Positions 1-64,000 of a stretch of 64,000 nucleotides of DNA are shown in pieces; position 1 is the first letter of the stretch, and each line of letters opens with the position of its first letter. Source of the stretch: Myxococcus xanthus (lineage in GTDB: Bacteria; Myxococcota; Myxococcia; Myxococcales; Myxococcaceae); the NCBI RefSeq assembly GCF_006402735.1, contig NZ_CP017174.1, positions 3,103,001-3,167,000 of the forward strand, written 5' to 3'. The notes beneath the pieces are model-generated. The model had not been told where the DNA came from. It saw only the letters and a list, made by a program, of their open reading frames with translations, and ran no database searches. A program made the translations under genes and the position numbers.

Positions 1-984
1 GTGGTGCCGCTGGAGCGGCTGGCGCGCGCGGCGGCGGGCATCGCGGCGGGGGATTTGCGCCAGCAGGTGGACCTCCAGGGCTCGGATGAGATTGGCGACG
101 TGGCGCGCAGCTTCGCGGTGATGACGGACGCGCTCTCCCACCTGCTGCAGGACCTGCGCAGCGCGGCGGCGGAGATGGAGCGCGAGGCGGCGGGCGTGCT
201 GGCCACCTCCACGCAGCAGTCGGCCATGGCCCACCAGCAGGCCTCCGCCATCAACGAGACGAGCACCACGGTGGCGGAGATTGCCCAGACGTCCAAGCAG
301 GCCACGGCCTACGCGGACTCGGTCATCTCCCAGACGCAGAAGTCCGAAGCCCTCAGCGCGGAGGGGCAGAAGGTCGTCAGCGAGAGCGTCTCCGGCATGG
401 AGAACCTGGGCGAGCAGGTGAAGGCCATTGCCCTGTCCATCACCGACCTCAGTGAGCGCACGATGCAGATTGGCGACATCATCGGCACGGTGAAGGACGT
501 GGCCGAGCAGTCCAACCTGCTGGCGCTCAATGCCTCCATTGAAGCGGCCAAGGCCGGGGAGCATGGCCGGGGTTTCGCGGTGGTGGCCACGGAGATGCGC
601 ACGCTGGCGGAGCAGTCCCGCATCGCCGCGGAGCAGGTGCGCGGCCTGCTCAACGAGGTGCAGAAGGGGACGAGGCAGGCCGTCAGCGCCACGGAGGAAG
701 GCAGCCGCCGGGCGCAGGCGGCCATGGAGCTGGCTCGCGAGGCGGGGACGACCATCCTGGGCCTGTCGGAGGTCATCCGCGAGTCGTCGGGCGCGGCGCG
801 GCAGATTGCCGGAAACACGCGTCAGCAGACCATTGGCGTGGAGCAGATTTCCACGGCCATGAGCGAGCTGACATCCGCCATGGGAGACTCGGTGGAGAGC
901 ACCCGGCGCATCGAACAGGTGTCAGGCAATCTGACCAATCTCTCGAAACGGTTCTCGGACCTGGTGGGTAGGTACCAGTTATGA
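1..984 (+). CDS. Methyl-accepting chemotaxis protein, C-terminal part (5' truncated by window edge)
   Basis: Cytoplasmic signalling half of a chemoreceptor that would control the CheA encoded downstream. The reading frame is open from base 1. It starts inside a HAMP domain (about residues 1-50, with [10 protein letters not shown]) and continues as a long alpha-helical MCP signalling domain. The conserved hairpin tip lies near residues 157-200 ([17 protein letters not shown], then GRGFAVVA). Transmembrane and sensor parts must lie upstream of the window. No C-terminal NWETF-type CheR tether is present. Its stop overlaps the next start codon (ATGA), so it is translationally coupled to the CheY gene. 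The family call is safe; the ligand is unknown. Confidence 0.93.
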
Positions 985-1364
985 ACGCAAAGGTGCTCAT
1001 CGTCGAAGACACGAAGACCATCACCAACCTTCTTCAGGTGTACCTGATGGGGTGGGGGTTGGAGTTCTTCGACGCTCCGAATGGCGCGATTGGACTGACC
1101 AAGGCGCGGGAGCTCAAGCCGGACCTCATCATCTCCGATGTGCAGATGCCGGAGATGGACGGCTTCGCGCTGTGCGCGGCGATCCGTGCGGACCGGCAAC
1201 TTCACGACACCCCTTTCATGATGCTCACCTCGCTGAAGGACGATGCGAGCCGGCAGAAGGGCAAGCTGGTGGGTGCCAGCGCCTTCCTCAACAAACCGGT
1301 GTCCGTGGACGACCTTCGTTCGAAGGTGCGCGACATCCTGAAGCTGCCCGCGACCCGGTACTGA
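981..1364 (+). CDS. CheY-like single-domain response regulator
   Basis: 127-residue stand-alone receiver domain, the usual CheY size, with no output domain. The acidic pocket is E9-D10, the phospho-acceptor D53 lies in [11 protein letters not shown], the switch Thr is T83 and the conserved Lys is K105 in NKP. It should be phosphorylated by the CheA encoded two genes downstream and act on an output partner not visible here. The ATG overlaps the MCP stop by four bases; CheW follows after four bases. Gene order MCP-CheY-CheW-CheA with a hybrid CheA resembles the Che4 operon of M. xanthus as I remember it, so cheY4 is possible but unproven. Confidence 0.93.
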
Positions 1365-1368
1365 GCGC

Positions 1369-1953
1369 ATGTCGAAGGACGACGCCAAGATTGATTACGC
1401 CGGGCTGCGACGCCAGCTCACCGAGGCGCACTCGCTGCTGGACGGCAAGCAGGGTGTGAGCCCCGAGAAGCGTCGCGAGGTGCTGAGCGCCCGTGCCCGG
1501 GCCCTGGCCGAATCCCGCCACGAGGAGCGCCAGGAGGTGCTCTCCGTGCTGGCCTTCACGGTGGGCGGCGAGCGCTATGCGGTGCGAATCGAGCACGTGG
1601 ACCACGTGATCGAAGCGCGCGGCATCGCCTCGCTGCCCGGTGCTCCCCGGCACGTACTGGGGGCGCTGGTGAGCCGCTCGCGCGTGGTGCCGGTGTTGGA
1701 CCTGCGCCAGCTCCTGGGACTGGAGGGTGGCGGCATGTCGGACCTCAGCAAGGTGGTGGTGGTCGAGGCGGATGACAGTGAAGAGGGGTTCGGGCTGGCG
1801 GCGGAGTCCGTCGAAGGACGCAAGGAATTGCCGAAGGTGGAGCTGTCCCAGCCTCCGCCCGGGCCGTTCTTGTTTCTCACGCCGGACCGGCTGACCGTGT
1901 TGGACCTGGAGCAGCTCGGGGGCCCGTCCGCCACGCGGCCCGAAGGGGAGTAG
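1369..1953 (+). CDS. CheW-like coupling protein with N-terminal extension
   Basis: Adaptor that links the chemoreceptor to CheA in a signalling array. The CheW SH3-like domain covers about residues 48-190 (VLAFTVGGERYAVRIEHVDHV, then PVLDLRQLLGL). About 45 charged residues precede it (a run rich in Arg, Glu and Ala, probably helical), making the protein 194 residues instead of the usual 150-160. The gene sits 4 bases after cheY and 9 bases before cheA. The extension could carry extra receptor or kinase contacts; that is inference. Confidence 0.9.
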   Translation: MSKDDAKIDYAGLRRQLTEAHSLLDGKQGVSPEKRREVLSARARALAESRHEERQEVLSVLAFTVGGERYAVRIEHVDHVIEARGIASLPGAPRHVLGALVSRSRVVPVLDLRQLLGLEGGGMSDLSKVVVVEADDSEEGFGLAAESVEGRKELPKVELSQPPPGPFLFLTPDRLTVLDLEQLGGPSATRPEGE

Positions 1954-1962
1954 GCACGCGCC

Positions 1963-4509
1963 ATGGATCCTCAGCTCTTGCGCAGCATCTGGCCGGTGTT
2001 CTCCGCGGAGACGCGCGAGCAGATTCAAGCCATCGGGTCGAAGGTGTTGGGGCTGGAGGGCCCGGCGCAGGGGCGTGAGCCGGACCTGCTCCCTTCGCTC
2101 AAGCGGCTGGTCCACAGCCTCAAGGGCTCCGCGGCCAGCCTGGGCCTGGACGACATCGAGCAGGTGGTGCACGCCATCGAGGACGGGCTGGCCACCTTCA
2201 ATCAGGAGGAGCGGCTGCCCCGCGACACGGTGGAGGCCATGCTGCGCGGCCTCTCCGCCATTGAAGGCGCCATGGCCCGTGGCGACGCCGGACAGTCGCC
2301 CGTGGTGGAGGGGCTGTCCTCGCTGCTGGCCGCCCTGGGCCACGAGTCCGCGGAGGTCATCCCCCAGACGGCGGCCTCGGGCGCGGCCGCGCAGGGGCTG
2401 GAGGTGCTGGACCTCCTCGAAGCGGGGTTGGGCGCGCTGTGCTCGCCGGATGTGCCGGACCGGGCCGCGGTGGTGCGCACTGCGGTGGAGCGGGCCCGCA
2501 CGCTGAAGGCGTCCGCCGAGTCCGCCGGGGCGCAGAAGGTGGCCACGCTGGCGGATGCCGCGGCGCTGGGCTTCACGCGCATGGAGCCGGGCGGTGACTC
2601 CGCGGGGCTGGCGGCCTCGGACGTGGCTGGCACGCTGGTGGATCTACGGACCGCCTTGGAGGCGGCGGGTGGAGCAGGGGCGGTGGCCCGCGCCGTCCAT
2701 TCGCTGCGCGCGTCGCCGTCTCCCGCGCCCGTGGAAGGCGCGGCGGCCCAGGGGCCCACGGGGGCCGTGGCCACGACGGAGTCCCGCGGACCGGCAGACC
2801 AGACGGTGCGCGTGTCGGTGAAGACGCTGGAGTCCATCGCGCTCCAGGTGGAGCTGCTCCTGGCCGGACGCGCGCAGCAGACGCGGCGTGGTGCGGCGCA
2901 CCGCGTGTTGATGGACGGCATGCGCGAGGTGCTGATGCACCTGGAGCGAGCATCGTCGCAGCTCGCGATGGCGGGCGGCGGTCCCGCGCTGGAGCCGCTC
3001 CGCGCGGGCGTGACGCAGATGCGCGGGCTCCAGAAGCAGCTCCTGGAGCTGACGAAGGAATCGCACCGCGACGGTGAGCAGCTCACGCTGGTGGCCCAGG
3101 TGGCGCGGGATGACTTGCGCGACCTGCGCATGGTGCCGGCCTCGCAGGTGCTGGAGCCGCTGCGCCGCACCGTGCGCGAGACGTCCGCGCGGCTGGACAA
3201 GCAGGTGACGCTGGAGCTGTCGGGCGGCGAGGTGCGGTTGGACCGGCGCATCCTCGACGCGCTGAAGGACCCGCTGCTGCACCTGGTACGCAACGCCATC
3301 GACCACGGCTTGGAGTCCACCGAGGAGCGGCGGGCCGCGGGCAAGCCCGAGGCGGGGCGCCTGACGGTGCGGGTGGAGCCCCGGGGCTCGCGCATCGCGG
3401 TGGTGGTGGAGGATGACGGCTCCGGCCTGTCGCCCAGCCGGGTGCGCGCCACGGCGGTGCGGCGGGGGCTGCTGCCGGCCGACGAGGCGGAGAAGCTGTC
3501 GGACGCGCAGGCGGCGCGGCTCATCTTCCAGCCGGGCTTCTCCACGCGGGAGCAGGTGACGGCGACGTCCGGGCGGGGCGTGGGACTGGACGTGGTGCAG
3601 GCGACGGCGCAGCGGCTCCAGGGCTCGGTGGACGTGGCCTTCACGGCGGGCCGGGGCACGCGCTTCACCGTGGACCTGCCGCTGACGCTGGCCGCGGCGT
3701 TGGGGTTGCTCGTGCGCACGGGCACCACGGTGTCCGCGATTCCCTCCGACAGCGTGAATCGCATCCTCCGGCTGAACCCGGACGACGTGGGCACCGTCGC
3801 GGGCCGCGTGGTGGCGCGGCTGGATGGGGAGCAGCTCACGTTCCTGTCGCTGGCGGAGGCCATTGGCCTGCCCCGGCTGCCGCTGGCGCTGGACTCCGGG
3901 AAGGTGCAGGCCGCCGCGCTGCTGACGGTGGGCGAGGACAAGGTGCTGTACGCCATCGACGAGGTGGTGGGGCAGCAGGAGATTGTCGTCCGCTCCCTGG
4001 GGCGCCACCTCAAGGGCGTGCGGCACCTGGCGGGCGCGGCGGTGCTGGACGATGGCCGCGTGGTGCCAGTGCTCAACGCGGCGGAGCTGGTGCGCGCGGC
4101 GCGGCCGGAGACGCGCTCGGTGGCCCGCGAGACGGCGCGGCCTCGCATCCTCGTGTGTGACGACGCGCTCACCACGCGCTTCGCCATGAAGTCGCTGCTG
4201 GAGATTGCCGGCTACCCGGTGGTGACCGCGGCGGACGGTGAAGAGGCGTGGGGCATCCTGGAGCGCACGCCCTGCCAGCTGGTGGTCAGCGACTGGCAGA
4301 TGCCCCGGCTGGACGGCGTGGGGCTGGCGCGGCGAATCAAGTCGCACCCGCAGCTACACCGCACGCCCATCATCCTGGTGACGTCGCTCGACAGTCCCGA
4401 GGACCGCGCCGCCGGTCTGGAGGCGGGCGCGGACGGGTACCTCGTCAAGCGCGAGGTGGAGCGAGGCCGCCTGCTGGAGCTGGTGCGCCAGCTGCTGCCC
4501 GCATCCTGA
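1963..4509 (+). CDS. cheA: Hybrid chemotaxis histidine kinase CheA with C-terminal receiver
   Basis: 848-residue CheA-CheY fusion. Domains in order: Hpt (about 1-115, phosphorylatable H51 in LVHSLKGSAASLG), a long Ala-rich linker with no clear P2, dimerisation helices, an HATPase (N box HLVRNAIDHGLES near 440-452, G1 VVVEDDGSGLS, G2 TSGRGVGLDVV), a CheW-like regulatory domain, and a receiver (about 725-848) with phospho-acceptor D777 in VVSDWQMP and conserved K829 in LVK. All catalytic motifs are present. The attached receiver may act as output or phosphate sink, as proposed for FrzE-type kinases. Last gene of the visible operon; no cheR or cheB is seen in the window. Confidence 0.93.
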   Translation: MDPQLLRSIWPVFSAETREQIQAIGSKVLGLEGPAQGREPDLLPSLKRLVHSLKGSAASLGLDDIEQVVHAIEDGLATFNQEERLPRDTVEAMLRGLSAIEGAMARGDAGQSPVVEGLSSLLAALGHESAEVIPQTAASGAAAQGLEVLDLLEAGLGALCSPDVPDRAAVVRTAVERARTLKASAESAGAQKVATLADAAALGFTRMEPGGDSAGLAASDVAGTLVDLRTALEAAGGAGAVARAVHSLRASPSPAPVEGAAAQGPTGAVATTESRGPADQTVRVSVKTLESIALQVELLLAGRAQQTRRGAAHRVLMDGMREVLMHLERASSQLAMAGGGPALEPLRAGVTQMRGLQKQLLELTKESHRDGEQLTLVAQVARDDLRDLRMVPASQVLEPLRRTVRETSARLDKQVTLELSGGEVRLDRRILDALKDPLLHLVRNAIDHGLESTEERRAAGKPEAGRLTVRVEPRGSRIAVVVEDDGSGLSPSRVRATAVRRGLLPADEAEKLSDAQAARLIFQPGFSTREQVTATSGRGVGLDVVQATAQRLQGSVDVAFTAGRGTRFTVDLPLTLAAALGLLVRTGTTVSAIPSDSVNRILRLNPDDVGTVAGRVVARLDGEQLTFLSLAEAIGLPRLPLALDSGKVQAAALLTVGEDKVLYAIDEVVGQQEIVVRSLGRHLKGVRHLAGAAVLDDGRVVPVLNAAELVRAARPETRSVARETARPRILVCDDALTTRFAMKSLLEIAGYPVVTAADGEEAWGILERTPCQLVVSDWQMPRLDGVGLARRIKSHPQLHRTPIILVTSLDSPEDRAAGLEAGADGYLVKREVERGRLLELVRQLLPAS

Positions 4510-4521
4510 CGGCGCCGCGCC

Positions 4522-5604
4522 TCACGCGTCGCGAGGCGCCACGGGCACGGTGTCATCCACCGGCAGGTGGACCACCCAGCCGTTGCCGGTCTCCTCCGGC
4601 AACGAGAGGCCACCCCGCAGCCGTTGCGTCAGGTGCCGCAGCAGCGTGACAGTCTTCTCCGGCAGCGCCTTGCTGCCGCGGATGTTGACGCGCAGCTGCC
4701 ACACGCCCGCGTCCCCCGCGGCTTCCACGCGCACCGCCGAGGGCGCGCCCGACGCCGCCACCGCGCGGGCCAGCGTGCGCACCAGCAGCTCCACGTCATC
4801 GCGGGGGCCCGGAATGGCCACGGGCCGGTCCGGGAGCGTCATCGTCGTGTCCACGACGCGGTGGCCGCGCGCGGCGGGGATGAAGGCCGTGCGCAGCATG
4901 GGGCGCAGGTCCTCCACGCCCTCGTCCTGCACCTTCGCCAGCCGGCGCTCGATGATGGCGCTCTGGTCGTCCGCCGAGCGGCGCAGCCGCTCCAGGTAGC
5001 GCTGGATGGGGGCCGTCAGCCCACCCGCCGTTCCCTTCAGCATCATGTCCACGTATCCCTTGATGACCATCAATGGTGTCCTGAGGTCGTGTGACGCCCG
5101 GGAGCGCCGGTGCTCCTGGTTCTCCACCCGCCGTTCCAATCGCCGCTGCGTCTTCAGCAGATGCACGTGCCGCGCCGCCGCGTCCGACTCCCGGGTATGC
5201 GCCGCGAGCAGCACGGCGCCGAACGCCGACATCCGCGCGAGCACCCGCGCATCCCTGCCTGTGAGCCGTTCGGGCCACACGACCAGGGCTGGCCGACGAC
5301 GCATCCTTCCCCGGGCGCGCGTGGCCGTGACGACCCCTGTCGCCGCTACACAGACGCGTCCGTCATAGAAGGCCGCTCCGGAAGCGCCCGTCATCCGCTG
5401 GGCCTCGCGTACCAGGGACTCCAATCCCGCACGAGCACCACAGCGGAAGGCACGTTCGGCAACCTCCGCGAGCGCCTGTTCCACCCCTGCATCGGACTCG
5501 TTGCCGATGCGCCACCCCGTCCAAGCACCTGCCAGCACGCGGGAAGGTATGGGCACTCCACGCACGCGCCGCAACACTGCCCAGGGAGGGCGCCGGACGC
5601 CCAC
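4522..5604 (-). CDS. Histidine-kinase-like protein with degenerate ATPase domain
   Basis: 360 residues, convergent with cheA. The N-terminal 145 residues look like a GAF-type sensor region (inference from layout). A HisKA dimerisation helix with H172 in SHDLRTPLMVIKGY is well conserved. The following region should be an HATPase, but the asparagine of the N box is missing (VELLVRTLARAVAAS is in its place) and no G1 (DxGxG) or G2 box can be found. It may therefore be phosphorylated in trans, dephosphorylate a regulator, or act as a scaffold for the neighbouring chemosensory system. GTG start at 5604 gives the longest form; an internal start is possible. No membrane segment. Confidence 0.7.
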   Translation of the reverse strand: MGVRRPPWAVLRRVRGVPIPSRVLAGAWTGWRIGNESDAGVEQALAEVAERAFRCGARAGLESLVREAQRMTGASGAAFYDGRVCVAATGVVTATRARGRMRRRPALVVWPERLTGRDARVLARMSAFGAVLLAAHTRESDAAARHVHLLKTQRRLERRVENQEHRRSRASHDLRTPLMVIKGYVDMMLKGTAGGLTAPIQRYLERLRRSADDQSAIIERRLAKVQDEGVEDLRPMLRTAFIPAARGHRVVDTTMTLPDRPVAIPGPRDDVELLVRTLARAVAASGAPSAVRVEAAGDAGVWQLRVNIRGSKALPEKTVTLLRHLTQRLRGGLSLPEETGNGWVVHLPVDDTVPVAPRDA

Positions 5605-5710
5605 GAATCGGAAATCCTTTTCCCTTCAGGGCGTGTGAGCCCCCCACTTTTTACCGTCAGGGGGTACGGAGGCGCCGCGCAACCCCGCTCAACTCCTAAG
5701 AAACAGCTCC

Positions 5711-5726
5711 TGGCCAGGCACTTGCT
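5711..5726 (+). promoter_or_regulatory. Candidate sigma-54 (-24/-12) promoter
   Basis: The sequence TGGCCAGGCACTTGCT has TGGC at 5711-5714 and TTGC at 5722-5725. The -24 GG and -12 GC fall at exactly the sigma-54 spacing. The predicted start is near 5737, about 23 bases before the heparinase-type gene at 5760. Positions 5 and 6 of the -24 box differ from consensus (CA for AC). No enhancer-binding site was identified. It would make the polysaccharide operon dependent on an enhancer-binding activator. Confidence 0.5.
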
Positions 5727-5759
5727 ACCGGCATCCGGCACGGGTGGCGGAAGGGGCGA

Positions 5760-7835
5760 ATGGGGACTCTCGATTACTACGCGGCGATCGCTCGACTTGC
5801 ACCAGGTGGACTGGCGCGCAGCGCTGTGCGGCGTGTCCAAGGTGTGGCGCGGCAGGCGCTCTATCGTCGGCGCGAGCGCGCGGACGAGGTGCAGCTCCTC
5901 GAGTGCTACGGCGCGACGGATGGCGTGGAGCTGGTGGAGCTGGCGCTGGGCCAGCGCAGCTCACGCATCTGGTGTGAAGTCTCTCAGCGTGCGTCGGTGC
6001 TGGAGGCGCTCGCCGCGGTGCCCGGCGGCCTGGAGCGCGCGCGGGCCCGTGCCCAGGCCGCGCTTCGCCAGGAGTGGGACGTCTTCGGCACCCCGGTGGT
6101 TTTCGGCGAGGGCCGTCCCGTGGACTGGTCCCTGGATCCGGTGAGTGGTCACCGCTATCCGGTGGAGCCCGTGGAGCGCCTGTCGCTCGCGGTGACGGGG
6201 AGCGACCCGAAGTACCCGTGGGTGATGGGCCGGCTCGACAGCGTCGTGGCGCTGGGCCAGGGCTACTGGGTGGAGACGGCCAGTGACGTGCGCGCGCGGC
6301 TGGCGGATGCCTTCGTGGCGCAGGTGTTGGACTTCCTCCAGGCGAACCCCGTGGGGCAGGGCGTGCACTGGACGTGCGCCATGGAGGTAGCGCTGCGCGC
6401 CGCGAACCTGGCGCAAGCGCTGGCCATGTTCTCCGCCGCGCCCGCGGTGGCCCGGCCGGACTTCCTGGTGCCGGTGCTGAGCGCGCTGGCCGAGCACACC
6501 GCCTGGGTGGAGGCCCACCTGGAGGATCGCGGCGCGGTGCCCAACAACCACCTGGTCTCCAACTACGTGGGCCTGTTGGTGGTGGGCCTGCTCTTCCCGG
6601 AGCTGCCGGGCGCGCCGCAGCAGGTGTCGCTGGCGGTGGGGGGGCTGCGCGAACAGATGGAGAAGCAGGTGCACCTCGAGGGCACGTCCTTCGAGGGCTC
6701 CATTCCCTATCATCGCCTGTCGGTGGAGCTGTTCACCCTGGCGTACCTCGCCGCGCGGGGCGCGGGTGTGCCATTGGGGCCCAAGTACGAGTCCCGGCTG
6801 CGCCGCATGTTCCACGCCGTGCGCGCGTGGTGTTCCGAGCAGGGATTGGCGCCACAGATTGGCGACAACGATTCCGGCCGTGTCTTCCCGCTGCGCGATC
6901 GCGAGGACAACGCGCACGGCTATCTGGTGGGCCTGGGCGCGGCGCTCTTCGGCGATGCGGGCCTGGGTGGTGGCGAGTTCGTGGACGAGGCCGCGTGGCT
7001 GCTGGGCCGCGCCGGGCAGGCGCGTTTCGCCGCGCTCGCGCCCGCGCCGGAGCCCGTGTCGGTGAGCTTTCCGGAGGGTGGCTTTCACATCTTGCGCGGC
7101 GCGGGTGTCGTTATCACTGTCAGCGCCGGCAGGCAGGGACAAGGCGGAGTCGGGGGACACAGCCACAACGACAAACTCTCTTTCGAGCTCCACGTCGACG
7201 GGCGTCCCGTCATCGTGGATCCGGGCACCGGCACCTATACGCGAGAGCCCGCGCTGCGGAACTGGTTCCGCGGAACGGCCGCGCACAACACGGTGCAGGT
7301 GGACGGCGCGGAGCAGGCGCCCCTGGATTCGGCGCGGTTGTTCGCGCTGCCGGAGGAGGCTCGGGCGCGGGTGGTGGCCTTCCTGCCGGGGAAGTCGGTG
7401 GACAGGCTGTTGGTGCGGCATGACGGCTACCGCCGGCTGCCCGCGCCCGTGGGAATCGAGCGCACGTTCCGGCTGGACCGGGGCGAGCGCGCTCTGGCCG
7501 GACGTGACCGCTTCGTGGGCACGGGCCGGCATGACGTGGTGGGCAGATTCCATCTGCCAGATGAACAGGCGCGAGTGGTGTCGCCTCAAGTGCAGGTCCT
7601 GTCACGCGCGGGTCGTGTGATGGAGGAGCCGGTGTCGTTCGAGCCGCTCGTGGTGGAGCTGGGGCCGGAAGGGGCCCCGCTCGCCTGGGTGGTGCTGGAG
7701 AAGGGACTGACGGCGCGGTTGGTGCCGTCGAAGTATTCGCCAGGGTACGGGCGGGTCGTGCCGTCGCTGGCGGTGGAGTTCCGGGGGCAGGTGACGCCTC
7801 CGGCGTGGCTGAGGTGGGTGGTCGTTTTCCGCTGA
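5760..7835 (+). CDS. Heparinase II/III family protein (polysaccharide lyase-like)
   Basis: 691 residues, full length for proteins with an alpha/alpha-toroid N-terminal domain and a heparinase II/III beta-sandwich. N262-N263-H264 (PNNHLVSNYVG) sits in the toroid. The C-terminal hallmark is H467-S-H469-N-D471 followed by a GRPVIVDPGTGTY strand and AAHNTVQVDG. These are typical for uronate-polysaccharide lyases found in exopolysaccharide loci. The start at 5760 has a purine-rich GGAAGGGG just upstream. No clear signal peptide is seen, so a cytoplasmic or unusual export route is possible. It is followed after 58 bases by a nucleotide-sugar dehydrogenase, which suggests a role in making or trimming an acidic surface polysaccharide. 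The substrate is unknown. Confidence 0.85.
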   Translation: MGTLDYYAAIARLAPGGLARSAVRRVQGVARQALYRRRERADEVQLLECYGATDGVELVELALGQRSSRIWCEVSQRASVLEALAAVPGGLERARARAQAALRQEWDVFGTPVVFGEGRPVDWSLDPVSGHRYPVEPVERLSLAVTGSDPKYPWVMGRLDSVVALGQGYWVETASDVRARLADAFVAQVLDFLQANPVGQGVHWTCAMEVALRAANLAQALAMFSAAPAVARPDFLVPVLSALAEHTAWVEAHLEDRGAVPNNHLVSNYVGLLVVGLLFPELPGAPQQVSLAVGGLREQMEKQVHLEGTSFEGSIPYHRLSVELFTLAYLAARGAGVPLGPKYESRLRRMFHAVRAWCSEQGLAPQIGDNDSGRVFPLRDREDNAHGYLVGLGAALFGDAGLGGGEFVDEAAWLLGRAGQARFAALAPAPEPVSVSFPEGGFHILRGAGVVITVSAGRQGQGGVGGHSHNDKLSFELHVDGRPVIVDPGTGTYTREPALRNWFRGTAAHNTVQVDGAEQAPLDSARLFALPEEARARVVAFLPGKSVDRLLVRHDGYRRLPAPVGIERTFRLDRGERALAGRDRFVGTGRHDVVGRFHLPDEQARVVSPQVQVLSRAGRVMEEPVSFEPLVVELGPEGAPLAWVVLEKGLTARLVPSKYSPGYGRVVPSLAVEFRGQVTPPAWLRWVVVFR

Positions 7836-7893
7836 GTGTCGGGTCGGGACGTGACCGTCTTAACGGCACGTCGCATCAGGAGAGGTGAGGACG

Positions 7894-9222
7894 ATGAGGG
7901 TGATGGTGAGCAGCCCGCTTCTGGATCGCATCAAGAAGCGGGACGCGAGGGTGGGTGTTGTCGGGCTTGGTTACGTCGGTCTTCCGCTGGGCATGGCTTT
8001 CGCGGAGGCGGGCTTCCCCGTCATGGGGCTCGACATCGACAAGCGGAAGATCGACAAGATTGAGAAGGGGGAGAGCTACATCAAGCACATTCCCAGCGCT
8101 CCGCTGGCGGAGCTGAGCAAGTCGGGCAAGCTGAAGGCCACCACGGACTTCGCCAAGGCGAAGGACATGGACTGCGTCATCATCTGCGTGCCCACGCCGC
8201 TCACCGCGTCGCGTGAGCCGGACATGAGCTACATCATCCAGACGGGGGAGGCGCTCGCGCCGCACGTGCGGCGTGGACAGCTGTTCATCCTGGAGTCCAC
8301 CACGTATCCGGGGACGACGGAGGAGGTGCTCAAGCCGCTGCTGGAGAAGAACGGCCTCAAGGCGGGCGAGGACTTCTACCTGGCCTTCAGCCCCGAGCGT
8401 GAAGACCCGGGCAACAAGAGCTTCAACACCAAGACGATTCCGAAAATCGTCGGTGGCTACTCTCCCGCGTGTTCCGAGGTGGCCGCTGCCCTCTACGGCA
8501 GCGCGTTGAAGGAAGTGGTGCCGGTGTCCTCCACCCGCGTGGCGGAGCTGACCAAGCTGCTGGAGAACATCTTCCGCTGCGTCAACATCGCCATGGTCAA
8601 TGAGATGAAGATGCTCTGCGACCGAATGAACGTGGACGTGTGGGAGGCCATCCAGGCGGCGAGCACGAAGCCCTTCGGCTTCATGCCCTTCTTCCCGGGC
8701 CCGGGCCTCGGTGGGCACTGCATCCCCATTGACCCGTTCTACCTGACGTGGAAGGCGCGCGAGTACGAGTTCCACACCAAGTTCATCGAGCTGGCCGGCG
8801 AGGTGAACTGGCAGATGCCGTACTACGTGGTGCAGCGCACGATGGAGGCGCTGAACAAGAACAAGCAGACGCTCAACGGCGCGAAGGTCCTCTGCCTGGG
8901 GGCGGCGTACAAGAAGGACATCGACGACATGCGTGAGAGTCCGTCGTTGCGCGTCATGACGCTGCTGGCGGAGAAGGGCGCGGAGCTGTCGTACCACGAC
9001 CCGTACGTCCCCGAACTGCACAAGGGCCACGGCTTCAACATGGAGATGAAGTCCGTGCCGCTGAAGCCGGAGACGCTGGGCCAGTACGACGCGGTCCTCA
9101 TCCTCACGGACCACTCCGACATCGACTACGCCATGTTGGTGGACCGCGCGAAGGTCGTCGTCGACACGCGCAACGCCACCAAGGGTGTCAGCAAGGGTCG
9201 TGAGAAAGTGACGAAGGCCTGA
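7894..9222 (+). CDS. Nucleotide-sugar dehydrogenase (UDP-ManNAc/GlcNAc/GalNAc 6-dehydrogenase type)
   Basis: Oxidises C6 of a UDP-sugar to the uronic acid with two NAD+ and provides acidic precursors for surface polysaccharide. The N-terminal Rossmann motif is VGVVGLGYVGLPLG, the catalytic cysteine is C276 in GGHCIPIDP, and the C-terminal domain has the family signature AAYKKDIDDMRESPS seen in WecC/TviB/WbpO-type enzymes. About 442 residues. ATG 7894 is chosen because AGGAGAGG lies at proper distance; GTG 7885 and ATG 7903 are alternatives. Likely co-transcribed with the heparinase-type gene. The exact sugar cannot be told from sequence alone. Confidence 0.9.
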   Translation: MRVMVSSPLLDRIKKRDARVGVVGLGYVGLPLGMAFAEAGFPVMGLDIDKRKIDKIEKGESYIKHIPSAPLAELSKSGKLKATTDFAKAKDMDCVIICVPTPLTASREPDMSYIIQTGEALAPHVRRGQLFILESTTYPGTTEEVLKPLLEKNGLKAGEDFYLAFSPEREDPGNKSFNTKTIPKIVGGYSPACSEVAAALYGSALKEVVPVSSTRVAELTKLLENIFRCVNIAMVNEMKMLCDRMNVDVWEAIQAASTKPFGFMPFFPGPGLGGHCIPIDPFYLTWKAREYEFHTKFIELAGEVNWQMPYYVVQRTMEALNKNKQTLNGAKVLCLGAAYKKDIDDMRESPSLRVMTLLAEKGAELSYHDPYVPELHKGHGFNMEMKSVPLKPETLGQYDAVLILTDHSDIDYAMLVDRAKVVVDTRNATKGVSKGREKVTKA

Positions 9223-9235
9223 CAGTCATACGCCG

Positions 9236-9264
9236 CCCGCCCGGAAACCGACCCTCCGGGCGGG
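9236..9264 (+). terminator. GC-rich hairpin after the polysaccharide operon
   Basis: A perfect 9-bp stem, CCCGCCCGG at 9236-9244 and CCGGGCGGG at 9256-9264, with an 11-base loop. It starts 14 bases after the dehydrogenase stop. No T run follows, so it may slow or stabilise transcript ends rather than be a textbook intrinsic terminator. Confidence 0.5.
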
Positions 9265-9273
9265 GGGCCCCTC

Positions 9274-9307
9274 GCTCACGGATTCCGCCTTCGCGGCATC
9301 CGTGAGC
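9274..9307. other. Long near-perfect inverted repeat (stem-loop)
   Basis: GCTCACGGAT (9274-9283) pairs with ATCCGTGAGC (9298-9307). Inside it CCGC pairs with GCGG around a CTTC loop, with a single T/C mismatch between the two helices. Fourteen of fifteen pairs form. It follows the hairpin at 9236-9264 and could act in either direction. Its presence makes a start at 9302 for the next gene unlikely. Confidence 0.6.
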
Positions 9308-9352
9308 GTGGAGCTGCTCGTATCGTGGAAGGGATGGGCTAGTGTCGGGGCC

Positions 9353-11077
9353 GTGCAATCCCTCCTTCGAACCGTGTTTCCCCTGCTGGCACTCTCGGCG
9401 CTGCTGACGGCGGCGGCGCCCGTGCCGGATGCGCGCGTGAAGCTGCTCGAGGCGATGTCCGCAGAGCTGGCGCGCAACCACCAGCAGCTGAAGATGCAGA
9501 ACCACGAACCCCCGTATTTCATGAGCTACCAGCTCAAGGACTACGAACAGCACGCGATTTCCGCGCGCTATGGGGCGCTGTTCATGGACGACGGCTACCG
9601 CGAGCGGAAGCTGTACGTCGACGTGCGCGTCGGTGACTACGACTTCGACAGCTCGGTGGCGGAGGGGCTGGAGTTCAGCTTTTCGACCAAGGGCACCAGC
9701 TATGTGTCGCGCAAGGAAGGCCCGCTGGACGACTCGCCGCTGGCGCTGCGCACCTCGCTGTGGCTCATCACCGATGAGAAGTACAAGTCCGCGCTGTTCC
9801 AGTACCTGAAGAAGAAGGGCGAGGACGTCTACGCGGTGGAGGACCCGAAGCGTCCGCCGTCCTTCACGCGTGAGAAGCCGGTGAAGCACGTGGAGCCGCC
9901 GGTGGAGGCTCCGTTCGACCGCGAGCGCTGGGTGAAGGTGGCCCGCGACGTGTCGGCGCGCTTCAACGCGCACCCGGAGCTTTTCGACTCGGAGGTGCGC
10001 GTCACCAAGGACAAGGTGACGCGGCTGTTCGTGTCCTCGGAAGGCAGCCGCATCATCACCGAGGAGACGCTGTACGGCCTGCATGTCTCCGCCGTCACCC
10101 GGGCGCCGGACGGGCAGCTGCTGGACAACTCGCGCAACTTCTATGTGCCCGCCGAAGCGGGGCTGCCGGACGTGGCGCGCCTGAACAAGGCGGCGGATGA
10201 CGTCATCCAAGAGCTGCTGGCCCTGCGCGCGGCGCCCGCCATCGACCCGTACACGGGGCCCGCCATCCTCGCGCCGGAAGCGGCCGGGGTGCTCTTCCAC
10301 GAAGCGGTGGGGCACCGGCTGGAGGGAGACCGGCAGGAAGGTGACAACGAGGGCAAGACGTTCAAGGGCCAGGTGGGCAAGCAGGTGCTGCCGTCGTTCA
10401 TCTCCATCCACGACGACCCGACGCGGCGCGTGCTCCAGAGCGAGCCGCTCAACGGCTACTACCTCTTCGACGAGGAGGGCGTACGCGGGCAGCGGGTGAC
10501 GCTGGTGGAGAAGGGCGTGCTGCGCAACTACCTCCAGGGGCGCCGGCCGGTGGAAGGCTTCCTCCAGTCGAACGGCCATGGCCGCAGCCAGGGCAACCTG
10601 AAGCCGGTGGCGCGCATGGCGAACCTGATGGTGGAGAGCACGAACGGCGTGAGCGACGCGGAGCTGAAGAAGCGCCTGATTGCCGAGGCGAAGCGTCAAG
10701 GCAAGCCGTTTGGCCTCATCATCCGCGACATCACCGGGGGCAACACCAACACGTCTGGCTACGGCTACCAGGCCTTCAAGGGCGTGCCGCGCATGGTGTA
10801 CCGGGTGGACGTGAAGACGGGGAAGGAGACGCTGGTGCGCGGCGTGGAAATCGTGGGCACGCCTCTGTCGGCGGTGAACCGCATCCTCGCCTCGGGGCAG
10901 AAGCCCGGCATCTTCAACGGCTTCTGCGGCGCGGAGAGTGGCAATGTCCCGGTGTCCACCGTGGCGCCGGCCATGCTGCTGCAGGAGCTGGAGCTCCAGC
11001 GCACCATGGAGGGGAAGGACCGCCCGCCGATTCTCACCAGCCCGGCGGCGCTGGAGTCCCCGGCGGCGAAGCCGTAG
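9353..11077 (+). CDS. TldD/PmbA-family metalloprotease with signal peptide
   Basis: 574 residues from GTG 9353. The N-terminus is a hydrophobic signal-like stretch (LLRTVFPLLALSALLTAAA), unlike the cytosolic TldD/TldE pair of E. coli that matures peptides and antitoxins. The family zinc motif HExxxH is intact (H316, E317, H321 in FHEAVGHRLEGD), and the later GIxxGG-type region GLIIRDITGGNTNTSGYG is present. About 215 residues of variable sequence precede the catalytic part. No TldE/PmbA partner lies next door. I infer an envelope peptidase. The upstream GTG at 9302 lies in the 9274-9307 hairpin and would bury the signal peptide, so it was not used. Confidence 0.82.
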   Translation: MQSLLRTVFPLLALSALLTAAAPVPDARVKLLEAMSAELARNHQQLKMQNHEPPYFMSYQLKDYEQHAISARYGALFMDDGYRERKLYVDVRVGDYDFDSSVAEGLEFSFSTKGTSYVSRKEGPLDDSPLALRTSLWLITDEKYKSALFQYLKKKGEDVYAVEDPKRPPSFTREKPVKHVEPPVEAPFDRERWVKVARDVSARFNAHPELFDSEVRVTKDKVTRLFVSSEGSRIITEETLYGLHVSAVTRAPDGQLLDNSRNFYVPAEAGLPDVARLNKAADDVIQELLALRAAPAIDPYTGPAILAPEAAGVLFHEAVGHRLEGDRQEGDNEGKTFKGQVGKQVLPSFISIHDDPTRRVLQSEPLNGYYLFDEEGVRGQRVTLVEKGVLRNYLQGRRPVEGFLQSNGHGRSQGNLKPVARMANLMVESTNGVSDAELKKRLIAEAKRQGKPFGLIIRDITGGNTNTSGYGYQAFKGVPRMVYRVDVKTGKETLVRGVEIVGTPLSAVNRILASGQKPGIFNGFCGAESGNVPVSTVAPAMLLQELELQRTMEGKDRPPILTSPAALESPAAKP

Positions 11078-11171
11078 CCGCGCGCCTCAGTGCCCCAGCC
11101 GCTCGTGGGCGGTTTCCAGCACGCCGTGGAACCGCTGGGAGAGTCCGATATGCACTTTTGAAAGATGCAGG

Positions 11172-11185
11172 GGCGCAGCAGCGCC
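11172..11185 (-). terminator. Small hairpin downstream of the lipoprotein metallopeptidase gene
   Basis: GGCGC-TGCT-GCGCC on the minus strand, starting right after the stop codon of the gene ending at 11186. It is followed by a weak pyrimidine stretch (CCTGCATCTTTC). It could end transcripts of that gene; without a clean T run this is tentative. Confidence 0.35.
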
Positions 11186-12091
11186 TTACTGAGGGGGAGG
11201 CGAGGGGGCGATAGGCATGGGGCTCGCGGGCCGGGGGCGCGCCGGGTGGAGCTGCCTGGCGCCCTTGAAGCCGCGCAGGCGCACGTATCGGCGGAAGTCC
11301 TGGAGGAAGCTCTCCTGGGTGACGCCCACGGCACGCTGGAAGGCGCTGTCGAAGTCCGGGCCCTGGCTCATTCCGCGCAGCACCTTCCGGATGGTGTCCT
11401 CGCCATAGCGGCGCGCCAGGAAGGTGAAGGCGTGGTGGGCGGCGCCATACACGACGCCGCTCTCGGACTGGTAGAGCGCGTCGGCTTGCGACAAGGGGTC
11501 GGCGTTGGGGTGCTGGCGCCAGTAGTGCTCCAGGTCGTCCAGGCTGGAGACGCGGTAGCCCTGTTCGGCGGTGTAGGAGGCCATGCCTTCGCGGAACCAG
11601 AGGGGAATCCGCTTGCGCGTCCAGCCGAGCCGGTCCGAGGCCACCTGGTACATGAGGCTGTGCGTGAGCTCGTGCAGCAGCAGCTCGTCCACCTGGCCCT
11701 GGCTGGCGCCTCGGGACGTCCAGGTACGAGGGCTCTGCAGCTCGATTTGCTCGTAGCGCGCCCAGGCGCGGAGGAAGTCATGCCCCGGGCGGTTGGCGGC
11801 GCGCTCCAGTGCCGCGTGGTTGGGGTGGACGACGATGGTGACGGTGTCGTCGAAGGTGCCCCAGCGCTGGAGACGGGGAATGGCGCGTTCGACAGCGAGC
11901 TTCACCTGCACGGCCGCTTCGGTGTCGCGAGGCTGGTATTCGACGTCGATGCCGGCGCCGGTGCCCTTGCCGACGAGCACGCGGGCGCTCTGGGAGGCGT
12001 AGCAGCCGGAGAGCAGACCCAGGACGAGCAGCACGGCTGCCCAGCCGGGGCTGTCGCGACGGCACTTTGTTGCTGGTGACTCCTGACTCAC
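11186..12091 (-). CDS. Predicted lipoprotein zinc metallopeptidase (gluzincin-like)
   Basis: 301 residues. The N-terminus has a hydrophobic stretch and lipobox LLSGC with the acylated cysteine at C30, so it is expected to be anchored in a membrane facing the periplasm. The zinc site is H140-E141-x-x-H144 (LLHELTHSLMY), with a likely third ligand E168 in WFREGMASYT, the arrangement of MA-clan (peptidase MA-like) hydrolases. The C-terminus is Pro-rich. The GTG start overlaps the stop of the phosphoglycerate-mutase-like gene (GTGA), so the two are coupled. The substrate is unknown. Confidence 0.8.
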   Translation of the reverse strand: MSQESPATKCRRDSPGWAAVLLVLGLLSGCYASQSARVLVGKGTGAGIDVEYQPRDTEAAVQVKLAVERAIPRLQRWGTFDDTVTIVVHPNHAALERAANRPGHDFLRAWARYEQIELQSPRTWTSRGASQGQVDELLLHELTHSLMYQVASDRLGWTRKRIPLWFREGMASYTAEQGYRVSSLDDLEHYWRQHPNADPLSQADALYQSESGVVYGAAHHAFTFLARRYGEDTIRKVLRGMSQGPDFDSAFQRAVGVTQESFLQDFRRYVRLRGFKGARQLHPARPRPASPMPIAPSPPPQ

Positions 12092-13053
12092 TCCGCACCC
12101 AACCAGCGAACCACAGCGCGTCCGACATCGGCCACGGTGGAGAAGGACTCCACCTCGGGCGCGGGCGGGCCGAAGTAGAGCACGGGCACGGGGTGAAGCG
12201 TGTGTCCCCGAGTGGAGAGGTCTTCCACGTTTCCGTGGTCGCTGCAGACCAGCACCCGGGCCTGGGCGGGGCGCGTGGCCACCAACGCGCGGGTGAAGGC
12301 GTCGAACGCGTCCAGCGCGGCCAGGGCGGCCGTCCAGTCCTGGGCGTGGCCGGCCTCGTCCGCCAGGTAGTGCTCGAAGAAGGTGAAGTCCGCGCCTGAA
12401 GCAATGTCCCAGAAGACGGCGGCGGCTTCCTCGGGCGAGCGCTCCGGCGCGGGCAGTCCGTAGGCACGGGCGCTGGCGCCGGTGATGTCGTGGGTGAGGC
12501 CGTCCCCGGCGCGGGCGTCATCGAGCGTCCGCAGGGGGATGCCCCCCGCGGCGAAGGCCAACTTGGAGGCGGAGGGCTTCACCTTGCGGCGCGACTCCGG
12601 GGACAGGACGAACTCCGGCGGGGAGGTGCTGGGCCGGCGGGGTACCCCCAGCGCGTCCAGATAGGGGGCGGGATAGGCGTTGGCGAAGGTGGCGGTGCGG
12701 CCCGCCGCGCCCAGCCGCCGGATGATGGAGCGGTCCGCCATCAACCCCCGCAGCGGCGCGTTGGGGTAGCCGAGGACGTGGCGGCCCAGCAGCACGGGGG
12801 CCGGGTCCCCCGTCAGGATGGCCGTCTGGTTGGACGCGGACTGGGGCCGGCCGGGGACGCCGAAGGTGGTGTCCGTGGGGATGCAGCGGCCGCCGTAGGG
12901 GAGGGGCGGGCTGGGGGTGTCCTCGAAGTGGGATAGCAGGTGTTCCCGGTGGGCGAGCGGATTCACGGCCGGGTCCTTCCGGCCAATGCCCACACCATCG
13001 ATGAACAGGAGCGCGACGCGCACGGCTGGGGACTGTATCCTCGAATCCGACAC
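12088..13053 (-). CDS. Stand-alone metalloenzyme of the iPGM/phosphopentomutase superfamily
   Basis: 321 residues in the alkaline-phosphatase-like fold family. Metal-site motifs seen: LLFIDGVGIG (N-terminal Asp), SASNQTAILTG (position of the nucleophile region), FFEHYLADEAGH and CSDHGNVEDL near the C-terminus. It lacks the inserted phosphotransferase domain of full-length iPGM (about 510 residues), so a mutase role is doubtful and a phosphohydrolase is more likely. The GTG at 13053 has a strong GGAGGG six bases upstream, lying antisense inside the first codons of the divergent gene. Another GTG (13023) exists. First gene of a coupled pair with the metallopeptidase. Confidence 0.8.
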   Translation of the reverse strand: MSDSRIQSPAVRVALLFIDGVGIGRKDPAVNPLAHREHLLSHFEDTPSPPLPYGGRCIPTDTTFGVPGRPQSASNQTAILTGDPAPVLLGRHVLGYPNAPLRGLMADRSIIRRLGAAGRTATFANAYPAPYLDALGVPRRPSTSPPEFVLSPESRRKVKPSASKLAFAAGGIPLRTLDDARAGDGLTHDITGASARAYGLPAPERSPEEAAAVFWDIASGADFTFFEHYLADEAGHAQDWTAALAALDAFDAFTRALVATRPAQARVLVCSDHGNVEDLSTRGHTLHPVPVLYFGPPAPEVESFSTVADVGRAVVRWLGAE

Positions 13054-13055
13054 GC

Positions 13056-14141
13056 ATGGCCCTCCACGGCGACCTCTTCAGTTATCCGCTCCCCGAGTTC
13101 CTTCAATGGCTGGACAGCTCCCGCAAGACGGGAACGCTCCAGCTCTCCTGGGAGGCCGGCGAGCGCAAACTCTTCCTGCTCTCCGGCCAGGTGGGTGCCA
13201 CCGCGGCCGAAGGACTGCGCGGACGCGTCGCGCGGCTGCTCACCCTGTCCAAGTTGGCATCGGGGACGAAGGTGCTGGCTGGCTTCGACGAGCTGGCGCG
13301 CACGCCGGACGTGGACGCCGCGTTCGACATCCACGGCATCCAGGCGCGGTGGATTCGGGACCTGGGCCGTGAGGAGCTGTTCGCCGCGATGACGGACCTG
13401 ACCATCGCCGGCCGCGGCACCTTTCACTGGACGGAGGACGCGGACCGCTCCGGTGAGGACTGGGTGCCGTCCGACATGGGCATCCGCGAGCTGCTCTTCG
13501 AATCGCTCCGGTGGGTGGATGAGCAGCCCGACGTGGACAAGGCGCTGCCCATCGACGCGCTCAGCGTGCGCGCGCTGGCGCCGCCGAGCCCGAGTCAGCC
13601 CCTGATGCACCGGATCATCCTGGGGCTGTGCACGTCGCCGCAGAATCTGGGACGGCTGCGCCTGTCCATGGGCGTGTCCCGCTCCTCGGTGACGCGGCGG
13701 GTGCACGAGCTGTTGCGGTCGAAGCTGGTGGAGGTGGATGGGGCGCCGCAGGTGGAAGCGGATCCGGTGGCGGAGATGCTGGAGAAGGGCGCGGTGTTGA
13801 TGCGCGAGGGCCAGTACGACGCCGCGGGCATCGTCTGCGCGTCCCTGTTGGCCAGCGACCCGGCGGACCGGCGCGTGCGCGAATTTGCCCGGCTGGTGCA
13901 GCGCGAGCACGTGGCGGCGCTCTACTCGGACATGCCGCCCCTGATGGTGCCCCTCATGATTCACGACCCGCAGGGGCAGGCGCTGCTCAAGCCCGAGGAG
14001 CGGCAGATTGCCGGGCTGGTGAATGGCACCTGGGACGTGTCCACGCTGGTGCTGGCCAGTCCAGCGCGAGAGCTGGAGACGCTGAAGACGCTGGCGAAGC
14101 TGCAGCGCATGGGGCTGCTGCAGCTCGTCTTCCCTCGCTGA
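13056..14141 (+). CDS. DUF4388 protein with winged-helix-like segment
   Basis: 361 residues, no signal peptide. The first about 110 residues match the DUF4388 pattern (GDLFSYPLPEFLQWL, then KTGTLQLSWEAGERKLFL), common in myxobacteria next to GTPases and response regulators. A winged-helix-like stretch (LGRLRLSMGVSRSSVTRRVHE) lies near residues 190-225 and a helical repeat-like tail follows. Proteins of this type are thought to be signalling adaptors; no enzymatic motif is visible. No Shine-Dalgarno precedes the ATG; TATCCT at 13036-13041 could be a -10 element, which would give a very short leader. Convergent with the MglA-like GTPase gene, 12 bases apart. Confidence 0.75.
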   Translation: MALHGDLFSYPLPEFLQWLDSSRKTGTLQLSWEAGERKLFLLSGQVGATAAEGLRGRVARLLTLSKLASGTKVLAGFDELARTPDVDAAFDIHGIQARWIRDLGREELFAAMTDLTIAGRGTFHWTEDADRSGEDWVPSDMGIRELLFESLRWVDEQPDVDKALPIDALSVRALAPPSPSQPLMHRIILGLCTSPQNLGRLRLSMGVSRSSVTRRVHELLRSKLVEVDGAPQVEADPVAEMLEKGAVLMREGQYDAAGIVCASLLASDPADRRVREFARLVQREHVAALYSDMPPLMVPLMIHDPQGQALLKPEERQIAGLVNGTWDVSTLVLASPARELETLKTLAKLQRMGLLQLVFPR

Positions 14142-14153
14142 GCGGGGCGGAGG

Positions 14154-15278
14154 CTACTCCCCGTTGGGCAGGCCCACCGCGTTGAGGCGGATGAAGACCT
14201 GCATCATCACGTACAGGGAGAAGGCGGCGTCATCCACGCGCAGGTGCTGCTGCGTGGCCAGTCCCTGGAGCCGGAGCAGATCGGCGCCGTCCACGCGGAG
14301 CAGGAAGGCCTGCTGCCCCAGGGAACCCTCGCCCGCGAAGGCCAGCGCGCGCCGGATGGCGTCGGTGCAGGCGGTGACGCAGGTGGTGTAGTCCCCCGTC
14401 ATGAACGCAGCCTCGGCGGCGCGGGCGTGGTCGAACATGTCGCCCGGTGCCAGGGCGCTGGCGGCGCCCAGCAGCTTGGGTCCGGGCTGGGGCGCGGGGA
14501 TGGGAGCCGGCTCCACGCGCGGCGGCGGTACCACTGCCACCGGGGCCACTCGAGGCACCGGGCCGCCTCCCTGCATCGGCTGGGGCGCGGGCGCGATGGT
14601 GCCGGGCTGCTGCCGGTGCTGCAGATGCTGGGTGAGCTGGGCCTCCAGGCCCGCGGGCTGTGCGCCGGCGGTAGGGCGGGGCGGCGGGACGATGCGCTTG
14701 GCGCGCAGGTCCTTGATGACCAGCCGGGTGATGGCCTTGAGCGTGTCGAGCACCCCGCGGCCATTGGCGGCGGACGTCTCCAGCTCCGGGACGCCTCGGG
14801 GATTGAGCTCCTTGCGGAGCACCTCCACCGGCAGCACGCCGTCCAGGTCCCGCTTGTTCCACTGCATCACCAGGGGGAAGCGGTCCAGGCGGATGCCGTG
14901 CTCGAAGAGGTTCTCCTCCAGGTTGGCCAGGGACTCGCGGTTGGCGTCCATGGCCTCCGGCTGCGAGTCCGCCACGAACACCACGCCGTCGGCGCCCTGG
15001 AGCACCAGCTTGCGGGTGGCGTTGTAGAAGACCTGGCCCGGCACGGTGTAGAGCGCCAGTCGCACGGAGCAGTCGCCCACGCGCTCCACCTTCACGGGGA
15101 GGAAGTCGAAGAAGAGCGTCCGGTCTCCCTCCGTGGCGATGGACATCATCTCGCCGCGGTGTGCGGGGCGGACCGTCTCGTAGATCTTCCTCAGCGAGGT
15201 CGTCTTCCCGGACAAACCCGGTCCGTAGAAGACGATTTTCGCGGCCACTTCACGGGCCATCAGATTGACGCTGCTCAC
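14154..15278 (-). CDS. MglA-like small GTPase with C-terminal extension
   Basis: 374 residues. The first about 195 align with MglA-type Ras-like GTPases: start MSSVNLMAREVAAKIVFYGP parallels MglA, the P-loop is GPGLSGKTT, the switch II region is TVPGQ (Thr in the position where Ras has Asp, as in MglA), and the base-recognition motif is NKRD. A Pro-rich linker (about 197-275) leads to a helical C-terminal domain of about 100 residues not found in MglA itself (195 residues). It may regulate polarity or motility through an effector tail; inference. The GTG start is supported by the alignment to MglA's N-terminus. Likely functional partner of DUF4388 proteins, one of which is convergent. Confidence 0.87.
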   Translation of the reverse strand: MSSVNLMAREVAAKIVFYGPGLSGKTTSLRKIYETVRPAHRGEMMSIATEGDRTLFFDFLPVKVERVGDCSVRLALYTVPGQVFYNATRKLVLQGADGVVFVADSQPEAMDANRESLANLEENLFEHGIRLDRFPLVMQWNKRDLDGVLPVEVLRKELNPRGVPELETSAANGRGVLDTLKAITRLVIKDLRAKRIVPPPRPTAGAQPAGLEAQLTQHLQHRQQPGTIAPAPQPMQGGGPVPRVAPVAVVPPPRVEPAPIPAPQPGPKLLGAASALAPGDMFDHARAAEAAFMTGDYTTCVTACTDAIRRALAFAGEGSLGQQAFLLRVDGADLLRLQGLATQQHLRVDDAAFSLYVMMQVFIRLNAVGLPNGE

Positions 15279-15618
15279 GGTGTCAGCTTACCTAGTCCGA
15301 CTTGACACCTCGCGCCAGTCGACGGCGAGACATTCGCCCCGGGTCCGCGAGGCTCAGCGCTGGAGGTGAGGCCACGGGCTCAAGGCAGGCTCGCCAGGAT
15401 GCGCGCCCGCAAAGCATCCGCGACGGCTCACACCGCTTCCCTGAAGAGGAATACGGCACGAACCGCACGAATGGCGGCCAATACGTCATGCCACCGGCGA
15501 ACCACCGCGCTGCTCGACAATCAAGCAGGGATGCGGCGTCCGCACGGAATGAAACCGCTCGTGGGGGGCAGTCGCGGTGGTGAGACGCGCGTCATGCCCT
15601 CCCTCGAGCGAGAGGACC
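15279..15618. other. 340-base stretch without a convincing gene
   Basis: Lies between rpmB (ending leftward at 15619) and the start of the MglA-like gene, so it holds the rpmB 3' end and the GTPase promoter. Small open frames here have no recognisable protein features. A TTGACA at 15302-15307 reads on the plus strand without a matching -10 and has no plus-strand gene to serve. Nothing else was recognised. Confidence 0.5.
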
Positions 15619-15810
15619 TCAAGCGGCCTTCGTCACCTTGCCCGCCTTGATGCAGCGGGTGCACGCGAGAACGCGCTGGGTGCTGCCCTGAACGCTGGCC
15701 CGGATCTTCTGGAGATTCGGCAGGGTCCGCTTCTTGGTCTTGTTGTTCGCGTGGCTGACGTTGTTACCCACCAGCGGACGCTTGCCACACAAGTCACACT
15801 TCCACGCCAT
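15619..15810 (-). CDS. rpmB: 50S ribosomal protein L28
   Basis: 63-residue basic ribosomal protein. It begins [20 protein letters not shown] and has two CxxC pairs (C5/C8 and CTRC near the C-terminus), the zinc-binding form of L28. Length and start agree with the family. AGGAG and GAGG lie upstream of the ATG on the minus strand. It stands alone, without rpmG beside it. The zinc-type may be replaced by a Cys-free paralogue under zinc limitation in some bacteria; whether one exists here is not visible. Confidence 0.96.
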
Positions 15811-15912
15811 GACCTCTAACTCCTTGAAAACTGGGGCGTTGGACGCCTGCCGATTAAAAGAGCGGCGGAACCTGCCAGATAACGGCCCGGAAATCCAGCC
15901 TTAGATCCAGGA

Positions 15913-17442
15913 TCAGCCCTTGAGCGGATCCTTCTTCTTCAACATGTCCTGCACCAGCCGCGCGGCCCGGATGCCCGCGAGCAGCTCGCCTTCCAGCCCC
16001 AGACCGGGGAGGACCTCGCGGTTGGCGAGCAGGATGTTCTTGGCCGGCGTGCGCTGGGTCAAACCCGTGACGCCCAGGACGGCTTCCGACTCGAAGCTGA
16101 ACAATGGGTGCGGCATCAGCCGGCTGCCACGGACTCCGTCGGCGTCCAGGTAGGGGGCCGAGCGCAGCACGCGGTGCTGGGCGGTGAAGGGCATCAGCGC
16201 GTCCAGGTGCTCGTCGATGCGCGTCGCCAGGCCCTGGAGGTGTTCCTCGCCCAGATCCCGCGCCGAGGCCGGGACGAAGGCGCCCGCGCACACCACGCGC
16301 AGCCCTTCCGTCGCTTTGGCCTCCTTGCCGCCGTGCGCCGGCGCCGCGCGCGCGGGGTGGACCTGGATCAGCACGGGCCCCAGCTCCGCGTCGCCCGTGT
16401 CCAGCAGGGCCAGCTCACCCAGGCCGCGGGGCAGCGCCGACTCCGGCACCACCCAGTTCACGGTGAAGAGCAGGGCCTTGGTGTTGGACTGGTCCAGGTG
16501 CTCCAGCAGACCGCGGTGGTGCTTCTTGTCCGTCACCAGCCGTCGCAGCGCGCCCGCGTCCGTGGCCGCCACCAGGCAGGACGCGCGGTACATGGTGTCC
16601 GAGCGCATCAGCTTCATGCCCGCGAACTTGCTGCCGTCGAAGGCCAGCTCCTCCACGATGAAGCCCGCCGGGTTGTCGCGCCCGAGCACATCTCCGCCCA
16701 GCTCCGCCACGCGGCGGGCGAGCAGCTCGCGCAGGCCCTCATTCCCCCCGGGGAAGAAGGAGGGCGTTGACAGCACCTGTGACATGGCCCGAGTCAGCGC
16801 CAGGTGCGCCTCCGGACGGTCCAGGTGGGTGACGAAAGGCAGTAGCCCCCGCACCAGGGACACCGAAGCGCTGTCTCCCGTGAGCCGGGGCGGCGCCTCC
16901 AGGCCGGGATGGGCCCGGATGAGCTTCTTCAGGCCCCATCCCTCGAAGAATCCGTCCGGTGGCAGGGCGGGGCCCGCCTTGAAGAAGGCATCACTGGCTT
17001 CGTGCTGCGCGGCGGCGCCGGCCAGGGCGCCCAGCAGGGATTCGCCTTCCTCGCCCAGCTCCCGCGTCACCTCGGCCTTGCGGCGGGCGGCGTCGCCGTG
17101 GAGGTCCAGGCGGTTGCGGGGCATGAGGAGCTGCAGCTCCGGTGCGTGGGGCCGCAGCGTGCGCTGGACGTTGGCGTTGAGGCCCAGCTCCGTGAGGGCC
17201 TCCTCCACCGCGGGCATGGCCTTGAGCGGCGGAGCGACGAAGGGGGCATAGGGGAGCACGTAGCCGCCGTGCTCGTAACCGGGCCCCATGCCGTCGTGCT
17301 CCACCAGCAGGACGCGGTGGTTGCGCTTCGCCAGGAGTGCCGCCGCGAGCGCACCGCCCAGCTGACTGCCGAGCACGATGACGTCGTAGACATGCCGGGA
17401 CGGCCCGGCGGGAAGCTTGAGCTTGGCAGAGGACGTCGCCAT
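15913..17442 (-). CDS. FAD-dependent NAD(P)/FAD oxidoreductase (phytoene-desaturase-like)
   Basis: 509 residues from ATG 17442. The N-terminal dinucleotide-binding fold is DVIVLGSQLGGALAAALL followed by the acidic end of strand two (VLLVEHDG). The C-terminal FAD segment reads GLEGELLAGIRAARLVQDML, as in the phytoene dehydrogenase/carotenoid isomerase superfamily. No carotenoid genes are next to it, so the substrate is open. A GTG at 17493 would add 17 residues before the FAD fold and is less likely. Monocistronic in appearance. Confidence 0.83.
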   Translation of the reverse strand: MATSSAKLKLPAGPSRHVYDVIVLGSQLGGALAAALLAKRNHRVLLVEHDGMGPGYEHGGYVLPYAPFVAPPLKAMPAVEEALTELGLNANVQRTLRPHAPELQLLMPRNRLDLHGDAARRKAEVTRELGEEGESLLGALAGAAAQHEASDAFFKAGPALPPDGFFEGWGLKKLIRAHPGLEAPPRLTGDSASVSLVRGLLPFVTHLDRPEAHLALTRAMSQVLSTPSFFPGGNEGLRELLARRVAELGGDVLGRDNPAGFIVEELAFDGSKFAGMKLMRSDTMYRASCLVAATDAGALRRLVTDKKHHRGLLEHLDQSNTKALLFTVNWVVPESALPRGLGELALLDTGDAELGPVLIQVHPARAAPAHGGKEAKATEGLRVVCAGAFVPASARDLGEEHLQGLATRIDEHLDALMPFTAQHRVLRSAPYLDADGVRGSRLMPHPLFSFESEAVLGVTGLTQRTPAKNILLANREVLPGLGLEGELLAGIRAARLVQDMLKKKDPLKG

Positions 17443-17514
17443 GAGGCGGGCAACACTACACAACGTGCCCGCCGCTGGCGCCCTTTTCACCACGGCGCGC
17501 CCGCGGAGGGCGGA

Positions 17515-18204
17515 TCAGCGGGCCTGGGCGCTGAAGAGGCGCTGCTCCAACTCGGGGGGCAGCTGGATGAAGTCCTGGACCACCCAGTGCGCGCCGGCCT
17601 TGCGGAGGTCGGCTTCCGGCGCGGCGGTGGTCAATCCCACCACCGTCATGCCGGCTTCGCGGGCGGACATGATGCCCAGGACGGCGTCCTCGAAGGCGAG
17701 GCACTCGGTGGGGGCCACGCCCAGCGCCTTGGCGGCGGCCAGGAAGATGTCCGGGGCGGGCTTGCCGCGCGTCACCTGTTCGGCGCCGACGATGCTCGCG
17801 AAGAGGGGACGGATGCCGAGCCCGTCCAGCACCAGCTCGCGGTTGCCCTGGGGCGCGGCGGTGGCGATGGCCGCCGGGACGTGGGCCTCCCTCAGGCGCT
17901 GGATGAAGGCCTCCGCGCCCCGGTGCAGTTTCATGTGCGGCCGGTACAGGGTGCGGTAGTGATTCTCCTTCTCCTCGGCGATGCGCTCCACTTCGTCCGG
18001 GGCCACCGGGCGGCCGAGCAGTTCGGGGATGATCTCCTCGTTCTTCCTGCCGGCGAAGTGGCTCTGGAAGTCGTCGGCGGTCAGCGTCAAGCCCAGCTTC
18101 CGGGCGAACGAGACCCAGGCCTCGTTGTGGAACTGCATGTTGTCGACGAGGGTGCCGTCCATGTCGAAGACGACGGCACGCAGGGGGGCCAGTGCGGAGG
18201 TCAT
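17515..18204 (-). CDS. HAD-superfamily phosphatase/phosphomutase (beta-PGM-like)
   Basis: 229 residues. Motif I is FDMDGTLVD with D14 (nucleophile) and D16, the cap domain is helical (HAD subfamily IA), motif III Lys lies in RGKPAPDIFL, and motif IV is FEDAVLG. Motif II has Ala-Thr (ATAAP). Resembles beta-phosphoglucomutase and YqaB-type sugar-phosphate phosphatases; the two cannot be separated here. ATG 18204 is preceded by GGGGAA at good distance; an upstream start at 18255 would add 17 residues of low similarity. Divergent from the HIBYL-CoA hydrolase gene. Confidence 0.85.
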   Translation of the reverse strand: MTSALAPLRAVVFDMDGTLVDNMQFHNEAWVSFARKLGLTLTADDFQSHFAGRKNEEIIPELLGRPVAPDEVERIAEEKENHYRTLYRPHMKLHRGAEAFIQRLREAHVPAAIATAAPQGNRELVLDGLGIRPLFASIVGAEQVTRGKPAPDIFLAAAKALGVAPTECLAFEDAVLGIMSAREAGMTVVGLTTAAPEADLRKAGAHWVVQDFIQLPPELEQRLFSAQAR

Positions 18205-18284
18205 GCGTTCCCCATAGCGCGTCTGCCCCCGCGGTGGGCCAATGAATCCACCCAAGGGACTGCTCGCCTGATATCCCCGGCGCC

Positions 18285-19367
18285 ATGACGGACGACCTTC
18301 TGCTCGAGACGCGTGGCGCGGTAGGCGTGATTACCCTGAACCGGCCCAAGGCCCTGAACGCGCTGAACCTCGGGATGTGCCGCAAGCTGCACCCGGCGCT
18401 CGACGCCTGGGCGGCGGACCCGGCCATTCAGGCCGTGGTCATCCGGGGAGCTGGTGGCCGAGCCTTCTGCGCGGGCGGAGATGTGCGCGCGGTGGCGCTG
18501 TCGGTGGGGGCCGCGTCCGTCAACGAGAAGGAGCGGGTGTCTCGCGAGTTCTTCCGCGCGGAGTACGGGCTGAACCACCGCATCCACTATTTCGGCAAGC
18601 CGTTCATCGCGCTGGTGGACGGCGTCTGCATGGGCGGTGGGCTGGGCCTGTCGATTCACGGCACCCACCGGGTCGTCACCGAGAAGCTGGTGCTGGCCAT
18701 GCCGGAGACGGCCATCGGGCTCTTCCCGGATGTGGGCGGCGGCTGGTTCCTGCCGCGCTTCCCGGGTGAGTCGGGCACGTACCTGGGCCTCACGGGGGCC
18801 CGATGCAGCGCGGCGGACGCGATGTGGCTGGGCTACGCCACGCACCACGTGGAGTCCGCGCGGCTGGAGGCGGTGCTGGACGCGTTGGTAGGCGCGCCCT
18901 GGGGCACCGGCGCGGCGAGCACGGTGGTGGACACGGTGCTGGCAGGCTTCCACGCGGACGCGGGCACGTCGCCGCTGGGCGTGCAGCACGCCGCCATCGA
19001 CCGGTGCTTCGCGGCCGAGCGCGTGGACGACATCCAGCAGGCGCTGGAGGTGGAGGGCACGCCGTGGGCCCAGGAGACGTGGGCCACGTTGCTTCACATG
19101 TGTCCGGCCAGCTTGAAGGTGACGCTGCGCCAGCTCCGGATGGGGCGCACCCGCGACTACGACGAGATGGCCAACGTGGAGTACCGGCTCAGCCAGTCGA
19201 TGACGGTGCGGCCGGACTTCCGTGAGGGCATTCGCGCGGTGCTCGTCGATAAGGACAACAAGCCGCGCTGGCAGCCCACGACGCTGGCGGAGGTCACCGA
19301 AGACATGGTGGAGGCGCTCTTCGCGCCGCTGTCTCACGACACGTGGACGGTGCCGGCGCGCGGGTAG
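18285..19367 (+). CDS. 3-hydroxyisobutyryl-CoA hydrolase (crotonase superfamily)
   Basis: 360 residues, the length of HIBYL-CoA hydrolases rather than the 260 of enoyl-CoA hydratases. Signatures: ITLNRPKALNALN, oxyanion segment AFCAGGDVRA, GGGLGLSIHGTHRV, and MPETAIGLFPDVGGGWFLPR with the catalytic Glu and Asp. It releases 3-hydroxyisobutyrate from its CoA thioester in valine breakdown. In myxobacteria branched-chain amino acid degradation also feeds iso-fatty acid supply; that link is general knowledge. Convergent with the DUF523 gene, nine bases apart. Confidence 0.9.
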   Translation: MTDDLLLETRGAVGVITLNRPKALNALNLGMCRKLHPALDAWAADPAIQAVVIRGAGGRAFCAGGDVRAVALSVGAASVNEKERVSREFFRAEYGLNHRIHYFGKPFIALVDGVCMGGGLGLSIHGTHRVVTEKLVLAMPETAIGLFPDVGGGWFLPRFPGESGTYLGLTGARCSAADAMWLGYATHHVESARLEAVLDALVGAPWGTGAASTVVDTVLAGFHADAGTSPLGVQHAAIDRCFAAERVDDIQQALEVEGTPWAQETWATLLHMCPASLKVTLRQLRMGRTRDYDEMANVEYRLSQSMTVRPDFREGIRAVLVDKDNKPRWQPTTLAEVTEDMVEALFAPLSHDTWTVPARG

Positions 19368-19376
19368 GGGCCGTCG

Positions 19377-20045
19377 CTAGAGGTCCTCGTCACTGAGGAC
19401 GGTGATGCCCTTGGCGCGAAGCAGCGCCGTGGTGATGCCTTCGCCCGTGCGGAGCTGGCCGGACTCGTAGACCCGCTGGCTGCCGCACGACGGGCTCTTC
19501 TCCTTCAGCAGCGCCACCGTCGCGCCGAAGCGTTGAGCCGCTTCGAGCGCGAGCCGGGCGCCCTGCTGGAAGGCTTCCGTCCGGTCGATGCCCGCGTCGC
19601 GCTCCACTGCGACGGCTCGCCCGGCCCAGACGTCCACCCCCGTGCCTCCGCGCAGGTCGACGGGAGGACGCGGTACGGGCAGGCCCGAGGCCACTTCCGG
19701 GCACACGGGGATGACGTCCTTGTCCGCCAGCGCCGCGAGGACGCGCTCGGAGCGCTGGGAGCGGCCGTCGTACCGGCAGGCCTCGCCCAGTAGACAGGCG
19801 CTGACCAGCACCACGCGGGCTTCCTGGACCGCGGTGACTCGTTCGGCCTGCGAGGGCAGGGCGGTTGAGCCTTGCCCGTCTCGTGGCTGCGCAGGGCCGC
19901 TCATGGGCCCGGTGGACTGGCGCTCGTCGGTCAGCCCTTCGTTGCTCAGCCCCAAGGCGGCCTCCGTTGGATGGACAGCGCCAGCATCTCCCGAGGAGAC
20001 GCCGGGGCGCGCCGGCTCTTGGTCAAGCGCCTTCGGTCCGCTCAC
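19377..20045 (-). CDS. DUF523 family protein with N-terminal extension
   Basis: 222 residues. The DUF523 domain starts near residue 78 (VLVSACLLGEACRYDG), then CPEVASGLPVPRPP and LKEKSPSCGS; conserved cysteines include C84 and C90. Domain function is not established. The first about 75 residues are low-complexity (Gly, Pro, Ser, Gln) and unlike the family. The GTG at 20045 overlaps the purN stop (GTGA), typical of a coupled operon purM-purN-this gene. A start at an internal codon near residue 48 or 70 would give the normal family length, so the extension may not be translated. Confidence 0.82.
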   Translation of the reverse strand: MSGPKALDQEPARPGVSSGDAGAVHPTEAALGLSNEGLTDERQSTGPMSGPAQPRDGQGSTALPSQAERVTAVQEARVVLVSACLLGEACRYDGRSQRSERVLAALADKDVIPVCPEVASGLPVPRPPVDLRGGTGVDVWAGRAVAVERDAGIDRTEAFQQGARLALEAAQRFGATVALLKEKSPSCGSQRVYESGQLRTGEGITTALLRAKGITVLSDEDL

Positions 20046-20716
20046 GCCGATTCGACCGTCGCGCCGGGATTCCGAAGCGCCAACTCACCCTCCGTGGCCC
20101 GCGCCTCCACGCGCGTCCGCGCCGCGTCCAGGGTGACCTTGCCCGTCACGGCGAGCCGCACGGCCAGCGGATAGAGCCGGTGCTCCTCCGCGAGGATTCG
20201 CGAGCTCAGCGCCTTCTCGTCGTCGTCCGGCAGCACCGGCACGGCCGCCTGCGCGATGATGGGCCCCGTGTCGGTGCCCGCGTCCACGAAGTGCACCGTG
20301 CACCCGGCCACCTTCACGCCGCGCTCCAGCGCCTGTCGCTGCGCATGCAGGCCCGGGAAGGCGGGCAGCAGCGACGGGTGGATGTTCAGCACCCGCCCCG
20401 CGTAGTGGCCCAGGAAGTCCGCGCTCAGCAGGCGCATGAACCCCGCCAGGCACACCCACTCCACGTTCGCCGCGCGCAGCGTGTCCAGCAGGGCCTTCTC
20501 GAAGTCCGCCTTCGCGGCGTGGGCCTTGTGGTCCACCACCTTGGCCGTCACGCCCGCCTTGCGCGCCCGCTCCAGCGCGAACGCGGTGGGGACGTTGGAC
20601 ACCACGCAGGCCACCTCGGCGGGGAAGTCCTCCCGCGCGCAGGCGTCCAGCAGCGCCTGGAGGTTGCTCCCGCTGCCGGACACGAGCACGCCCAGGCGGA
20701 CCCGCTGGCCGCTCAT
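20042..20716 (-). CDS. purN: Phosphoribosylglycinamide formyltransferase
   Basis: Transfers a formyl group from 10-formyl-tetrahydrofolate to GAR in purine synthesis. 224 residues. [14 protein letters not shown] binds the phosphate of GAR. The catalytic triad positions are N111 and H113 ([10 protein letters not shown]) and D149 (DAGTDTGPI). The ATG overlaps the purM stop (ATGA) and its own stop overlaps the DUF523 start, so three genes form a tight operon. The start is fixed by the family's N-terminus and the overlap. Confidence 0.95.
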
Positions 20717-21750
20717 GGGGCGATGACCGCCGTGGCCTCGCCCTGGCCTGCTTCCACGCGGCCGACCTCGAAGGCCTGCACGCCCCGGCCGCTCAGCACG
20801 CTCAGCGCCTGGGCGACGTCTTCCTGCGCCACGACGAGGATGAGCCCCAGGCCCATGTTGAACGTGCTGAACATCTCGTCGCGGGCCACGCTCCCCAGCT
20901 TCGCGATGAGGTCGAAGATGGGCGGCTTGGGCCACGTCTTCTCGCTCAGCACCGCGCGCGTGCCGTCCGGCAGGCAGCGGGGCAGGTTGCCCGGAATGCC
21001 GCTGCCGGTGATGTGCGCCAGGCCCTTCACCTTCACCGCCTGGAGCAGCGCCAGCACGTCCTTCACGTAGATGCGCGTGGGCTCCAGCAGCGCGTCCACG
21101 AGCGGCCGGTCCAGGCCCTCGGGCGTCGAGTCCAGGGCCAGCTTCCCGTCGTCCAGCAGCACCTTGCGCGCAAGCGAGTAGCCGTTGCTGTGCAGGCCAG
21201 AGGAGGGGAGCCCGATGAGCGCGTCACCCGGCTTCACGCTCTTGCCGTCGATGATGGCCGCGCGCTCCACCACGCCCACGCAGAAGCCCGCGAGGTCGTA
21301 TTCGCCGCGCGCGTAGAAGCCCGGCATCTCCGCTGTCTCGCCGCCCAGCAGGGCGCACCCGGCCTGCTCGCAGCCCAGGGCGATGCCCTTCACCACCTCG
21401 GCGGCGTCGTCGACCTCCAGGCGCCCGGTGGCGAAGTAGTCGAGGAAGAAGAGGGGCTCGGCGCCGCAGGTGAGGATGTCGTTCACCGACATGGCCACCA
21501 GGTCGATGCCCACCGTCCCATGGCGTCCCGCGGCAAAGGCCACCTTCAGCTTGGTGCCCACGCCGTCCGTGCCGGCCACCAGCACCGGCTGCTGGTACTT
21601 GCCTGGCGGCAGGGCGAACAGGCCGCCGAATCCACCCACTCCGCCCATGACTTCAGGGCGCATGGTGCGCGCGGCATGGGGCTTGATGCGCTCGACGAAC
21701 GCGTCGCCGGCCTCGATGTCTACTCCGGACTGCTTGTAGGTCGTTCCCAC
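20713..21750 (-). CDS. purM: Phosphoribosylformylglycinamidine cyclo-ligase (AIR synthetase)
   Basis: 345 residues, the same as E. coli PurM. It converts FGAM to AIR with ATP. Conserved segments: [12 protein letters not shown] at the N-terminus, [52 protein letters not shown] and the C-terminal GGGxP-equivalent [15 protein letters not shown] 21750 is chosen because the family start lies there; the open frame further upstream reads antisense to the Crp-type gene. Divergent from that regulator with 120 bases between them. Confidence 0.95.
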
Positions 21751-21870
21751 GGGCGGCCTTCTACCCGGCCCCCGCGCCGGTGTCTCGCGTGGCGTGGCGG
21801 CTGTCCCACCGTCGCGCACAGAAAAGGGAATTTGACCGGGCGAGTGTGGGCTGATTGACTCCTTTGCAGG

Positions 21871-22521
21871 ATGGGCGCCGAGGAAACCCTCTTTCAACGT
21901 TTCGGCAAGGAGTTCCCCCAGGGCACCGAGCTCTTCCGCGAGGGAGAAGCCGGCAAGGAGATGTTCGTCATCCAGGCAGGACGGGTGGCCATCTCCAAGC
22001 GGGTCCGTGACGTCGAGAAGGTTCTCGCCGTCCTGGGCCCCGGTGAATTCTTCGGGGAGATGGCCATTATTTCCAACAAGCCGCGCAATGCGTCGGCCAC
22101 GGTCAACGAGGACGCGAGGCTGCTGGTCATCGACCCCAAGACGTTCGAGGGGATGATCCGCGGCAATGCGGAGATCGCCGTCCGGATGATCAAGAAGCTG
22201 GCCGAACGCCTCTCCGAGGCGGACGCCCAGATCGAGAACCTGCTGCACAACGACCCGGCCAGCCGGGTGGTGCACCAGATCATCCATGCCTGCCAGCACC
22301 GGGGCCGTCCCCTGGACGAGGGCGTGGAGTTCGACTTCGCGGTGCGGGAACTGCCGCGCCAGATTGGTGTGGGCGAGCCCGCGGTCCGCGCCGTGGTGGA
22401 CCGGCTGGAGCGTTCCGGTCTGGTCGAGCGGAACGGGGACCGGATGACCGTGCCGGACACGGCCAGGCTGCACGACTTCCTCCAATACCTGGAGATGAAG
22501 TGGAAGTTCGGAGACCTCTAG
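21871..22521 (+). CDS. Crp/Fnr-family cyclic-nucleotide-binding transcription regulator
   Basis: 216 residues. The N-terminal cNMP-binding beta-barrel contains [20 protein letters not shown] and the phosphate-binding cassette region [19 protein letters not shown], with the Glu and Arg seen in cAMP binders. A long dimer helix follows, then a winged HTH ([19 protein letters not shown] near residues 155-190). It has no Fnr-type cysteine cluster. The gene is followed after one base by a class II phosphodiesterase-like gene, so receptor and hydrolase are probably co-expressed. Shares a 120-base divergent region with purM. Confidence 0.87.
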
Positions 22522-22522
22522 C

Positions 22523-23278
22523 GTGAAGCTGCGAGTCCTCGGCTGCCACGGCGGCGAGCTACCCAACTGCAAGAGCACCTGCTTCCTCGTCGATGACGTG
22601 CTGGCGCTCGATGCGGGGGCGCTCACGGGGACGTTGTCGCTGGATGAGCTGTGCCGCGTGGACCATGTCCTGGTGGGGCACAGCCACTTCGACCATGTGA
22701 AGGACCTGCCGCTGATGGCGGACCTGGTCATCGGCCGGCGCGACACCCCGGTCACCATCCACGCCTCGCGCGAGTGCGCCCGGGCCCTGCGCGACAACAT
22801 GTTCAACAACGCGCTCTGGCCGGACTTCACCCGCATCCCGACGAAGCGGCAGCCCGTGCTGCAGATCAAGACGTTCCGGGCCGGGAGCACCTTCCAGGTG
22901 GGCCCCTACACCGTACGAAGCGTGCCGGTGAGCCACCCCGTGGAGTCGTGCGGCTTCATCATCTCCAACGGCAAGAGCGCCCTGGCGATGAGCGGCGACA
23001 CCGGCCCCACGGACAAGCTGTGGAAGGCGCTGAACGAGACGAAGAACCTCAAGGCGCTGCTGCTGGAGACGTCCTTCCCCAACAAGCTCCAGTCGCTGGC
23101 CGACATCTCCGGCCATCTCACGCCGCACACGCTGAGCCTGGAACTCCAGAAGTTCGAGCGCAACGGCGCCTCGGTGCTGCTGTATCACCTCAAGCCCGCC
23201 TTCGTGTCGCAGCTCAAGAAGGAGCTGGCCGAGCTGCCGGTGGAAGTGCTGGAGCTGGGCGATACCTTCGAGCTGTAG
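22523..23278 (+). CDS. Metallo-beta-lactamase-fold hydrolase, class II cyclic-nucleotide phosphodiesterase-like
   Basis: 251 residues. The metal site is H53-S-H55-F-D57-H58 in [19 protein letters not shown] and [19 protein letters not shown] follow. The latter is the type of motif found in class II 3',5'-cyclic-nucleotide phosphodiesterases (yeast PDE1, CpdP) after the metal-binding Asp. It would hydrolyse cAMP or cGMP. The GTG start is one base after the Crp-type stop. The pairing supports a cyclic nucleotide as ligand of the regulator. Another MBL hydrolase activity (for example on RNA or arylsulfates) is possible but less likely. Confidence 0.78.
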
Positions 23279-23305
23279 ACGCGTCGCGCCATACGGAGGG
23301 GTTGA

Positions 23306-23321
23306 CGGCCGAAAGCGGCCG
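23306..23321 (+). promoter_or_regulatory. Stem-loop in the accD leader
   Basis: CGGCCG (23306-23311), loop AAAG, CGGCCG (23316-23321). It lies between a GGAGGGG (23295-23301) and the accD ATG at 23341, which has no Shine-Dalgarno of its own. It may shape translation of accD or mark the end of the upstream gene's transcript. Confidence 0.4.
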
Positions 23322-23340
23322 GATTAACCCCGCCCACCCC

Positions 23341-24192
23341 ATGGCCTGGTTTTCGAAGAAGCCGCGCATCGCTGTCGACACCGAACCGCAAGCCGAGCCC
23401 CGCCCGTCCCGCATGGAGGGCCTGTGGGCGAAGTGCGAGACGTGCGACGAAATCATCTACCGCCAGGAGCTGGAGAAGAACTGGATGGTGTGCCCGCACT
23501 GCGAGCACCACCACTACTGGACGGCTCGCGCTCGGCTGGCGGCGCTGCTGGACCCCGACAGCTTCGAGGAGTTCGACAAGGAGCTGGAGCCGCAGGATCC
23601 GCTCGGGTTCAGTGACTCGAAGAAGTACAAGGACCGGCTGAAGTCCTCCCGGAAGAGCCTGGGCGAGCCGGACGCCTTCATCTCCGGCGTGGGCCGCATC
23701 CAGGGCCACCAGGTGTCAGTGGGCTGCTTCGTCTTCGAGTTCATGGGCGGCTCCATGGGCTCGGTGGTGGGCGAGAAGGTGGCCCGCGTCTTCGAGCGCG
23801 CGCACGAGCTGAAGTGCTCCGCCATCGTCTTCTCCGCGTCGGGCGGCGCGCGCATGCAGGAGGGCATCTTCTCCCTCATGCAGATGGCCAAGACGTCGGC
23901 GGCCATCGCCCGCTTCCGCACCGGCACGCGGCCGTACATCTCCGTGCTGCTCAACCCCACCACCGGCGGCGTCGCGGCGTCCTTCTCGTGGCTGGGCGAC
24001 GTTATTCTCGCCGAGCCCAAGGCCCTCATCGGGTTCGCCGGTCCGCGCGTCATCGAGCAGACCATCCGCCAGAAGCTGCCGGAAGGCTTCCAGCGCTCCG
24101 AGTTCCTGCTGGACCATGGGATGATTGACGCCATCGTCCACCGCAAGGACCTGCGCGCGAAGCTTGGCCAGATTCTAGGGCTGCTGGGCTGA
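23341..24192 (+). CDS. accD: Acetyl-CoA carboxylase carboxyltransferase subunit beta
   Basis: 283 residues. The N-terminal four-cysteine zinc ribbon has C32, C35, C51 and C54 (KCETCDEI and VCPHCEHHHYW). The crotonase-type carboxyltransferase core has FSASGGARMQEG, LLNPTTGGVAASF and GFAGPRVIEQT. With AccA it transfers carboxyl from biotin to acetyl-CoA, the first step of fatty-acid synthesis. Only AccD is encoded here. A TTG at 23302 is in frame and would add 13 residues, but the ATG fits the family start. Directly coupled to folC, as in many bacteria. Confidence 0.95.
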   Translation: MAWFSKKPRIAVDTEPQAEPRPSRMEGLWAKCETCDEIIYRQELEKNWMVCPHCEHHHYWTARARLAALLDPDSFEEFDKELEPQDPLGFSDSKKYKDRLKSSRKSLGEPDAFISGVGRIQGHQVSVGCFVFEFMGGSMGSVVGEKVARVFERAHELKCSAIVFSASGGARMQEGIFSLMQMAKTSAAIARFRTGTRPYISVLLNPTTGGVAASFSWLGDVILAEPKALIGFAGPRVIEQTIRQKLPEGFQRSEFLLDHGMIDAIVHRKDLRAKLGQILGLLG

Positions 24193-25496
24193 GCCCGCCC
24201 CGGACAGCTGAGGAGGCGCTGGCCTTCTTCACGAAGCTCAACCCCTCCGGCATCAAGCTGGGGTTGGAGCGCGTGCAGGAGGCCCTGGCCGCGCTGGGAC
24301 ATCCGGAGCGGCGGTACCCGGCGCTCCACGTCGCCGGGACGAACGGGAAGGGCAGCACCTGTGCCATGACGGCGGCGTCGCTTCATGCCGCCGGGCACCG
24401 CGTGGGCCTCTACACGTCTCCGCACCTGGTGCGCGTCAACGAGCGCATCCGTGTGGACAGCGAGGACATCTCCGACGCGGACTTCGGTTTGCGCATCCTG
24501 GAGGTGTTGGAGCGCTACCCCAGCGCCGTGTCCTCACCCATGACGTACTTCGAGTTCGGCACTGTCGTGGCCTTGTGGCACTTCGCCCAGGTCTGCGTGG
24601 ACGTGGCCGTTCTGGAGACGGGCCTGGGCGGCCGGCTGGACGCGACCACCGCCGCCAGCCCGGTGGTGACGGCGATTACCCCCGTGTCCTTCGACCACAT
24701 GGAGTACCTGGGCGACACGCTGGCGGCCATCGCCGGCGAGAAGGCGGGCATCCTCAAGCCCGGCGTGCCGTGTGTCGTCGCGCGGCAGGCTCCGGAGGCC
24801 CTGGAGGCCATCCTCCGCAAGGCCGAGGAAGTCGGGGCCCCGGTGCGGCTGGAGGGGCGCGACTTCGTGGGCGAGCGTCAGCCAGATGGCGCGCTGTCGT
24901 ACCGCGGGGCGACCTGGTCCCTGGATGGGCTGTCCGTCGCGCTGCGGGGGGCCCATCAGCGGCAGAACGCGGCGGTGGCGCTCGCCTGCCTGGAGGCCTT
25001 GCAGGAGCGCCGCGTCACCGTGCCTCCCGAGGCCGCGCGTGCGGGCCTGGCGTCGGCGTGCTGGCCAGGGCGTCTGGAGGAGGTGGGGCAGCAGCCCATC
25101 CTCCTGCTGGATGGCGCACACAACCCGGCGGGCGTGGAGGTGCTGCTCGCGTCGCTGAAGGACCTCTACCCGGAGCGTCGCATCCACCTCGTCTTCGGGG
25201 TGGTGGGGGACAAGGACCGGGAACCGATGATGCGAGCGCTGTTTCCCGCGTGCGCCTCGGTGCAGCTCACGCCTTTGGAGACGCCTCGCTCGCTGTCTCC
25301 CGAGGCCTACCTGGCAGAGGCGCGCGCGCTGTGCGCGGACGTGACTGCCTGGCCGGATGCGGACGCGGCCCTTGCCGCGGCGCGCAAGCGGGCAGCCGCG
25401 AACGACCTCGTCCTTTGTACAGGTTCACTGTTCCTTGTCGGGATGATGAAGGCTCGCATGTATCGAAACCTTGGCGCGATGCATCAGCCGCCGTAG
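24189..25496 (+). CDS. folC: Folylpolyglutamate synthase/dihydrofolate synthase, probable CTG start
   Basis: Adds glutamate to folates with ATP (Mur-ligase superfamily). Motifs: P-loop VAGTNGKGSTCAMT, LETGLGGRLDATTA, and DGAHNPAGVEVL. The family's N-terminal helix is encoded upstream of the first ordinary start (TTG 24264): EEALAFFTKLNPSGIKLGLERV lies in frame from about 24210. No ATG, GTG or TTG exists between the in-frame stop at 24126 and 24264. A CTG at 24189 overlaps the accD stop as CTGA, the usual coupling geometry, and gives 435 residues. If that is wrong, TTG 24264 gives a form lacking the N-terminal helix. Confidence 0.9.
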   Translation: MSPPRTAEEALAFFTKLNPSGIKLGLERVQEALAALGHPERRYPALHVAGTNGKGSTCAMTAASLHAAGHRVGLYTSPHLVRVNERIRVDSEDISDADFGLRILEVLERYPSAVSSPMTYFEFGTVVALWHFAQVCVDVAVLETGLGGRLDATTAASPVVTAITPVSFDHMEYLGDTLAAIAGEKAGILKPGVPCVVARQAPEALEAILRKAEEVGAPVRLEGRDFVGERQPDGALSYRGATWSLDGLSVALRGAHQRQNAAVALACLEALQERRVTVPPEAARAGLASACWPGRLEEVGQQPILLLDGAHNPAGVEVLLASLKDLYPERRIHLVFGVVGDKDREPMMRALFPACASVQLTPLETPRSLSPEAYLAEARALCADVTAWPDADAALAAARKRAAANDLVLCTGSLFLVGMMKARMYRNLGAMHQPP

Positions 25497-25505
25497 ATTC
25501 AAGAC

Positions 25506-26780
25506 ATGCGCCTGCCGGACTGGAGAGCCGCCGCGACATCGGGGCCGCCCATCCCCTCCATCGACGAAGTCGATTTCAGGGCGCTTTATTCGAAGACGAA
25601 GTACGTCGTGGAGACGGCGGACGGCTGGTCGCTGGTCATCACCCGCTACCGTCCGGTGAAGCAGCCTTTTCCGCAACCGTTGTTTGGTGAGCCCCTGCTG
25701 CTGGTGCACGGTTTCTCACAGAACCGGCACACCTGGACCAGCGGGCAGTTCGTCAAGAACCTGCTCTTCTTCGGGGTGGACATCCACATCCTGGAGCTGC
25801 GTGGCCATGGCAAGAGCTCCATCGCGTTCCAGAAGGAGCGCACCGAGCGCTTCAAGCGCCCCCTGCCGCCGGACATCGACTACGGCTGGGATATCGACAG
25901 CTACTTCCTCTACGACCTGCCAGCGGCTGTCTCCGGCGTGAAGCGCATCACCCGGCGCGAGCGCATCTTCTATTGCGGCCACTCCATGGGCGGGATGCTG
26001 GGCTACGGCTACGCCGGCATCCACAATGACTTCGAAGGCCTCATCACCATCGGCTCCCCGGCGGACCTGGGACGCGGCTTCATGCTGCTGCGCCTGCTGG
26101 CGCACGGCGCGCCCATGCTGGCCGGGATGATCGACCTGACGCTCGCCAGCCTCAACGTGGGCGGCAAGGTGGAGGGGGCGGGGCGCTCGCTGCTCGCGCG
26201 GGGCGTGGGCGTGTTGAACAAGGGCCTGGGACGCCGGCTGTCACCCCAAGCGCGGCGGACGCTGCGCTTCGACGCTGTTCCAGTGGACATCATCCTCAAG
26301 ACGCTGGAGCGACAGCTCGCGAAGGCCGAGGACTCACCGCTGTATCAACAGCTCACCACGCGGTTGAACCGTCTCATCAATCCGGAGCGGGTGAGCGCGG
26401 ATGACATCCGCTGGTTGCTCCGCGAAGGCGGGGAGCGGGAGCCGCGCCGGGTGCTGGAGCAGTTCGCGCGGTGGATTCGCCGGGGAGAGATGGTCTGCTA
26501 CCGCACCGGCTTCGACTTCAAGCGGGGCTTTGGTCGCATCGAGGTTCCCATGGCCATCATCTTCGGAGACCTGGACCCGCTGGCCTCGCTGGAGTCGACG
26601 CGCAGCGTGTATCGCGCCGCCAAGAGTGAGTATCTGCTCTGGCGTCCGGTGAAGGGGAACAGCCACATCGAGCTGACGATGGGGCATGACATCCGGCAGA
26701 TCTGCTACGACATCAAGAACCTCATCGAGTACGCGCGGACCCACCGGTATCGCTCGCCGAGCCTTCCGCGGCTCCGCTAG
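25506..26780 (+). CDS. Alpha/beta hydrolase (lipase/PHA-synthase-like)
   Basis: 424 residues, no signal peptide or clear membrane segment. Alpha/beta-hydrolase triad: nucleophile elbow GHSMGG with its serine near residue 161, an acid in IIFGDLDPLAS, and a histidine in GNSHIELTMGHD. LLVHGFSQNRHTW is the oxyanion-hole segment. A long insertion (about 190-320) forms a cap. The layout resembles gastric-lipase or PHA-synthase relatives. Ten bases after folC on the same strand, so possibly in its operon, though the function does not match. The substrate is unknown. Confidence 0.78.
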   Translation: MRLPDWRAAATSGPPIPSIDEVDFRALYSKTKYVVETADGWSLVITRYRPVKQPFPQPLFGEPLLLVHGFSQNRHTWTSGQFVKNLLFFGVDIHILELRGHGKSSIAFQKERTERFKRPLPPDIDYGWDIDSYFLYDLPAAVSGVKRITRRERIFYCGHSMGGMLGYGYAGIHNDFEGLITIGSPADLGRGFMLLRLLAHGAPMLAGMIDLTLASLNVGGKVEGAGRSLLARGVGVLNKGLGRRLSPQARRTLRFDAVPVDIILKTLERQLAKAEDSPLYQQLTTRLNRLINPERVSADDIRWLLREGGEREPRRVLEQFARWIRRGEMVCYRTGFDFKRGFGRIEVPMAIIFGDLDPLASLESTRSVYRAAKSEYLLWRPVKGNSHIELTMGHDIRQICYDIKNLIEYARTHRYRSPSLPRLR

Positions 26781-26861
26781 ACGCGTCTGGACGGAAAGTT
26801 GGAGGCACGTTGGTGCGTGATAGCCTCCACGCTCTTTTGTCAACGTGAAGGGGTGTGGTCG

Positions 26862-28283
26862 ATGAAGCCGTTTGCCGCGTGGCTGCTCGGTGTGGTGCTC
26901 GTGCCCTTCGTGGCGCTCGCGCAGGCGCCGGCCACGAACCTGAACACCATCACCGCGGTACAGGTGAACGGTGGGACGGTGACCATCTCCGGCTCGCAGA
27001 AGGCCAACTTCACCACGTTCACCATGACGGACCCGCCGCGGCTCGTCATCGACATCTCCGAGGCGGTCTTCTCCGACGTGCCCGAGGAGATCCAGGTGGG
27101 CAATGGCACGGTGACGGCCATCCGCACCGCCAGCTATGGCTCCGAGGCGTCCTCCATCGCTCGCGTGCTCATCGGTTACGAGCGCGAGGCGGAGGCGGAC
27201 ATCCAGGCCAATGGCAACCAGCTCGTCGTCCGCGTCGCGGGCGGCGGAGGCCCGGCCGTGGCGCAGGCGCCGGGCACCGAGCAGCCCCAGGCGGGAAGCA
27301 GCGCCGCGGATGCCGCCGCTGCCGCCGCGGCGGAGCGTCAGGCCCAGGAGAAGGCCGCCGCGGATGCCGCCGCCGCGGCTCGCGCCGAGCGTGAGGCCCA
27401 GGAGAAGGCCGCCGCGGATGCCGCCGCCGCCGCGAAGCGTGACGCGGAGGCCGATGCGAAGCGTCAGGAGGAGGCTCGGGCAGCCGTTCAGCGCCAGCAG
27501 GAGGAGCAGGCTCGGGCCGAGGCGGACCGCAAGCGCCAGGAGGAGGCTTCGCGTGCCTCGGCGCAGGCCGCCGCCGACGAGAAGCGGCGCCAGGAAGAGT
27601 CGGCGAAGGCGTCCGCTCAGGCCGCTGCGGAGGAGAAGCGGCGCCAGGAGGAGGTCGCGCAGTCCGCCGCCGACGAGCGCCGGGCCCAGCAGCAGGCCGC
27701 CGCCGAGGAGCAGGATCGGCGCAAGGCCGCGGCCCGGGCCGAGGCCGAGCAGCGGAAGGCCGCTCAGCAGTCCGCCGCCGAGGAGCGTCGTGCCGCCGCG
27801 CAGGCCGCGGCGGAGGAGCGCCGGGCCCAGCAGGAGGCCGCCGCCGAGGAGCGCCGTCAGCGTCAGGCCGAGGCTCGTGCGTCTCGGGAGAGCCGTCAGA
27901 AGCAGGCGGTGGAGCCCTCCCGGCCGAGCAGCTCCGGCTCGGAGGCCTCGGTGTCCTCGCGTCGCAAGACGCTGACGCTGGTGGGTTTCCAGCAGCAGTC
28001 GGGGGCCTCGCGCGTGTTCATCCGCACCAACGAGCCGGTCAGCTACTCCGTGTCGGAGCGGGGCCGCTCCGTGGTGCTGGAGCTGGAGAACACCCGCGTG
28101 GACGCCAGCAACAACACGCTGCCGCTGGACACGTCCTACTTCGCGACGCCGGTGCTCCGGGTGGACCCGAGCGCGTCCGGGCGGGATGTGCGCATCACCA
28201 TCCAGCTCCGGCAGTCCGCGCCGTTCCAGGCCCGCCAGGAGGGCAACGTCATTTCATTGGACTTCCAGCGTACAGGCCGGTGA
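26862..28283 (+). CDS. Exported AMIN-domain protein with central TolA-like coiled coil
   Basis: 473 residues. Signal peptide (PFAAWLLGVVLVPFVALAQA), then an AMIN domain (about 25-135; ITAVQVNGGTVTISGS). Next is a very long Ala/Glu/Gln/Arg-rich helix (about 150-350) built of repeats such as AAADAAAAA and AAAEERRAQQ, then a second AMIN-like beta domain (about 365-473). AMIN domains bind peptidoglycan or target proteins to the envelope (as in PilQ and AmiC). The helix should span the periplasm much as in TolA. ATG 26862 is preceded by GAAGGGG. It lies 47 bases before lptD, so an envelope-assembly role is plausible. Confidence 0.8.
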   Translation: MKPFAAWLLGVVLVPFVALAQAPATNLNTITAVQVNGGTVTISGSQKANFTTFTMTDPPRLVIDISEAVFSDVPEEIQVGNGTVTAIRTASYGSEASSIARVLIGYEREAEADIQANGNQLVVRVAGGGGPAVAQAPGTEQPQAGSSAADAAAAAAAERQAQEKAAADAAAAARAEREAQEKAAADAAAAAKRDAEADAKRQEEARAAVQRQQEEQARAEADRKRQEEASRASAQAAADEKRRQEESAKASAQAAAEEKRRQEEVAQSAADERRAQQQAAAEEQDRRKAAARAEAEQRKAAQQSAAEERRAAAQAAAEERRAQQEAAAEERRQRQAEARASRESRQKQAVEPSRPSSSGSEASVSSRRKTLTLVGFQQQSGASRVFIRTNEPVSYSVSERGRSVVLELENTRVDASNNTLPLDTSYFATPVLRVDPSASGRDVRITIQLRQSAPFQARQEGNVISLDFQRTGR

Positions 28284-28330
28284 AAAGGGCGGGCCGCTCG
28301 GCCTGGGCGCGGCATACCCTGCACCCCTGA

Positions 28331-30982
28331 ATGAGCTTCCTGGTTCCGCTCGCCGCCGCGCTGCTGGTCTCCACGTCGCAGGTGCCACTCGCCACCCCGC
28401 TGGCTCTGCCCAACGGTGAGACGGCGCAGCTGGCTGCGGACCTGGTCGTCTACGAAGCGGACACGAAGGTCGTCACCGCGCGCGGCAACGCCGTGCTGCG
28501 CACGGAGACGATGCAGCTTCGCGCCGACGAGGTGACGTACGACGAGGGGAACCAGCTCGTCACCGCCTCGGGCGGTGTCATGTTCGTGGGCCCCAGCGGC
28601 CTGGCCGCGGTCGCCGACACCGTGAAGATGGATGTGCGCACCTACGAGGCGAACCTCGAGGGCGGCCTCTTCATGCAGAAGCAGGGCGTTACGCAGGAGT
28701 CCCTGTTCACGGCGAAGACGCCCCAGGAGCTGCGGGCCATGGGGGAGACGCCCCTCCTCATGAGCGGCTCGCGCATCCGCCGGACGGGGGAGAACACCTT
28801 CCTCGTGGAGGACCTGGCCTTCACACCGTGCAACTGCAGCCCGGGGGAGCCCGGCTGGCGCATGGAGGCCTCGTCGGCCACCGTCATCCTGGGCGAGCGC
28901 GCCACGATGACGCTGCCCGTGGTGTACGTGAAGTCCGTGCCCGTGTTCGCGCTGCCGTGGCTCTACATGCCGCTGTCACAGCGGCGCACCGGCCTGCTGA
29001 TTCCCAAGCCCACCATCTCCGCGCTCAACGGCTTCTCCCTGGAGCAGCCCCTCTTCATCACGCTGGGGCCGAGCTACGACGTGACGCTCACGCCGGGGTA
29101 CTTCAGCGGCGGCACGGACGAAGTTCACCGGGTGCACAATGGTGCTACCAGTCTGGACGAGGACGTTCGTGAGCCTCGCTACCTGGGCGTGAAAGGACCC
29201 CGGTTGCTCACTGAGTTCCGCTATGCGCCCAGCGAGCGGACCCGGGGACGGGCCACGCTGGGGTTCCTCTACGACTTCCGGCCCATCCGAGACCCTCGTT
29301 CCGGCGCGTTCTTTCGGCGGACGGTGGACGGTATTGCCACGACGGAGTTCGTCGACGAGCGGCGAGGACTCCGGGGCGAGGCCTCCTGGCAGCACACCCA
29401 GGACATGGGGGGAGGGTGGCACAACCGGGTCGACGCCTCGTTCGTCTCCGATGGCTTCTACACCCGCGACCTCACGGCGGACCTGGTTACTCGCGAGTTC
29501 ACCTACCTGCGCAGCACGGGCACGGTGTTCCAGCGCCAGGACGACCTCTATGCGGGGCTCGACGTGGCGCTGCGCCAGGACATCCGGTGGGGGTACCGCT
29601 TCTTCCAGGACAACCGCGTCCCCGCGGCCACGGACCCAGCGCGCCCGGACCTGAAGGGCCCCACCACGTTCCAGCGCTTGCCGGCCATCACCCTGGCCCT
29701 GCCGGAGCGGCCCGTGCTGGGCGGAATCATGGGGGGCCTGTCGGTGCAGTACCTGCGGCTCGCGCCCCTGCGAGGCGGGTACGGCGACGAGGGCACCGAC
29801 GGCATCTTCCGGCCTGGGGGGGACTACCTCCCGTTCGGCTCCTCCGAGTGGCCGAAGCCCGTGGACACCACGCAGTCCGACGGCATCTTCAATTCGAACG
29901 ACCGTGAAGCCCGCGACCGGGTGGACTTCTTCCCCCGCCTGTCGACGTCCTTCGGCCTGGGCAGCCTGATGCGCGTGTCGCCCTCGCTGGGCCTGCGCCA
30001 GGACGTGTGGCTGGGCGAGGTGTCGGGCCGGACGTGGCAGCGGGGCTATCCCATCGCCGGGCTGCTGCTTGAAAGCCAGGTGGCGCGCGTCTTCGAGGGC
30101 CGTGAGACGAGCTTCCGCCATGCCATCACCCCTTCGCTGGAGCTGCGCTACGTGCCGGGCGGGTGGGGCCGGCTTCCCTCGGCCGGGGGCTCCAGGGAGG
30201 ACCTGGCCCGCCCCTATGACGAAGTGGACGCCGCGGTGCCGTTCCAGGCCGACGGCCGCACCCGGGGCTTTCTCCACGCGGTGCTCGCCGTGGACCAGAC
30301 GCTGCGCTTCAAGCTCGGCAACGACATCCGCGAGCCGCTGCGCCTGCGCATCGGACAGGGCTTCGACCTCACCCGGCACGTGCCCGCGGCGGGGAAGGTG
30401 GACGACCCGGGGCCCGTGCTGCGCGACACCTTCGCCCGCCTCAGCGCCACCGCTGGAATCTTCACGGCCGCGGGCACCGTTCGCTACGACCCCAACGCGG
30501 GCCGCATCTCCGGGCTCTCCGCGGAGGTGAACGTCGACAACGGCAAGGGGCACGCCGTGTACGCGCGCTTCGACGACCTGCTGTGGGCCGGGGGAGATGC
30601 GCTCAACCGCGGCGCGGATCCCCGTTCCGTGGGCCCAGATGTGCTCCGCCGCTCGCTGGATACCTTGGTAGGCGGACTATCCCGAGTAGAGCCCGGCTTC
30701 CCTCCGGCCGAACGGGCTCAAGCCCTCATCGCGGGTACGCGTTTGAAGCTCGGATTTGGGCTGGGAGTGCGGTACGAAGCAATTGTGCAACCGCTTTACC
30801 AGGATCTAGTAACTCAAGAAAATCGCCCTCTTGCGCAGCAGACATTCGGCCTCTCGTATGGGCCTGCATGCGACTGCTGGCGGGTAGAGGGGGTGGTGAC
30901 GTTGCGGCGAGAGTTGGGGCTGGAATTCTCCGGCATCAACCTCATCGTGGCGGATTTCGGATCCTTTGGTTCCGGAGGCTAG
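28331..30982 (+). CDS. lptD: LPS-assembly protein LptD (OstA/organic solvent tolerance family)
   Basis: 883 residues. Outer-membrane beta-barrel that inserts lipopolysaccharide delivered across the periplasm. The N-terminal signal is followed by an OstA/LptA-like beta-jellyroll (ADLVVYEADTKVVTARGNAV); the rest is barrel (LYMPLSQRRTGLLIPK is a family signature). Two cysteine pairs are visible, C167/C169 (PCNCSPGEPGW) and C847/C849 (ACDCW), matching the two disulfide partners known in LptD. Codon use is unusual at 30775-30832. LptE was not seen nearby. The ATG start gives the signal peptide directly. Confidence 0.87.
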   Translation: MSFLVPLAAALLVSTSQVPLATPLALPNGETAQLAADLVVYEADTKVVTARGNAVLRTETMQLRADEVTYDEGNQLVTASGGVMFVGPSGLAAVADTVKMDVRTYEANLEGGLFMQKQGVTQESLFTAKTPQELRAMGETPLLMSGSRIRRTGENTFLVEDLAFTPCNCSPGEPGWRMEASSATVILGERATMTLPVVYVKSVPVFALPWLYMPLSQRRTGLLIPKPTISALNGFSLEQPLFITLGPSYDVTLTPGYFSGGTDEVHRVHNGATSLDEDVREPRYLGVKGPRLLTEFRYAPSERTRGRATLGFLYDFRPIRDPRSGAFFRRTVDGIATTEFVDERRGLRGEASWQHTQDMGGGWHNRVDASFVSDGFYTRDLTADLVTREFTYLRSTGTVFQRQDDLYAGLDVALRQDIRWGYRFFQDNRVPAATDPARPDLKGPTTFQRLPAITLALPERPVLGGIMGGLSVQYLRLAPLRGGYGDEGTDGIFRPGGDYLPFGSSEWPKPVDTTQSDGIFNSNDREARDRVDFFPRLSTSFGLGSLMRVSPSLGLRQDVWLGEVSGRTWQRGYPIAGLLLESQVARVFEGRETSFRHAITPSLELRYVPGGWGRLPSAGGSREDLARPYDEVDAAVPFQADGRTRGFLHAVLAVDQTLRFKLGNDIREPLRLRIGQGFDLTRHVPAAGKVDDPGPVLRDTFARLSATAGIFTAAGTVRYDPNAGRISGLSAEVNVDNGKGHAVYARFDDLLWAGGDALNRGADPRSVGPDVLRRSLDTLVGGLSRVEPGFPPAERAQALIAGTRLKLGFGLGVRYEAIVQPLYQDLVTQENRPLAQQTFGLSYGPACDCWRVEGVVTLRRELGLEFSGINLIVADFGSFGSGG

Positions 30983-31041
30983 GAATCACCAGCGGTGGGT
31001 GGTGGTTCCTCCAACCCCGAAACAGCCAGGAGAAGTACTTC

Positions 31042-31392
31042 GTGTCGGACCTCGGAAAACGAATTGGGCAGCGCATCCGCGAGCTTCGGACACAGCGGCC
31101 GGAGCGCTGGACGCAGGAAGAGCTCGCGGAGCGGGCGCAGATCAGCGTGTCGTTCCTTTCCATGATCGAGCGTGGCGAGCGCGTCCCCCATGTGGAGACG
31201 CTGGCGGCCCTCGCCAACGCCCTGGGCGTGAGTCTGGGCGAGCTCTTCACGGGAACGGAGCAGACCCTTGCTCAGACGGAGGACCTCCTGCGGCCCCTGT
31301 CTGACTTCGCGCGCGCCCGTGGCCTCACCGCCCGGGACGTGGACCGTCTACTGGGTGTGGCCCGGGTGATGTTCAGCGGCACCGCCGCCTGA
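31042..31392 (+). CDS. XRE-family transcription regulator
   Basis: 116 residues. The helix-turn-helix occupies about residues 5-65 (WTQEELAERAQISVSFLSMI and ERGERVPHVETLAALANALG), a Cro/C1-type fold. A short C-terminal helix follows (TARDVDRLLGVARVMF). GTG 31042 is preceded by AGGAGAAG. It lies 59 bases after lptD on the same strand; a role in envelope regulation would be inference. No phage or toxin partner is seen next to it, so this is probably a chromosomal regulator rather than part of a mobile element. Confidence 0.85.
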   Translation: MSDLGKRIGQRIRELRTQRPERWTQEELAERAQISVSFLSMIERGERVPHVETLAALANALGVSLGELFTGTEQTLAQTEDLLRPLSDFARARGLTARDVDRLLGVARVMFSGTAA

Positions 31393-31438
31393 CGTGACCC
31401 CCTGGGATTCCAGGCCCTGGACGCAAGAGGGCTCCGGT

Positions 31439-31472
31439 CCACCTGTCCTGTCCTTGACTGGACGGTAGGTGG
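31439..31472 (+). other. Imperfect stem-loop between the XRE and lipoprotein genes
   Basis: CCACCT (31439-31444) pairs with AGGTGG (31467-31472), and inside it GTCC (31450-31453) pairs with GGAC (31460-31463). It is downstream of the XRE gene and about 80 bases before the next start. It could be a transcript end or a leader structure; no T run is present. Confidence 0.35.
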
Positions 31473-31552
31473 CCCGGGAAGATGCGGAAGATGCGCTGTG
31501 CGCTGCTCGCGTACAGCCCGCTTCCTTCATCGCCTTCAAGGAGTTTCCACTG

Positions 31553-33091
31553 ATGCGTCCGGGTCTGGCCCCGTGGGTGGCCTTCGCGAGCTTGCTGTTC
31601 GTTGCATGCTCGCCGTCGGCCCCCGCCACACTTGAATTCGTGGACCAGTCACCGGCTCAGCCGCGACTGGGAGAAATCACCACGCTGCGCTTCCGCGCGG
31701 TGGACTCCCGTGGCCAGCCGCAGGCCGGTACCCCGGTGTCCTTCACGCTGGAGTCCCCGGTTCCGGGCGTCGAGCTGTCGCCCACCGAGGGTGTCACCAA
31801 CACGGGTGACGGCATCGTGTCCGTGCAGATGACCGCGCGCGGCGGCCGGGTGGCCTCCGCCGTCGTCATCGCCACCGCCGGCACGGGTGCCGAGATGAAG
31901 CGGGCCGTCTCGCCGGTGGTCAGCTTCGCGGGCACCAACTCGAACTCCCGTCAGTTCACCTTCCAGTGCGGTTCGTTCTCCGGTAACGGCTCCGGTCTGC
32001 ACCACGCCGTTGGCGCCTGGGACGAGACGCGCGCCCTCATCGCGGGCGTGAAGGTCCGGTGCATCGCCCACGTGGGTGATCGTAACGGTGACGGCGTGGT
32101 GGGCGCCCAGGTGTCCTTCCTCACCGAGGCGGGCACCATCGGTCCCAGCGCCGTGTCCGTCACCGACGTGGTGGGCAACGCGGAGGTCCTCTACAAGACG
32201 TCCCTGCCGCTGCCGCAGGACGTGGAGCCGGGCATCTTCAGCTGGAATCCGCAGAAGGACGCGACCCACACGGGCGAGTACCTGGCGCCGCTGTGGATGC
32301 ACCCCTTCCTCTGGGACGAGAACCCCATTGCCGCCTACGGCAACGCCGCGCAGCCCCAGCAGGACCGTCCGGAGCCGCGCCGTCCGGACCCCATCCGCCC
32401 CGGCATCGTCCTCAACCCGCGTGACAACCTGGTCTCGCTGATCGCCATCACCAGCGGTGAGGAGGCCTTCGACGACCTCAACAACAACGGCGTCTGGGAC
32501 ACGGGCGAGCCGTTCGAGGACCTGACCGAGCCCTTCGTCGACAACAACGACAACGGCACGTGGGATCCGGGTGAGCGCTACGTGGACACCAACGGCGACG
32601 GCCGCTGGACGGGCAAGAATGGCCAGCACGACGCCAGCACGCTCATCTGGGTGCAGGAGCGCATCCTCTGGACGGGCATGCCCCACGGGCTGGACAAGGA
32701 CCAGACGCAGCGGCAGCTCGACCCGCCGCCCAACGCGCCGCCGCCGCTCATCAGCCACTTCGGCGGCATCTCGATTTCGTTCATCGTCTCCGACCCCTGG
32801 TACAACCGCATGGCGCAGAACAGCGGCAATGACGGTTGCAGTGGCGGCGCGTCCGGCCCCGTCACGGTGTCCCCGGCCAACACGGGCATCGCGTTGACCT
32901 ACCCGTCCTTCAACTTCGAGACGTACCTGGTCCGCGATGCGCACGAGCCGCCCACCGAAGGCCCCCCGCCGCCGGTCTTCAACCCTCCGGTTGATTGGCG
33001 GGTGACGCCCATCTGCAAGTACACCGCGGCACAGCTGGAGGGCCACGAGGCCATCGTCCAGGGGCCCGTCGTCCGGGGCACCGTGGAGTAA
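31553..33091 (+). CDS. Lipoprotein with Ig-like and Ca-binding-type repeats
   Basis: 512 residues. Signal peptide with lipobox LLFVACS (C19), so a membrane lipoprotein, likely surface or periplasmic. Residues about 30-120 and 145-215 look like bacterial Ig-like (Big_1) domains (GTPVSFTLESPVPGVELSPT). Residues about 315-360 contain Asp/Asn-rich DxDxDG-type loops (DDLNNNGVWDTGEPF, DNNDNGTWDPGERY, DTNGDGRW) expected to bind calcium. ATG 31553 is preceded by AAGGAG. Function unknown; adhesion or matrix binding is a reasonable guess. A single-gene unit. Confidence 0.75.
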   Translation: MRPGLAPWVAFASLLFVACSPSAPATLEFVDQSPAQPRLGEITTLRFRAVDSRGQPQAGTPVSFTLESPVPGVELSPTEGVTNTGDGIVSVQMTARGGRVASAVVIATAGTGAEMKRAVSPVVSFAGTNSNSRQFTFQCGSFSGNGSGLHHAVGAWDETRALIAGVKVRCIAHVGDRNGDGVVGAQVSFLTEAGTIGPSAVSVTDVVGNAEVLYKTSLPLPQDVEPGIFSWNPQKDATHTGEYLAPLWMHPFLWDENPIAAYGNAAQPQQDRPEPRRPDPIRPGIVLNPRDNLVSLIAITSGEEAFDDLNNNGVWDTGEPFEDLTEPFVDNNDNGTWDPGERYVDTNGDGRWTGKNGQHDASTLIWVQERILWTGMPHGLDKDQTQRQLDPPPNAPPPLISHFGGISISFIVSDPWYNRMAQNSGNDGCSGGASGPVTVSPANTGIALTYPSFNFETYLVRDAHEPPTEGPPPPVFNPPVDWRVTPICKYTAAQLEGHEAIVQGPVVRGTVE

Positions 33092-33200
33092 GTCGTCGTC
33101 GTTTCGCCGGGCGGGCCCACGAAGGCATTGACCCCAGGGCCCGCCCTCCGTAGGTTCTCCACTGGTTGACTGGCGAATCACCCGCCGGTGGAGGACAACC

Positions 33201-33902
33201 GTGGGTCAGCAGAGCAAGCCGGCGGCGGAGAGTGGCACGCGCGAAAGCGAGCGCCGCCGCACCATCCTCCGCGCGGCCATCGACGTGTTCGCGCGCAAGG
33301 GCTACCACGGCTGCCGCATCGCGGACGTGGCGAAAGAGGCCGGCGTCGCATACGGGCTCGTCTACCACTACTTCAAGAACAAGGATGAGCTGCTCGAGAC
33401 GGTGTTCGACACCGGCTGGAGCGGCTTCGTCACGCGCGTGCGCGCGGTGGTGGAGGGCGAAGGCTCGCTGGCGGAGAAGGTCCGCGGCATCGTCGAGGTG
33501 GCCTTCGAGGCCTACCGGGTGGACCCGCGCGCGGTGAAGGTGCTCATCCTGGAGATTGCGCGCAGTCCGGCGGGCTCGCGCATCAACCGGCAGACGGCCT
33601 TCGTGGATGCCATCCGGCTCAGCTCGGCGCTCTTCAACGCCGCGCAGGAGCGGGGCGAGCTGCGGCCGGGGTTGGACCCGCACCTGGCCTCCGCGCTCCT
33701 CTTCGGCAACATCGAAATGGCGCTCACCGCCTTCGTCGTGGGGCTGGCCGACGCGCGCGACCCCGACGCCCTGGAGCGGGCGAAGTCGCAGATTGCCGAC
33801 TCCTTCCTTTACGGCGTCCTCACGGGTGCCCAGGCAGCGGAGGTGTCCGAATGGAAGCCGGAGAAGTCCGCTACGAAGTCCAAGGCCCCCAAGCGCTCCT
33901 GA
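33201..33902 (+). CDS. TetR/AcrR-family transcription regulator
   Basis: 233 residues. The N-terminal HTH (about 15-65) has ILRAAIDVFARKGYHGCRIA and YHYFKNKDELLETVF, a clear TetR signature. The C-terminal ligand domain is helical, then an 18-residue Lys/Ser-rich tail. GTG 33201 follows GGAGG. Its last 52 bases are shared with the start of the crotonase gene in another frame, so the two are tightly coupled. It probably controls that gene and perhaps acyl-CoA-responsive genes, as in FadR/PsrA-like TetR proteins; this is inference. Confidence 0.88.
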   Translation: MGQQSKPAAESGTRESERRRTILRAAIDVFARKGYHGCRIADVAKEAGVAYGLVYHYFKNKDELLETVFDTGWSGFVTRVRAVVEGEGSLAEKVRGIVEVAFEAYRVDPRAVKVLILEIARSPAGSRINRQTAFVDAIRLSSALFNAAQERGELRPGLDPHLASALLFGNIEMALTAFVVGLADARDPDALERAKSQIADSFLYGVLTGAQAAEVSEWKPEKSATKSKAPKRS

Positions 33903-34633
33903 CCATTGACCGGCCCAAGGCCCGCAACGCCTTGTCCCCGGGCGTGGTGCGCGAGCTGATGGCCGCGCTGGAGCGGGCCGAATCCGACGCCGCGGTGCGC
34001 GTGGTGGTGCTGACGGGCGCCGGTGAGAAGGTCTTCTGCGCGGGCGGGGACCTGGGAACCATGGCTGGTGACGAGGGCTTCCTGTCCACGCACGAGGGCC
34101 GCCGTTCCTACGGGAAGCTGCTGGCGCGCTTCCAGGAACTGCGCAAGCCCACCGTGGCGCGCGTCAACGGGCACGCGCTGGCGGGAGGCCTGGGGCTGGT
34201 GCTCGCGTGTGATTTGGCCGTCGCCGTGGAGGGCGCGGACCTGGGCACGCCCGAAATCGACGTGGGCCTCTTCCCGATGATGATGATGGCGCTGCTCCAG
34301 CGTCACCTGGGCCGCAAGCGCGCGCTGGAGCTGGTGCTCACCGGAGACCGGCTGCCCGCGCGCGAGGCGCTGACGTTGGGGCTGCTCAACCGCGTGGTGC
34401 CGGCCGCGGAACTGGACGCCGCGGTGGGCGCGCTCGCGGGAAAGCTGGCGGGGAAGAGCCAGGCGGTGCTGGCGCTGGGGCGCCGTGCCTTCTTCACCGC
34501 CGAGGACCTGCCGCTGCCCGCCGCGCTGGAGTACCTGGCCTCGCAGCTGTCGCTGAACGTGCTGGCGGACGACGCGGGGGAGGGCATCTCCGCGTTCCTG
34601 GAGAAGCGTCCCCCGAAGTGGAACGACCGCTGA
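33851..34633 (+). CDS. Enoyl-CoA hydratase/isomerase family protein
   Basis: 260 residues, the normal length for crotonases. Signatures: LTIDRPKARNALSPG, oxyanion segment VFCAGGDLG, and GGLGLVLACDLAVA. Of the two catalytic glutamates of enoyl-CoA hydratase only the second is present (TPEIDVG); the first is Leu/Gly in GGLGLVLA. It is therefore more likely an isomerase, hydrolase or other crotonase activity than a classical hydratase. ATG 33851 overlaps the TetR gene by 52 bases. The regulator-enzyme pair suggests inducible fatty-acyl or aromatic-acyl-CoA metabolism. Confidence 0.87.
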   Translation: MEAGEVRYEVQGPQALLTIDRPKARNALSPGVVRELMAALERAESDAAVRVVVLTGAGEKVFCAGGDLGTMAGDEGFLSTHEGRRSYGKLLARFQELRKPTVARVNGHALAGGLGLVLACDLAVAVEGADLGTPEIDVGLFPMMMMALLQRHLGRKRALELVLTGDRLPAREALTLGLLNRVVPAAELDAAVGALAGKLAGKSQAVLALGRRAFFTAEDLPLPAALEYLASQLSLNVLADDAGEGISAFLEKRPPKWNDR

Positions 34634-34639
34634 CGCCGG

Positions 34640-35629
34640 CTACTGCGTGCCCAGCTCGGCGTTGCCGCCCTGGGCGACGCTGGGCGGCAGGTGCGGGAAG
34701 AAGTCCAGCTTCAGCAGGCGCTCTCCGTCCACCCACAGCCCGTCCACCTTCACGCCCCAGTGCAGGTGCGGGCCGGTGACGCGGCCGGTGCTGCCCACCT
34801 TGCCCAGCAGCTGGCCCTGCTTCACCTGTGTGCCCGTCTTCACGTCGATGCGCGACAGGTGGAAGTACGCCGTGTAGAGCCCCGCGCCGTGGTGCACCAG
34901 CACGGTGTTGCCCGCCGCGTAGTTGTCGCGCGCCATCACCACCGTGCCGTCGTTGGCGGCCTGCACTGGCGTGCCCGGGTCCCCGTCGATGTCCACGCCG
35001 AAGTGCTGACTGGACAGCTTTCCGTTGAAGGTGCGGCGGTCGCCGAAGGGCGCGGTGATGCGGTCCGCCCTGGGCCACGCGAAGTTCTGCGAGAAGTGCG
35101 GCGCGCTGAAGTCCTGGGCGAAGGCTTCAGCGAAGGCGCGGCGGTCCGCGGCCATGCGCTTGCGCACCGACGCGGGCGGCTTCACGTACTTGCCGGCCAC
35201 GCGCAGCTCGCGCGACGGGTAGCCGGACTCCACGACGTCCAGCGTGCCCGTCAGCTCCACCTGCGGCGCGCCCGGCGTGACGGGGCCCATGGCCGTCACC
35301 TGCGCGGTGCCCGGCGTCATCTCCACCGGCAGGCCGGAAACGGCCAGATAGCCATCGCCCCAAGGGAAGAAGCGCAGCGCGCGTCCGGCGAGCGTGCCGG
35401 TGGGAGGCGCCGTCATGCCGCTCACCGTCACCAGCACCGGGTCTCCCGGCTTGGCTGCGCCGGGCTGCAGCGTCAGCTGGGGAGGGGCCTCCAGGGAAGC
35501 GTCCTCTCTGGACGCGCGCACGGGCACCGAGGCGGTTTCGGTCGCACCGGCCTTCGCTCCAAGTGCGAGCAGGGCGAGTAGCAGGAAAGGGGACTTGGAA
35601 TACTTCCGGCCGGGTGCGTGCGAAGGCAT
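34640..35629 (-). CDS. M23 (LytM) family peptidase, exported
   Basis: 329 residues. Signal peptide (FLLLALLALGAKAGA), then a beta-rich region (about 45-145) of unknown fold, then a LytM zinc endopeptidase domain. Zinc ligands are H209 and D213 (SQHFGVDIDG) and H290 (GPHLHWGVK), with H257 and H288 also conserved. All catalytic residues are present, so it should cut peptidoglycan cross-bridges in the periplasm, unless it acts as an amidase activator. Convergent with the crotonase gene. ATG 35629 gives the expected signal peptide. Confidence 0.9.
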   Translation of the reverse strand: MPSHAPGRKYSKSPFLLLALLALGAKAGATETASVPVRASREDASLEAPPQLTLQPGAAKPGDPVLVTVSGMTAPPTGTLAGRALRFFPWGDGYLAVSGLPVEMTPGTAQVTAMGPVTPGAPQVELTGTLDVVESGYPSRELRVAGKYVKPPASVRKRMAADRRAFAEAFAQDFSAPHFSQNFAWPRADRITAPFGDRRTFNGKLSSQHFGVDIDGDPGTPVQAANDGTVVMARDNYAAGNTVLVHHGAGLYTAYFHLSRIDVKTGTQVKQGQLLGKVGSTGRVTGPHLHWGVKVDGLWVDGERLLKLDFFPHLPPSVAQGGNAELGTQ

Positions 35630-35929
35630 GGGCCGTTTTTACACCACGTCGCGCGCAACTCTTCCCGGAGTGTGGTGTCGGTCCGCCGCATGCTTGCTCC
35701 GCCCCTCGAAAGCGCTTGGCTCGTCGCCTGGGTGGGAGAATGGCCGCACGCCTCCTCTGCGCGAAGCCGACCCCAGAGGTTGTCGGTACTTGGACGACGC
35801 ATCTTGTCCGCATGCCGCCTGCCTGTCCGCAGGGCAGGCGGGCCACCAGGGCACATTCCGTCAAGGCGTACCCGGGGGACTGGGGGCTTCCTAGCTTCTG
35901 AACGGACTCGTTGATTGGGAGATTCGCGG
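35630..35929. other. 300-base divergent intergenic region
   Basis: Lies between the M23 peptidase (minus) and the hypothetical gene at 35930 (plus), so it should hold promoters for both. The only clear structure is a stem-loop at 35817-35839: GCCTGCC, nine-base loop, GGCAGGC, with an alternative nested CCTG-TCCG-CAGG pairing. Open frames here have no recognisable features. No confident promoter was read. Confidence 0.45.
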
Positions 35930-36454
35930 ATGCCTCGTCCCTATAGCTTTGACCACTACCAGGTTCCGAAGACGCTGCCGGCGCCGAAGCGAAGCCTGCG
36001 TCGGCAGGACAAGGCGCGGCTGGCCCATTCCAAGGCGCATCCCGAGGCCATGGAGAGCCACGAGGGCGTTCACTACGGCAAGCGCTTCGCGGAGACGGAA
36101 GAACTCTACATCGCGCATCAGATGGAGGCGCAGCTGGAGGAACTGGCGCGGCCCGAGCCCGACGCCAAGTTCTCCCACGGCCCGGAATTCAAGGCGGCAC
36201 GTGGCACGTCGAAGGGCAAGGCGCGCCCGACCTCCGCGCCCGTCGTGGGAGGAACGGCGCCGATTGGCGCGCTGCCACCCACGCGCGAGCAGCCGCCGCG
36301 CGGGCGGCTGCCGGAGATTCGCGACGAGGTGGAGCACCAGCTCCAGGCCCTGCGGGGTGGACTGGGCGACGCCGTCAAGGCCGTGTCCCGGCTCATCCTG
36401 CTGCCCGTCACGGTCGTCCGCATGGCCGCGGGCCGCATCCTTCCTCTGTCCTGA
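35930..36454 (+). CDS. Hypothetical protein
   Basis: 174 residues, not recognised. Basic and rich in Pro and Arg in the middle; the N-terminal half is charged (PAPKRSLRRQDKARLAHSK), and the C-terminus has a modestly hydrophobic helix (LILLPVTVVRMAAG) that may associate with a membrane. ATG 35930 is chosen over TTG 35915; a GGGAG lies upstream. Seventeen bases before the EEP-family gene on the same strand, so probably in one operon. No function is proposed. Confidence 0.65.
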   Translation: MPRPYSFDHYQVPKTLPAPKRSLRRQDKARLAHSKAHPEAMESHEGVHYGKRFAETEELYIAHQMEAQLEELARPEPDAKFSHGPEFKAARGTSKGKARPTSAPVVGGTAPIGALPPTREQPPRGRLPEIRDEVEHQLQALRGGLGDAVKAVSRLILLPVTVVRMAAGRILPLS

Positions 36455-36471
36455 TTGGGTGAGCGACGCGC

Positions 36472-37236
36472 GTGGAGCTGAGGCTCGTTTCGTACAACAT
36501 CCATAGTGGTATCGGAACGGACGGCCGCTTCGACCTGGGCCGCGTGGGCGCGGTGCTCCGCGAAGTGGGCGCGGACATCGTCGCTCTCCAGGAGGTAGGC
36601 GACTTTCGCGCGGTGACGCCTCGGGAGGACCAGCCCGAACACCTGGCGGACATGCTCGGGCTGCACATGGCCTTTGGTCCCAATGTCGTGCGCAACGGCC
36701 GGCGCTACGGCAACGCCATCCTGTCGCGGCTGCCCATCCTCAAGTCGAAGAACTACGACTTGAGCGTGGGCCGCCGCGAGCCTCGCGGCGCGCTGCGCTG
36801 CGACCTGGACATCGGGGGCGGGCAGCAGCTCCACGTCTTCTCCCTCCACCTGGGCCTGCGCCTGGGGGAGCGGCGCAGGCAGGAGGCGTTGCTGTTGTCC
36901 TCGGACATCCTCCGCGATGCCGCGCGGAAGGCCCCGTTGGTGGTGTGTGGAGATTTCAACTACTGGGGCAATGGCCCGGTGCCCTCGCTGGTGCGCCAGG
37001 CCATCCACGACGCGGCGCTGGAGCTCGGCGCGCCCGCTCGCACGTATCCCACGCGACTGCCCCTGCTGCGGCTGGACCGCATCTTCGTGGACGCGGGCGT
37101 GCGCCCGCTGTCCATCCACCCTCACCGCACGGAGTTGAGCCGGGTGGCGTCTGACCACCTGCCCCTCGTGCTGCGCTTCGAGGCCCCCATCGCCGTGGAG
37201 CCTTCCGTCTCTCCTCCGGTGCAGCTCATCGGGTAG
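36472..37236 (+). CDS. Endonuclease/exonuclease/phosphatase (EEP) family protein
   Basis: 254 residues. EEP motifs: N9 in SYNIHSGIG, E41 in ALQEV, CGDFNYWG with the catalytic Asp/Asn, and SDHLPLVL with the catalytic His. A divalent-metal phosphodiesterase or phosphatase fold. Members include DNases, sphingomyelinases and inositol phosphatases, and the substrate cannot be told. No signal peptide, so it is probably cytoplasmic; many EEP proteins in small operons with a membrane partner act on lipids. GTG start at 36472. Confidence 0.82.
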   Translation: MELRLVSYNIHSGIGTDGRFDLGRVGAVLREVGADIVALQEVGDFRAVTPREDQPEHLADMLGLHMAFGPNVVRNGRRYGNAILSRLPILKSKNYDLSVGRREPRGALRCDLDIGGGQQLHVFSLHLGLRLGERRRQEALLLSSDILRDAARKAPLVVCGDFNYWGNGPVPSLVRQAIHDAALELGAPARTYPTRLPLLRLDRIFVDAGVRPLSIHPHRTELSRVASDHLPLVLRFEAPIAVEPSVSPPVQLIG

Positions 37237-37380
37237 ACTGGGCGGATGGGCCGACGCGCGCGTTCACTGGCCGACGCTTGCGTGCGCCGGACAAAAACTC
37301 CGTGACGTGGTTGTCGCGGAACAGGTGCATGCCTAGGTTGGCCCGCACCTGAGAGGCCGTATGCGTCGGCCGGAGAGCGC

Positions 37381-37842
37381 ATGCACGTGGGAAGTGAACA
37401 GGCAGAGCGCGGGATTTCCGCGCTCGTCGGGCGCATGGCCGACGGCTTCAGCCGGCTGGTGACGCAGCACCTGCAGCTGGCGCGCATGGAGCTGGCCGAG
37501 GATGTCAAGGCCACGGGCCTGGACGTGGCGATGATCGTGGCCTTCGTGCCCTTCATCCTCGTGGGTTATGGCTTCGTGTGCGCGGCGCTGGCGGCGTGGC
37601 TTTCCACGTGGTTGGGATGGTCCGGAGCGCTGGCTGGAATCGGCCTGCTGAATCTGGTGGGAGGCGCGGGCGGCGCGATGTGGGCGGTGAACCGGCTGAA
37701 GGCGCGCCGGATGATGGACGATACGTCGCAGGAGCTCTCGCTCAGCGTGGCCGCGCTCACCAACGCCGTCCCCAACGCGTCCGTGAACGCGCTCCAGGGG
37801 ACGAACCGTGAAATCTTCAAGGAGCCCCCGCATGGCCGGTAG
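37381..37842 (+). CDS. Phage-holin-superfamily III / YqjE-like membrane protein
   Basis: 153 residues with two closely spaced transmembrane helices (VAMIVAFVPFILVGYGFVCA and LAGIGLLNLVGGAGGAMWAV) after an amphipathic N-terminal helix. This is the YqjE/DUF1469 arrangement in the inner membrane. First of five small membrane genes on the plus strand. The next start overlaps its end by 11 bases. In E. coli the yqjCDE genes are stress-induced; the same is plausible here but not shown. Confidence 0.8.
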   Translation: MHVGSEQAERGISALVGRMADGFSRLVTQHLQLARMELAEDVKATGLDVAMIVAFVPFILVGYGFVCAALAAWLSTWLGWSGALAGIGLLNLVGGAGGAMWAVNRLKARRMMDDTSQELSLSVAALTNAVPNASVNALQGTNREIFKEPPHGR

Positions 37843-38053
37843 CAATGGACAGCCCAAGGCCTACAGCCCCCGCAGCAGCGCGGACCTGCGTGCCGAAATC
37901 GAGCGCACGCGCGCCGAGCTGGCCACGTCGGTGAGTGCCCTTCGCGAAGAAGTGGCAGTGGCCGCAGACTGGCGCCAGTGGGTGAGCCGCAATCCCTACG
38001 CGTGTGTAGGCGCGGCGTTCGTGGTGGGCCTGTGGTTGGGCTCGCGCGACTGA
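37832..38053 (+). CDS. DUF3618-like small membrane protein
   Basis: 73 residues. The N-terminus SSADLRAEIERTRAELATSV matches DUF3618; the C-terminus is a transmembrane segment NPYACVGAAFVVGLWLG. ATG 37832 sits seven bases after AAGGAG (37819-37824) inside the end of the YqjE-like gene. A tail-anchored protein with a cytosolic helix. It shares the NP-then-GxxxG tail with the next two genes. Confidence 0.8.
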   Translation: MAGSNGQPKAYSPRSSADLRAEIERTRAELATSVSALREEVAVAADWRQWVSRNPYACVGAAFVVGLWLGSRD

Positions 38054-38091
38054 CGACTGCCGTAGTACCCCCAATTGAGGAGATGGCTTCG

Positions 38092-38292
38092 ATGGAGATG
38101 AATCCGCAGCAGATGGCCGACAAGGCGCGTGAGTTCCAGGACCGCGTGGTGCCGCAGATCGACGAGGCCCGTCAGAACATCGTGGACCTGAACAACCGCG
38201 TGGTGAGCTTCATCCGCGCCAATCCGGGCACGTGCCTGCTGGGCGCCGTGGCCGTGGGTTTCCTCGTCGGACGCATTGCCTCGCGCCGCTGA
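38092..38292 (+). CDS. Small tail-anchored membrane protein (ElaB/YqjD-like)
   Basis: 66 residues from ATG 38092, picked because GAGGAG (38077-38082) lies nine bases upstream; the earlier ATG 38083 touches that site. A helical N-terminal half (MADKAREFQDRVVPQIDEAR) is followed by NPGTCLLGAVAVGFLVGRIA and RR at the very end, as in ElaB/YqjD C-terminal tails. E. coli YqjD tethers ribosomes to the inner membrane; whether this one does is unknown. Confidence 0.72.
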   Translation: MEMNPQQMADKAREFQDRVVPQIDEARQNIVDLNNRVVSFIRANPGTCLLGAVAVGFLVGRIASRR

Positions 38293-38327
38293 AGACGCGC
38301 GCTGGAACCACACGAGAGGGTGAACGC

Positions 38328-38762
38328 ATGACGACGTTTCCAGGTGCATCGGGCAATGGCACGCCGCAGGACCCGCAGGGCGGCGGCTTCGGGCAGCGAG
38401 TGGACCACATTGGCAGCGACGCGCAGCAGCTCTGGTCCGACGCGCGCGGCGCGGTGACGGACTTGGGGCAGACGCTGGACCTGCGGGGGCGCGTGGAGCG
38501 CAACCCGTACGGGATGATGGCGGCCGCCGTGGGCGTCGGCTATCTGCTGGGCGGCGGGCTCTTCACGCCGCTGACGGCGCGCATCCTCCGGCTCGGCGTG
38601 CGCCTCGCGGCGCTGCCACTGGTCAAGGATGAACTGTTGGGCATGGCGGAAGCGGCCTTCCAGGGCTATCAAACTGGACGTGGTATGGCTGGTCCGGGCC
38701 CGCAGGGCTCCGCCTCGGCGAACGCCACTTCCGCAGGCACTCCTCGCCCGCCGACGTACTGA
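38328..38762 (+). CDS. Small membrane protein with NP-Gly-zipper segment
   Basis: 144 residues. The central segment NPYGMMAAAVGVGYLLGGGL resembles the NP-GxxxG tails of the two preceding genes, followed by an amphipathic helix and a Gly/Ala/Pro-rich tail. ATG 38328 follows GAGAGGG. Part of the same gene run. Function unknown. Confidence 0.7.
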   Translation: MTTFPGASGNGTPQDPQGGGFGQRVDHIGSDAQQLWSDARGAVTDLGQTLDLRGRVERNPYGMMAAAVGVGYLLGGGLFTPLTARILRLGVRLAALPLVKDELLGMAEAAFQGYQTGRGMAGPGPQGSASANATSAGTPRPPTY

Positions 38763-38802
38763 GGCCGGGCTTTCCTCCACCCCACAACCCCCGGAGTCTC
38801 AA

Positions 38803-39102
38803 ATGGTGAACTTCAACAACCTCAAGAAGCTGGACAAGGACGACCTGCTGCACCTGGTGGGCCTGGAGACGCGTCGGGACACGGTGGACACGCTCCTGCC
38901 CGTCGTGGGCGCCTTCGCCGCGGGCATCCTCGTGGGCGCGGGCCTGGGCCTGCTGCTGGCGCCCAAGCCGGGCAATCAGTTGCGCGATGACCTCCGTCAG
39001 CGCCTGCACAGCGGCCAGGAGTACCTGTCCAACGCGGTGGGCCGCTCCTCCGAGGGCGCGGCGCAGACGGGCCCGCAGGGCACCGTGTCCCGCACCGCCT
39101 GA
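38803..39102 (+). CDS. YtxH-like small membrane protein
   Basis: 99 residues. A transmembrane Gly-rich segment (GILVGAGLGLLLAPKPGNQL) matches the YtxH family (GxxxGxxxGLLxAPKxG), known from stress-related operons of Firmicutes. A charged C-terminal helix (DDLRQRLHSGQEY) follows. Last of the five genes; a GGCCCC/GGGGCC hairpin lies 22 bases after its stop. Confidence 0.76.
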   Translation: MVNFNNLKKLDKDDLLHLVGLETRRDTVDTLLPVVGAFAAGILVGAGLGLLLAPKPGNQLRDDLRQRLHSGQEYLSNAVGRSSEGAAQTGPQGTVSRTA

Positions 39103-39123
39103 TTCGCGGCATCCGCCGCACAC

Positions 39124-39139
39124 GGCCCCGGACGGGGCC
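39124..39139 (+). terminator. GC-rich hairpin after the small membrane gene run
   Basis: GGCCCC (39124-39129), loop GGAC, GGGGCC (39134-39139). A stable six-pair stem 22 bases downstream of the YtxH-like stop; no T run follows. Confidence 0.4.
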
Positions 39140-39213
39140 AGGGGCCTCCATTCGCGCCGGCAACGGCCGCGGGTGGGGGCCTTCCCGTTTGGAGCCGGTT
39201 AGAGTCCACGGCC

Positions 39214-40137
39214 GTGAGTGAGACGACGCAGGGTGGGATGGTGAAGCACGCCGGGGCCAGCGAGGGCGTGAGCCCGGACGCGGCGCTGGCGCGGCTGCGC
39301 GCGCTGGAGACGCTGGAGTCCGGGTATGAGGCGTGGCTGGAGCTCCAGGTGGAGCACGCGGCGTCGCGACTGCGCTTCCGTGAGGAGCGCGAGCGGCTGG
39401 AGCAACAGGGCTCGTTCCTGTTGGGCGCGGTGCGCGCCGCGGGGCTGACACCTGCGTCGGGCGCCGAGCCCGCGCTGGTGACTCCGCCCGCCGCTCCAGG
39501 GGATTTCCTGCGGGAAGCGGAGGACAAGCTGACGCAGGCCCGCGACGCGCTTGCCCGGCGAGAGGCGGAGAGCGAGGCGAAGCATGCCGAGGCCTTCGCG
39601 GAGATTCGTGCCACGCTCAAGGATCGCGTCCAGCGCTACCTGAGCGCGAGCCGTCCGTCCCTGACGTTGCTGCTGCGCCGTGTGGGGACGGAGCGCGCGA
39701 TTCTCCATCTGGAGCGCGTGTCCGGAGACACGCCCGTGCTGCTGTGCTTCCTGTTCGCGGCCAGGATTCCGTCCCGGTACGGCTTCCTGCTGGATGACGC
39801 GACCGAGGACGTGTCACTGCCGCCCGCGCCGCTCTATGCAGACGCGGGCGTGGCCGCGGACGAAGTGCGTCCGGACGCGGTGGGGTTGGAGTCGCGCGTA
39901 CGGGGGGGAGGGGAGGTAGTGCCGCTGAAGGGCTTCCTCCCCGTGTTCGTTCCACGCCCTTCGGGAGGCGAGGACTTCTTCCGGCTGCTTCAGCGGGGCG
40001 TGGTGCTGGAGGTGGAGGTCGCGGACGGGACGGCCTTCCGCAACGTCCTCTCCCGCGAGGAGTCCGAGCGCTTCGCGGGGCACCTGCTGCGCCTCAAGCT
40101 GGAAGGGCGCATCGGGCTGGACATCGAAGTGGGCTGA
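39214..40137 (+). CDS. Hypothetical protein with N-terminal coiled coil
   Basis: 307 residues, not recognised. A helical, charged N-terminal part (about 20-140; RLRFREERERLEQQG and ALARREAESEAKHAEAFAEI) probably forms a coiled coil. The C-terminal part (about 150-307) looks like a compact alpha/beta domain with no known motif. No signal peptide or membrane segment. GTG 39214. It is convergent with the lipoprotein gene at 40163 and has no partner on its own strand. Confidence 0.65.
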   Translation: MSETTQGGMVKHAGASEGVSPDAALARLRALETLESGYEAWLELQVEHAASRLRFREERERLEQQGSFLLGAVRAAGLTPASGAEPALVTPPAAPGDFLREAEDKLTQARDALARREAESEAKHAEAFAEIRATLKDRVQRYLSASRPSLTLLLRRVGTERAILHLERVSGDTPVLLCFLFAARIPSRYGFLLDDATEDVSLPPAPLYADAGVAADEVRPDAVGLESRVRGGGEVVPLKGFLPVFVPRPSGGEDFFRLLQRGVVLEVEVADGTAFRNVLSREESERFAGHLLRLKLEGRIGLDIEVG

Positions 40138-40162
40138 CTCGCCTCGCGTCGGCAGATCCGTC

Positions 40163-41014
40163 CTAGCGCGTGCGCACCACGCCCACCTCGGCGGTGCCCG
40201 CCAGCAGCGCGCTGCCGAGGAACAGGTTGCCGGATTCGGCGCCGCCCATTCGCACGGCATGGAAGATGACCAGGTAGGTCTGCTCGCGCTGGGGGAAGGC
40301 GGTGCCCGGAATCGTCACGCGGGCCTCACGGTACGGGCCCGGCAGGCCCACCAGTTGGAGGAACTGGACCGGCGTGGAGGGCAGGTTGGTGTACGTCGGC
40401 TCGCCCTGCGCGCCCTCGGCGCTCAGGGGCACGACGGTGACGAAGCCGAGCGTGCGGTCCGTATTCGCCGGGGGCGCCGGCCGGTCGAAGGACAGGGGCG
40501 TGCTCGCGTCGATGCGCAGGAAGCCTTCGGGCGGGTGCAGCGCGGCGATGGTCTCCTTCATCGGCGCGTTGTCCACCTGGCCCACGTAGCGCGTGCCACC
40601 CCGGTTCGCGATGAACTGGTAGGTGGCACCGGGCTGGTAGGTGAAGTCGGAGGCGCCCACGCTGGTGCGGCGGTAGTTGCCGGAGCCCTCGTCCGCGAGC
40701 GCCGTGGCCTGGCCACCCACCGGCTGCACCGTGATTTCGGCCCCCGCCAGGCCGGAGGGCTGCGAGTTCTCACCCGTCCGGCTGCCAAGGAAGACGATGG
40801 CGGCCGTCTGCGCGGGCAGGGCGAGCACGTCGCCACCGTCCGGGCTGAAGGTGCCCGCGTCATAGCCGGCCAACGCGGAAGCGGAGACCTCCACCTCCGG
40901 GGTGGAGAGCAGCGTGCCCACCATGACGTGGTCGGCGGTGAGCTGGTCCAGGTCGCAAGCCAGGAAGGCGAGGGAGGAGGCGGCGAGCGCCGCGGACACC
41001 AGGGTGCGTTTCAT
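40163..41014 (-). CDS. Hypothetical lipoprotein
   Basis: 283 residues. ATG 41014 gives a signal peptide with lipobox LAFLACD (C20). The mature part is beta-rich with several Gly/Ser/Thr-rich strands and no recognised family. It is probably an outer-membrane or periplasmic lipoprotein. Divergent from the adenylate cyclase gene at 41092, 77 bases away, so they may share a regulatory region. Function unknown. Confidence 0.7.
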   Translation of the reverse strand: MKRTLVSAALAASSLAFLACDLDQLTADHVMVGTLLSTPEVEVSASALAGYDAGTFSPDGGDVLALPAQTAAIVFLGSRTGENSQPSGLAGAEITVQPVGGQATALADEGSGNYRRTSVGASDFTYQPGATYQFIANRGGTRYVGQVDNAPMKETIAALHPPEGFLRIDASTPLSFDRPAPPANTDRTLGFVTVVPLSAEGAQGEPTYTNLPSTPVQFLQLVGLPGPYREARVTIPGTAFPQREQTYLVIFHAVRMGGAESGNLFLGSALLAGTAEVGVVRTR

Positions 41015-41091
41015 GGGAACACGAGCATAGCAGGCACCCCCGCAACGACGACCGCGCTCGGGCCCATCTCGGGGTATCCTCCGGGCCACCC

Positions 41092-43698
41092 GTGCAAGGT
41101 CACCGTGTTCACTCCGCAGGCCGGCGCTTCCTGAAGCGGCTTGGCGTCTCCCTGTTGATGGCCCTCCTCTTCGGAGGCGTGCTGGGGCTGCTCGTGTACC
41201 TGCGCCCCACCAGCATCGTGCCGCCCAAGGACCCGCCGTCGGCCTGGGTCCCCTCCGCGGCGGTGGATGCCGCACAGGCCTGGCTGGAAGGCTGGGAGCG
41301 TGTCACCTACGACTGGCGCGTGCGGGAGCTGGGGGAGCGCTCCGAGCGCCCCGACGAGGCCGTCGTCATCGCCATCGACGACGAGACGCTGGCCGAGGCC
41401 CGCCAGGACGTGCGCCCCGGCGTCGCCACGCAGCCCTGGCCGCGCCAGCTCGTGGGCCGCATGGTGCACCGGCTGGTCCAGGAGGGGGCGCTGCTGGTGC
41501 TCGTGGACTTGCCCTTCACGGACCTGAGCCCCAACGCCTGTGCCGAAGCCTCGTCCGCGTCGGCCTCGTCGCTCTCCTGCGACGACGCGGCCTTCGCCGC
41601 GCAGCTGGCGAAAGATCCGGGCCGGGCGCTGCTGTCGTTCACCTGGGAAGCGCAGGGGCCCCGGGTGCTGCCCCCCGCCAGCCGCCTGTGGCCGTACCGC
41701 GTGAAGCTGGGCGTCTATGACGCGTCCGAGGCGGCCTCCCTGCGCGCGCAGGCCGTGCTCGCGGCGCAGCGCCCGGCCTTCATCATCCCCGCGGGCAGCC
41801 AGGTAGAGGTCTGGGGCGGCGCCATGGACGAAGCGGACGGCAAGGCGCTGGGCTCGCGCCTGGGAGCCACCGCGCATGTCCTCGAGGAGCGCCGCGCAGC
41901 GGACGACAGCTACCGCGTGGGCCCCACGGAGCTCTTCATCTCGCTGGCGGAGGTCCAGGTGGAGGGACTGGACGCGGCGAATCTCATCGAGCTGCGCCAG
42001 GTTCAGCACCCCGTGGTGCCGCTGTTGAGCGGAAGCGCGGGCTTCGGTGCGTCCACGCTCGTGGCGGGCCAGGACGGACGCGTGCGCGCCGTGGCGCACC
42101 TCATGAGCTACACCGTGCGCGGCAAGCGCCACATCCTGCCGTCGCTGCCCCTGGCCGCGGCCATGCGGTTGGCCGGTACGCGCTCGCTCCGCTACGAGGG
42201 CGGCAAGCTGCACGTGGGGGACCAGTACGCGTTCCCGATGAGCGCCTCGGGACTGAGCCTGCTGCGCTGGGATGCGCCCAACGCGGGCCGGGGCTCACGC
42301 GGCTCGCTGGCGCGCTCCATCCGCGCGTGGAACGTGCTCCTCAACGTCTTCGACGTGGCGGACGAGCGCCCCGCGCGCTTCGAGAATGACCTGGAAGGCC
42401 GCACCGTCGTCCTCACGCGGACCGCCGGCGAGTCCGCGCACCTGCGTTCCACGCCCCTGGGGCCGGAGACGCCGGGGGGCGCGATTCTGGGGCAGGCGCT
42501 GGCCAACATCCTCCGCTCGGAGGGCATCACCCGTGCGGCGCCCGATTTGGACCTGCTCCTCACGCTGGGGCTGGCCTTCCTCGGCGCCTTCCTGGCGCTG
42601 TCGCTCAGCTTCCTGCTGCGCTCGGTGCGCGGCGCCGTGCTCTACGTGGGCTTCCTGGTGGCGGCGGGCGCGGGCTACGCCTTCGGAGCCGCATACGTCT
42701 TCGTCGAACAGCGGCTGTGGGTGGCCATGGCCGGGCCGCTGCTGGCCATGGTGGGCGCCTTCGTCGCCACCATTCGCTACGCCTACGGCACGGAGCGGCA
42801 GATTCGCGACTTCGTGCACAACGCGCTCGGCCGCTACGTCAGCCCGGACGTGGCCCGGCTGGTGGCGCGGGACTTGAGCCTGATGCGCCCCGAGCGCCGG
42901 CAGATGTCCGTGTACGTCTGCGACATCGAAGGCTTCACGCGGCTGTCGGAGGGCCTGCCGCCCGAGCAGCTGGTAGGCCTCTTCAACGCGTACCTCACGG
43001 AGATTTCCGCGGTGGTGCGGTCCACGGCGGGGCAGGTGGACAAGTACATCGGCGACTCGGTGATGGCCTTCTGGGGCGCGCCGGTGCGCACGGACCGCCA
43101 CGCGCACCTGGCCTGCGAGGCGGCGCTGAAGATGCGGGAGGTGCTGACCGAGCGTCAGTCCGCCTGGGAGAAGAAGTATGGCCACCGCCTCAGCTTCCGC
43201 GCGGCCGTGGACACCGGGGAGCTGGTGGTGGGCGACCTGGGCAGCGAGATGAAGTCCAACTACACCGTGCTCGGAGACGCGGTGGGGTTGGCCTCGCGGC
43301 TGGAGGCCATCAACAAGGTGTACGGCACCTACGTGCTGGCCGGGGACACCACCGCGCAGCTCGCCAGCGGCAGCTACGTCTTCCGTGTGGTGGACCTGGT
43401 GCGCTTCAAGGGCCGCCCGCAGCCGGTGCGCGTGCATGAGTTGGTGGCGCGCCGCGGAGAACTCACGCCCCGCATGCAGGAGCAGCTCGCGCTCCACGAG
43501 CAGGCCCTCACCGCCTACCACCAGCGCCGCTTCGCGGAGGCGCATGCCCTCTTCGAGCGTGCTTCACACGAGTACCAGGACACCGTCGCCGCGCTCTACG
43601 CCGGCCGCTGCGCCCGCTTCCTCGTCACGCCGCCGCCCGCGGACTGGGACGGCGTGCACGGCATGGAGGAGGGCGAGCCCACCGCCGCGGCGGCGTGA
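41092..43698 (+). CDS. CHASE2-domain adenylate/guanylate cyclase with altered active site
   Basis: 868 residues: one N-terminal membrane helix (LGVSLLMALLFGGVLGLLVY), a large CHASE2 extracytoplasmic sensor (about 45-480), three membrane helices (about 485-570), a class III cyclase domain (about 600-800) and a short helical tail. Metal ligands D611 (VCDIEGFTRLSE) and D655 (IGDSVMAFWG) and purine-selecting K651 are present, which favours ATP. The Asn of the NxxxR transition-state motif is Gly (G732 in GDAVGLASRLE), while R736 is kept. Activity may be lowered or changed. GTG 41092 is taken; the start is not certain. Confidence 0.85.
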   Translation: MQGHRVHSAGRRFLKRLGVSLLMALLFGGVLGLLVYLRPTSIVPPKDPPSAWVPSAAVDAAQAWLEGWERVTYDWRVRELGERSERPDEAVVIAIDDETLAEARQDVRPGVATQPWPRQLVGRMVHRLVQEGALLVLVDLPFTDLSPNACAEASSASASSLSCDDAAFAAQLAKDPGRALLSFTWEAQGPRVLPPASRLWPYRVKLGVYDASEAASLRAQAVLAAQRPAFIIPAGSQVEVWGGAMDEADGKALGSRLGATAHVLEERRAADDSYRVGPTELFISLAEVQVEGLDAANLIELRQVQHPVVPLLSGSAGFGASTLVAGQDGRVRAVAHLMSYTVRGKRHILPSLPLAAAMRLAGTRSLRYEGGKLHVGDQYAFPMSASGLSLLRWDAPNAGRGSRGSLARSIRAWNVLLNVFDVADERPARFENDLEGRTVVLTRTAGESAHLRSTPLGPETPGGAILGQALANILRSEGITRAAPDLDLLLTLGLAFLGAFLALSLSFLLRSVRGAVLYVGFLVAAGAGYAFGAAYVFVEQRLWVAMAGPLLAMVGAFVATIRYAYGTERQIRDFVHNALGRYVSPDVARLVARDLSLMRPERRQMSVYVCDIEGFTRLSEGLPPEQLVGLFNAYLTEISAVVRSTAGQVDKYIGDSVMAFWGAPVRTDRHAHLACEAALKMREVLTERQSAWEKKYGHRLSFRAAVDTGELVVGDLGSEMKSNYTVLGDAVGLASRLEAINKVYGTYVLAGDTTAQLASGSYVFRVVDLVRFKGRPQPVRVHELVARRGELTPRMQEQLALHEQALTAYHQRRFAEAHALFERASHEYQDTVAALYAGRCARFLVTPPPADWDGVHGMEEGEPTAAAA

Positions 43699-43699
43699 G

Positions 43700-44065
43700 T
43701 CACTCCTCGCCGTCGTCCGAGTCCGGCTGGCCGAAGAGCTCCTTCACGGGGGCGTCCTTCGCGATGTGCTCCGCCACCACGCGGCGCATCTTCTCCGCCG
43801 TCATCGCCGAGTAGTACACCTCTCCTGGCCAGCCCATGAGCTGGTAGTCCTCGGGAGAGAGCGGATCTCTCTTGCGGCCGGTGTCCTCGCGGACGACGAC
43901 GTTCGGCCCCATGTGGCAGAAGCCGTAGCAGCCGCCGCGGTACAGCTCGCAGCGCGGCACCAGCCCCTGGCCGGAGAGGGTGTCCCGGGCCTCGGCGTAG
44001 ACGGCGTCCGCGCCGCCCGCCTTGCAGCTGGAGCCCTTGCACACCGACAAGCGGTAGCGCTTCAC
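43700..44065 (-). CDS. Thioredoxin-like [2Fe-2S] ferredoxin
   Basis: 121 residues. Cysteines: C9 and C14 (SVCKGSSCKAG), then a cluster in ELYRGGCYGFCHMGPNVVV, the pattern of thioredoxin-fold ferredoxins and of the NuoE subunit. It is a stand-alone single-domain protein, shorter than NuoE. It lies after the nuo gene block on the same strand but beyond a strong terminator, so it may be separately expressed. It could supply electrons or replace part of NuoE, which is missing here; inference. GTG start at 44065. Confidence 0.82.
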   Translation of the reverse strand: MKRYRLSVCKGSSCKAGGADAVYAEARDTLSGQGLVPRCELYRGGCYGFCHMGPNVVVREDTGRKRDPLSPEDYQLMGWPGEVYYSAMTAEKMRRVVAEHIAKDAPVKELFGQPDSDDGEE

Positions 44066-44130
44066 GGTGGCGTCTCCTGGAGGCCGCCATCAAGCGTATT
44101 GAAGAGGTTCAGCTTCACCACCAGCCCCCT

Positions 44131-44178
44131 GAAAAAGCGCCGGCCCGCCTTCCGCTTCAACGCGGGAGTGCGGGCCGG
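44131..44178 (-). terminator. Intrinsic terminator of the nuoCDGHI operon
   Basis: On the minus strand CCGGCCCGC (44178-44170) pairs with GCGGGCCGG (44148-44140) and is followed by CGCTTTTTC. It lies 42 bases after the nuoI stop. This is the best-formed terminator in the window. Confidence 0.75.
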
Positions 44179-44220
44179 GAATCCGGGTGAGGCCGATACG
44201 GCCTCACTGGGAATCTGGAT

Positions 44221-44985
44221 TCACTTGATGAACTTCGTCACCTGGATGGGGCCCTGCTGCGTGACGACCGTCTGGTGGCCCGCATGGGCCCCCGCGGGCA
44301 GCGCCTTGCCGTGGCCGCCGTGCTCGCCGTGCGGCAGCTTGAGCTCCACCAGGCCCTCGCCGATGCGCGTGTGCGCTTCCTTGTGGACGTGGTGCGGCTC
44401 CTCGGAGCCCTCGCGCTTGTTCCACGGGTCCGACGGGTGGGACACCGGCGCGCCCTTGAGCAGCTTCGGGATGTCGTAGACGAAGTTCTGCCGCGTGTAC
44501 TCGGGCGGGGTGTGCGTGTAGGTGTCCATGCGGATGGCGTCCTTGGGGCACGCATCCACGCAGAGGCCGCACACGATGCACCGCAGCTCGTCGATGACGA
44601 ACTGGGTGGGGTACTTCTCGATGACGCGGTCCTCGGAGTCCGAGGCTTCGTCCTCGTACTCACCCGCCTCGATGTAGATGCACTGCGCCGGGCAGATGGT
44701 GGCGCACATGTAGCAAGCCACGCAGCGCGGCTTGCCGTCCTCGCGCGGAACCAGCCGGTGCAGGCCGCGGTAGCCCTCGGGGTAGATGGGCTTCTCCTCG
44801 GGGTACGCCACCGTCGTCATCAGGCTGGCGCCGGTGCGGTCCACCACCTGCGTGTTGGTGTCACGCGTCCCGAAGAGGTTGCGGAAGAAGTGCTTCGCGG
44901 TGATGCCCAGGCCGCGGAGCAGGTTGGGCACATAGGTTCGCTCGCGGATGTCCGTGCGAGGGTCCTTGCTTACCTTGTAGGCCAT
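44221..44985 (-). CDS. nuoI: NADH-quinone oxidoreductase subunit I (2x[4Fe-4S]) with His-rich tail
   Basis: 254 residues. Two 4Fe-4S motifs, C88-x2-C91-x2-C94-x3-C98 ([12 protein letters not shown]) and C136-x2-C139-x2-C142-x3-C146 ([12 protein letters not shown]), carry electrons along the complex I arm. About 70 extra C-terminal residues rich in His and Gly ([10 protein letters not shown], then GEHGGHG and AGAHAGH) exceed the normal 160-180. The start is fixed by MAYKVSKDP. Last nuo gene of this block; a terminator follows. Confidence 0.93.
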
Positions 44986-45027
44986 GATGGTTCTCGATTC
45001 CCGGATGCTGGGGCCGAAAGGTGCGGC

Positions 45028-46476
45028 CTAGTGGGTGGACGCCGGGGCCGCGCCGTGGGCGTGCGCCGGCAGGTCATGGGCACCGTGCCCACCGTGGGCG
45101 TGGCCATGTCCGTGGTCGTGACCATGGCCGGCGTGCGCCCCGTGCGCACCGCCTGCGGGGACCTTCGTCGTCGTGGTCAACACCACCAGGAAGCCAATCT
45201 CCGCGATGCCGAGGACCGCCAGCGCCCGCAGGGACGGATCCCAGAGGACCAGCGCACCGGTCACGAAGATGTTCACCAAGCCGAGGGGGAGGAGGATCTT
45301 CCAGCCCAGCGACTGAATCTGGTCGTAGCGGAAGCGGGGGAACGTCCAGCGGATGAGCAGCTGCACCCAGATGAGGAACAGCACCTTCAGCCAGAACACC
45401 GTGCCCAGGATGGTGCCCAGCAGCCAGCCGTGCTCCTGCATGATGGGCAGGTTGGCCAGCCACTCGTTGCCGAAGGGCAGGTGGTAGCCGCCGAAGAAGA
45501 ACGCCGTCGTCACGCCGGCCAGCACCACGACCTCCACGAACTCGGAGATCATGAAGAGGCCGAACTTCATGCCGGAGTACTCAACGAAGTAGCCGATGAT
45601 CTCCGACTCGCCTTCCGGCAGGTCGAACGGGGCGCGCTTGGTCTCCGCGAAGGACGCGGCGAAGAAGAGCAGGAAGCCCAGCGGTTGGATGAAGATGCCC
45701 CACGCGGGCAGCCCCAGGTCGAAGGCGCCGTCCGTGCGCCACAGGTAGCGGCCCTGGCCGGTGCCGCCGGTGAGCGCGTTGCCGATGTCACCAATGATGG
45801 CCGGGAACTGCACCGAGGAGAAGGTGAGGAAGATGCCGACCAGGGACAGGCCGAGCGCGACCTCGTAGGCGATCATCTGCGAGGTGGCGCGCACGCCGCC
45901 CAGCAGTCCGAACTTGTTGTTGGAGGCCCAGCCGGCCAGCGCGGTGCCGTAGACGGCCAGCGAGGCGATGGCGAGCACGTAGAGGGCGCCGAAGTCCGGC
46001 GTGGCCACCACCATGTCCACGTTGCGGCCGAACACCTGCACCGACGGACCGGCGGGCACCACGGCGAACAGGGCGAAGGTGGGGGCGAAGGCCAGGATGG
46101 GGCCCAGGTTGAACATGAACCGGTTCGCGGCGGCCGGAATCAGGTCTTCCTTGGTCAGCATCTTCAGCACGTCCGTGAGGATGTGCGGAAGGCCGCCCAG
46201 CGGGCGGTTCTTCAGGCCGGGCAGGGCGATGCGGGCGCGGTTGGGACCCATGCGGTCCTGGATGAACGCGCTCCACTTGCGCTCCGCCATGGTCAGCAGC
46301 GTGGCGATGACCATCACGAAGATGAGGACGAGGAACAGCACGTTGGTCAGCCGGCTCGCGCCAGTGAACCAGTGCTCCTCCACCAGGCCACCCACGAGGT
46401 AGGCCGACGCCATGCCACCCGCCATCAGGAAGACGATGGTGAACATGGCGACGAGAATCGTCAGTACGCGGCTCAT
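45028..46476 (-). CDS. nuoH: NADH-quinone oxidoreductase subunit H with His-rich tail
   Basis: 482 residues, multi-helix membrane subunit forming the quinone site with NuoB and NuoD. Family segments: RKWSAFIQDRMGPNR, RAPFDLPEGESEIIGYF and RWTFPRFRYDQ. Typical NuoH has about 320-440 residues; here about 40 extra C-terminal residues contain some 13 histidines (HGAHAGHGHDHGHGHAH) with no membrane segment. It starts 2 bases after nuoG; nuoI follows after 42 bases. Confidence 0.93.
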   Translation of the reverse strand: MSRVLTILVAMFTIVFLMAGGMASAYLVGGLVEEHWFTGASRLTNVLFLVLIFVMVIATLLTMAERKWSAFIQDRMGPNRARIALPGLKNRPLGGLPHILTDVLKMLTKEDLIPAAANRFMFNLGPILAFAPTFALFAVVPAGPSVQVFGRNVDMVVATPDFGALYVLAIASLAVYGTALAGWASNNKFGLLGGVRATSQMIAYEVALGLSLVGIFLTFSSVQFPAIIGDIGNALTGGTGQGRYLWRTDGAFDLGLPAWGIFIQPLGFLLFFAASFAETKRAPFDLPEGESEIIGYFVEYSGMKFGLFMISEFVEVVVLAGVTTAFFFGGYHLPFGNEWLANLPIMQEHGWLLGTILGTVFWLKVLFLIWVQLLIRWTFPRFRYDQIQSLGWKILLPLGLVNIFVTGALVLWDPSLRALAVLGIAEIGFLVVLTTTTKVPAGGAHGAHAGHGHDHGHGHAHGGHGAHDLPAHAHGAAPASTH

Positions 46477-46478
46477 GA

Positions 46479-48355
<1,877 letters not shown>

Positions 48356-48359
<4 letters not shown>

Positions 48360-49603
48360 TGCTCGACCTCGCCGCCGATCATGTTGATGGTGTCAAACGT
48401 AGGGATGAGGTCCGCCAACATCTTGCCTTCGATGATGTGGGGGACGGCCGCGAGCACGGGGAAGCCCGGCGCGCGAACGTGGACCTTGTACGGACGGCCG
48501 CGGCCGTCGCTCACCAGGTACCAGCCCAGCTCGCCGTTGGAGGCCTCGGTGGCGTCGTACACCTCGCCGGCGGGCACCTGGATGCCCTCCATCACCAGCT
48601 TGAAGTGCGACATCACGCCTTCGATGGTGCCGTAGACCTCGGGCTTGGGTGGCAGCGCGATGCGCCAGTCATCCACAATGATGGGGCCCGCGGGGATGGT
48701 GTCCATGGCCTGGCGCAGGATGCGGATGGACTGACGCATCTCCTCGAGCCGGACCAGGTAGCGGTCGTAGTTGTCGCCGTGCTCGCCCAGCGGGATGTCG
48801 AAGTCGAACCGGTCGTAGACCCAGTACGGCTTCGTCTTGCGGATGTCGTAGTCCACGCCGCACGCGCGCAGGGCGGGGCCGGTGTAGCCGTACTCGATGG
48901 CGTCCTCGGCGCTGATGACTCCCGTGCCCTTCGTGCGGTCCACGAAGATGCGGTTGTTCGTCAGCAGGCCTTCCATCTCGTCGAGCAGCGCCAGGCCCTG
49001 GTCCAGCGTCTTGTGGACGCGGGCAACCCAGCCCTCGGGCAGGTCGCGGTTGCTGCCGCCCACGCGCCCGAAGCTGGTCGTGAGGCGCGCGCCCGTCAGC
49101 TCGGCGGTGCGGTCATGGAGCAGCTCGCGGAACTCCATGGCGAGGAGGAACGGCGCGAAGCCGCCCATCTCCAGGCCGGTGGCGCCCACGCACGTCAGGT
49201 GGTCCGTCAGCCGGTGCAGCTCGGAGCCGATGACGCGGATGTACTGGGCGCGCTCGGGAATCTCCAGGCCGATGAGCTTCTCCACGGCGTTGAGGAACCC
49301 GAAGTTGTTCATCATCGCGGACAGGTAGTTGAGCCGGTCCGTGTAGGGCAGGCACTGCGTCCACGTGACGTTCTCGCAGCTCTTCTGGAAGCCGCGGTGC
49401 AGGAAGCCGATCTCAGGGTCGATCTTGACGATCGTCTCACCCTCGAGCTCCACCTTCAGCCGCACGGTGCCGTGCGTGGCCGGGTGGGAGGGGCCCATGT
49501 TGATGACCATCCGCTTGGTCTGCAGATGGGCTTCCAGCTCCGACTCGTGGGCGTACGCGTCGGTATCGGGGTTCGGCGCTTCGGGCTTGAGGGTGTCAGC
49601 CAT
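48356..49603 (-). CDS. nuoD: NADH-quinone oxidoreductase subunit D (49 kDa)
   Basis: 415 residues. Lines the quinone cavity. Family segments: [15 protein letters not shown] (with the conserved quinone-pocket His), [14 protein letters not shown] and [16 protein letters not shown]- and D-type subunits are separate genes here (not a fused NuoCD). Preceded by nuoC after 12 bases and overlapping nuoG by four. Length and start agree with the family. Confidence 0.95.
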
Positions 49604-49615
49604 GGATGTCCTCGC

Positions 49616-50149
49616 TCAGGAGAGCCCGCTAGTGCCGGGGCCGCGGAAGATGTCCTTGATGGGGCGCTCGGGGATGAGCGGCTGCCGGTCGCGCAGCGCG
49701 TAGTCCTTGCGCAGCGGATGCCCCTCGAACTCGTCGTAGAGGAGGATGCGGCGCAGGTCCGGGTGCCCGTCGAAGCGGATGCCGTAGAAGTCGAAGGTCA
49801 GCCGCTCCCACCAGTTGGCGCCGCGGAAGAGCGGCACCAGGGTGGGGACCACCGGGTTGGCTTCGCTCACCCGCACCTTGAGCCGCACGTGCTCGTGCCG
49901 CTTGAGGGAGTAGAGGAAGTAGACGACCTCGAAGCGAGGGTCGTTCTCCGCCAGGTGCAGCCGATCCACGGCGTCGATGGAGCCGAACAGCTTGAACTCC
50001 AGCTCCGGGTCGTTCTTCAGGAACGCGGCGACCTTCGGGAGCGAGTCTGCATGGATGACGGCCCAGGCGCCTCCGGTCCGATCCACGTAGCGATCCGCCA
50101 CCGCCTCTGGGAGCTGGGCGGAGACCCTGTCCAACGCGAAAGTGCTCAA
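49616..50149 (-). CDS. nuoC: NADH-quinone oxidoreductase subunit C (30 kDa)
   Basis: 177 residues from TTG 50149. The family signature [20 protein letters not shown] is followed by [21 protein letters not shown] longer frame would start at TTG 50215, but that codon is the first base of a TTGACG-17-TTATAA promoter, so translation must begin downstream of about 50180. GGGG lies just ahead of the TTG. First gene of the CDGHI transcription unit. Confidence 0.92.
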
Positions 50150-50186
50150 GGGGGCCCCAATGACTAAGGGAGAAGAATCCGCGGCT

Positions 50187-50215
50187 TTATAAGGAGCCCT
50201 CGGCGGGTGCGTCAA
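50187..50215 (-). promoter_or_regulatory. Sigma-70-type promoter of nuoCDGHI
   Basis: On the minus strand TTGACG (50215-50210), 17-base spacer, TTATAA (50192-50187). Near-consensus for both boxes with ideal spacing, and unusually A/T-rich for this genome. Transcription would start near 50180, about 30 bases before the nuoC start. It shows that nuoC-I are transcribed apart from nuoA-B. Confidence 0.7.
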
Positions 50216-50275
50216 CGTAAACCCTCAACCATGTAGCCCACTTAGGAGGCCCAGAAGCGGGCGTTGCGCGAAACC

Positions 50276-50290
50276 GGGTGGGAGGGTGGG
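50276..50290 (+). other. Potential G-quadruplex
   Basis: GGGTGGGAGGGTGGG on the plus strand: four runs of three G with single-base loops, a pattern expected to form a very stable parallel quadruplex. It lies between the stop of the cyclase gene (50314) and the nuoC promoter (50215). The transcribed RNA of both minus-strand genes would carry the C-rich complement. Confidence 0.6.
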
Positions 50291-50313
50291 CAGCGGCCCG
50301 GACAGGGGGTGGA

Positions 50314-51621
50314 TCAGCCGACTGCGAGCGCGACCCCGGGTTGTCCTACACTCGGTGCAAAGGTAGCCACGGGCAGTCGCTTGCCGGGCACCAAGGTGGG
50401 GTTCACCGGCACCCAGGCGAAGGCCTCGGCGCAGTGCTCGCGGGTGGCCTGGGAGGCGAGGACGGCGACGCCGGCCACCTTGGTGAGCTGCTCGATGCGG
50501 GCCGCCACGTTCACCGTATCTCCAATGGCGGTGTACTCCAGACGGCGGGTGGTGGAGCCGATGTTCCCCAGAACGACGGGACCGGTGTGGACGCCCACCC
50601 CCATGCGCAGGACGGGAGCACCCCGGGCGGCCCGGTCGGCGTTGACGGCGTCCAGCTCCACCACCATGTCCAGCGCGCAGCGCACCGCGCGGAGGGGGTG
50701 CTCCGCGTCTTCCAGCGGCGCGCCGAAGTACACCATGAGTGCGTCCCCGATGAACTTGTCGAGCGTTCCACCGTGGCGGAACACCACCTCCACCATGCGG
50801 CCGTAATACTCGTTGAGGACCTCCACCACCTGGCCCGGCGGCATGCGCTCGCTCAGCGCGGTGAAGTCCCGGAGGTCGGCGAACAGCACCGTGACTTCCC
50901 GCAGCTCCGGCGCCATCGAGGTCTGTCGTTGTAGTCGTTCTGCTACTGAGGGCGAGAAGTAGCGGCCCAGGCGGGCGCGCTTGAGCTCCTCCCGGGAGAC
51001 GGCGACGGTGAGGGCGCGGATGCGACCGAGCAGGTGGTGGGCGCCGGCCGCCATGATGCCCAGGAGGACGACCGCGGCCACCTGGGCGCCCATGCCGATG
51101 CCCGCCTCGTGCTGCAGCCGGACCAAGCCGATGGCGGCGACCGTCATGACCACCGCGGTGACGGAGCGGCGCAGCGACAGGGCCGCCAGCAGCACCAGCA
51201 CGGTGTAGATGCCCAGCGTGAAGCCGGCCACGCCGCCCGGGGAGGGCGACACCGGAATGGCCAGGTGCTGCATCCAGTAGACGGCGGGTGCGTCCACGAA
51301 GGCCAGCGTCAGTCCGGCCCATAAGGCACTTTGCCGCCAGCGTGACACCGCGACCCGTCCGGCCACGGTGCACAGCCAGTAGATGCCCAGGGGCGCGAGG
51401 TAGACCTTCCAGTCCGCCATGTCCCGCGCGACGCCTTGATACAGCGCGACGCCCAGCAGCAGGGTGACAGCCACCAGCCGCAACCGCGCCATCTGCCGTG
51501 CGTTGTGATGGCGTTCGACATCCAGCGCCCGGTTCACCAGGTCCTGGCTGTCATCGGGATGGGCGCCGTGCGGTGATGCAGGGGCCTCGCTGGCTGCCAG
51601 TCGAGGCGGAGTCAAGGCCAT
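50314..51621 (-). CDS. Membrane adenylate cyclase, class III
   Basis: 435 residues. An N-terminal region (about 45-205) has six transmembrane helices (for example [20 protein letters not shown]), then a class III cyclase domain. All key residues are visible: metal ligands D249 (LFADLRDFT) and D293 (IGDALMVYF), purine-selecting K289, D368, and N371 and R375 in [12 protein letters not shown]. It should make cAMP. ATG 51621 starts just before the membrane part; an upstream start at 51684 is less likely. It stands between nuoB and nuoC, on the nuo strand but not a complex I subunit. Divergent from the sulfatase-fold gene. Confidence 0.87.
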
Positions 51622-51716
51622 CGATTCTGCAATGCCCTCGCGCGGAGCGCACGTTGGCGGGGGTCGGTCGTCCGGCCGGCACACGCCTGTTTCAATCGGG
51701 TATAGAAGAGGAGGTC

Positions 51717-53852
51717 ATGCCCGAATCCCCCCCTTCCGGCATTCTCCGTTCCTGGTGGCCGCGCCTGCTCGCGGGGGCCGTGCTGGGTGTGTTGCTGTTC
51801 GCCGCCGAGTCGTGGCTGCTGCTGCGCTCGGGTGTCGTGGGCATGGACATCCCGGTGGATGGCCCCTACGCCGCGTTGATGGCGGCCGTGCGGCCTGTCA
51901 TCCCAGGCCTGCTGTTGAGAGTGGCGGCCGTGTACGCCGTGGCCGGCATGGTGCTGGCCGTGGCGGGGACATTGCTGGCGCGTGCCTGGGGACGGGGCGG
52001 CGCCTGGGCGACGTTGGGGCAGGGGCTGCTGCTGTTCGTGCTGCTGGCGTGGGACCGGGCCATCGCGCGTCCGGCCCTCTTCGATGACCTGCCCGCGCTC
52101 CGGTCGCTGCTGGCCTGGCTGGTGGCACATGGCGAGCCCTGGCATCCACGCGCGGTGCTGGTGGCCTGGCTGGTGGCGCACGCCGCGGTGTGGGTGGTGC
52201 GCTCGCGGCAGTGGCGGCTCGCGCTGTGGGGCGGCGCGGCCCTGGCGGGCGTGGCGGGGCTGTTGGTGGTGGGAAAGGGGATGGCTGGACGCGGCGCGCC
52301 TGGGCATCCGCTGGTGGTGGTCATCGGCATCGATGCCTTCCGGCCGGACCGGCTGAAGTCGCAGGGAGGCTCGGGCGAGGTGGCGCCCCACGTGGAGCGC
52401 CTTTTGGAGGACGCCACGCTCTTCACCCGCGCGTACACGCCCATCGCCCAGACGGAGCCCGCGTGGCGTTCGCTGCTCACCGCGCGGTGGCCGCACGAGA
52501 CGGGCGTGCGCTACTCGCTGACGTCCGACTCGCGGATGCAACTCCAGCGCACCTTCGCGGAGTCCTTCGCGCAGGCGGGGTGGCGCACGGTGTTCTCCAC
52601 CGACTGCTCACGCTTCCACGCGGAAGGGCCCGCATCCGGCTTCGAGACGCGCCTGCAGCCGCCGCGCGGGGCGGTGAACTTCCTCCTGGAGAAGCTGCGC
52701 TACCGCGCGCTGGGCCTGTTCGCCGACCACGCGCTGGGCGCCGCCTGGTTGCCCGAGTTCATCGACAACCGAGCGCTGGCCGGCATCCATGACCCCATGG
52801 GCTACGCGGAGCGGCTGGCTTCGCGGCTGGTGGACGAGGCGAGCCAGGGCCCCACGCTGTTCGCCTTCCATGCGACGGCGGCGCACTTCCCGGGCGACCC
52901 GGTGCATCCCTTCTACCGTCGCTTCGTGCCGGCCTCGGAGCCGCTGGAGCGCCGGCTGCGCATGCACTTCGCCCCGGTGTCTCCAGGCGCGAAGGGCGGC
53001 TGGAACCGGGCGGGCGCGGAGGCGCTCTACGACGAGCTGATTGCACAGGCGGACGCGCAGGTGGGGATGCTGCTGGACGCGCTGCGCCGCTCGGGGCGCT
53101 ATGACGACGCGCTCATCCTCCTGCTGTCGGACCATGGCGAGAGCTTCCACGCGGACCGCGCGGACCTCGCGGGCGCCACGCCGGTGCATGGCGCGCGGCT
53201 GTCGGAGGAGGAGAACCGCATCCTCCTGGCGGTGAAGCCGCCCAAGGGGCGGGGGACGGCGCCAGCCCTGGTGGATTCGCTGGTGCGGTTGGTGGACGCG
53301 GGGCCCACGCTGCTGGAGTTGTCCGGGCTGCCGCGGCTGTCGGATGTGGACGGCGTGTCGCTGGCGCCGCTGCTGCGCGGCGAGGACCTGGGGCCGCTGT
53401 CGCTGTACGCGGAGACGGGCTTCACCCATGTGCTGCCGGAGGTGTTCGACCCGGGGCACTGGCCTGGGGCGCCTCGCTCGTTCGACGCGTACCGCATCCG
53501 TCCGGATGGCGTGGTGGAGATGGGGCCCGCGGCCCACACCCGCATCCTCCAGGAGAAGGACGTGGGCGCCTTCGACGGCCAGCGCTGGTGGGTGGACCGG
53601 CCCCAGGCCAACAGCACGGTGCTGCGCGCCTGCCAGGGCGACTGTGAAGGGCCGGACGCCCTCGCGCTGGAGGCGTGGTTCGACGGCGTGCAGGGCCGGA
53701 CGGCGGCGGGAGGCTGGCGTAAGGTGGCCGGCCATGTCGATGACTCCGGACACCCCGAGCCTTCAGGAACGCTACGCTCCCCAAAACAGCTGCTTCGGCT
53801 GCGGCCCGGCCAACGCCCAGGGCCTGCGCATCCGCAGCCGCGTGGAGGGTGA
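51717..53852 (+). CDS. Membrane-anchored sulfatase-fold phosphotransferase/hydrolase (Thr nucleophile)
   Basis: 711 residues. AGGAGG (51709-51714) fixes ATG 51717. An N-terminal membrane part with about five helices is followed by an alkaline-phosphatase/sulfatase domain: metal-site VIGIDAFRPDRL, then IAQTEPAWRSLLTA and LSDHGESFH. The nucleophile position holds Thr (T246 in TEPAWR) instead of the Cys that becomes formylglycine in sulfatases, as in phosphoethanolamine or LTA-synthase-like enzymes. It probably modifies an envelope glycolipid; inference. The last 119 bases overlap the thioesterase gene, so the final about 40 residues are uncertain. Confidence 0.75.
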   Translation: MPESPPSGILRSWWPRLLAGAVLGVLLFAAESWLLLRSGVVGMDIPVDGPYAALMAAVRPVIPGLLLRVAAVYAVAGMVLAVAGTLLARAWGRGGAWATLGQGLLLFVLLAWDRAIARPALFDDLPALRSLLAWLVAHGEPWHPRAVLVAWLVAHAAVWVVRSRQWRLALWGGAALAGVAGLLVVGKGMAGRGAPGHPLVVVIGIDAFRPDRLKSQGGSGEVAPHVERLLEDATLFTRAYTPIAQTEPAWRSLLTARWPHETGVRYSLTSDSRMQLQRTFAESFAQAGWRTVFSTDCSRFHAEGPASGFETRLQPPRGAVNFLLEKLRYRALGLFADHALGAAWLPEFIDNRALAGIHDPMGYAERLASRLVDEASQGPTLFAFHATAAHFPGDPVHPFYRRFVPASEPLERRLRMHFAPVSPGAKGGWNRAGAEALYDELIAQADAQVGMLLDALRRSGRYDDALILLLSDHGESFHADRADLAGATPVHGARLSEEENRILLAVKPPKGRGTAPALVDSLVRLVDAGPTLLELSGLPRLSDVDGVSLAPLLRGEDLGPLSLYAETGFTHVLPEVFDPGHWPGAPRSFDAYRIRPDGVVEMGPAAHTRILQEKDVGAFDGQRWWVDRPQANSTVLRACQGDCEGPDALALEAWFDGVQGRTAAGGWRKVAGHVDDSGHPEPSGTLRSPKQLLRLRPGQRPGPAHPQPRGG

Positions 53853-54210
53853 TGCCGTCGTCGCGGAGTGGACGCCGCAAGAACACCACCACGCCTTCGA
53901 AGGCGTGCTCAGCGGCGGCATCGTCGGCACGCTGCTGGACTGTCACTGCAACTGGACGGCGGCGTACCACCTGATGCGCGCGCAGGGCGGGGACGCGCCG
54001 CCGTGCACTGTCACCGCCGAGTACGCCATCACCCTGAAGCGTCCCACGCCCATGGCCGGGCCCCTGCGCCTGGAGGCGAAGCCGGTGGAAATCCAGGGGG
54101 ACCGCGCCATCATCGAAGGCACGCTGACCGCAGGCGGGAAGGTGACGGCCACCTGTCGGGGCACCTTCGTCGCCGTGAAGCCGGGCCACCCCGCGTACCA
54201 TCGCTGGTAG
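53734..54210 (+). CDS. PaaI-type hot-dog thioesterase
   Basis: 158 residues, a single hot-dog domain: SCFGCGPANAQGLRIRS, HHHAFEGVLSGGIVGTLLDC and YAITLKRPTPMAGPLRL. Members hydrolyse acyl-CoA thioesters. ATG 53734 is preceded by AAGGTGG and lies inside the sulfatase-fold gene in another frame. It is convergent with nuoB. The substrate is unknown. Confidence 0.85.
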   Translation: MSMTPDTPSLQERYAPQNSCFGCGPANAQGLRIRSRVEGDAVVAEWTPQEHHHAFEGVLSGGIVGTLLDCHCNWTAAYHLMRAQGGDAPPCTVTAEYAITLKRPTPMAGPLRLEAKPVEIQGDRAIIEGTLTAGGKVTATCRGTFVAVKPGHPAYHRW

Positions 54211-54211
54211 C

Positions 54212-54240
54212 AGCGCCAGAAATACCAAGGCCCCGGCGCT
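54212..54240. terminator. Possible bidirectional hairpin between thioesterase and nuoB genes
   Basis: AGCGCC (54212-54217) pairs with GGCGCT (54235-54240) around a 17-base loop, directly between two convergent genes. An alternative stem uses CCAAGGCCCC and GGGGCCCTGG (54225-54276). Position fits a shared transcript end; the stem is modest. Confidence 0.35.
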
Positions 54241-54297
54241 TCCACCGACTGAGGCGGGAAGCGGGCGGGGCCCTGGCGGTACCGCGCGTGGGGCGCG

Positions 54298-54861
54298 TTA
54301 CTTGTTCATGGACAGCAGCAGGTTGTGCCGCGCGGCCGTGGGGTTGGCCTCCTCGCGGTCCGCGATGCGGTGGACCTGGTTGCCAATCTTGTCCTGCAGC
54401 AGCATCAGGCCGTCCAGCACCTGCTCCGGGCGCGGCGGGCAGCCGGGGATGTAGACGTCCACCGGGATGATGCGGTCGATGCCCTGGAGCACCGCGTAGT
54501 TGTCGTAGAAGCCGCCCGAGGACGCGCACACGCCGAAGGCCACGACCCACTTGGGCTCGGCCATCTGCTCATAGACGCGCTTGAGGATGGGGGCCTGCTT
54601 CAGGTTGATGGTGCCCACCACCATCAGCAGGTCCGCCTGGCGCGGCGAGAAGCGGGGGAACTCCGCGCCGAAGCGGGAGATGTCGTGCCGGCTGGCGGCC
54701 ACGGACATGTACTCCATGCCGCAGCAGGCCGTGGCGTACGGATAGGTGAAGAGCGAGTACTTGCGCGCCCAACCCAGGCCCTTGGAGACGATGGACTGGA
54801 GCCAGCCCATGGAGTCGTCACGGCGGGTCGTCACGATGTTTGCGAGGTCTGCGTCAGCCAT
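54298..54861 (-). CDS. nuoB: NADH-quinone oxidoreductase subunit B
   Basis: 187 residues. Carries cluster N2: C46-C47 ([10 protein letters not shown]), C112 (FGVCASSGG) and C141 (PGCPPRPEQ). Hands electrons to quinone with NuoD. Six bases after nuoA. The rest of the nuo genes resume about 4 kb downstream on the same strand, after three unrelated genes. Confidence 0.95.
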
Positions 54862-54867
54862 GATGTC

Positions 54868-55239
54868 TCAGCTCTCCCAGTCCAGGGCGCCCTTCTTCCA
54901 GATGTAGATAAGGCCGACCACCAGCGTCACCGCAAAAACCAGCATCTCCACGTACCCGAACCAGCCGAGCGCCTGGAAGTTCACCGCCCAGGGGTACAGG
55001 AACACTGCTTCCACGTCGAACACGATGAACAACAGGGCCACGACGTAGAACTTCACCGCGAAGCGCTGCCGTGCCGGGCCGCTCGACTCGGAGCCGGCTT
55101 CGAAGCTGGTCGCCTTGATGGCGCTCGGGCGGCGAGGACCCAGCCGCGTGGTGATCTGGGGAATGAGCATCGCCATGCCACCCGCCAGCAGCAGGACGAC
55201 GGCCAGCGGCAGGTATGGCGTGAGGGGAGTCGGAGTCAT
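54868..55239 (-). CDS. nuoA: NADH-quinone oxidoreductase subunit A
   Basis: 123 residues with three membrane helices. The family loop is KATSFEAGSESSGPARQRF, where most NuoA have YECG; here the loop Cys is absent (FEAGSES). The following helix has ALLFIVFDVEAVFLYPWA, a strong NuoA mark. First gene of the nuoAB pair. Confidence 0.94.
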   Translation of the reverse strand: MTPTPLTPYLPLAVVLLLAGGMAMLIPQITTRLGPRRPSAIKATSFEAGSESSGPARQRFAVKFYVVALLFIVFDVEAVFLYPWAVNFQALGWFGYVEMLVFAVTLVVGLIYIWKKGALDWES

Positions 55240-55250
55240 CGCGCGCGGAA

Positions 55251-55278
55251 CCTAATGACACCGCGCTCGCCATGTCAA
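55251..55278 (-). promoter_or_regulatory. Candidate promoter of nuoAB
   Basis: On the minus strand TTGACA (55278-55273), a perfect -35 box, then 16 bases and ATTAGG (55256-55251) as a weak -10. Transcription would start within about ten bases of the nuoA ATG, giving almost no leader. Confidence 0.45.
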
Positions 55279-55488
55279 AGGGAAAGTCCAGGGGGCGGCG
55301 CGCCAACCCCTTGAGATGACGGCGAAAAGCGGTGTTCATGGTACCCCAGGGCGCGTCTGGCGTGGATCAGCCGCTCGCACGGCCCCAGTCCCACCTGCCG
55401 GTTTGACGCTCCGCGAAGGGACGCCTACCGTCGGAGAACCGCCGGCATCCATCCGGCGTGAAACTTTCTCACCGGGGAGATGGCAAGC

Positions 55489-57051
55489 ATGTGGGGCCGG
55501 CTCGGCTTGTGGATGCAGGTGGCCATCGCGGTGCTCGTGCCCTGCCTGGCGGTGGTGAGCTTCTGCGTCGTGTACTTCCCCATGCACCAGCGGGAAGTCA
55601 CCCTGGAGTTGCTCCAGAAGCGGGTGCGGGTGGTGGCGCGGCTGATATCGCAGCACCCCGCGCTCCTGTCCGCGGACAGCACGCCGGAATCCACGGCCCG
55701 GGTGCGGGATGTGTTGTCGATGCTGGAGTCCCCGGAGGCGCTCAACGAGCGCAGCGGCTTCACCCTGCGCTACCAGGGGTTGGTGTCGGCGGAAGGCACC
55801 GTGCTGCATGGGCGCGGCCCCATTCCCACGGCCATCCGCTCGCTCGGCGTGGAGGGGCTGGAGGGCTGCATCACGTCCACCCACCACGACGAGGTGTCGG
55901 TCCGCTGCGCCAGTGGTGACCGCATCTACGTGGCGGGCTTCGGCGTCCAGGAAGCGCTCAGCTCGGTGGATGACATGCGGGGCGCGGTGCTGGCCGGACT
56001 GGCGGGCGCGCTGGTGCTGGGGCTGGCCTTGTCGTTGTTCATCAGCCGCGCCATCGCCGAACCGGTGGCCCGGGTGACGGAGGTGGTGCGGGACGTGGCC
56101 CGGGGCGACATGTCGCGCGGGGAGCTGGACGTGCCGGCCACGGGCGAGGTGCGCCTCATGGCGCAGTCCTTCAACAAGATGCTGGGCACGCTGCGCACCT
56201 CGGTGATGGAGATGGTTTCGCGCACGGAGCAGCTGTCCGGCGCGTCGCGGGGCCTGTTGGGGGCGTCCGCGGACCAGGAGCACGTCATCAGCCAGCAGGC
56301 GGCGTACGCGCAGCAGATTGCCGCCACGTTCGAGGAGCTGAGCCGCACGGCCGAGCAGATCTCCAGCTCCACGGAGGTGGTGGAGTCGAGCGCGCGGCGC
56401 ACCCACGAGGCCGTGGCGGAGGCCATGGCGGTGGTCGCGCAGGTGGTGGCGGGCATCAACGACATCCGCACCGAGTCCAAGGGCGTGGCGGACGCGATTG
56501 TCGGCCTCAACCAGGACCTGCAGCAGGTGTCGAAGATTGCCCAGGTCATCAACCAGGTGGCGGAGCGCTCCGACTTGCTGGCGCTGAACGCGGCGCTGGA
56601 GGGCACCAAGGCGGGCGAGGTGGGGCGGGGCTTCTCGTTGGTGGCCGCGGAGATGCGCAAGCTGGCGGAGAACGTGTCCGCCTCCGCGCGTGACATCGCC
56701 CGCATCGTGGAGAAGGTTCAGGACTCCGGCGAGGAAGCGGCGGCCAAGGCCCGCGTGGGCATGGCCACCAGCGACCGGGGCGTGGAGGTGGCCGAGCAGG
56801 CCTCCTCCGTGTTCCAGCGAATCGTCGAGCTGGCGCGCGGCACCAGCGAGGCGGCGCGGCAGATCACCATCGCCACCCGTCAGCAGCGCCAGTCCAGCGA
56901 GCAGGCCGTGCAGGGCGCCCGCAACGTCGCGGAGCTGGTGAAGCAGGGCGTGGACGCGACGGGACGCACCACGCGCATCGCCCAGGACCTGCAGGCGGTG
57001 GCCGAGGGGCTCACCGCCGTCACCAGCCGCTTCAAGACGACGCGGAACTGA
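55489..57051 (+). CDS. Methyl-accepting chemotaxis protein
   Basis: 520 residues. Transmembrane helix near 5-28 (VAIAVLVPCLAVVSFCVVYF), a small periplasmic sensor (about 30-165), a second helix (AVLAGLAGALVLGLALSLFI), HAMP (GEVRLMAQSFNKMLGTLR) and signalling domain with hairpin tip ERSDLLALNAALEGTKAG. No CheR pentapeptide. GGGGAG (55474-55479) is nine bases before ATG 55489 and touches ATG 55480, so 55489 is preferred. It has no che genes next to it, so it must report to an array encoded elsewhere, for example the one at the start of this window. Confidence 0.93.
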   Translation: MWGRLGLWMQVAIAVLVPCLAVVSFCVVYFPMHQREVTLELLQKRVRVVARLISQHPALLSADSTPESTARVRDVLSMLESPEALNERSGFTLRYQGLVSAEGTVLHGRGPIPTAIRSLGVEGLEGCITSTHHDEVSVRCASGDRIYVAGFGVQEALSSVDDMRGAVLAGLAGALVLGLALSLFISRAIAEPVARVTEVVRDVARGDMSRGELDVPATGEVRLMAQSFNKMLGTLRTSVMEMVSRTEQLSGASRGLLGASADQEHVISQQAAYAQQIAATFEELSRTAEQISSSTEVVESSARRTHEAVAEAMAVVAQVVAGINDIRTESKGVADAIVGLNQDLQQVSKIAQVINQVAERSDLLALNAALEGTKAGEVGRGFSLVAAEMRKLAENVSASARDIARIVEKVQDSGEEAAAKARVGMATSDRGVEVAEQASSVFQRIVELARGTSEAARQITIATRQQRQSSEQAVQGARNVAELVKQGVDATGRTTRIAQDLQAVAEGLTAVTSRFKTTRN

Positions 57052-57054
57052 GGC

Positions 57055-57291
57055 TCACTCCCGCTGCCAGCGCAGCTGGAACTCGACCTCGTCCACGCCG
57101 TCCTCGCGCTCGTGCTCGATGTTGAAGAGCGCGTCGGCGGGGATGCGCAGGCGCTCGCCTGCGACCTGGATGCTGAAGGCCTTGCCCTCCTCGATGGCGT
57201 CCGCCAACCGCCGCAGCTTCGCGACGAAGTCCTTGCGCGGGTACGTCTTCTCCAGGTCTCGGTTCGCTCGCTTCGCCTTCTTTTGCGCCAT
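57055..57291 (-). CDS. Amphi-Trp domain protein
   Basis: 78 residues. The pattern LRRLADAIEEGKAFSIQVAG then RIPADALFNIEHERE and a C-terminal VEFQLRWQRE match the amphi-Trp family (about 70-80 residues; function not settled). Soluble. Convergent with the MCP gene, four bases apart. No partner is clear; the arylsulfatase gene behind it runs the same way. Confidence 0.8.
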   Translation of the reverse strand: MAQKKAKRANRDLEKTYPRKDFVAKLRRLADAIEEGKAFSIQVAGERLRIPADALFNIEHEREDGVDEVEFQLRWQRE

Positions 57292-57372
57292 CGTTGAGGG
57301 CTCTTTCGGCCAGGGTTTCCCCGGATGATGACATCGCCCGCGATGGACGCGCAGCCTGAATCAGCGCGGGGC

Positions 57373-59037
57373 TCATGCGTGGGATTGCTGGGTCCGGTCG
57401 ATGAGCCGCTCCACTTCGTTGGCGAATCGGAGGACCTCGTCGCCCACGGAGGGCTTGTCGTCCTTCATCGTCTTGCGCATCGCGTCCTTCACGCGCTCCT
57501 TGAGGGGGCCGATGCTGAGACTCCCCGGTGCCTGGCTGGGCGGGTACTCGATGAGGCTCTCCGCGAACTTCTTCACCAGTCCTTGCGCGGGGACGAAGAG
57601 GAACATCCGCTGGCCATACCAACGCGTATAGAGGCCCGAATGGAGCCCCTCCTCGAACGGGTCCGAGCGCAGGTTGATGAGGTAGGGCCAGGACGGATTG
57701 AAGCGCTTGCCGCTGAACCAGAGGTCAGGGCCGTCGCCTTCCTGGTAGGCGAAGATGACCTTCCAGTCGTCGTACCGGACCGCGGCGAGCTGGCCGCTGT
57801 CGAGCACGTAGATGAACTCGTGGCGCCGGCTGGGCTCCTTTCCCACGAGCAGCCCGCGCTGGTCATACCCATCCAGGCACACGCGGAACGTCTTGTCTCC
57901 CGCGCGGTAGCCCTGCCGGCACTGCTCGGCGAGGTCATCGGGGCCACCCGCCGCGGCCACCATCGTCGGCATCCAGTCCTCGTGGGCGAAGATGTCGTTG
58001 ATGACGCGGCCCGGCTCGATGACGCCCGGCCAGCGCGCGACGCAGGGCACGCGGACACCGCCTTCCCAGGTGGAGCCCTTCTCCCCGCGGAACGGTGAGT
58101 TGCCTCCGTCCGGCCAGCCCATCTTCTCCACGCCGTTGTCGGTGCTGAAGATGACCAACGTATCGTCCGAGATGCCCAGCGCGTCGAGCTTGTCCAACAG
58201 AATGCCGACGTAGTCGTCCAGCTCCGCCATGGCGTCCGCGTACAAGCCCTTGCCCGTCTTGTTGCGGTACTTCTCCTGGAGGAATGTCCACACGTGCGTA
58301 CGCGTGGTGTTGTGCCAGATGAAGAAGGGCTCACGCGCCTTCACCGAGCGCTCCATGAAGGACAGCGTCGAGGCCAGGAACTCCTCGTCCACCGTCTCCA
58401 TGCGCTTCGTCGTGAGCGGTCCGGTGTCCTCGATGCGCTGTCTGCCCACGCGGCCCCAGCGCGGTTCATCCGTGGGGTCGTCCCGGTCCGTGGCCCACGC
58501 GTGGAGCACGCCTCGCGGCCCGAAGCGGGCCTTGAACGAAGGGTCCTTCGGGTAGTCCGGGCACTCGGGCTCGTTCTCCGCGTTCAGGTGGTACAGGTTT
58601 CCGTGGAACTCGTCGAAGCCGTGCACGGTGGGCAGGTAGCGGTTGGAGTCGCCCAGGTGGTTCTTCCCGAAATGCCCGCAGCGGTAGCCCAGGGGCTTGA
58701 GCAGTTCCGCGATGGTCGGGTCCGACGCCTGAAGTCCGTAGTCAGCGCCCGGCATGCCGATGGTGGTGAGGCCCGTGCGCAGGGGATTCATGCCGGTGAT
58801 GAATGCCGCGCGGCCGGCGGTGCAGCTCTGCTGGCCGTAGCAGTCCGTCATCAACGCGCCCTCGCGGGCGATGCGGTCGATGTTCGGCGTCCGGTAGCCC
58901 ATCATCCCCTGGTTATAGGCGCTGATGTTCCACAGTCCGATGTCGTCACCCCAGATGACGAGGATGTTCGGCCGCTGTCCCGCGCCCCTGCCGTCCTGCC
59001 CGTTGCCTTTGCGTTTCAGTCTGTCGATGAACGACAT
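57373..59037 (-). CDS. Arylsulfatase (formylglycine-type)
   Basis: 554 residues. Sulfatase motif SCTAGRAAFITG with C72 and R76; C72 is expected to be converted to formylglycine (CxAxR form, the anaerobic-type maturase or FGE consensus variant). Metal ligands appear in NILVIWGDDIG and FSTDNGVEKMG. No signal peptide is visible (it starts MSFIDRLKRK), so it is probably cytoplasmic. It removes sulfate esters, perhaps from ingested glycans or lipids. No maturase is seen nearby. Strong GGAGG before ATG 59037. Confidence 0.9.
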   Translation of the reverse strand: MSFIDRLKRKGNGQDGRGAGQRPNILVIWGDDIGLWNISAYNQGMMGYRTPNIDRIAREGALMTDCYGQQSCTAGRAAFITGMNPLRTGLTTIGMPGADYGLQASDPTIAELLKPLGYRCGHFGKNHLGDSNRYLPTVHGFDEFHGNLYHLNAENEPECPDYPKDPSFKARFGPRGVLHAWATDRDDPTDEPRWGRVGRQRIEDTGPLTTKRMETVDEEFLASTLSFMERSVKAREPFFIWHNTTRTHVWTFLQEKYRNKTGKGLYADAMAELDDYVGILLDKLDALGISDDTLVIFSTDNGVEKMGWPDGGNSPFRGEKGSTWEGGVRVPCVARWPGVIEPGRVINDIFAHEDWMPTMVAAAGGPDDLAEQCRQGYRAGDKTFRVCLDGYDQRGLLVGKEPSRRHEFIYVLDSGQLAAVRYDDWKVIFAYQEGDGPDLWFSGKRFNPSWPYLINLRSDPFEEGLHSGLYTRWYGQRMFLFVPAQGLVKKFAESLIEYPPSQAPGSLSIGPLKERVKDAMRKTMKDDKPSVGDEVLRFANEVERLIDRTQQSHA

Positions 59038-59174
59038 GCGCCGTTGCCTCCTCCACGTGGCCCGGGCGAGGTGCCCTGGGCGACACCGCGAAGGTGCTCA
59101 GCGGGGAATGGACGCGGACCTGCCCTGGAGTCGCAGCCCGGGGAGGCAGCCCAGGCGGACAGGTGGCGCTCGCG

Positions 59175-60065
59175 TCAGCTCATCAGCCGGTGGAGGCTGA
59201 GGTCCAGGCGGCTCTGGACCAGGCCCAGGAGGCTCTCCACCTCGCGCCCGTCCAGCTTCAGCCGGGCGGCCAGCTCGCGGTGGGTTTGCTTCAGGAGCCG
59301 CTCACGGGCCTGGGCCACGTGGCGTGCCACACTGGAGCGGGGCTCCGCGTACAGCGTGGCGATGCGGTCCATGGTGAGGCCATGGAGATGGTGCAGGCGC
59401 AAGAGCGCGCGCTCCCGTTCGGACAACATCGCCAGCGCGGCCTGGAGGGATTCGGACAGGGCTTGCCGCGAGTGGGCCTGGAGCACGTTTCGCTCGGGGT
59501 TGTCCCGGGACAACAGCTGCTCCAAGGCCTCCGGGGGCGTGGATGACTGCTCGTGGCGGCCGGTCTGCTCCAGCAACTCGCCGCCGATGCGCGAGGCGAC
59601 GATTCGCACCCAGCGGCCCAGCGAGCCCCGGCCCGAGTACTCCGCGATTTTCGGCGCGCCGCCGTGAACGCCCAGCAGGAGCCGCTGGCGCGTCACCTGG
59701 AGCACCTCGTCCACCATCGCCGTGAGGTGCCGGGACAGCCGTGCGGCGGCTTTCTGGAGGACGTGCTTCTCGAAGAGCTGCAACGCCTGGGGCTCTCCCT
59801 GGGCACAGGCACACGCCAGGTAGACGTCCGCGGCGTGGAGCTGCTTGAGCGCATCCAGGGGTGTGCCTTCCGCGCGCAGGTGCCGACCCACGTGGTGCAA
59901 CAGGGCCGCGGGCGCCAGCGTCACGGTGGGCCACGCCGCACGGCCTTGGTCGAGCAGCTCCGTGAGCAGGGCCTCCAGCGCGGGCGCGGAGCGCAGCGTG
60001 TCGTGCAGCGACTCGGGTGCCCCCGCGAGCAGCAGCGGCGTCAGCGTTTCCGGAGCCTGGCTCAT
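59175..60065 (-). CDS. Sigma-70-family RNA polymerase sigma factor (ECF-like, myxobacterial type)
   Basis: 296 residues. A sigma-2-like part (LQLFEKHVLQKAAARLSRHL near 95-115) and a sigma-4 HTH (SERERALLRLHHLHGLTMDR then RIATLYAEPRSSVARHV) near 215-265, with about 60 residues before region 2 and 30 after region 4. I recall Myxococcales-restricted sigma-70 families of this size; exact family not verified. The ATG at 60065 overlaps the stop of the kinase gene (ATGA), so kinase and sigma factor are made together. No separate anti-sigma gene; the kinase itself begins with a zinc motif of that kind. Confidence 0.85.
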   Translation of the reverse strand: MSQAPETLTPLLLAGAPESLHDTLRSAPALEALLTELLDQGRAAWPTVTLAPAALLHHVGRHLRAEGTPLDALKQLHAADVYLACACAQGEPQALQLFEKHVLQKAAARLSRHLTAMVDEVLQVTRQRLLLGVHGGAPKIAEYSGRGSLGRWVRIVASRIGGELLEQTGRHEQSSTPPEALEQLLSRDNPERNVLQAHSRQALSESLQAALAMLSERERALLRLHHLHGLTMDRIATLYAEPRSSVARHVAQARERLLKQTHRELAARLKLDGREVESLLGLVQSRLDLSLHRLMS

Positions 60066-63000
60066 CGGGTGACCTCGCTCACACGGGGCAGGTGCCGCGC
60101 CTGCCATGCCACGAGCTCGTCGTGCTCGCGCCGGGCGCGCAGACCCTGGGCTTCCAGCCACGCTTTCGCCTCGCGGATGAGGGCCGTGGCCTGCTCGCGT
60201 CCATCCGGGGCGGGCCGTTCCCACAGGGCCCGTGCGAGGAGGAAGGACACTCGCGCGGCTTCCTTCCGGTCCAGCCACACGCGCGCATGGATGCGCCGTG
60301 CGCGCTCGAGCAGCGGGACGGCTTGCTCCGGCGCGCGCAGGCTCAGGTGGGCCTCTCCGAGGCAGGCGAGGTCGAGCGCGACGTCCGGGCTGTCGTCACC
60401 CTGCGCGGCTTCATCCAGGGCCAGGGCGCGCTGGCAGCGGGTAAGTGCCGCCCGGAATGCGCCCGTCTCCAGGTCCACCCGGGCCAGGTCCCGCTCCACG
60501 CCACACGCCACCACGCTGTCGGTGCCGTTCGCCTTCTGAAGGAGGCCCAGCGCCTTCGTCAGGTTGCGCCGCGCCACCGCCGGTCGGCCCGCGCGCAGGT
60601 GAATGAGGCCCAGGTTGCGCAGCGACATCTCCAGGCGCGGCGAGTCCTGGCCCACGCTGCGTTGGATGCGCTCCAGCGCCTGCTGGTTGTGGGCGAGCGC
60701 CTCGTCGAGCCGGTCGGAGTCATAGGCAACCATGCCCAGCCCGCCGAGCGCGGTGACGGTGCTGGGGTGGTCCGTCCCCTTGCTGCGCTCGAAGATGGCC
60801 AGGGCTCGCTCATAGTGGCTCCGGGCTTCCCCCAGGCGCCCCTCGCGGCGCAGCAGTCCGGCCAGGTTGTTGAGGGGGGCGGCCAGGCTCGCGTGGTCCT
60901 TGGAGCGCGCGGCCTCCAGCAGCGCCAGCGAGCGTTGGAACGTTTCGAGCGCTTCTTGCGTGCGGCCCAGGGCGAGCAGTTCGGTGGCGATGTTGTTGAG
61001 GTTGAGCGCGAGCACCGGGTGCTCGGGGCTCCACTGTCGCTCCTGGAATGCGTAGGCCTGCGCCTCCCGGTAGAGCGCCAGGGCCTCCTCCGCGCGAAGC
61101 TGCCGCGCGCGGACGCGCCCCAGGCCGGTGAGGAAGTACGTCACGCGAGGCCGTGAGGGGCCCGCGGTCCGCCGCGCCAGCTCCAGGCCCTGGGTGAACT
61201 CCGCGTCCGCTTCGTCCAGCTTGCCCTGCACCAGGAGCAAGCCGCCCATTCGCAGGTGCAGGTCGGTGGCGATGTGCGGGAAGCGCTCGCGGCCCAGTCG
61301 CTCCACCGCGGCGCGGGCATGGTGCACCAGCCGGTTCGCCTCTTCCATGCGCGCCATCTGGTCGCCCACCACCCACAGGAGGAGGTTCCAGACACGGGCC
61401 ACGGTTTCGTCGTCGCGGCCCGCCTCGGCGGCCCAGAGCGCCTTGTAGAGGTGCTCCTCGGCTTCCTTGGGCTTGCCGGCGAGCCCATGGGCATAGCCGT
61501 GCAGGGTGAGGACCTCTGCCTCCAGCGGGCGGTAGTCCAGCCCCTGGATGTCCTGGAGCAAGGCCGTCGTCTCCTTCAACGCGCCGGGGTGGTTGCCCGC
61601 GTCCATGTGGGCCCGCGCCTCGGCCAGCTTGCGCCGCGCCGCGTCCACGCGAGGCCGCAGGGCATCCGGAGGCTGAGGCCGGTTCGCCAGCTCCGGCGCG
61701 TCCCGGCAGCCGGAGACTCCCTCCAGGGACGCCACCATCTGCGGCGCGTTCTGCACCGTGCGCGCGTCCGCCTCCTCCAGCACGTCGACGACGGCGGCCA
61801 GGTGCCACAGCCGTGTGTCCAGGCACGCGGCCGTCTGCCATGAGTCCTTGGTGTCATCGCGCGAGGCCGTGCACGCGTCGGTGCGCAGCTCGCGCCACGT
61901 GTCCGCGTGTCCGTCCAACGTGCTGGCGACGGCTTCCCACGCGGCGGCGGCGAAGGGCTTGCCCGTGGCCAGGAAGGCCGCATGGATTCGAGCGCGGCGC
62001 TCCGGTCCCCAGATGGTGGTGAGCCGCTCCGCCTCCAACTCGCAACGGGCCTGCCTCCGATGCGCCGCCACGTAGCCCACGGTGAGCCCTAGAAGACACG
62101 CCACGGCGGCGGAGGCGCCCACCCAGGCAAGGCGCCTTCCTGCGCGGGGGGCTAGCTCGGTCAGCAGCGCCTCCATCGATGGGAAGCGCTCTTCCGGCTG
62201 GGCTCGCAAACCCCGCAGCACCGCGCGCCGCACACGGGCCGGGATTTTCGATTCGCGCTCTGGCGCGCGGATGCGTCCTTCCCGCGCGGCCTGACCCAAC
62301 GCTTCCAGCGTCCGGCCCTCGAAGGGGCGCACGCCGTGGAGCGCTTCGTACAGTGCCACGCAGAAGCTGAACTGGTCCGAGCGCGCGTCCACGCCGTGTC
62401 CCTGAAGCTGCTCGGGCGCCATGTACGCCGGCGTGCCCAGCAGCGCGCCCGAATGGGTCAGCGGCGAGTCCACCAGCGAGGCCGGCGCCGTCACCGTGTC
62501 CAAGCGCGCTGGCGTGGCGTGGCCCAAGACTCGCCGGTGGGAGGGCCGGGCCAGACCGAAGTCCGTCACCCGCACGCGCCCATCCTTCCCGACCAGCACG
62601 TTGCCCGGCTTGAAGTCGCGGTGGACCAGCCCGGCGGCGTGGGCGGCCGCCAGTCCCCGGCCCGCGTCCACGAACACGCGCACCACGTCCTGCCATGGAT
62701 GCGGCGTCTCCAGCCACTCCGCCAGCGACGCGCCCTCCACCAGCTCCAGCGCCAGGAAGACGCAGTCATCGCAGACGCCCACGTCGTGGACGGTGACGAC
62801 GTGCGGATGGGCCAGCCGGGCCAGGGCCTGAGCCTCGCGCAGCAGCCGCAGGCGCAGCTCCTCCAGGTGCCGGCCCTCGGGGCGCAGCAGCTTCAGCGCG
62901 ACCCTTCGGTCCAGCTCCGGGTCATGGGCCGCGTACACCTCGCCCATGGCGCCCCGGCCAATGCGCTCCTGCACCACGTAGCGTGAGAGCTGGGTGCCCG

Positions 63001-63178
63001 GGGTCACCAGCGGGCCATCGACGGGCAGGGACGCGGCCTCCGGCGCACTGGCGCCCAGGGCCAGGTGCTCCTGGCAGCGCTCACATCCCTCCACGTGGGC
63101 CAGTACGCGCGTGCGGTGCGCGTCCGGGAGCGCCCCTTCGAGGAAGTCGCTCAGTGTCGTCTCGCTCGGGCACCCCAT
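60062..63178 (-). CDS. Zinc-finger Ser/Thr protein kinase with TPR domain
   Basis: 1038 residues. Order: a 45-residue N-terminal module with H28-x3-C32-x2-C35 (HVEGCERC), the zinc anti-sigma (zf-HC2/ZAS) pattern; a Hanks kinase (about 66-340) with G-loop IGRGAMGEVY, K96 (VALKLL), HRDFKPGN (D188), DFG (D206) and APE; a transmembrane helix (about 349-371); a helical region; and a C-terminal array of about a dozen TPR-type repeats, many kinesin-light-chain-like (LNNLAGLLRREGRLGEA). Kinase and zinc module would be cytoplasmic and the TPRs outside. The downstream overlapping gene encodes the sigma factor, suggesting the kinase holds and releases it. Confidence 0.93.
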   Translation of the reverse strand: MGCPSETTLSDFLEGALPDAHRTRVLAHVEGCERCQEHLALGASAPEAASLPVDGPLVTPGTQLSRYVVQERIGRGAMGEVYAAHDPELDRRVALKLLRPEGRHLEELRLRLLREAQALARLAHPHVVTVHDVGVCDDCVFLALELVEGASLAEWLETPHPWQDVVRVFVDAGRGLAAAHAAGLVHRDFKPGNVLVGKDGRVRVTDFGLARPSHRRVLGHATPARLDTVTAPASLVDSPLTHSGALLGTPAYMAPEQLQGHGVDARSDQFSFCVALYEALHGVRPFEGRTLEALGQAAREGRIRAPERESKIPARVRRAVLRGLRAQPEERFPSMEALLTELAPRAGRRLAWVGASAAVACLLGLTVGYVAAHRRQARCELEAERLTTIWGPERRARIHAAFLATGKPFAAAAWEAVASTLDGHADTWRELRTDACTASRDDTKDSWQTAACLDTRLWHLAAVVDVLEEADARTVQNAPQMVASLEGVSGCRDAPELANRPQPPDALRPRVDAARRKLAEARAHMDAGNHPGALKETTALLQDIQGLDYRPLEAEVLTLHGYAHGLAGKPKEAEEHLYKALWAAEAGRDDETVARVWNLLLWVVGDQMARMEEANRLVHHARAAVERLGRERFPHIATDLHLRMGGLLLVQGKLDEADAEFTQGLELARRTAGPSRPRVTYFLTGLGRVRARQLRAEEALALYREAQAYAFQERQWSPEHPVLALNLNNIATELLALGRTQEALETFQRSLALLEAARSKDHASLAAPLNNLAGLLRREGRLGEARSHYERALAIFERSKGTDHPSTVTALGGLGMVAYDSDRLDEALAHNQQALERIQRSVGQDSPRLEMSLRNLGLIHLRAGRPAVARRNLTKALGLLQKANGTDSVVACGVERDLARVDLETGAFRAALTRCQRALALDEAAQGDDSPDVALDLACLGEAHLSLRAPEQAVPLLERARRIHARVWLDRKEAARVSFLLARALWERPAPDGREQATALIREAKAWLEAQGLRARREHDELVAWQARHLPRVSEVTR

Positions 63179-63188
63179 GGCGGCCCGG

Positions 63189-63214
63189 AGACTAACAAAA
63201 TCCCGGAATTTTCA
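63189..63214 (-). promoter_or_regulatory. Possible ECF-type promoter and AT-rich operator of the kinase/sigma operon
   Basis: On the minus strand TGAAAA (63214-63209), 16 bases, GTCT (63192-63189), close to ECF -35/-10 geometry (AAC-like and GTC). It overlaps a near-palindrome AAAATCCCGGAATTTT (63197-63212) in an otherwise GC-rich gap of 57 bases before the ATG at 63178. It fits self-control by the operon's own sigma factor; untested. Confidence 0.35.
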
Positions 63215-63235
63215 CTTTTGCCCGCCTGTGACGGC

Positions 63236-64000
63236 TCAGGCCTGGGCGCGTGACTTGAGGCGGGCGAAGAGCTCGGGAGGCATGGAGGCGGTGCCCAGCC
63301 GGTGGTCGGCGGAGATGGCCTCGCCGTGGAAGTCGCTGCCAGCGGTGGGGACCAGGTCCAGCTCCTTGGCCAGGCTGAGATACTTCTGGCGCACGCTGGG
63401 GTTGTGGTCCTCGTGCAGCACCTCGAGGCCCGCCAGTCCCGCCAGGGCGAGCGCGCGGATCTCCAGCCGCTCCATGCGCGATGAACCCGGGTGGGCGAGG
63501 GTGGCCGTGCCGCCCGCGTTGCGGATGAGGCGGATGGCGTCCTCGCCGGCCAGCTTGAAGCGCTCCACCCAGGCCGCGCCGCGCATGCCCAGGAAGCGGT
63601 CGAAGGCCTCCTTCACGTCCACCACCCAGCCGCGGTCCACCAGCACGCGGGCCAGATGGGGACGTCCCAGCTGCGCGTCGCCGGCCACCGCCCGGACGTG
63701 CTCCATGCGCACGGGGTAGCCCAGCTGCCGCATGCGCTCCAGCAGGGCTTCCATGCGCTGCTCGCGCTCCAGCCGGAGCCGGTCGGCGAAGCGAGCGATG
63801 TCCTCGTCGTCCGGCCTCAGGAAGTGCCCCAGGATGTGGCACTCGCGTCCATGAATGAACGCGGAGATTTCGATGCCTGGCACCAGCTCCACGCCGTGGG
63901 CGCGCGCCGCCACCTCGGCCTCGGCCAACCCCGCGACGGTGTCGTGGTCGGTAATCGCCAACACCGTCACCCCGGCGGCGGCCGCCCGCGCCAGCAGCTC
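63236..64000 (-). CDS. PHP-domain phosphoesterase (TrpH/RNase AM-like), 5' end outside window
   Basis: 255 residues visible; the true N-terminus (family start like DLHSHT) lies beyond base 64000. Metal-binding PHP motifs: ITDHDTVAGL near the visible start, PGIEIS, then ATLAHPGS and GSDFHGE. The family includes nucleoside 3',5'-bisphosphate phosphatase/5'-3' exoribonuclease (YciV/TrpH). Directly upstream of the kinase gene on the same strand, 57 bases away, with the candidate ECF promoter between them. Not obviously part of the kinase operon. Confidence 0.87.
   Translation of the reverse strand, partial: ELLARAAAAGVTVLAITDHDTVAGLAEAEVAARAHGVELVPGIEISAFIHGRECHILGHFLRPDDEDIARFADRLRLEREQRMEALLERMRQLGYPVRMEHVRAVAGDAQLGRPHLARVLVDRGWVVDVKEAFDRFLGMRGAAWVERFKLAGEDAIRLIRNAGGTATLAHPGSSRMERLEIRALALAGLAGLEVLHEDHNPSVRQKYLSLAKELDLVPTAGSDFHGEAISADHRLGTASMPPELFARLKSRAQA

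Follow-up and report, generated by a model that had tools for sequence, protein, structure and literature searches.

A receptor-like Ser/Thr kinase of Myxococcus xanthus begins with a zinc module related to the zinc anti-sigma domains, and its gene overlaps the gene of a gmx1 sigma factor. This kinase-sigma pairing is conserved across Myxococcota. With slightly better than even confidence, we propose that the kinase acts by itself as the receptor of its own sigma factor, where the zinc module would dock on and hold the sigma factor and the kinase activity would release it.

Both genes lie on the minus strand of the window, which is the whole analysed stretch of 64,000 nucleotides, with the following parts.

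60062..63178, minus strand: receptor-like Ser/Thr kinase with an N-terminal zinc module, 1038 aa, ATG at 63178 and TGA at 60064..60062 (ORF; Pfam zf-HC2, Pkinase and TPR)
63050..63178, minus strand: zinc module (kinase residues 1-43) with C3, H28, C32 and C35 as probable ligands and predicted helices 6-14, 19-31 and 33-43 (zf-HC2 match, alignment, AF2 model, PDB profile and fold matches)
62981..63049, minus strand: linker between the zinc module and the kinase domain, residues 44-66 (AF2 model, linker lengths)
62168..62980, minus strand: Hanks kinase domain, residues 67-337, with G-loop at 74, HRD at 186 and DFG at 206 (Pfam, motifs, aligned catalytic residues)
62066..62131, minus strand: predicted membrane helix, about residues 350-371 (hydropathy only)
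61706..62044, minus strand: four-Cys region C-terminal to the membrane helix, Cys 379, 436, 452 and 491 (conservation among receptors)
60275..61438, minus strand: TPR-rich part, probably the sensor, about residues 581-968 (matches to TPR families of Pfam and NCBIfam)
60062..60065, minus strand: ATGA overlap of the kinase stop and the sigma start (sequence)
59175..60065, minus strand: sigma factor TIGR03001 Sig-70_gmx1, 296 aa, ATG at 60065 and end at 59175 (329 bits, cut-off 154.6)
59844..59978, minus strand: additional helices at the sigma N-terminus, about residues 30-74 (AF2 model)
59541..59837, minus strand: Sigma2 domain, about residues 77-175 (AF2, fold matches to sigmaE region 2, conservation)
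59706..59711, minus strand: acidic D119-E120 of sigma region 2.2 (sequence, conservation)
59259..59474, minus strand: Sigma4 domain, about residues 198-269 (Pfam Sigma70_r4_2, fold matches, sigL region 4 among them)
59181..59249, minus strand: family-specific C-terminal sigma helices, about residues 273-295, with the conserved S278 (AF2, pLDDT about 67-76 there)

The first-pass annotation had described the HxxxCxxC at H28, C32 and C35, an intact Hanks kinase, one membrane helix, a long TPR tail and a kinase stop overlapping the sigma start. All of these are found, and C3 has to be added to its ligands. It had also named the absence of conserved gene pairing across myxobacteria as evidence against its proposal, and suggested a genome survey for zinc-module kinases beside this sigma family. 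Both came out in its favor, as described next.

In this genome, all seven gmx1 sigma genes over the cut-off have a same-strand zf-HC2 kinase nearby, so the pairing here is not by chance. M. xanthus strain AM003 also has a gmx1 sigma gene (L265) followed about 1.2 kb downstream by a same-strand zinc-kinase. In eight genomes, a zinc-kinase is nearby for 42 of the 48 gmx1 sigma genes. The number of gmx1 matches per genome reaches 12 (in G055). The same genomes have non-kinase zinc-module genes as well, and all eight examined, which we picked from the search matches, adjoin another sigma-like gene.

More widely, 167 loci were compared in two sets. Set A is not random and consists of all 38 places of one search, 42 nearer places picked for genus and genome spread among the matches listed, and the seven places of this genome. 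Set B comprises the 80 best of 108 matches. The nearest kinase carries the zinc module at 138 of the 142 loci with an assessable N-terminus, or 136 of 140 after removal of two duplicate sigma factors. These counts exclude L168, where the kinase ORF begins at contig base 2, and L238, which is 31 bases away from the start of its contig; with both, the module is present at 138 of 144.

The four nearest kinases without the module are at L181, L193, L269 and L287, the last being complete at the N-terminus and counted as a miss. At 15 of the 167 loci no kinase is in reach and a contig edge is not to blame, although one of these 15, L307, does have the module, in an ORF ended by a contig edge. An overlapping sigma start is possible in 35 of the 49 tight kinase-first pairs. 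The sulfatase-like gene downstream (57373..59037) was considered as a regulon target and dropped, because none of the 166 remaining loci of both sets matches it at E 1e-20.

The zinc module matches Pfam zf-HC2 at kinase residues 9-36 with 32.4 bits (cut-off 22.2), and 77 of the 79 first-pass kinases carry HxxxCxxC. Of these 77 modules, 73 were aligned as HxxxCxxC rows only, and H28, C32 and C35 are invariant there by construction, the rows having been selected by that motif. The fourth probable ligand, C3, is present in at least 90% of the 73. Of the eight genomes searched with the alignment, all but G087 contribute rows to it, and their high scores are partly built in.

A PDB profile search found six sequences at E < 0.001: one each of RslA, DdvA and RsiW, two of ChrR, and a CHAT-domain protein. 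All 16 Foldseek matches of the module model are RslA, DdvA, RsiW or ChrR; with so small a domain, the E-values are weak (0.69 at best). The VIA Z values are 7.3 for ChrR (rmsd 9.9, 63 aligned), 6.1 for RsiW (rmsd 4.6, 63 aligned) and 5.8 for RslA (rmsd 4.3, 53 aligned), all in the range below 8 that is common by chance. Homology of the module with the zinc anti-sigma domains is supported.

Among the features of the class I zinc anti-sigma domains (ZAS/ASDI), the module has HX3CX2C with the upstream ligand, zinc binding itself being predicted from sequence, as well as a bundle related to RsiW, ChrR and RslA and a gene beside a sigma factor. The fourth helix, which contacts sigma2 in that class as described in PMC7406223, is absent from the module model. 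The AF2 model of residues 1-64 is a three-helix bundle of moderate confidence (pLDDT 75.8, pTM 0.48) with no helix after residue 43, though a binding-induced helix may still form. The linker is modeled without helix in residues 44-64 (pLDDT 61-62 in blocks 41-60), and its length in 139 kinases is 11-80 residues with a median of 25.

The module thus looks like one half of an anti-sigma factor, a three-helix bundle without the sigma2-blocking fourth helix. It is doubtful that the module could fully inhibit the sigma factor by itself, because the model lacks this helix, and the module may grip the sigma factor only jointly with the kinase domain. The first-pass interpretation is partly supported overall.

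The kinase domain is intact in its catalytic residues. Pfam Pkinase matches residues 67-337 with 130 bits, the motifs GRGAMG, HRD186 and DFG206 are found, and the hallmark Lys, HRD/HxD Asp, Asn and DFG are all present. The aligned K, catalytic D, N and DFG D are retained in 139 of the 140 zinc-kinases, the remaining one (L184) being ended by a contig edge. Eleven of the 140 had been flagged as motif-less, and the idea of pseudokinases was discarded as an artefact of fixed windows and an HRD-only pattern; in ten flagged ones HGD or HCD replaces HRD.

Residues about 349-373 are by far the most hydrophobic stretch outside the kinase fold, and the C-terminal part repeatedly matches TPR families of Pfam and NCBIfam. 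The tail is very probably extracytoplasmic because four Cys are conserved after the membrane helix. Cys 379, 436, 452 and 491 are kept in 83 of 85, 84 of 86, 84 of 86 and 85 of 85 receptors, respectively.

In the proposed mechanism, the extracytoplasmic TPR part would perceive a signal. The cytoplasmic module, as a shortened zinc anti-sigma domain, would dock on its cognate gmx1 partner, the sigma4 part being the most likely contact, and keep the sigma factor close to the membrane and off RNA polymerase. Ligand-driven kinase activity would then phosphorylate the sigma factor, the kinase's own linker or module, or both sides, ending the grip, and the freed sigma factor would join RNA polymerase. 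The predicted docking is well supported by homology, linkage, separated pairs and co-variation, while the inhibition by the module and the release by phosphorylation are what we infer.

The sigma factor itself bears on how it could be controlled. Its Sigma2 and Sigma4 domains, the only two expected of a group 4 (ECF) sigma factor, are recognized by fold, with added N- and C-terminal helices, and Pfam sigma region 2 gives no match. Region 2.2 is acidic: every one of the 138 paired sigma factors has E or D at position 120, and 116 of them have D or E at position 119. The linker of sigma2 and sigma4 is also acidic on average, with 7.0 D/E vs 3.1 K/R in 167 sigma factors.

Of the two ECF43 traits, the locus has the kinase gene next door and lacks a region 2.2 with Thr or Ser instead of acidic residues, having D119 and E120 there. 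With the acidic region 2.2 retained, phosphorylation should not be required to give the gmx1 sigma factor its charge, and the protein should need restraint rather than added charge. Activation by phosphorylation, which the first-pass annotation had considered, does not fit as a general mechanism in its ECF43 form.

It is less likely that the module is no inhibitor and only recruits an inactive sigma factor as a substrate to be turned on by phosphorylation, as in PknS/EcfK and PknT/EcfP. Such docking would suit a membrane TPR kinase next door, like PknS as described in PMC13147305, with retained catalytic residues and a module model without the sigma2-contacting helix. However, region 2.2 and the sigma2-sigma4 linker, the two sites that PknS charges in EcfK, already carry acidic residues in this family. 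The best-conserved Ser, S278, is also no help to it: S or T is kept there in 94% of the 138 paired and in all 14 unpaired sigma factors, so we dropped it as a conserved phosphosite. No Ser/Thr clearly specific to the paired sigma factors was found in this comparison of 138 with 14, which weighs against the favored receptor reading.

In favor of the holding and releasing receptor, module and sigma factor co-vary. The sigma distances track the module distances (r 0.793) better than the kinase-domain distances (r 0.700), and none of 300 random 43-column kinase sets reached the r of the module. This advantage over the kinase domain is absent among distant sigma pairs, those under 50% identity (0.403 for the module vs 0.419 for the kinase domain). 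Of five tandem kinase pairs, two are less similar in the module than in the kinase domain.

These data also bear on an improbable alternative that the module acts on the kinase itself, as a dimer contact or a redox or zinc sensor, and never touches the sigma factor. The module is part of the kinase, and soluble HX3CX2C anti-sigma factors such as RshA serve as redox sensors according to PMC8999054. Against this, module distances follow sigma distances, and all but one of the six PDB relatives are anti-sigma factors. Moreover, among the kinases found in this genome (150 of 491 candidates scored in one search), the strong module is limited to the seven beside gmx1 sigma genes, only one other kinase having a weak module.

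The pairing even persists where the genes are apart. Five of the six gmx1 sigma genes without a nearby zinc-kinase in the eight genomes fall in one sigma clade (support 1.0) with six linked and four unlinked members. The genomes with an unlinked sigma gene (G060, G063, G066, G087 and G091) each have a distant zinc-kinase with intact ligands in a matching kinase clade (support 0.999). Close linkage and brief gene overlaps are frequent in bacteria, but mere co-inheritance in an operon with no direct kinase-sigma contact is very improbable, as the pairing survives in all four relative orders (kinase-first, sigma-first, divergent and convergent) and survives separation to distant places in these five genomes.

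The one-protein switch of the first-pass annotation stands in that module and kinase share one polypeptide, and is to be loosened for the far-apart pairs in one clade and for two tandem zinc-kinases beside a single sigma gene (L331, L169 and L247). A more specific version of the holding receptor is tentative and falls somewhat short of an even chance. There, an anti-sigma factor would have kept only its sigma4-docking half, and the kinase domain would complete the grip and break it by phosphorylation upon an outside ligand. Several receptors with different sensors could then converge on one sigma factor.

Many membrane sensor kinases in myxobacteria and relatives start with this zinc module, mostly beside one sigma family. 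This suggests that sensing a signal, holding a sigma factor and releasing it can all be done by a single protein. The gmx1 family is spread across Myxococcota, and the myxobacterial kinome, with about 100 kinases per genome in Myxococcaceae as given in PMC7694542, is thereby offered testable kinase-sigma pairs. The N-terminal module serves as a rule for partner prediction, even with the genes far apart. If the shortened anti-sigma reading is true, one protein links an outside signal to RNA polymerase.

No description of zinc-module kinases was found in our search of open-access papers, and TIGR03001 Sig-70_gmx1, to which the sigma factor belongs by the curated cut-off, names no partner or mechanism in its title. 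A review mostly groups anti-sigma control apart from kinase control of sigma factors, the mycobacterial PknB cases with separate proteins being a link (PMC8999054). PknS has an 83-residue N-terminal extension with no role assigned in PMC13147305, whose main text does not contain the word zinc, and we compare it by description only.

The gmx1 loci resemble the ECF43 systems PknS-EcfK of Xanthomonas citri and PknT-EcfP of Vibrio parahaemolyticus in that a Hanks kinase gene adjoins an ECF-like sigma gene, and resemble PknS in its membrane kinase, whose TPR part is periplasmic (PMC13147305, PMC8999054). They differ in retaining the acidic region 2.2, which is missing from ECF43 sigma factors, where phosphorylation supplies the charge. 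With RslA, RsiW, ChrR and DdvA the module shares the HX3CX2C three-helix bundle, by sequence and fold matches, and a gene beside a sigma factor, but here it is fused to a kinase and modeled with no fourth helix. Unlike the separate proteins of SigH-RshA-PknB in Mycobacterium tuberculosis, the anti-sigma module and the kinase are united here in one polypeptide.

The kinase and the sigma factor are encoded together on the minus strand, with one gene at each side.

59175..63178, minus strand: the kinase (1038 aa) and the sigma factor (296 aa), whose genes overlap by the four bases ATGA
57373..59037, minus strand: the gene 3′ of the sigma gene, presumably sulfatase-like; not beside the orthologous pairs
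63236..63970, minus strand: the gene upstream of the pair, presumably PHP-like; kept in four other loci

The kinase N-terminus matches Pfam zf-HC2 at residues 9–36 (32.4 bits against a cut-off of 22.2), and Pkinase at 67–337 and numerous TPR matches are found too. By motif inspection, GRGAMG, HRD and DFG are all intact, and the top 19-residue hydropathy windows span 349–373. The zinc-ligand residues H28, C32 and C35, claimed in the first-pass annotation, agree with the sequence, and C3 is an additional, fourth conserved position of the zinc module (residues 1–43). The sigma factor belongs to the NCBIfam family TIGR03001 Sig-70_gmx1 (329 bits against a cut-off of 154.6), gmx1 hereafter.

This genome (9.3 Mb, one contig) has seven gmx1 sigma genes above the cut-off, and each is paired by Pfam with a nearby zf-HC2-bearing kinase on the same strand, in the kinase-first order at three loci and sigma-first at four. 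With our module profile A3, these seven kinases are the top 7 of 24 matches in the genome at 65.0–79.5 bits, the next being at 41.1, a ranking partly by construction because they are themselves rows of A3; the Pfam result is independent. Another kinase of this genome, at C1:1750875, lies beside no gmx1 gene, and its module is weak and sits a long way upstream of the kinase domain.

The pairing recurs across Myxococcota, where TIGR03001 is present in 48 of 97 sampled genomes and above its cut-off in 47. We analysed 87 loci from 26 genomes, chosen and not random (set A), and the best 80 of 108 loci of named records (set B); their 167 sigma sequences include 165 distinct ones. A kinase lies at 79/87 and 65/80 loci, and the nearest kinase carries the module in 76/79 and 62/65, respectively. 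Among the six nearest kinases without it, those of L168 and L238 begin at or within 31 bases of the contig start, so are not judgeable and were excluded. Those of L269, L193 and L287 are complete and 1.1–4.1 kb from the sigma gene, and the last one (L181:4715-6718, minus strand) adjoins it and has an N-terminus similar to the module without the Cys ligands. The module is thus present at 138/142 loci, or 136/140 without two duplicate loci. No kinase is in reach at 15 loci, including L307, where the contig end truncates an ORF that bears the module; eight further loci without a kinase sit at an edge.

The kinase-first, sigma-first, divergent and convergent orders of the nearest kinases number 22, 30, 21 and 6 in set A and 30, 9, 24 and 2 in set B, and 35 of 49 tight kinase-first pairs allow an overlapping start for the sigma gene. 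In whole-genome counts from eight genomes (G000, G043, G060, G063, G066, G073, G087 and G091), a module match is near 42 of 48 gmx1 genes, one of them at ~5 kb; two of the 48, a gene of G043 and a broken gene of G063, score below the family cut-off. The last six of these genomes each have one gmx1 gene without a nearby module. Kinase-less gmx1 genes at L253, L264 and L301 (sigma near 7001, plus strand) are directly before a gene for FHIPEP, the type III secretion or flagellar export gate, which hints at secretion-system control. A gmx1 sigma gene and a zinc-kinase are also found at L302, in a record titled Comamonas sp. KCTC 72670; this genome may carry the wrong name or be a mixture.

In several genomes, zinc-kinases also occur with no gmx1 gene close by (L310, L322–L326, L328 and L329). 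In the sigma tree, a clade of ten (support 1.0) comprises the unlinked L189, L210, L219 and L228 and six linked members, and the unlinked gmx1 sigma of G087 is 91% identical to L219. The five genomes with such an unlinked sigma each have a distant zinc-kinase (L322, L310, L323, L324 and L325), and the six best relatives of each are the kinases of the six linked members. All of these kinases form one clade in the kinase tree with support 0.999, joined by L328 and L329, which are second copies from G063 and G087, and all its distant zinc-kinases keep the four ligand positions. Because the sigma clade and the distant-kinase clade match and the ligands are intact, the kinase–sigma partnership appears to have outlasted the separation of its genes in five of six cases, with G073 as the exception, having no matching distant kinase among the profile matches examined.

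HGD replaces HRD in a non-RD zinc-kinase clade (L013, L207, L214, L215, L222, L277, L310, L322–L325, L328 and L329), the remaining catalytic residues being kept in its six linked members. In G063, zinc-kinases at 4189-7344 and 8024-11179 flank a gmx1 sigma gene (L327:7332-7889, plus strand) that is interrupted by an in-frame TGA; a related tandem kinase pair of G087 (L326) lacks a sigma gene within the locus stretch.

The module is homologous with zinc anti-sigma domains. A sequence profile search of the PDB matched RslA (7.7e-08), DdvA, RsiW, ChrR (two entries) and a CHAT-domain protein, and a seventh match, ferritin at E 0.54, was rejected as noise. The CHAT-domain protein of 991 aa (PDB 8rot and 8rw5) has a related zinc module at residues 8–44, so the module may be fused to other signalling proteins also. 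The AF2 model of residues 1–64 (mean pLDDT 75.8, pTM 0.48) has helices at 6–14, 19–31 and 33–43, then no structure. All 16 Foldseek matches are RslA, DdvA, RsiW or ChrR, the best rmsd being 1.5 over 40 columns, with weak E-values of 0.69–7.2 as expected for 40 residues. The VIA Z scores are 7.3 for ChrR, 6.1 for RsiW, 5.8 for RslA, 3.0 for DdvA and 2.7 for one unrelated row, not decisive alone. In class I anti-sigma domains, a bundle of helices 1–3 contacts sigma4 through helix 1, and helix 4 contacts sigma2 at regions 2.1 and 2.2 (PMC7406223). With three helices and nothing after, the modelled module therefore looks like the sigma4-docking half of such a domain. Non-kinase module genes in the same genomes adjoin another sigma-like gene in 8/8 examined, chosen from a longer list. 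Besides its zinc-kinase, the sigma gene of L158 has a second neighbour with a zinc module, a short ORF (L158:6193-6606, minus strand) that may encode a stand-alone anti-sigma protein.

In 138 pairs, the distances between sigma factors follow those between modules (r 0.793) more closely than those between kinase domains (r 0.700), although module and kinase domain belong to one polypeptide. The module's r is reached by 0/48 same-length kinase windows (maximum 0.734) and 0/300 random 43-column kinase sets (maximum 0.724). In published work on other data, ECF sigma and class I anti-sigma pairs reached 0.82 and non-partners 0.5–0.6 (PMC7406223). For sigma pairs below 50% identity, the module (0.403) and the kinase domain (0.419) are equal, so the signal comes from closer relatives. 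The module's best sigma windows are 208–257 (sigma4) and 158–197 (linker) at up to 0.717, which hint at sigma4 weakly because the kinase domain peaks there too. In tandem kinase copies, the evidence is ambiguous, the module being more alike than the kinase domain in 3/5 and less alike in 2/5, one of the latter with its module cut by the locus end.

Of 140 zinc-kinases, 139 retain the lysine, catalytic D, N and DFG D, and the remaining one is cut, so catalysis matters alongside the module. By a heuristic hydropathy scan, 109/140 have a membrane helix following the kinase domain and 31 have none. Of the latter, 15 are long and several fall just under the threshold; 16 are short, ten of them complete within their loci, and these ten may be soluble. 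In 86 long receptors, the helix is followed by four almost invariant Cys, as would be expected of disulphides outside the cytoplasm. Tandem copies diverge most in the outer part (36–62% identity), so one sigma factor may receive input from two sensors.

The AF2 model of sigma residues 26–296 (mean pLDDT 87.8) shows sigma2 and sigma4 joined by a low-confidence linker, with extra helices at the N-terminus and two helices at the C-terminus. Among its fold matches are sigmaE region 2 (Z 9.4, rmsd 2.3, 93 aligned) and sigL region 4 (Z 9.5, rmsd 1.8, 71 aligned). Region 2.2 is acidic, with E or D at position 120 in 138/138 paired sigma factors and D or E at 119 in 116/138. An anti-sigma role of the module is favoured, because the sigma factor looks competent alone and so needs holding.

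The module probably docks on its cognate sigma factor. Once docked, it might keep the sigma factor inactive with its grip at sigma4, and signal-dependent phosphorylation could free the sigma factor, the target being the sigma factor, the linker or the module. The module–kinase linker has on average 4.4 Ser/Thr.

Sigma factors linked to kinases are already known, as are zinc anti-sigma factors, and in the literature examined we found no description of a module–kinase fusion that serves a sigma family as its standard partner. The nearest known logic is SigH-RshA-PknB, in which the kinase phosphorylates a zinc anti-sigma factor (PMC8999054), there a separate protein. The ECF43 sigma factors are without the acidic residues of region 2.2 and gain the charge by phosphorylation (PMC8999054, PMC13147305), whereas the gmx1 sigma factors retain them. 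Likewise, the EcfK linker is phosphorylated, whereas the gmx1 linker is already acidic, with means of 7.0 D/E versus 3.1 K/R.
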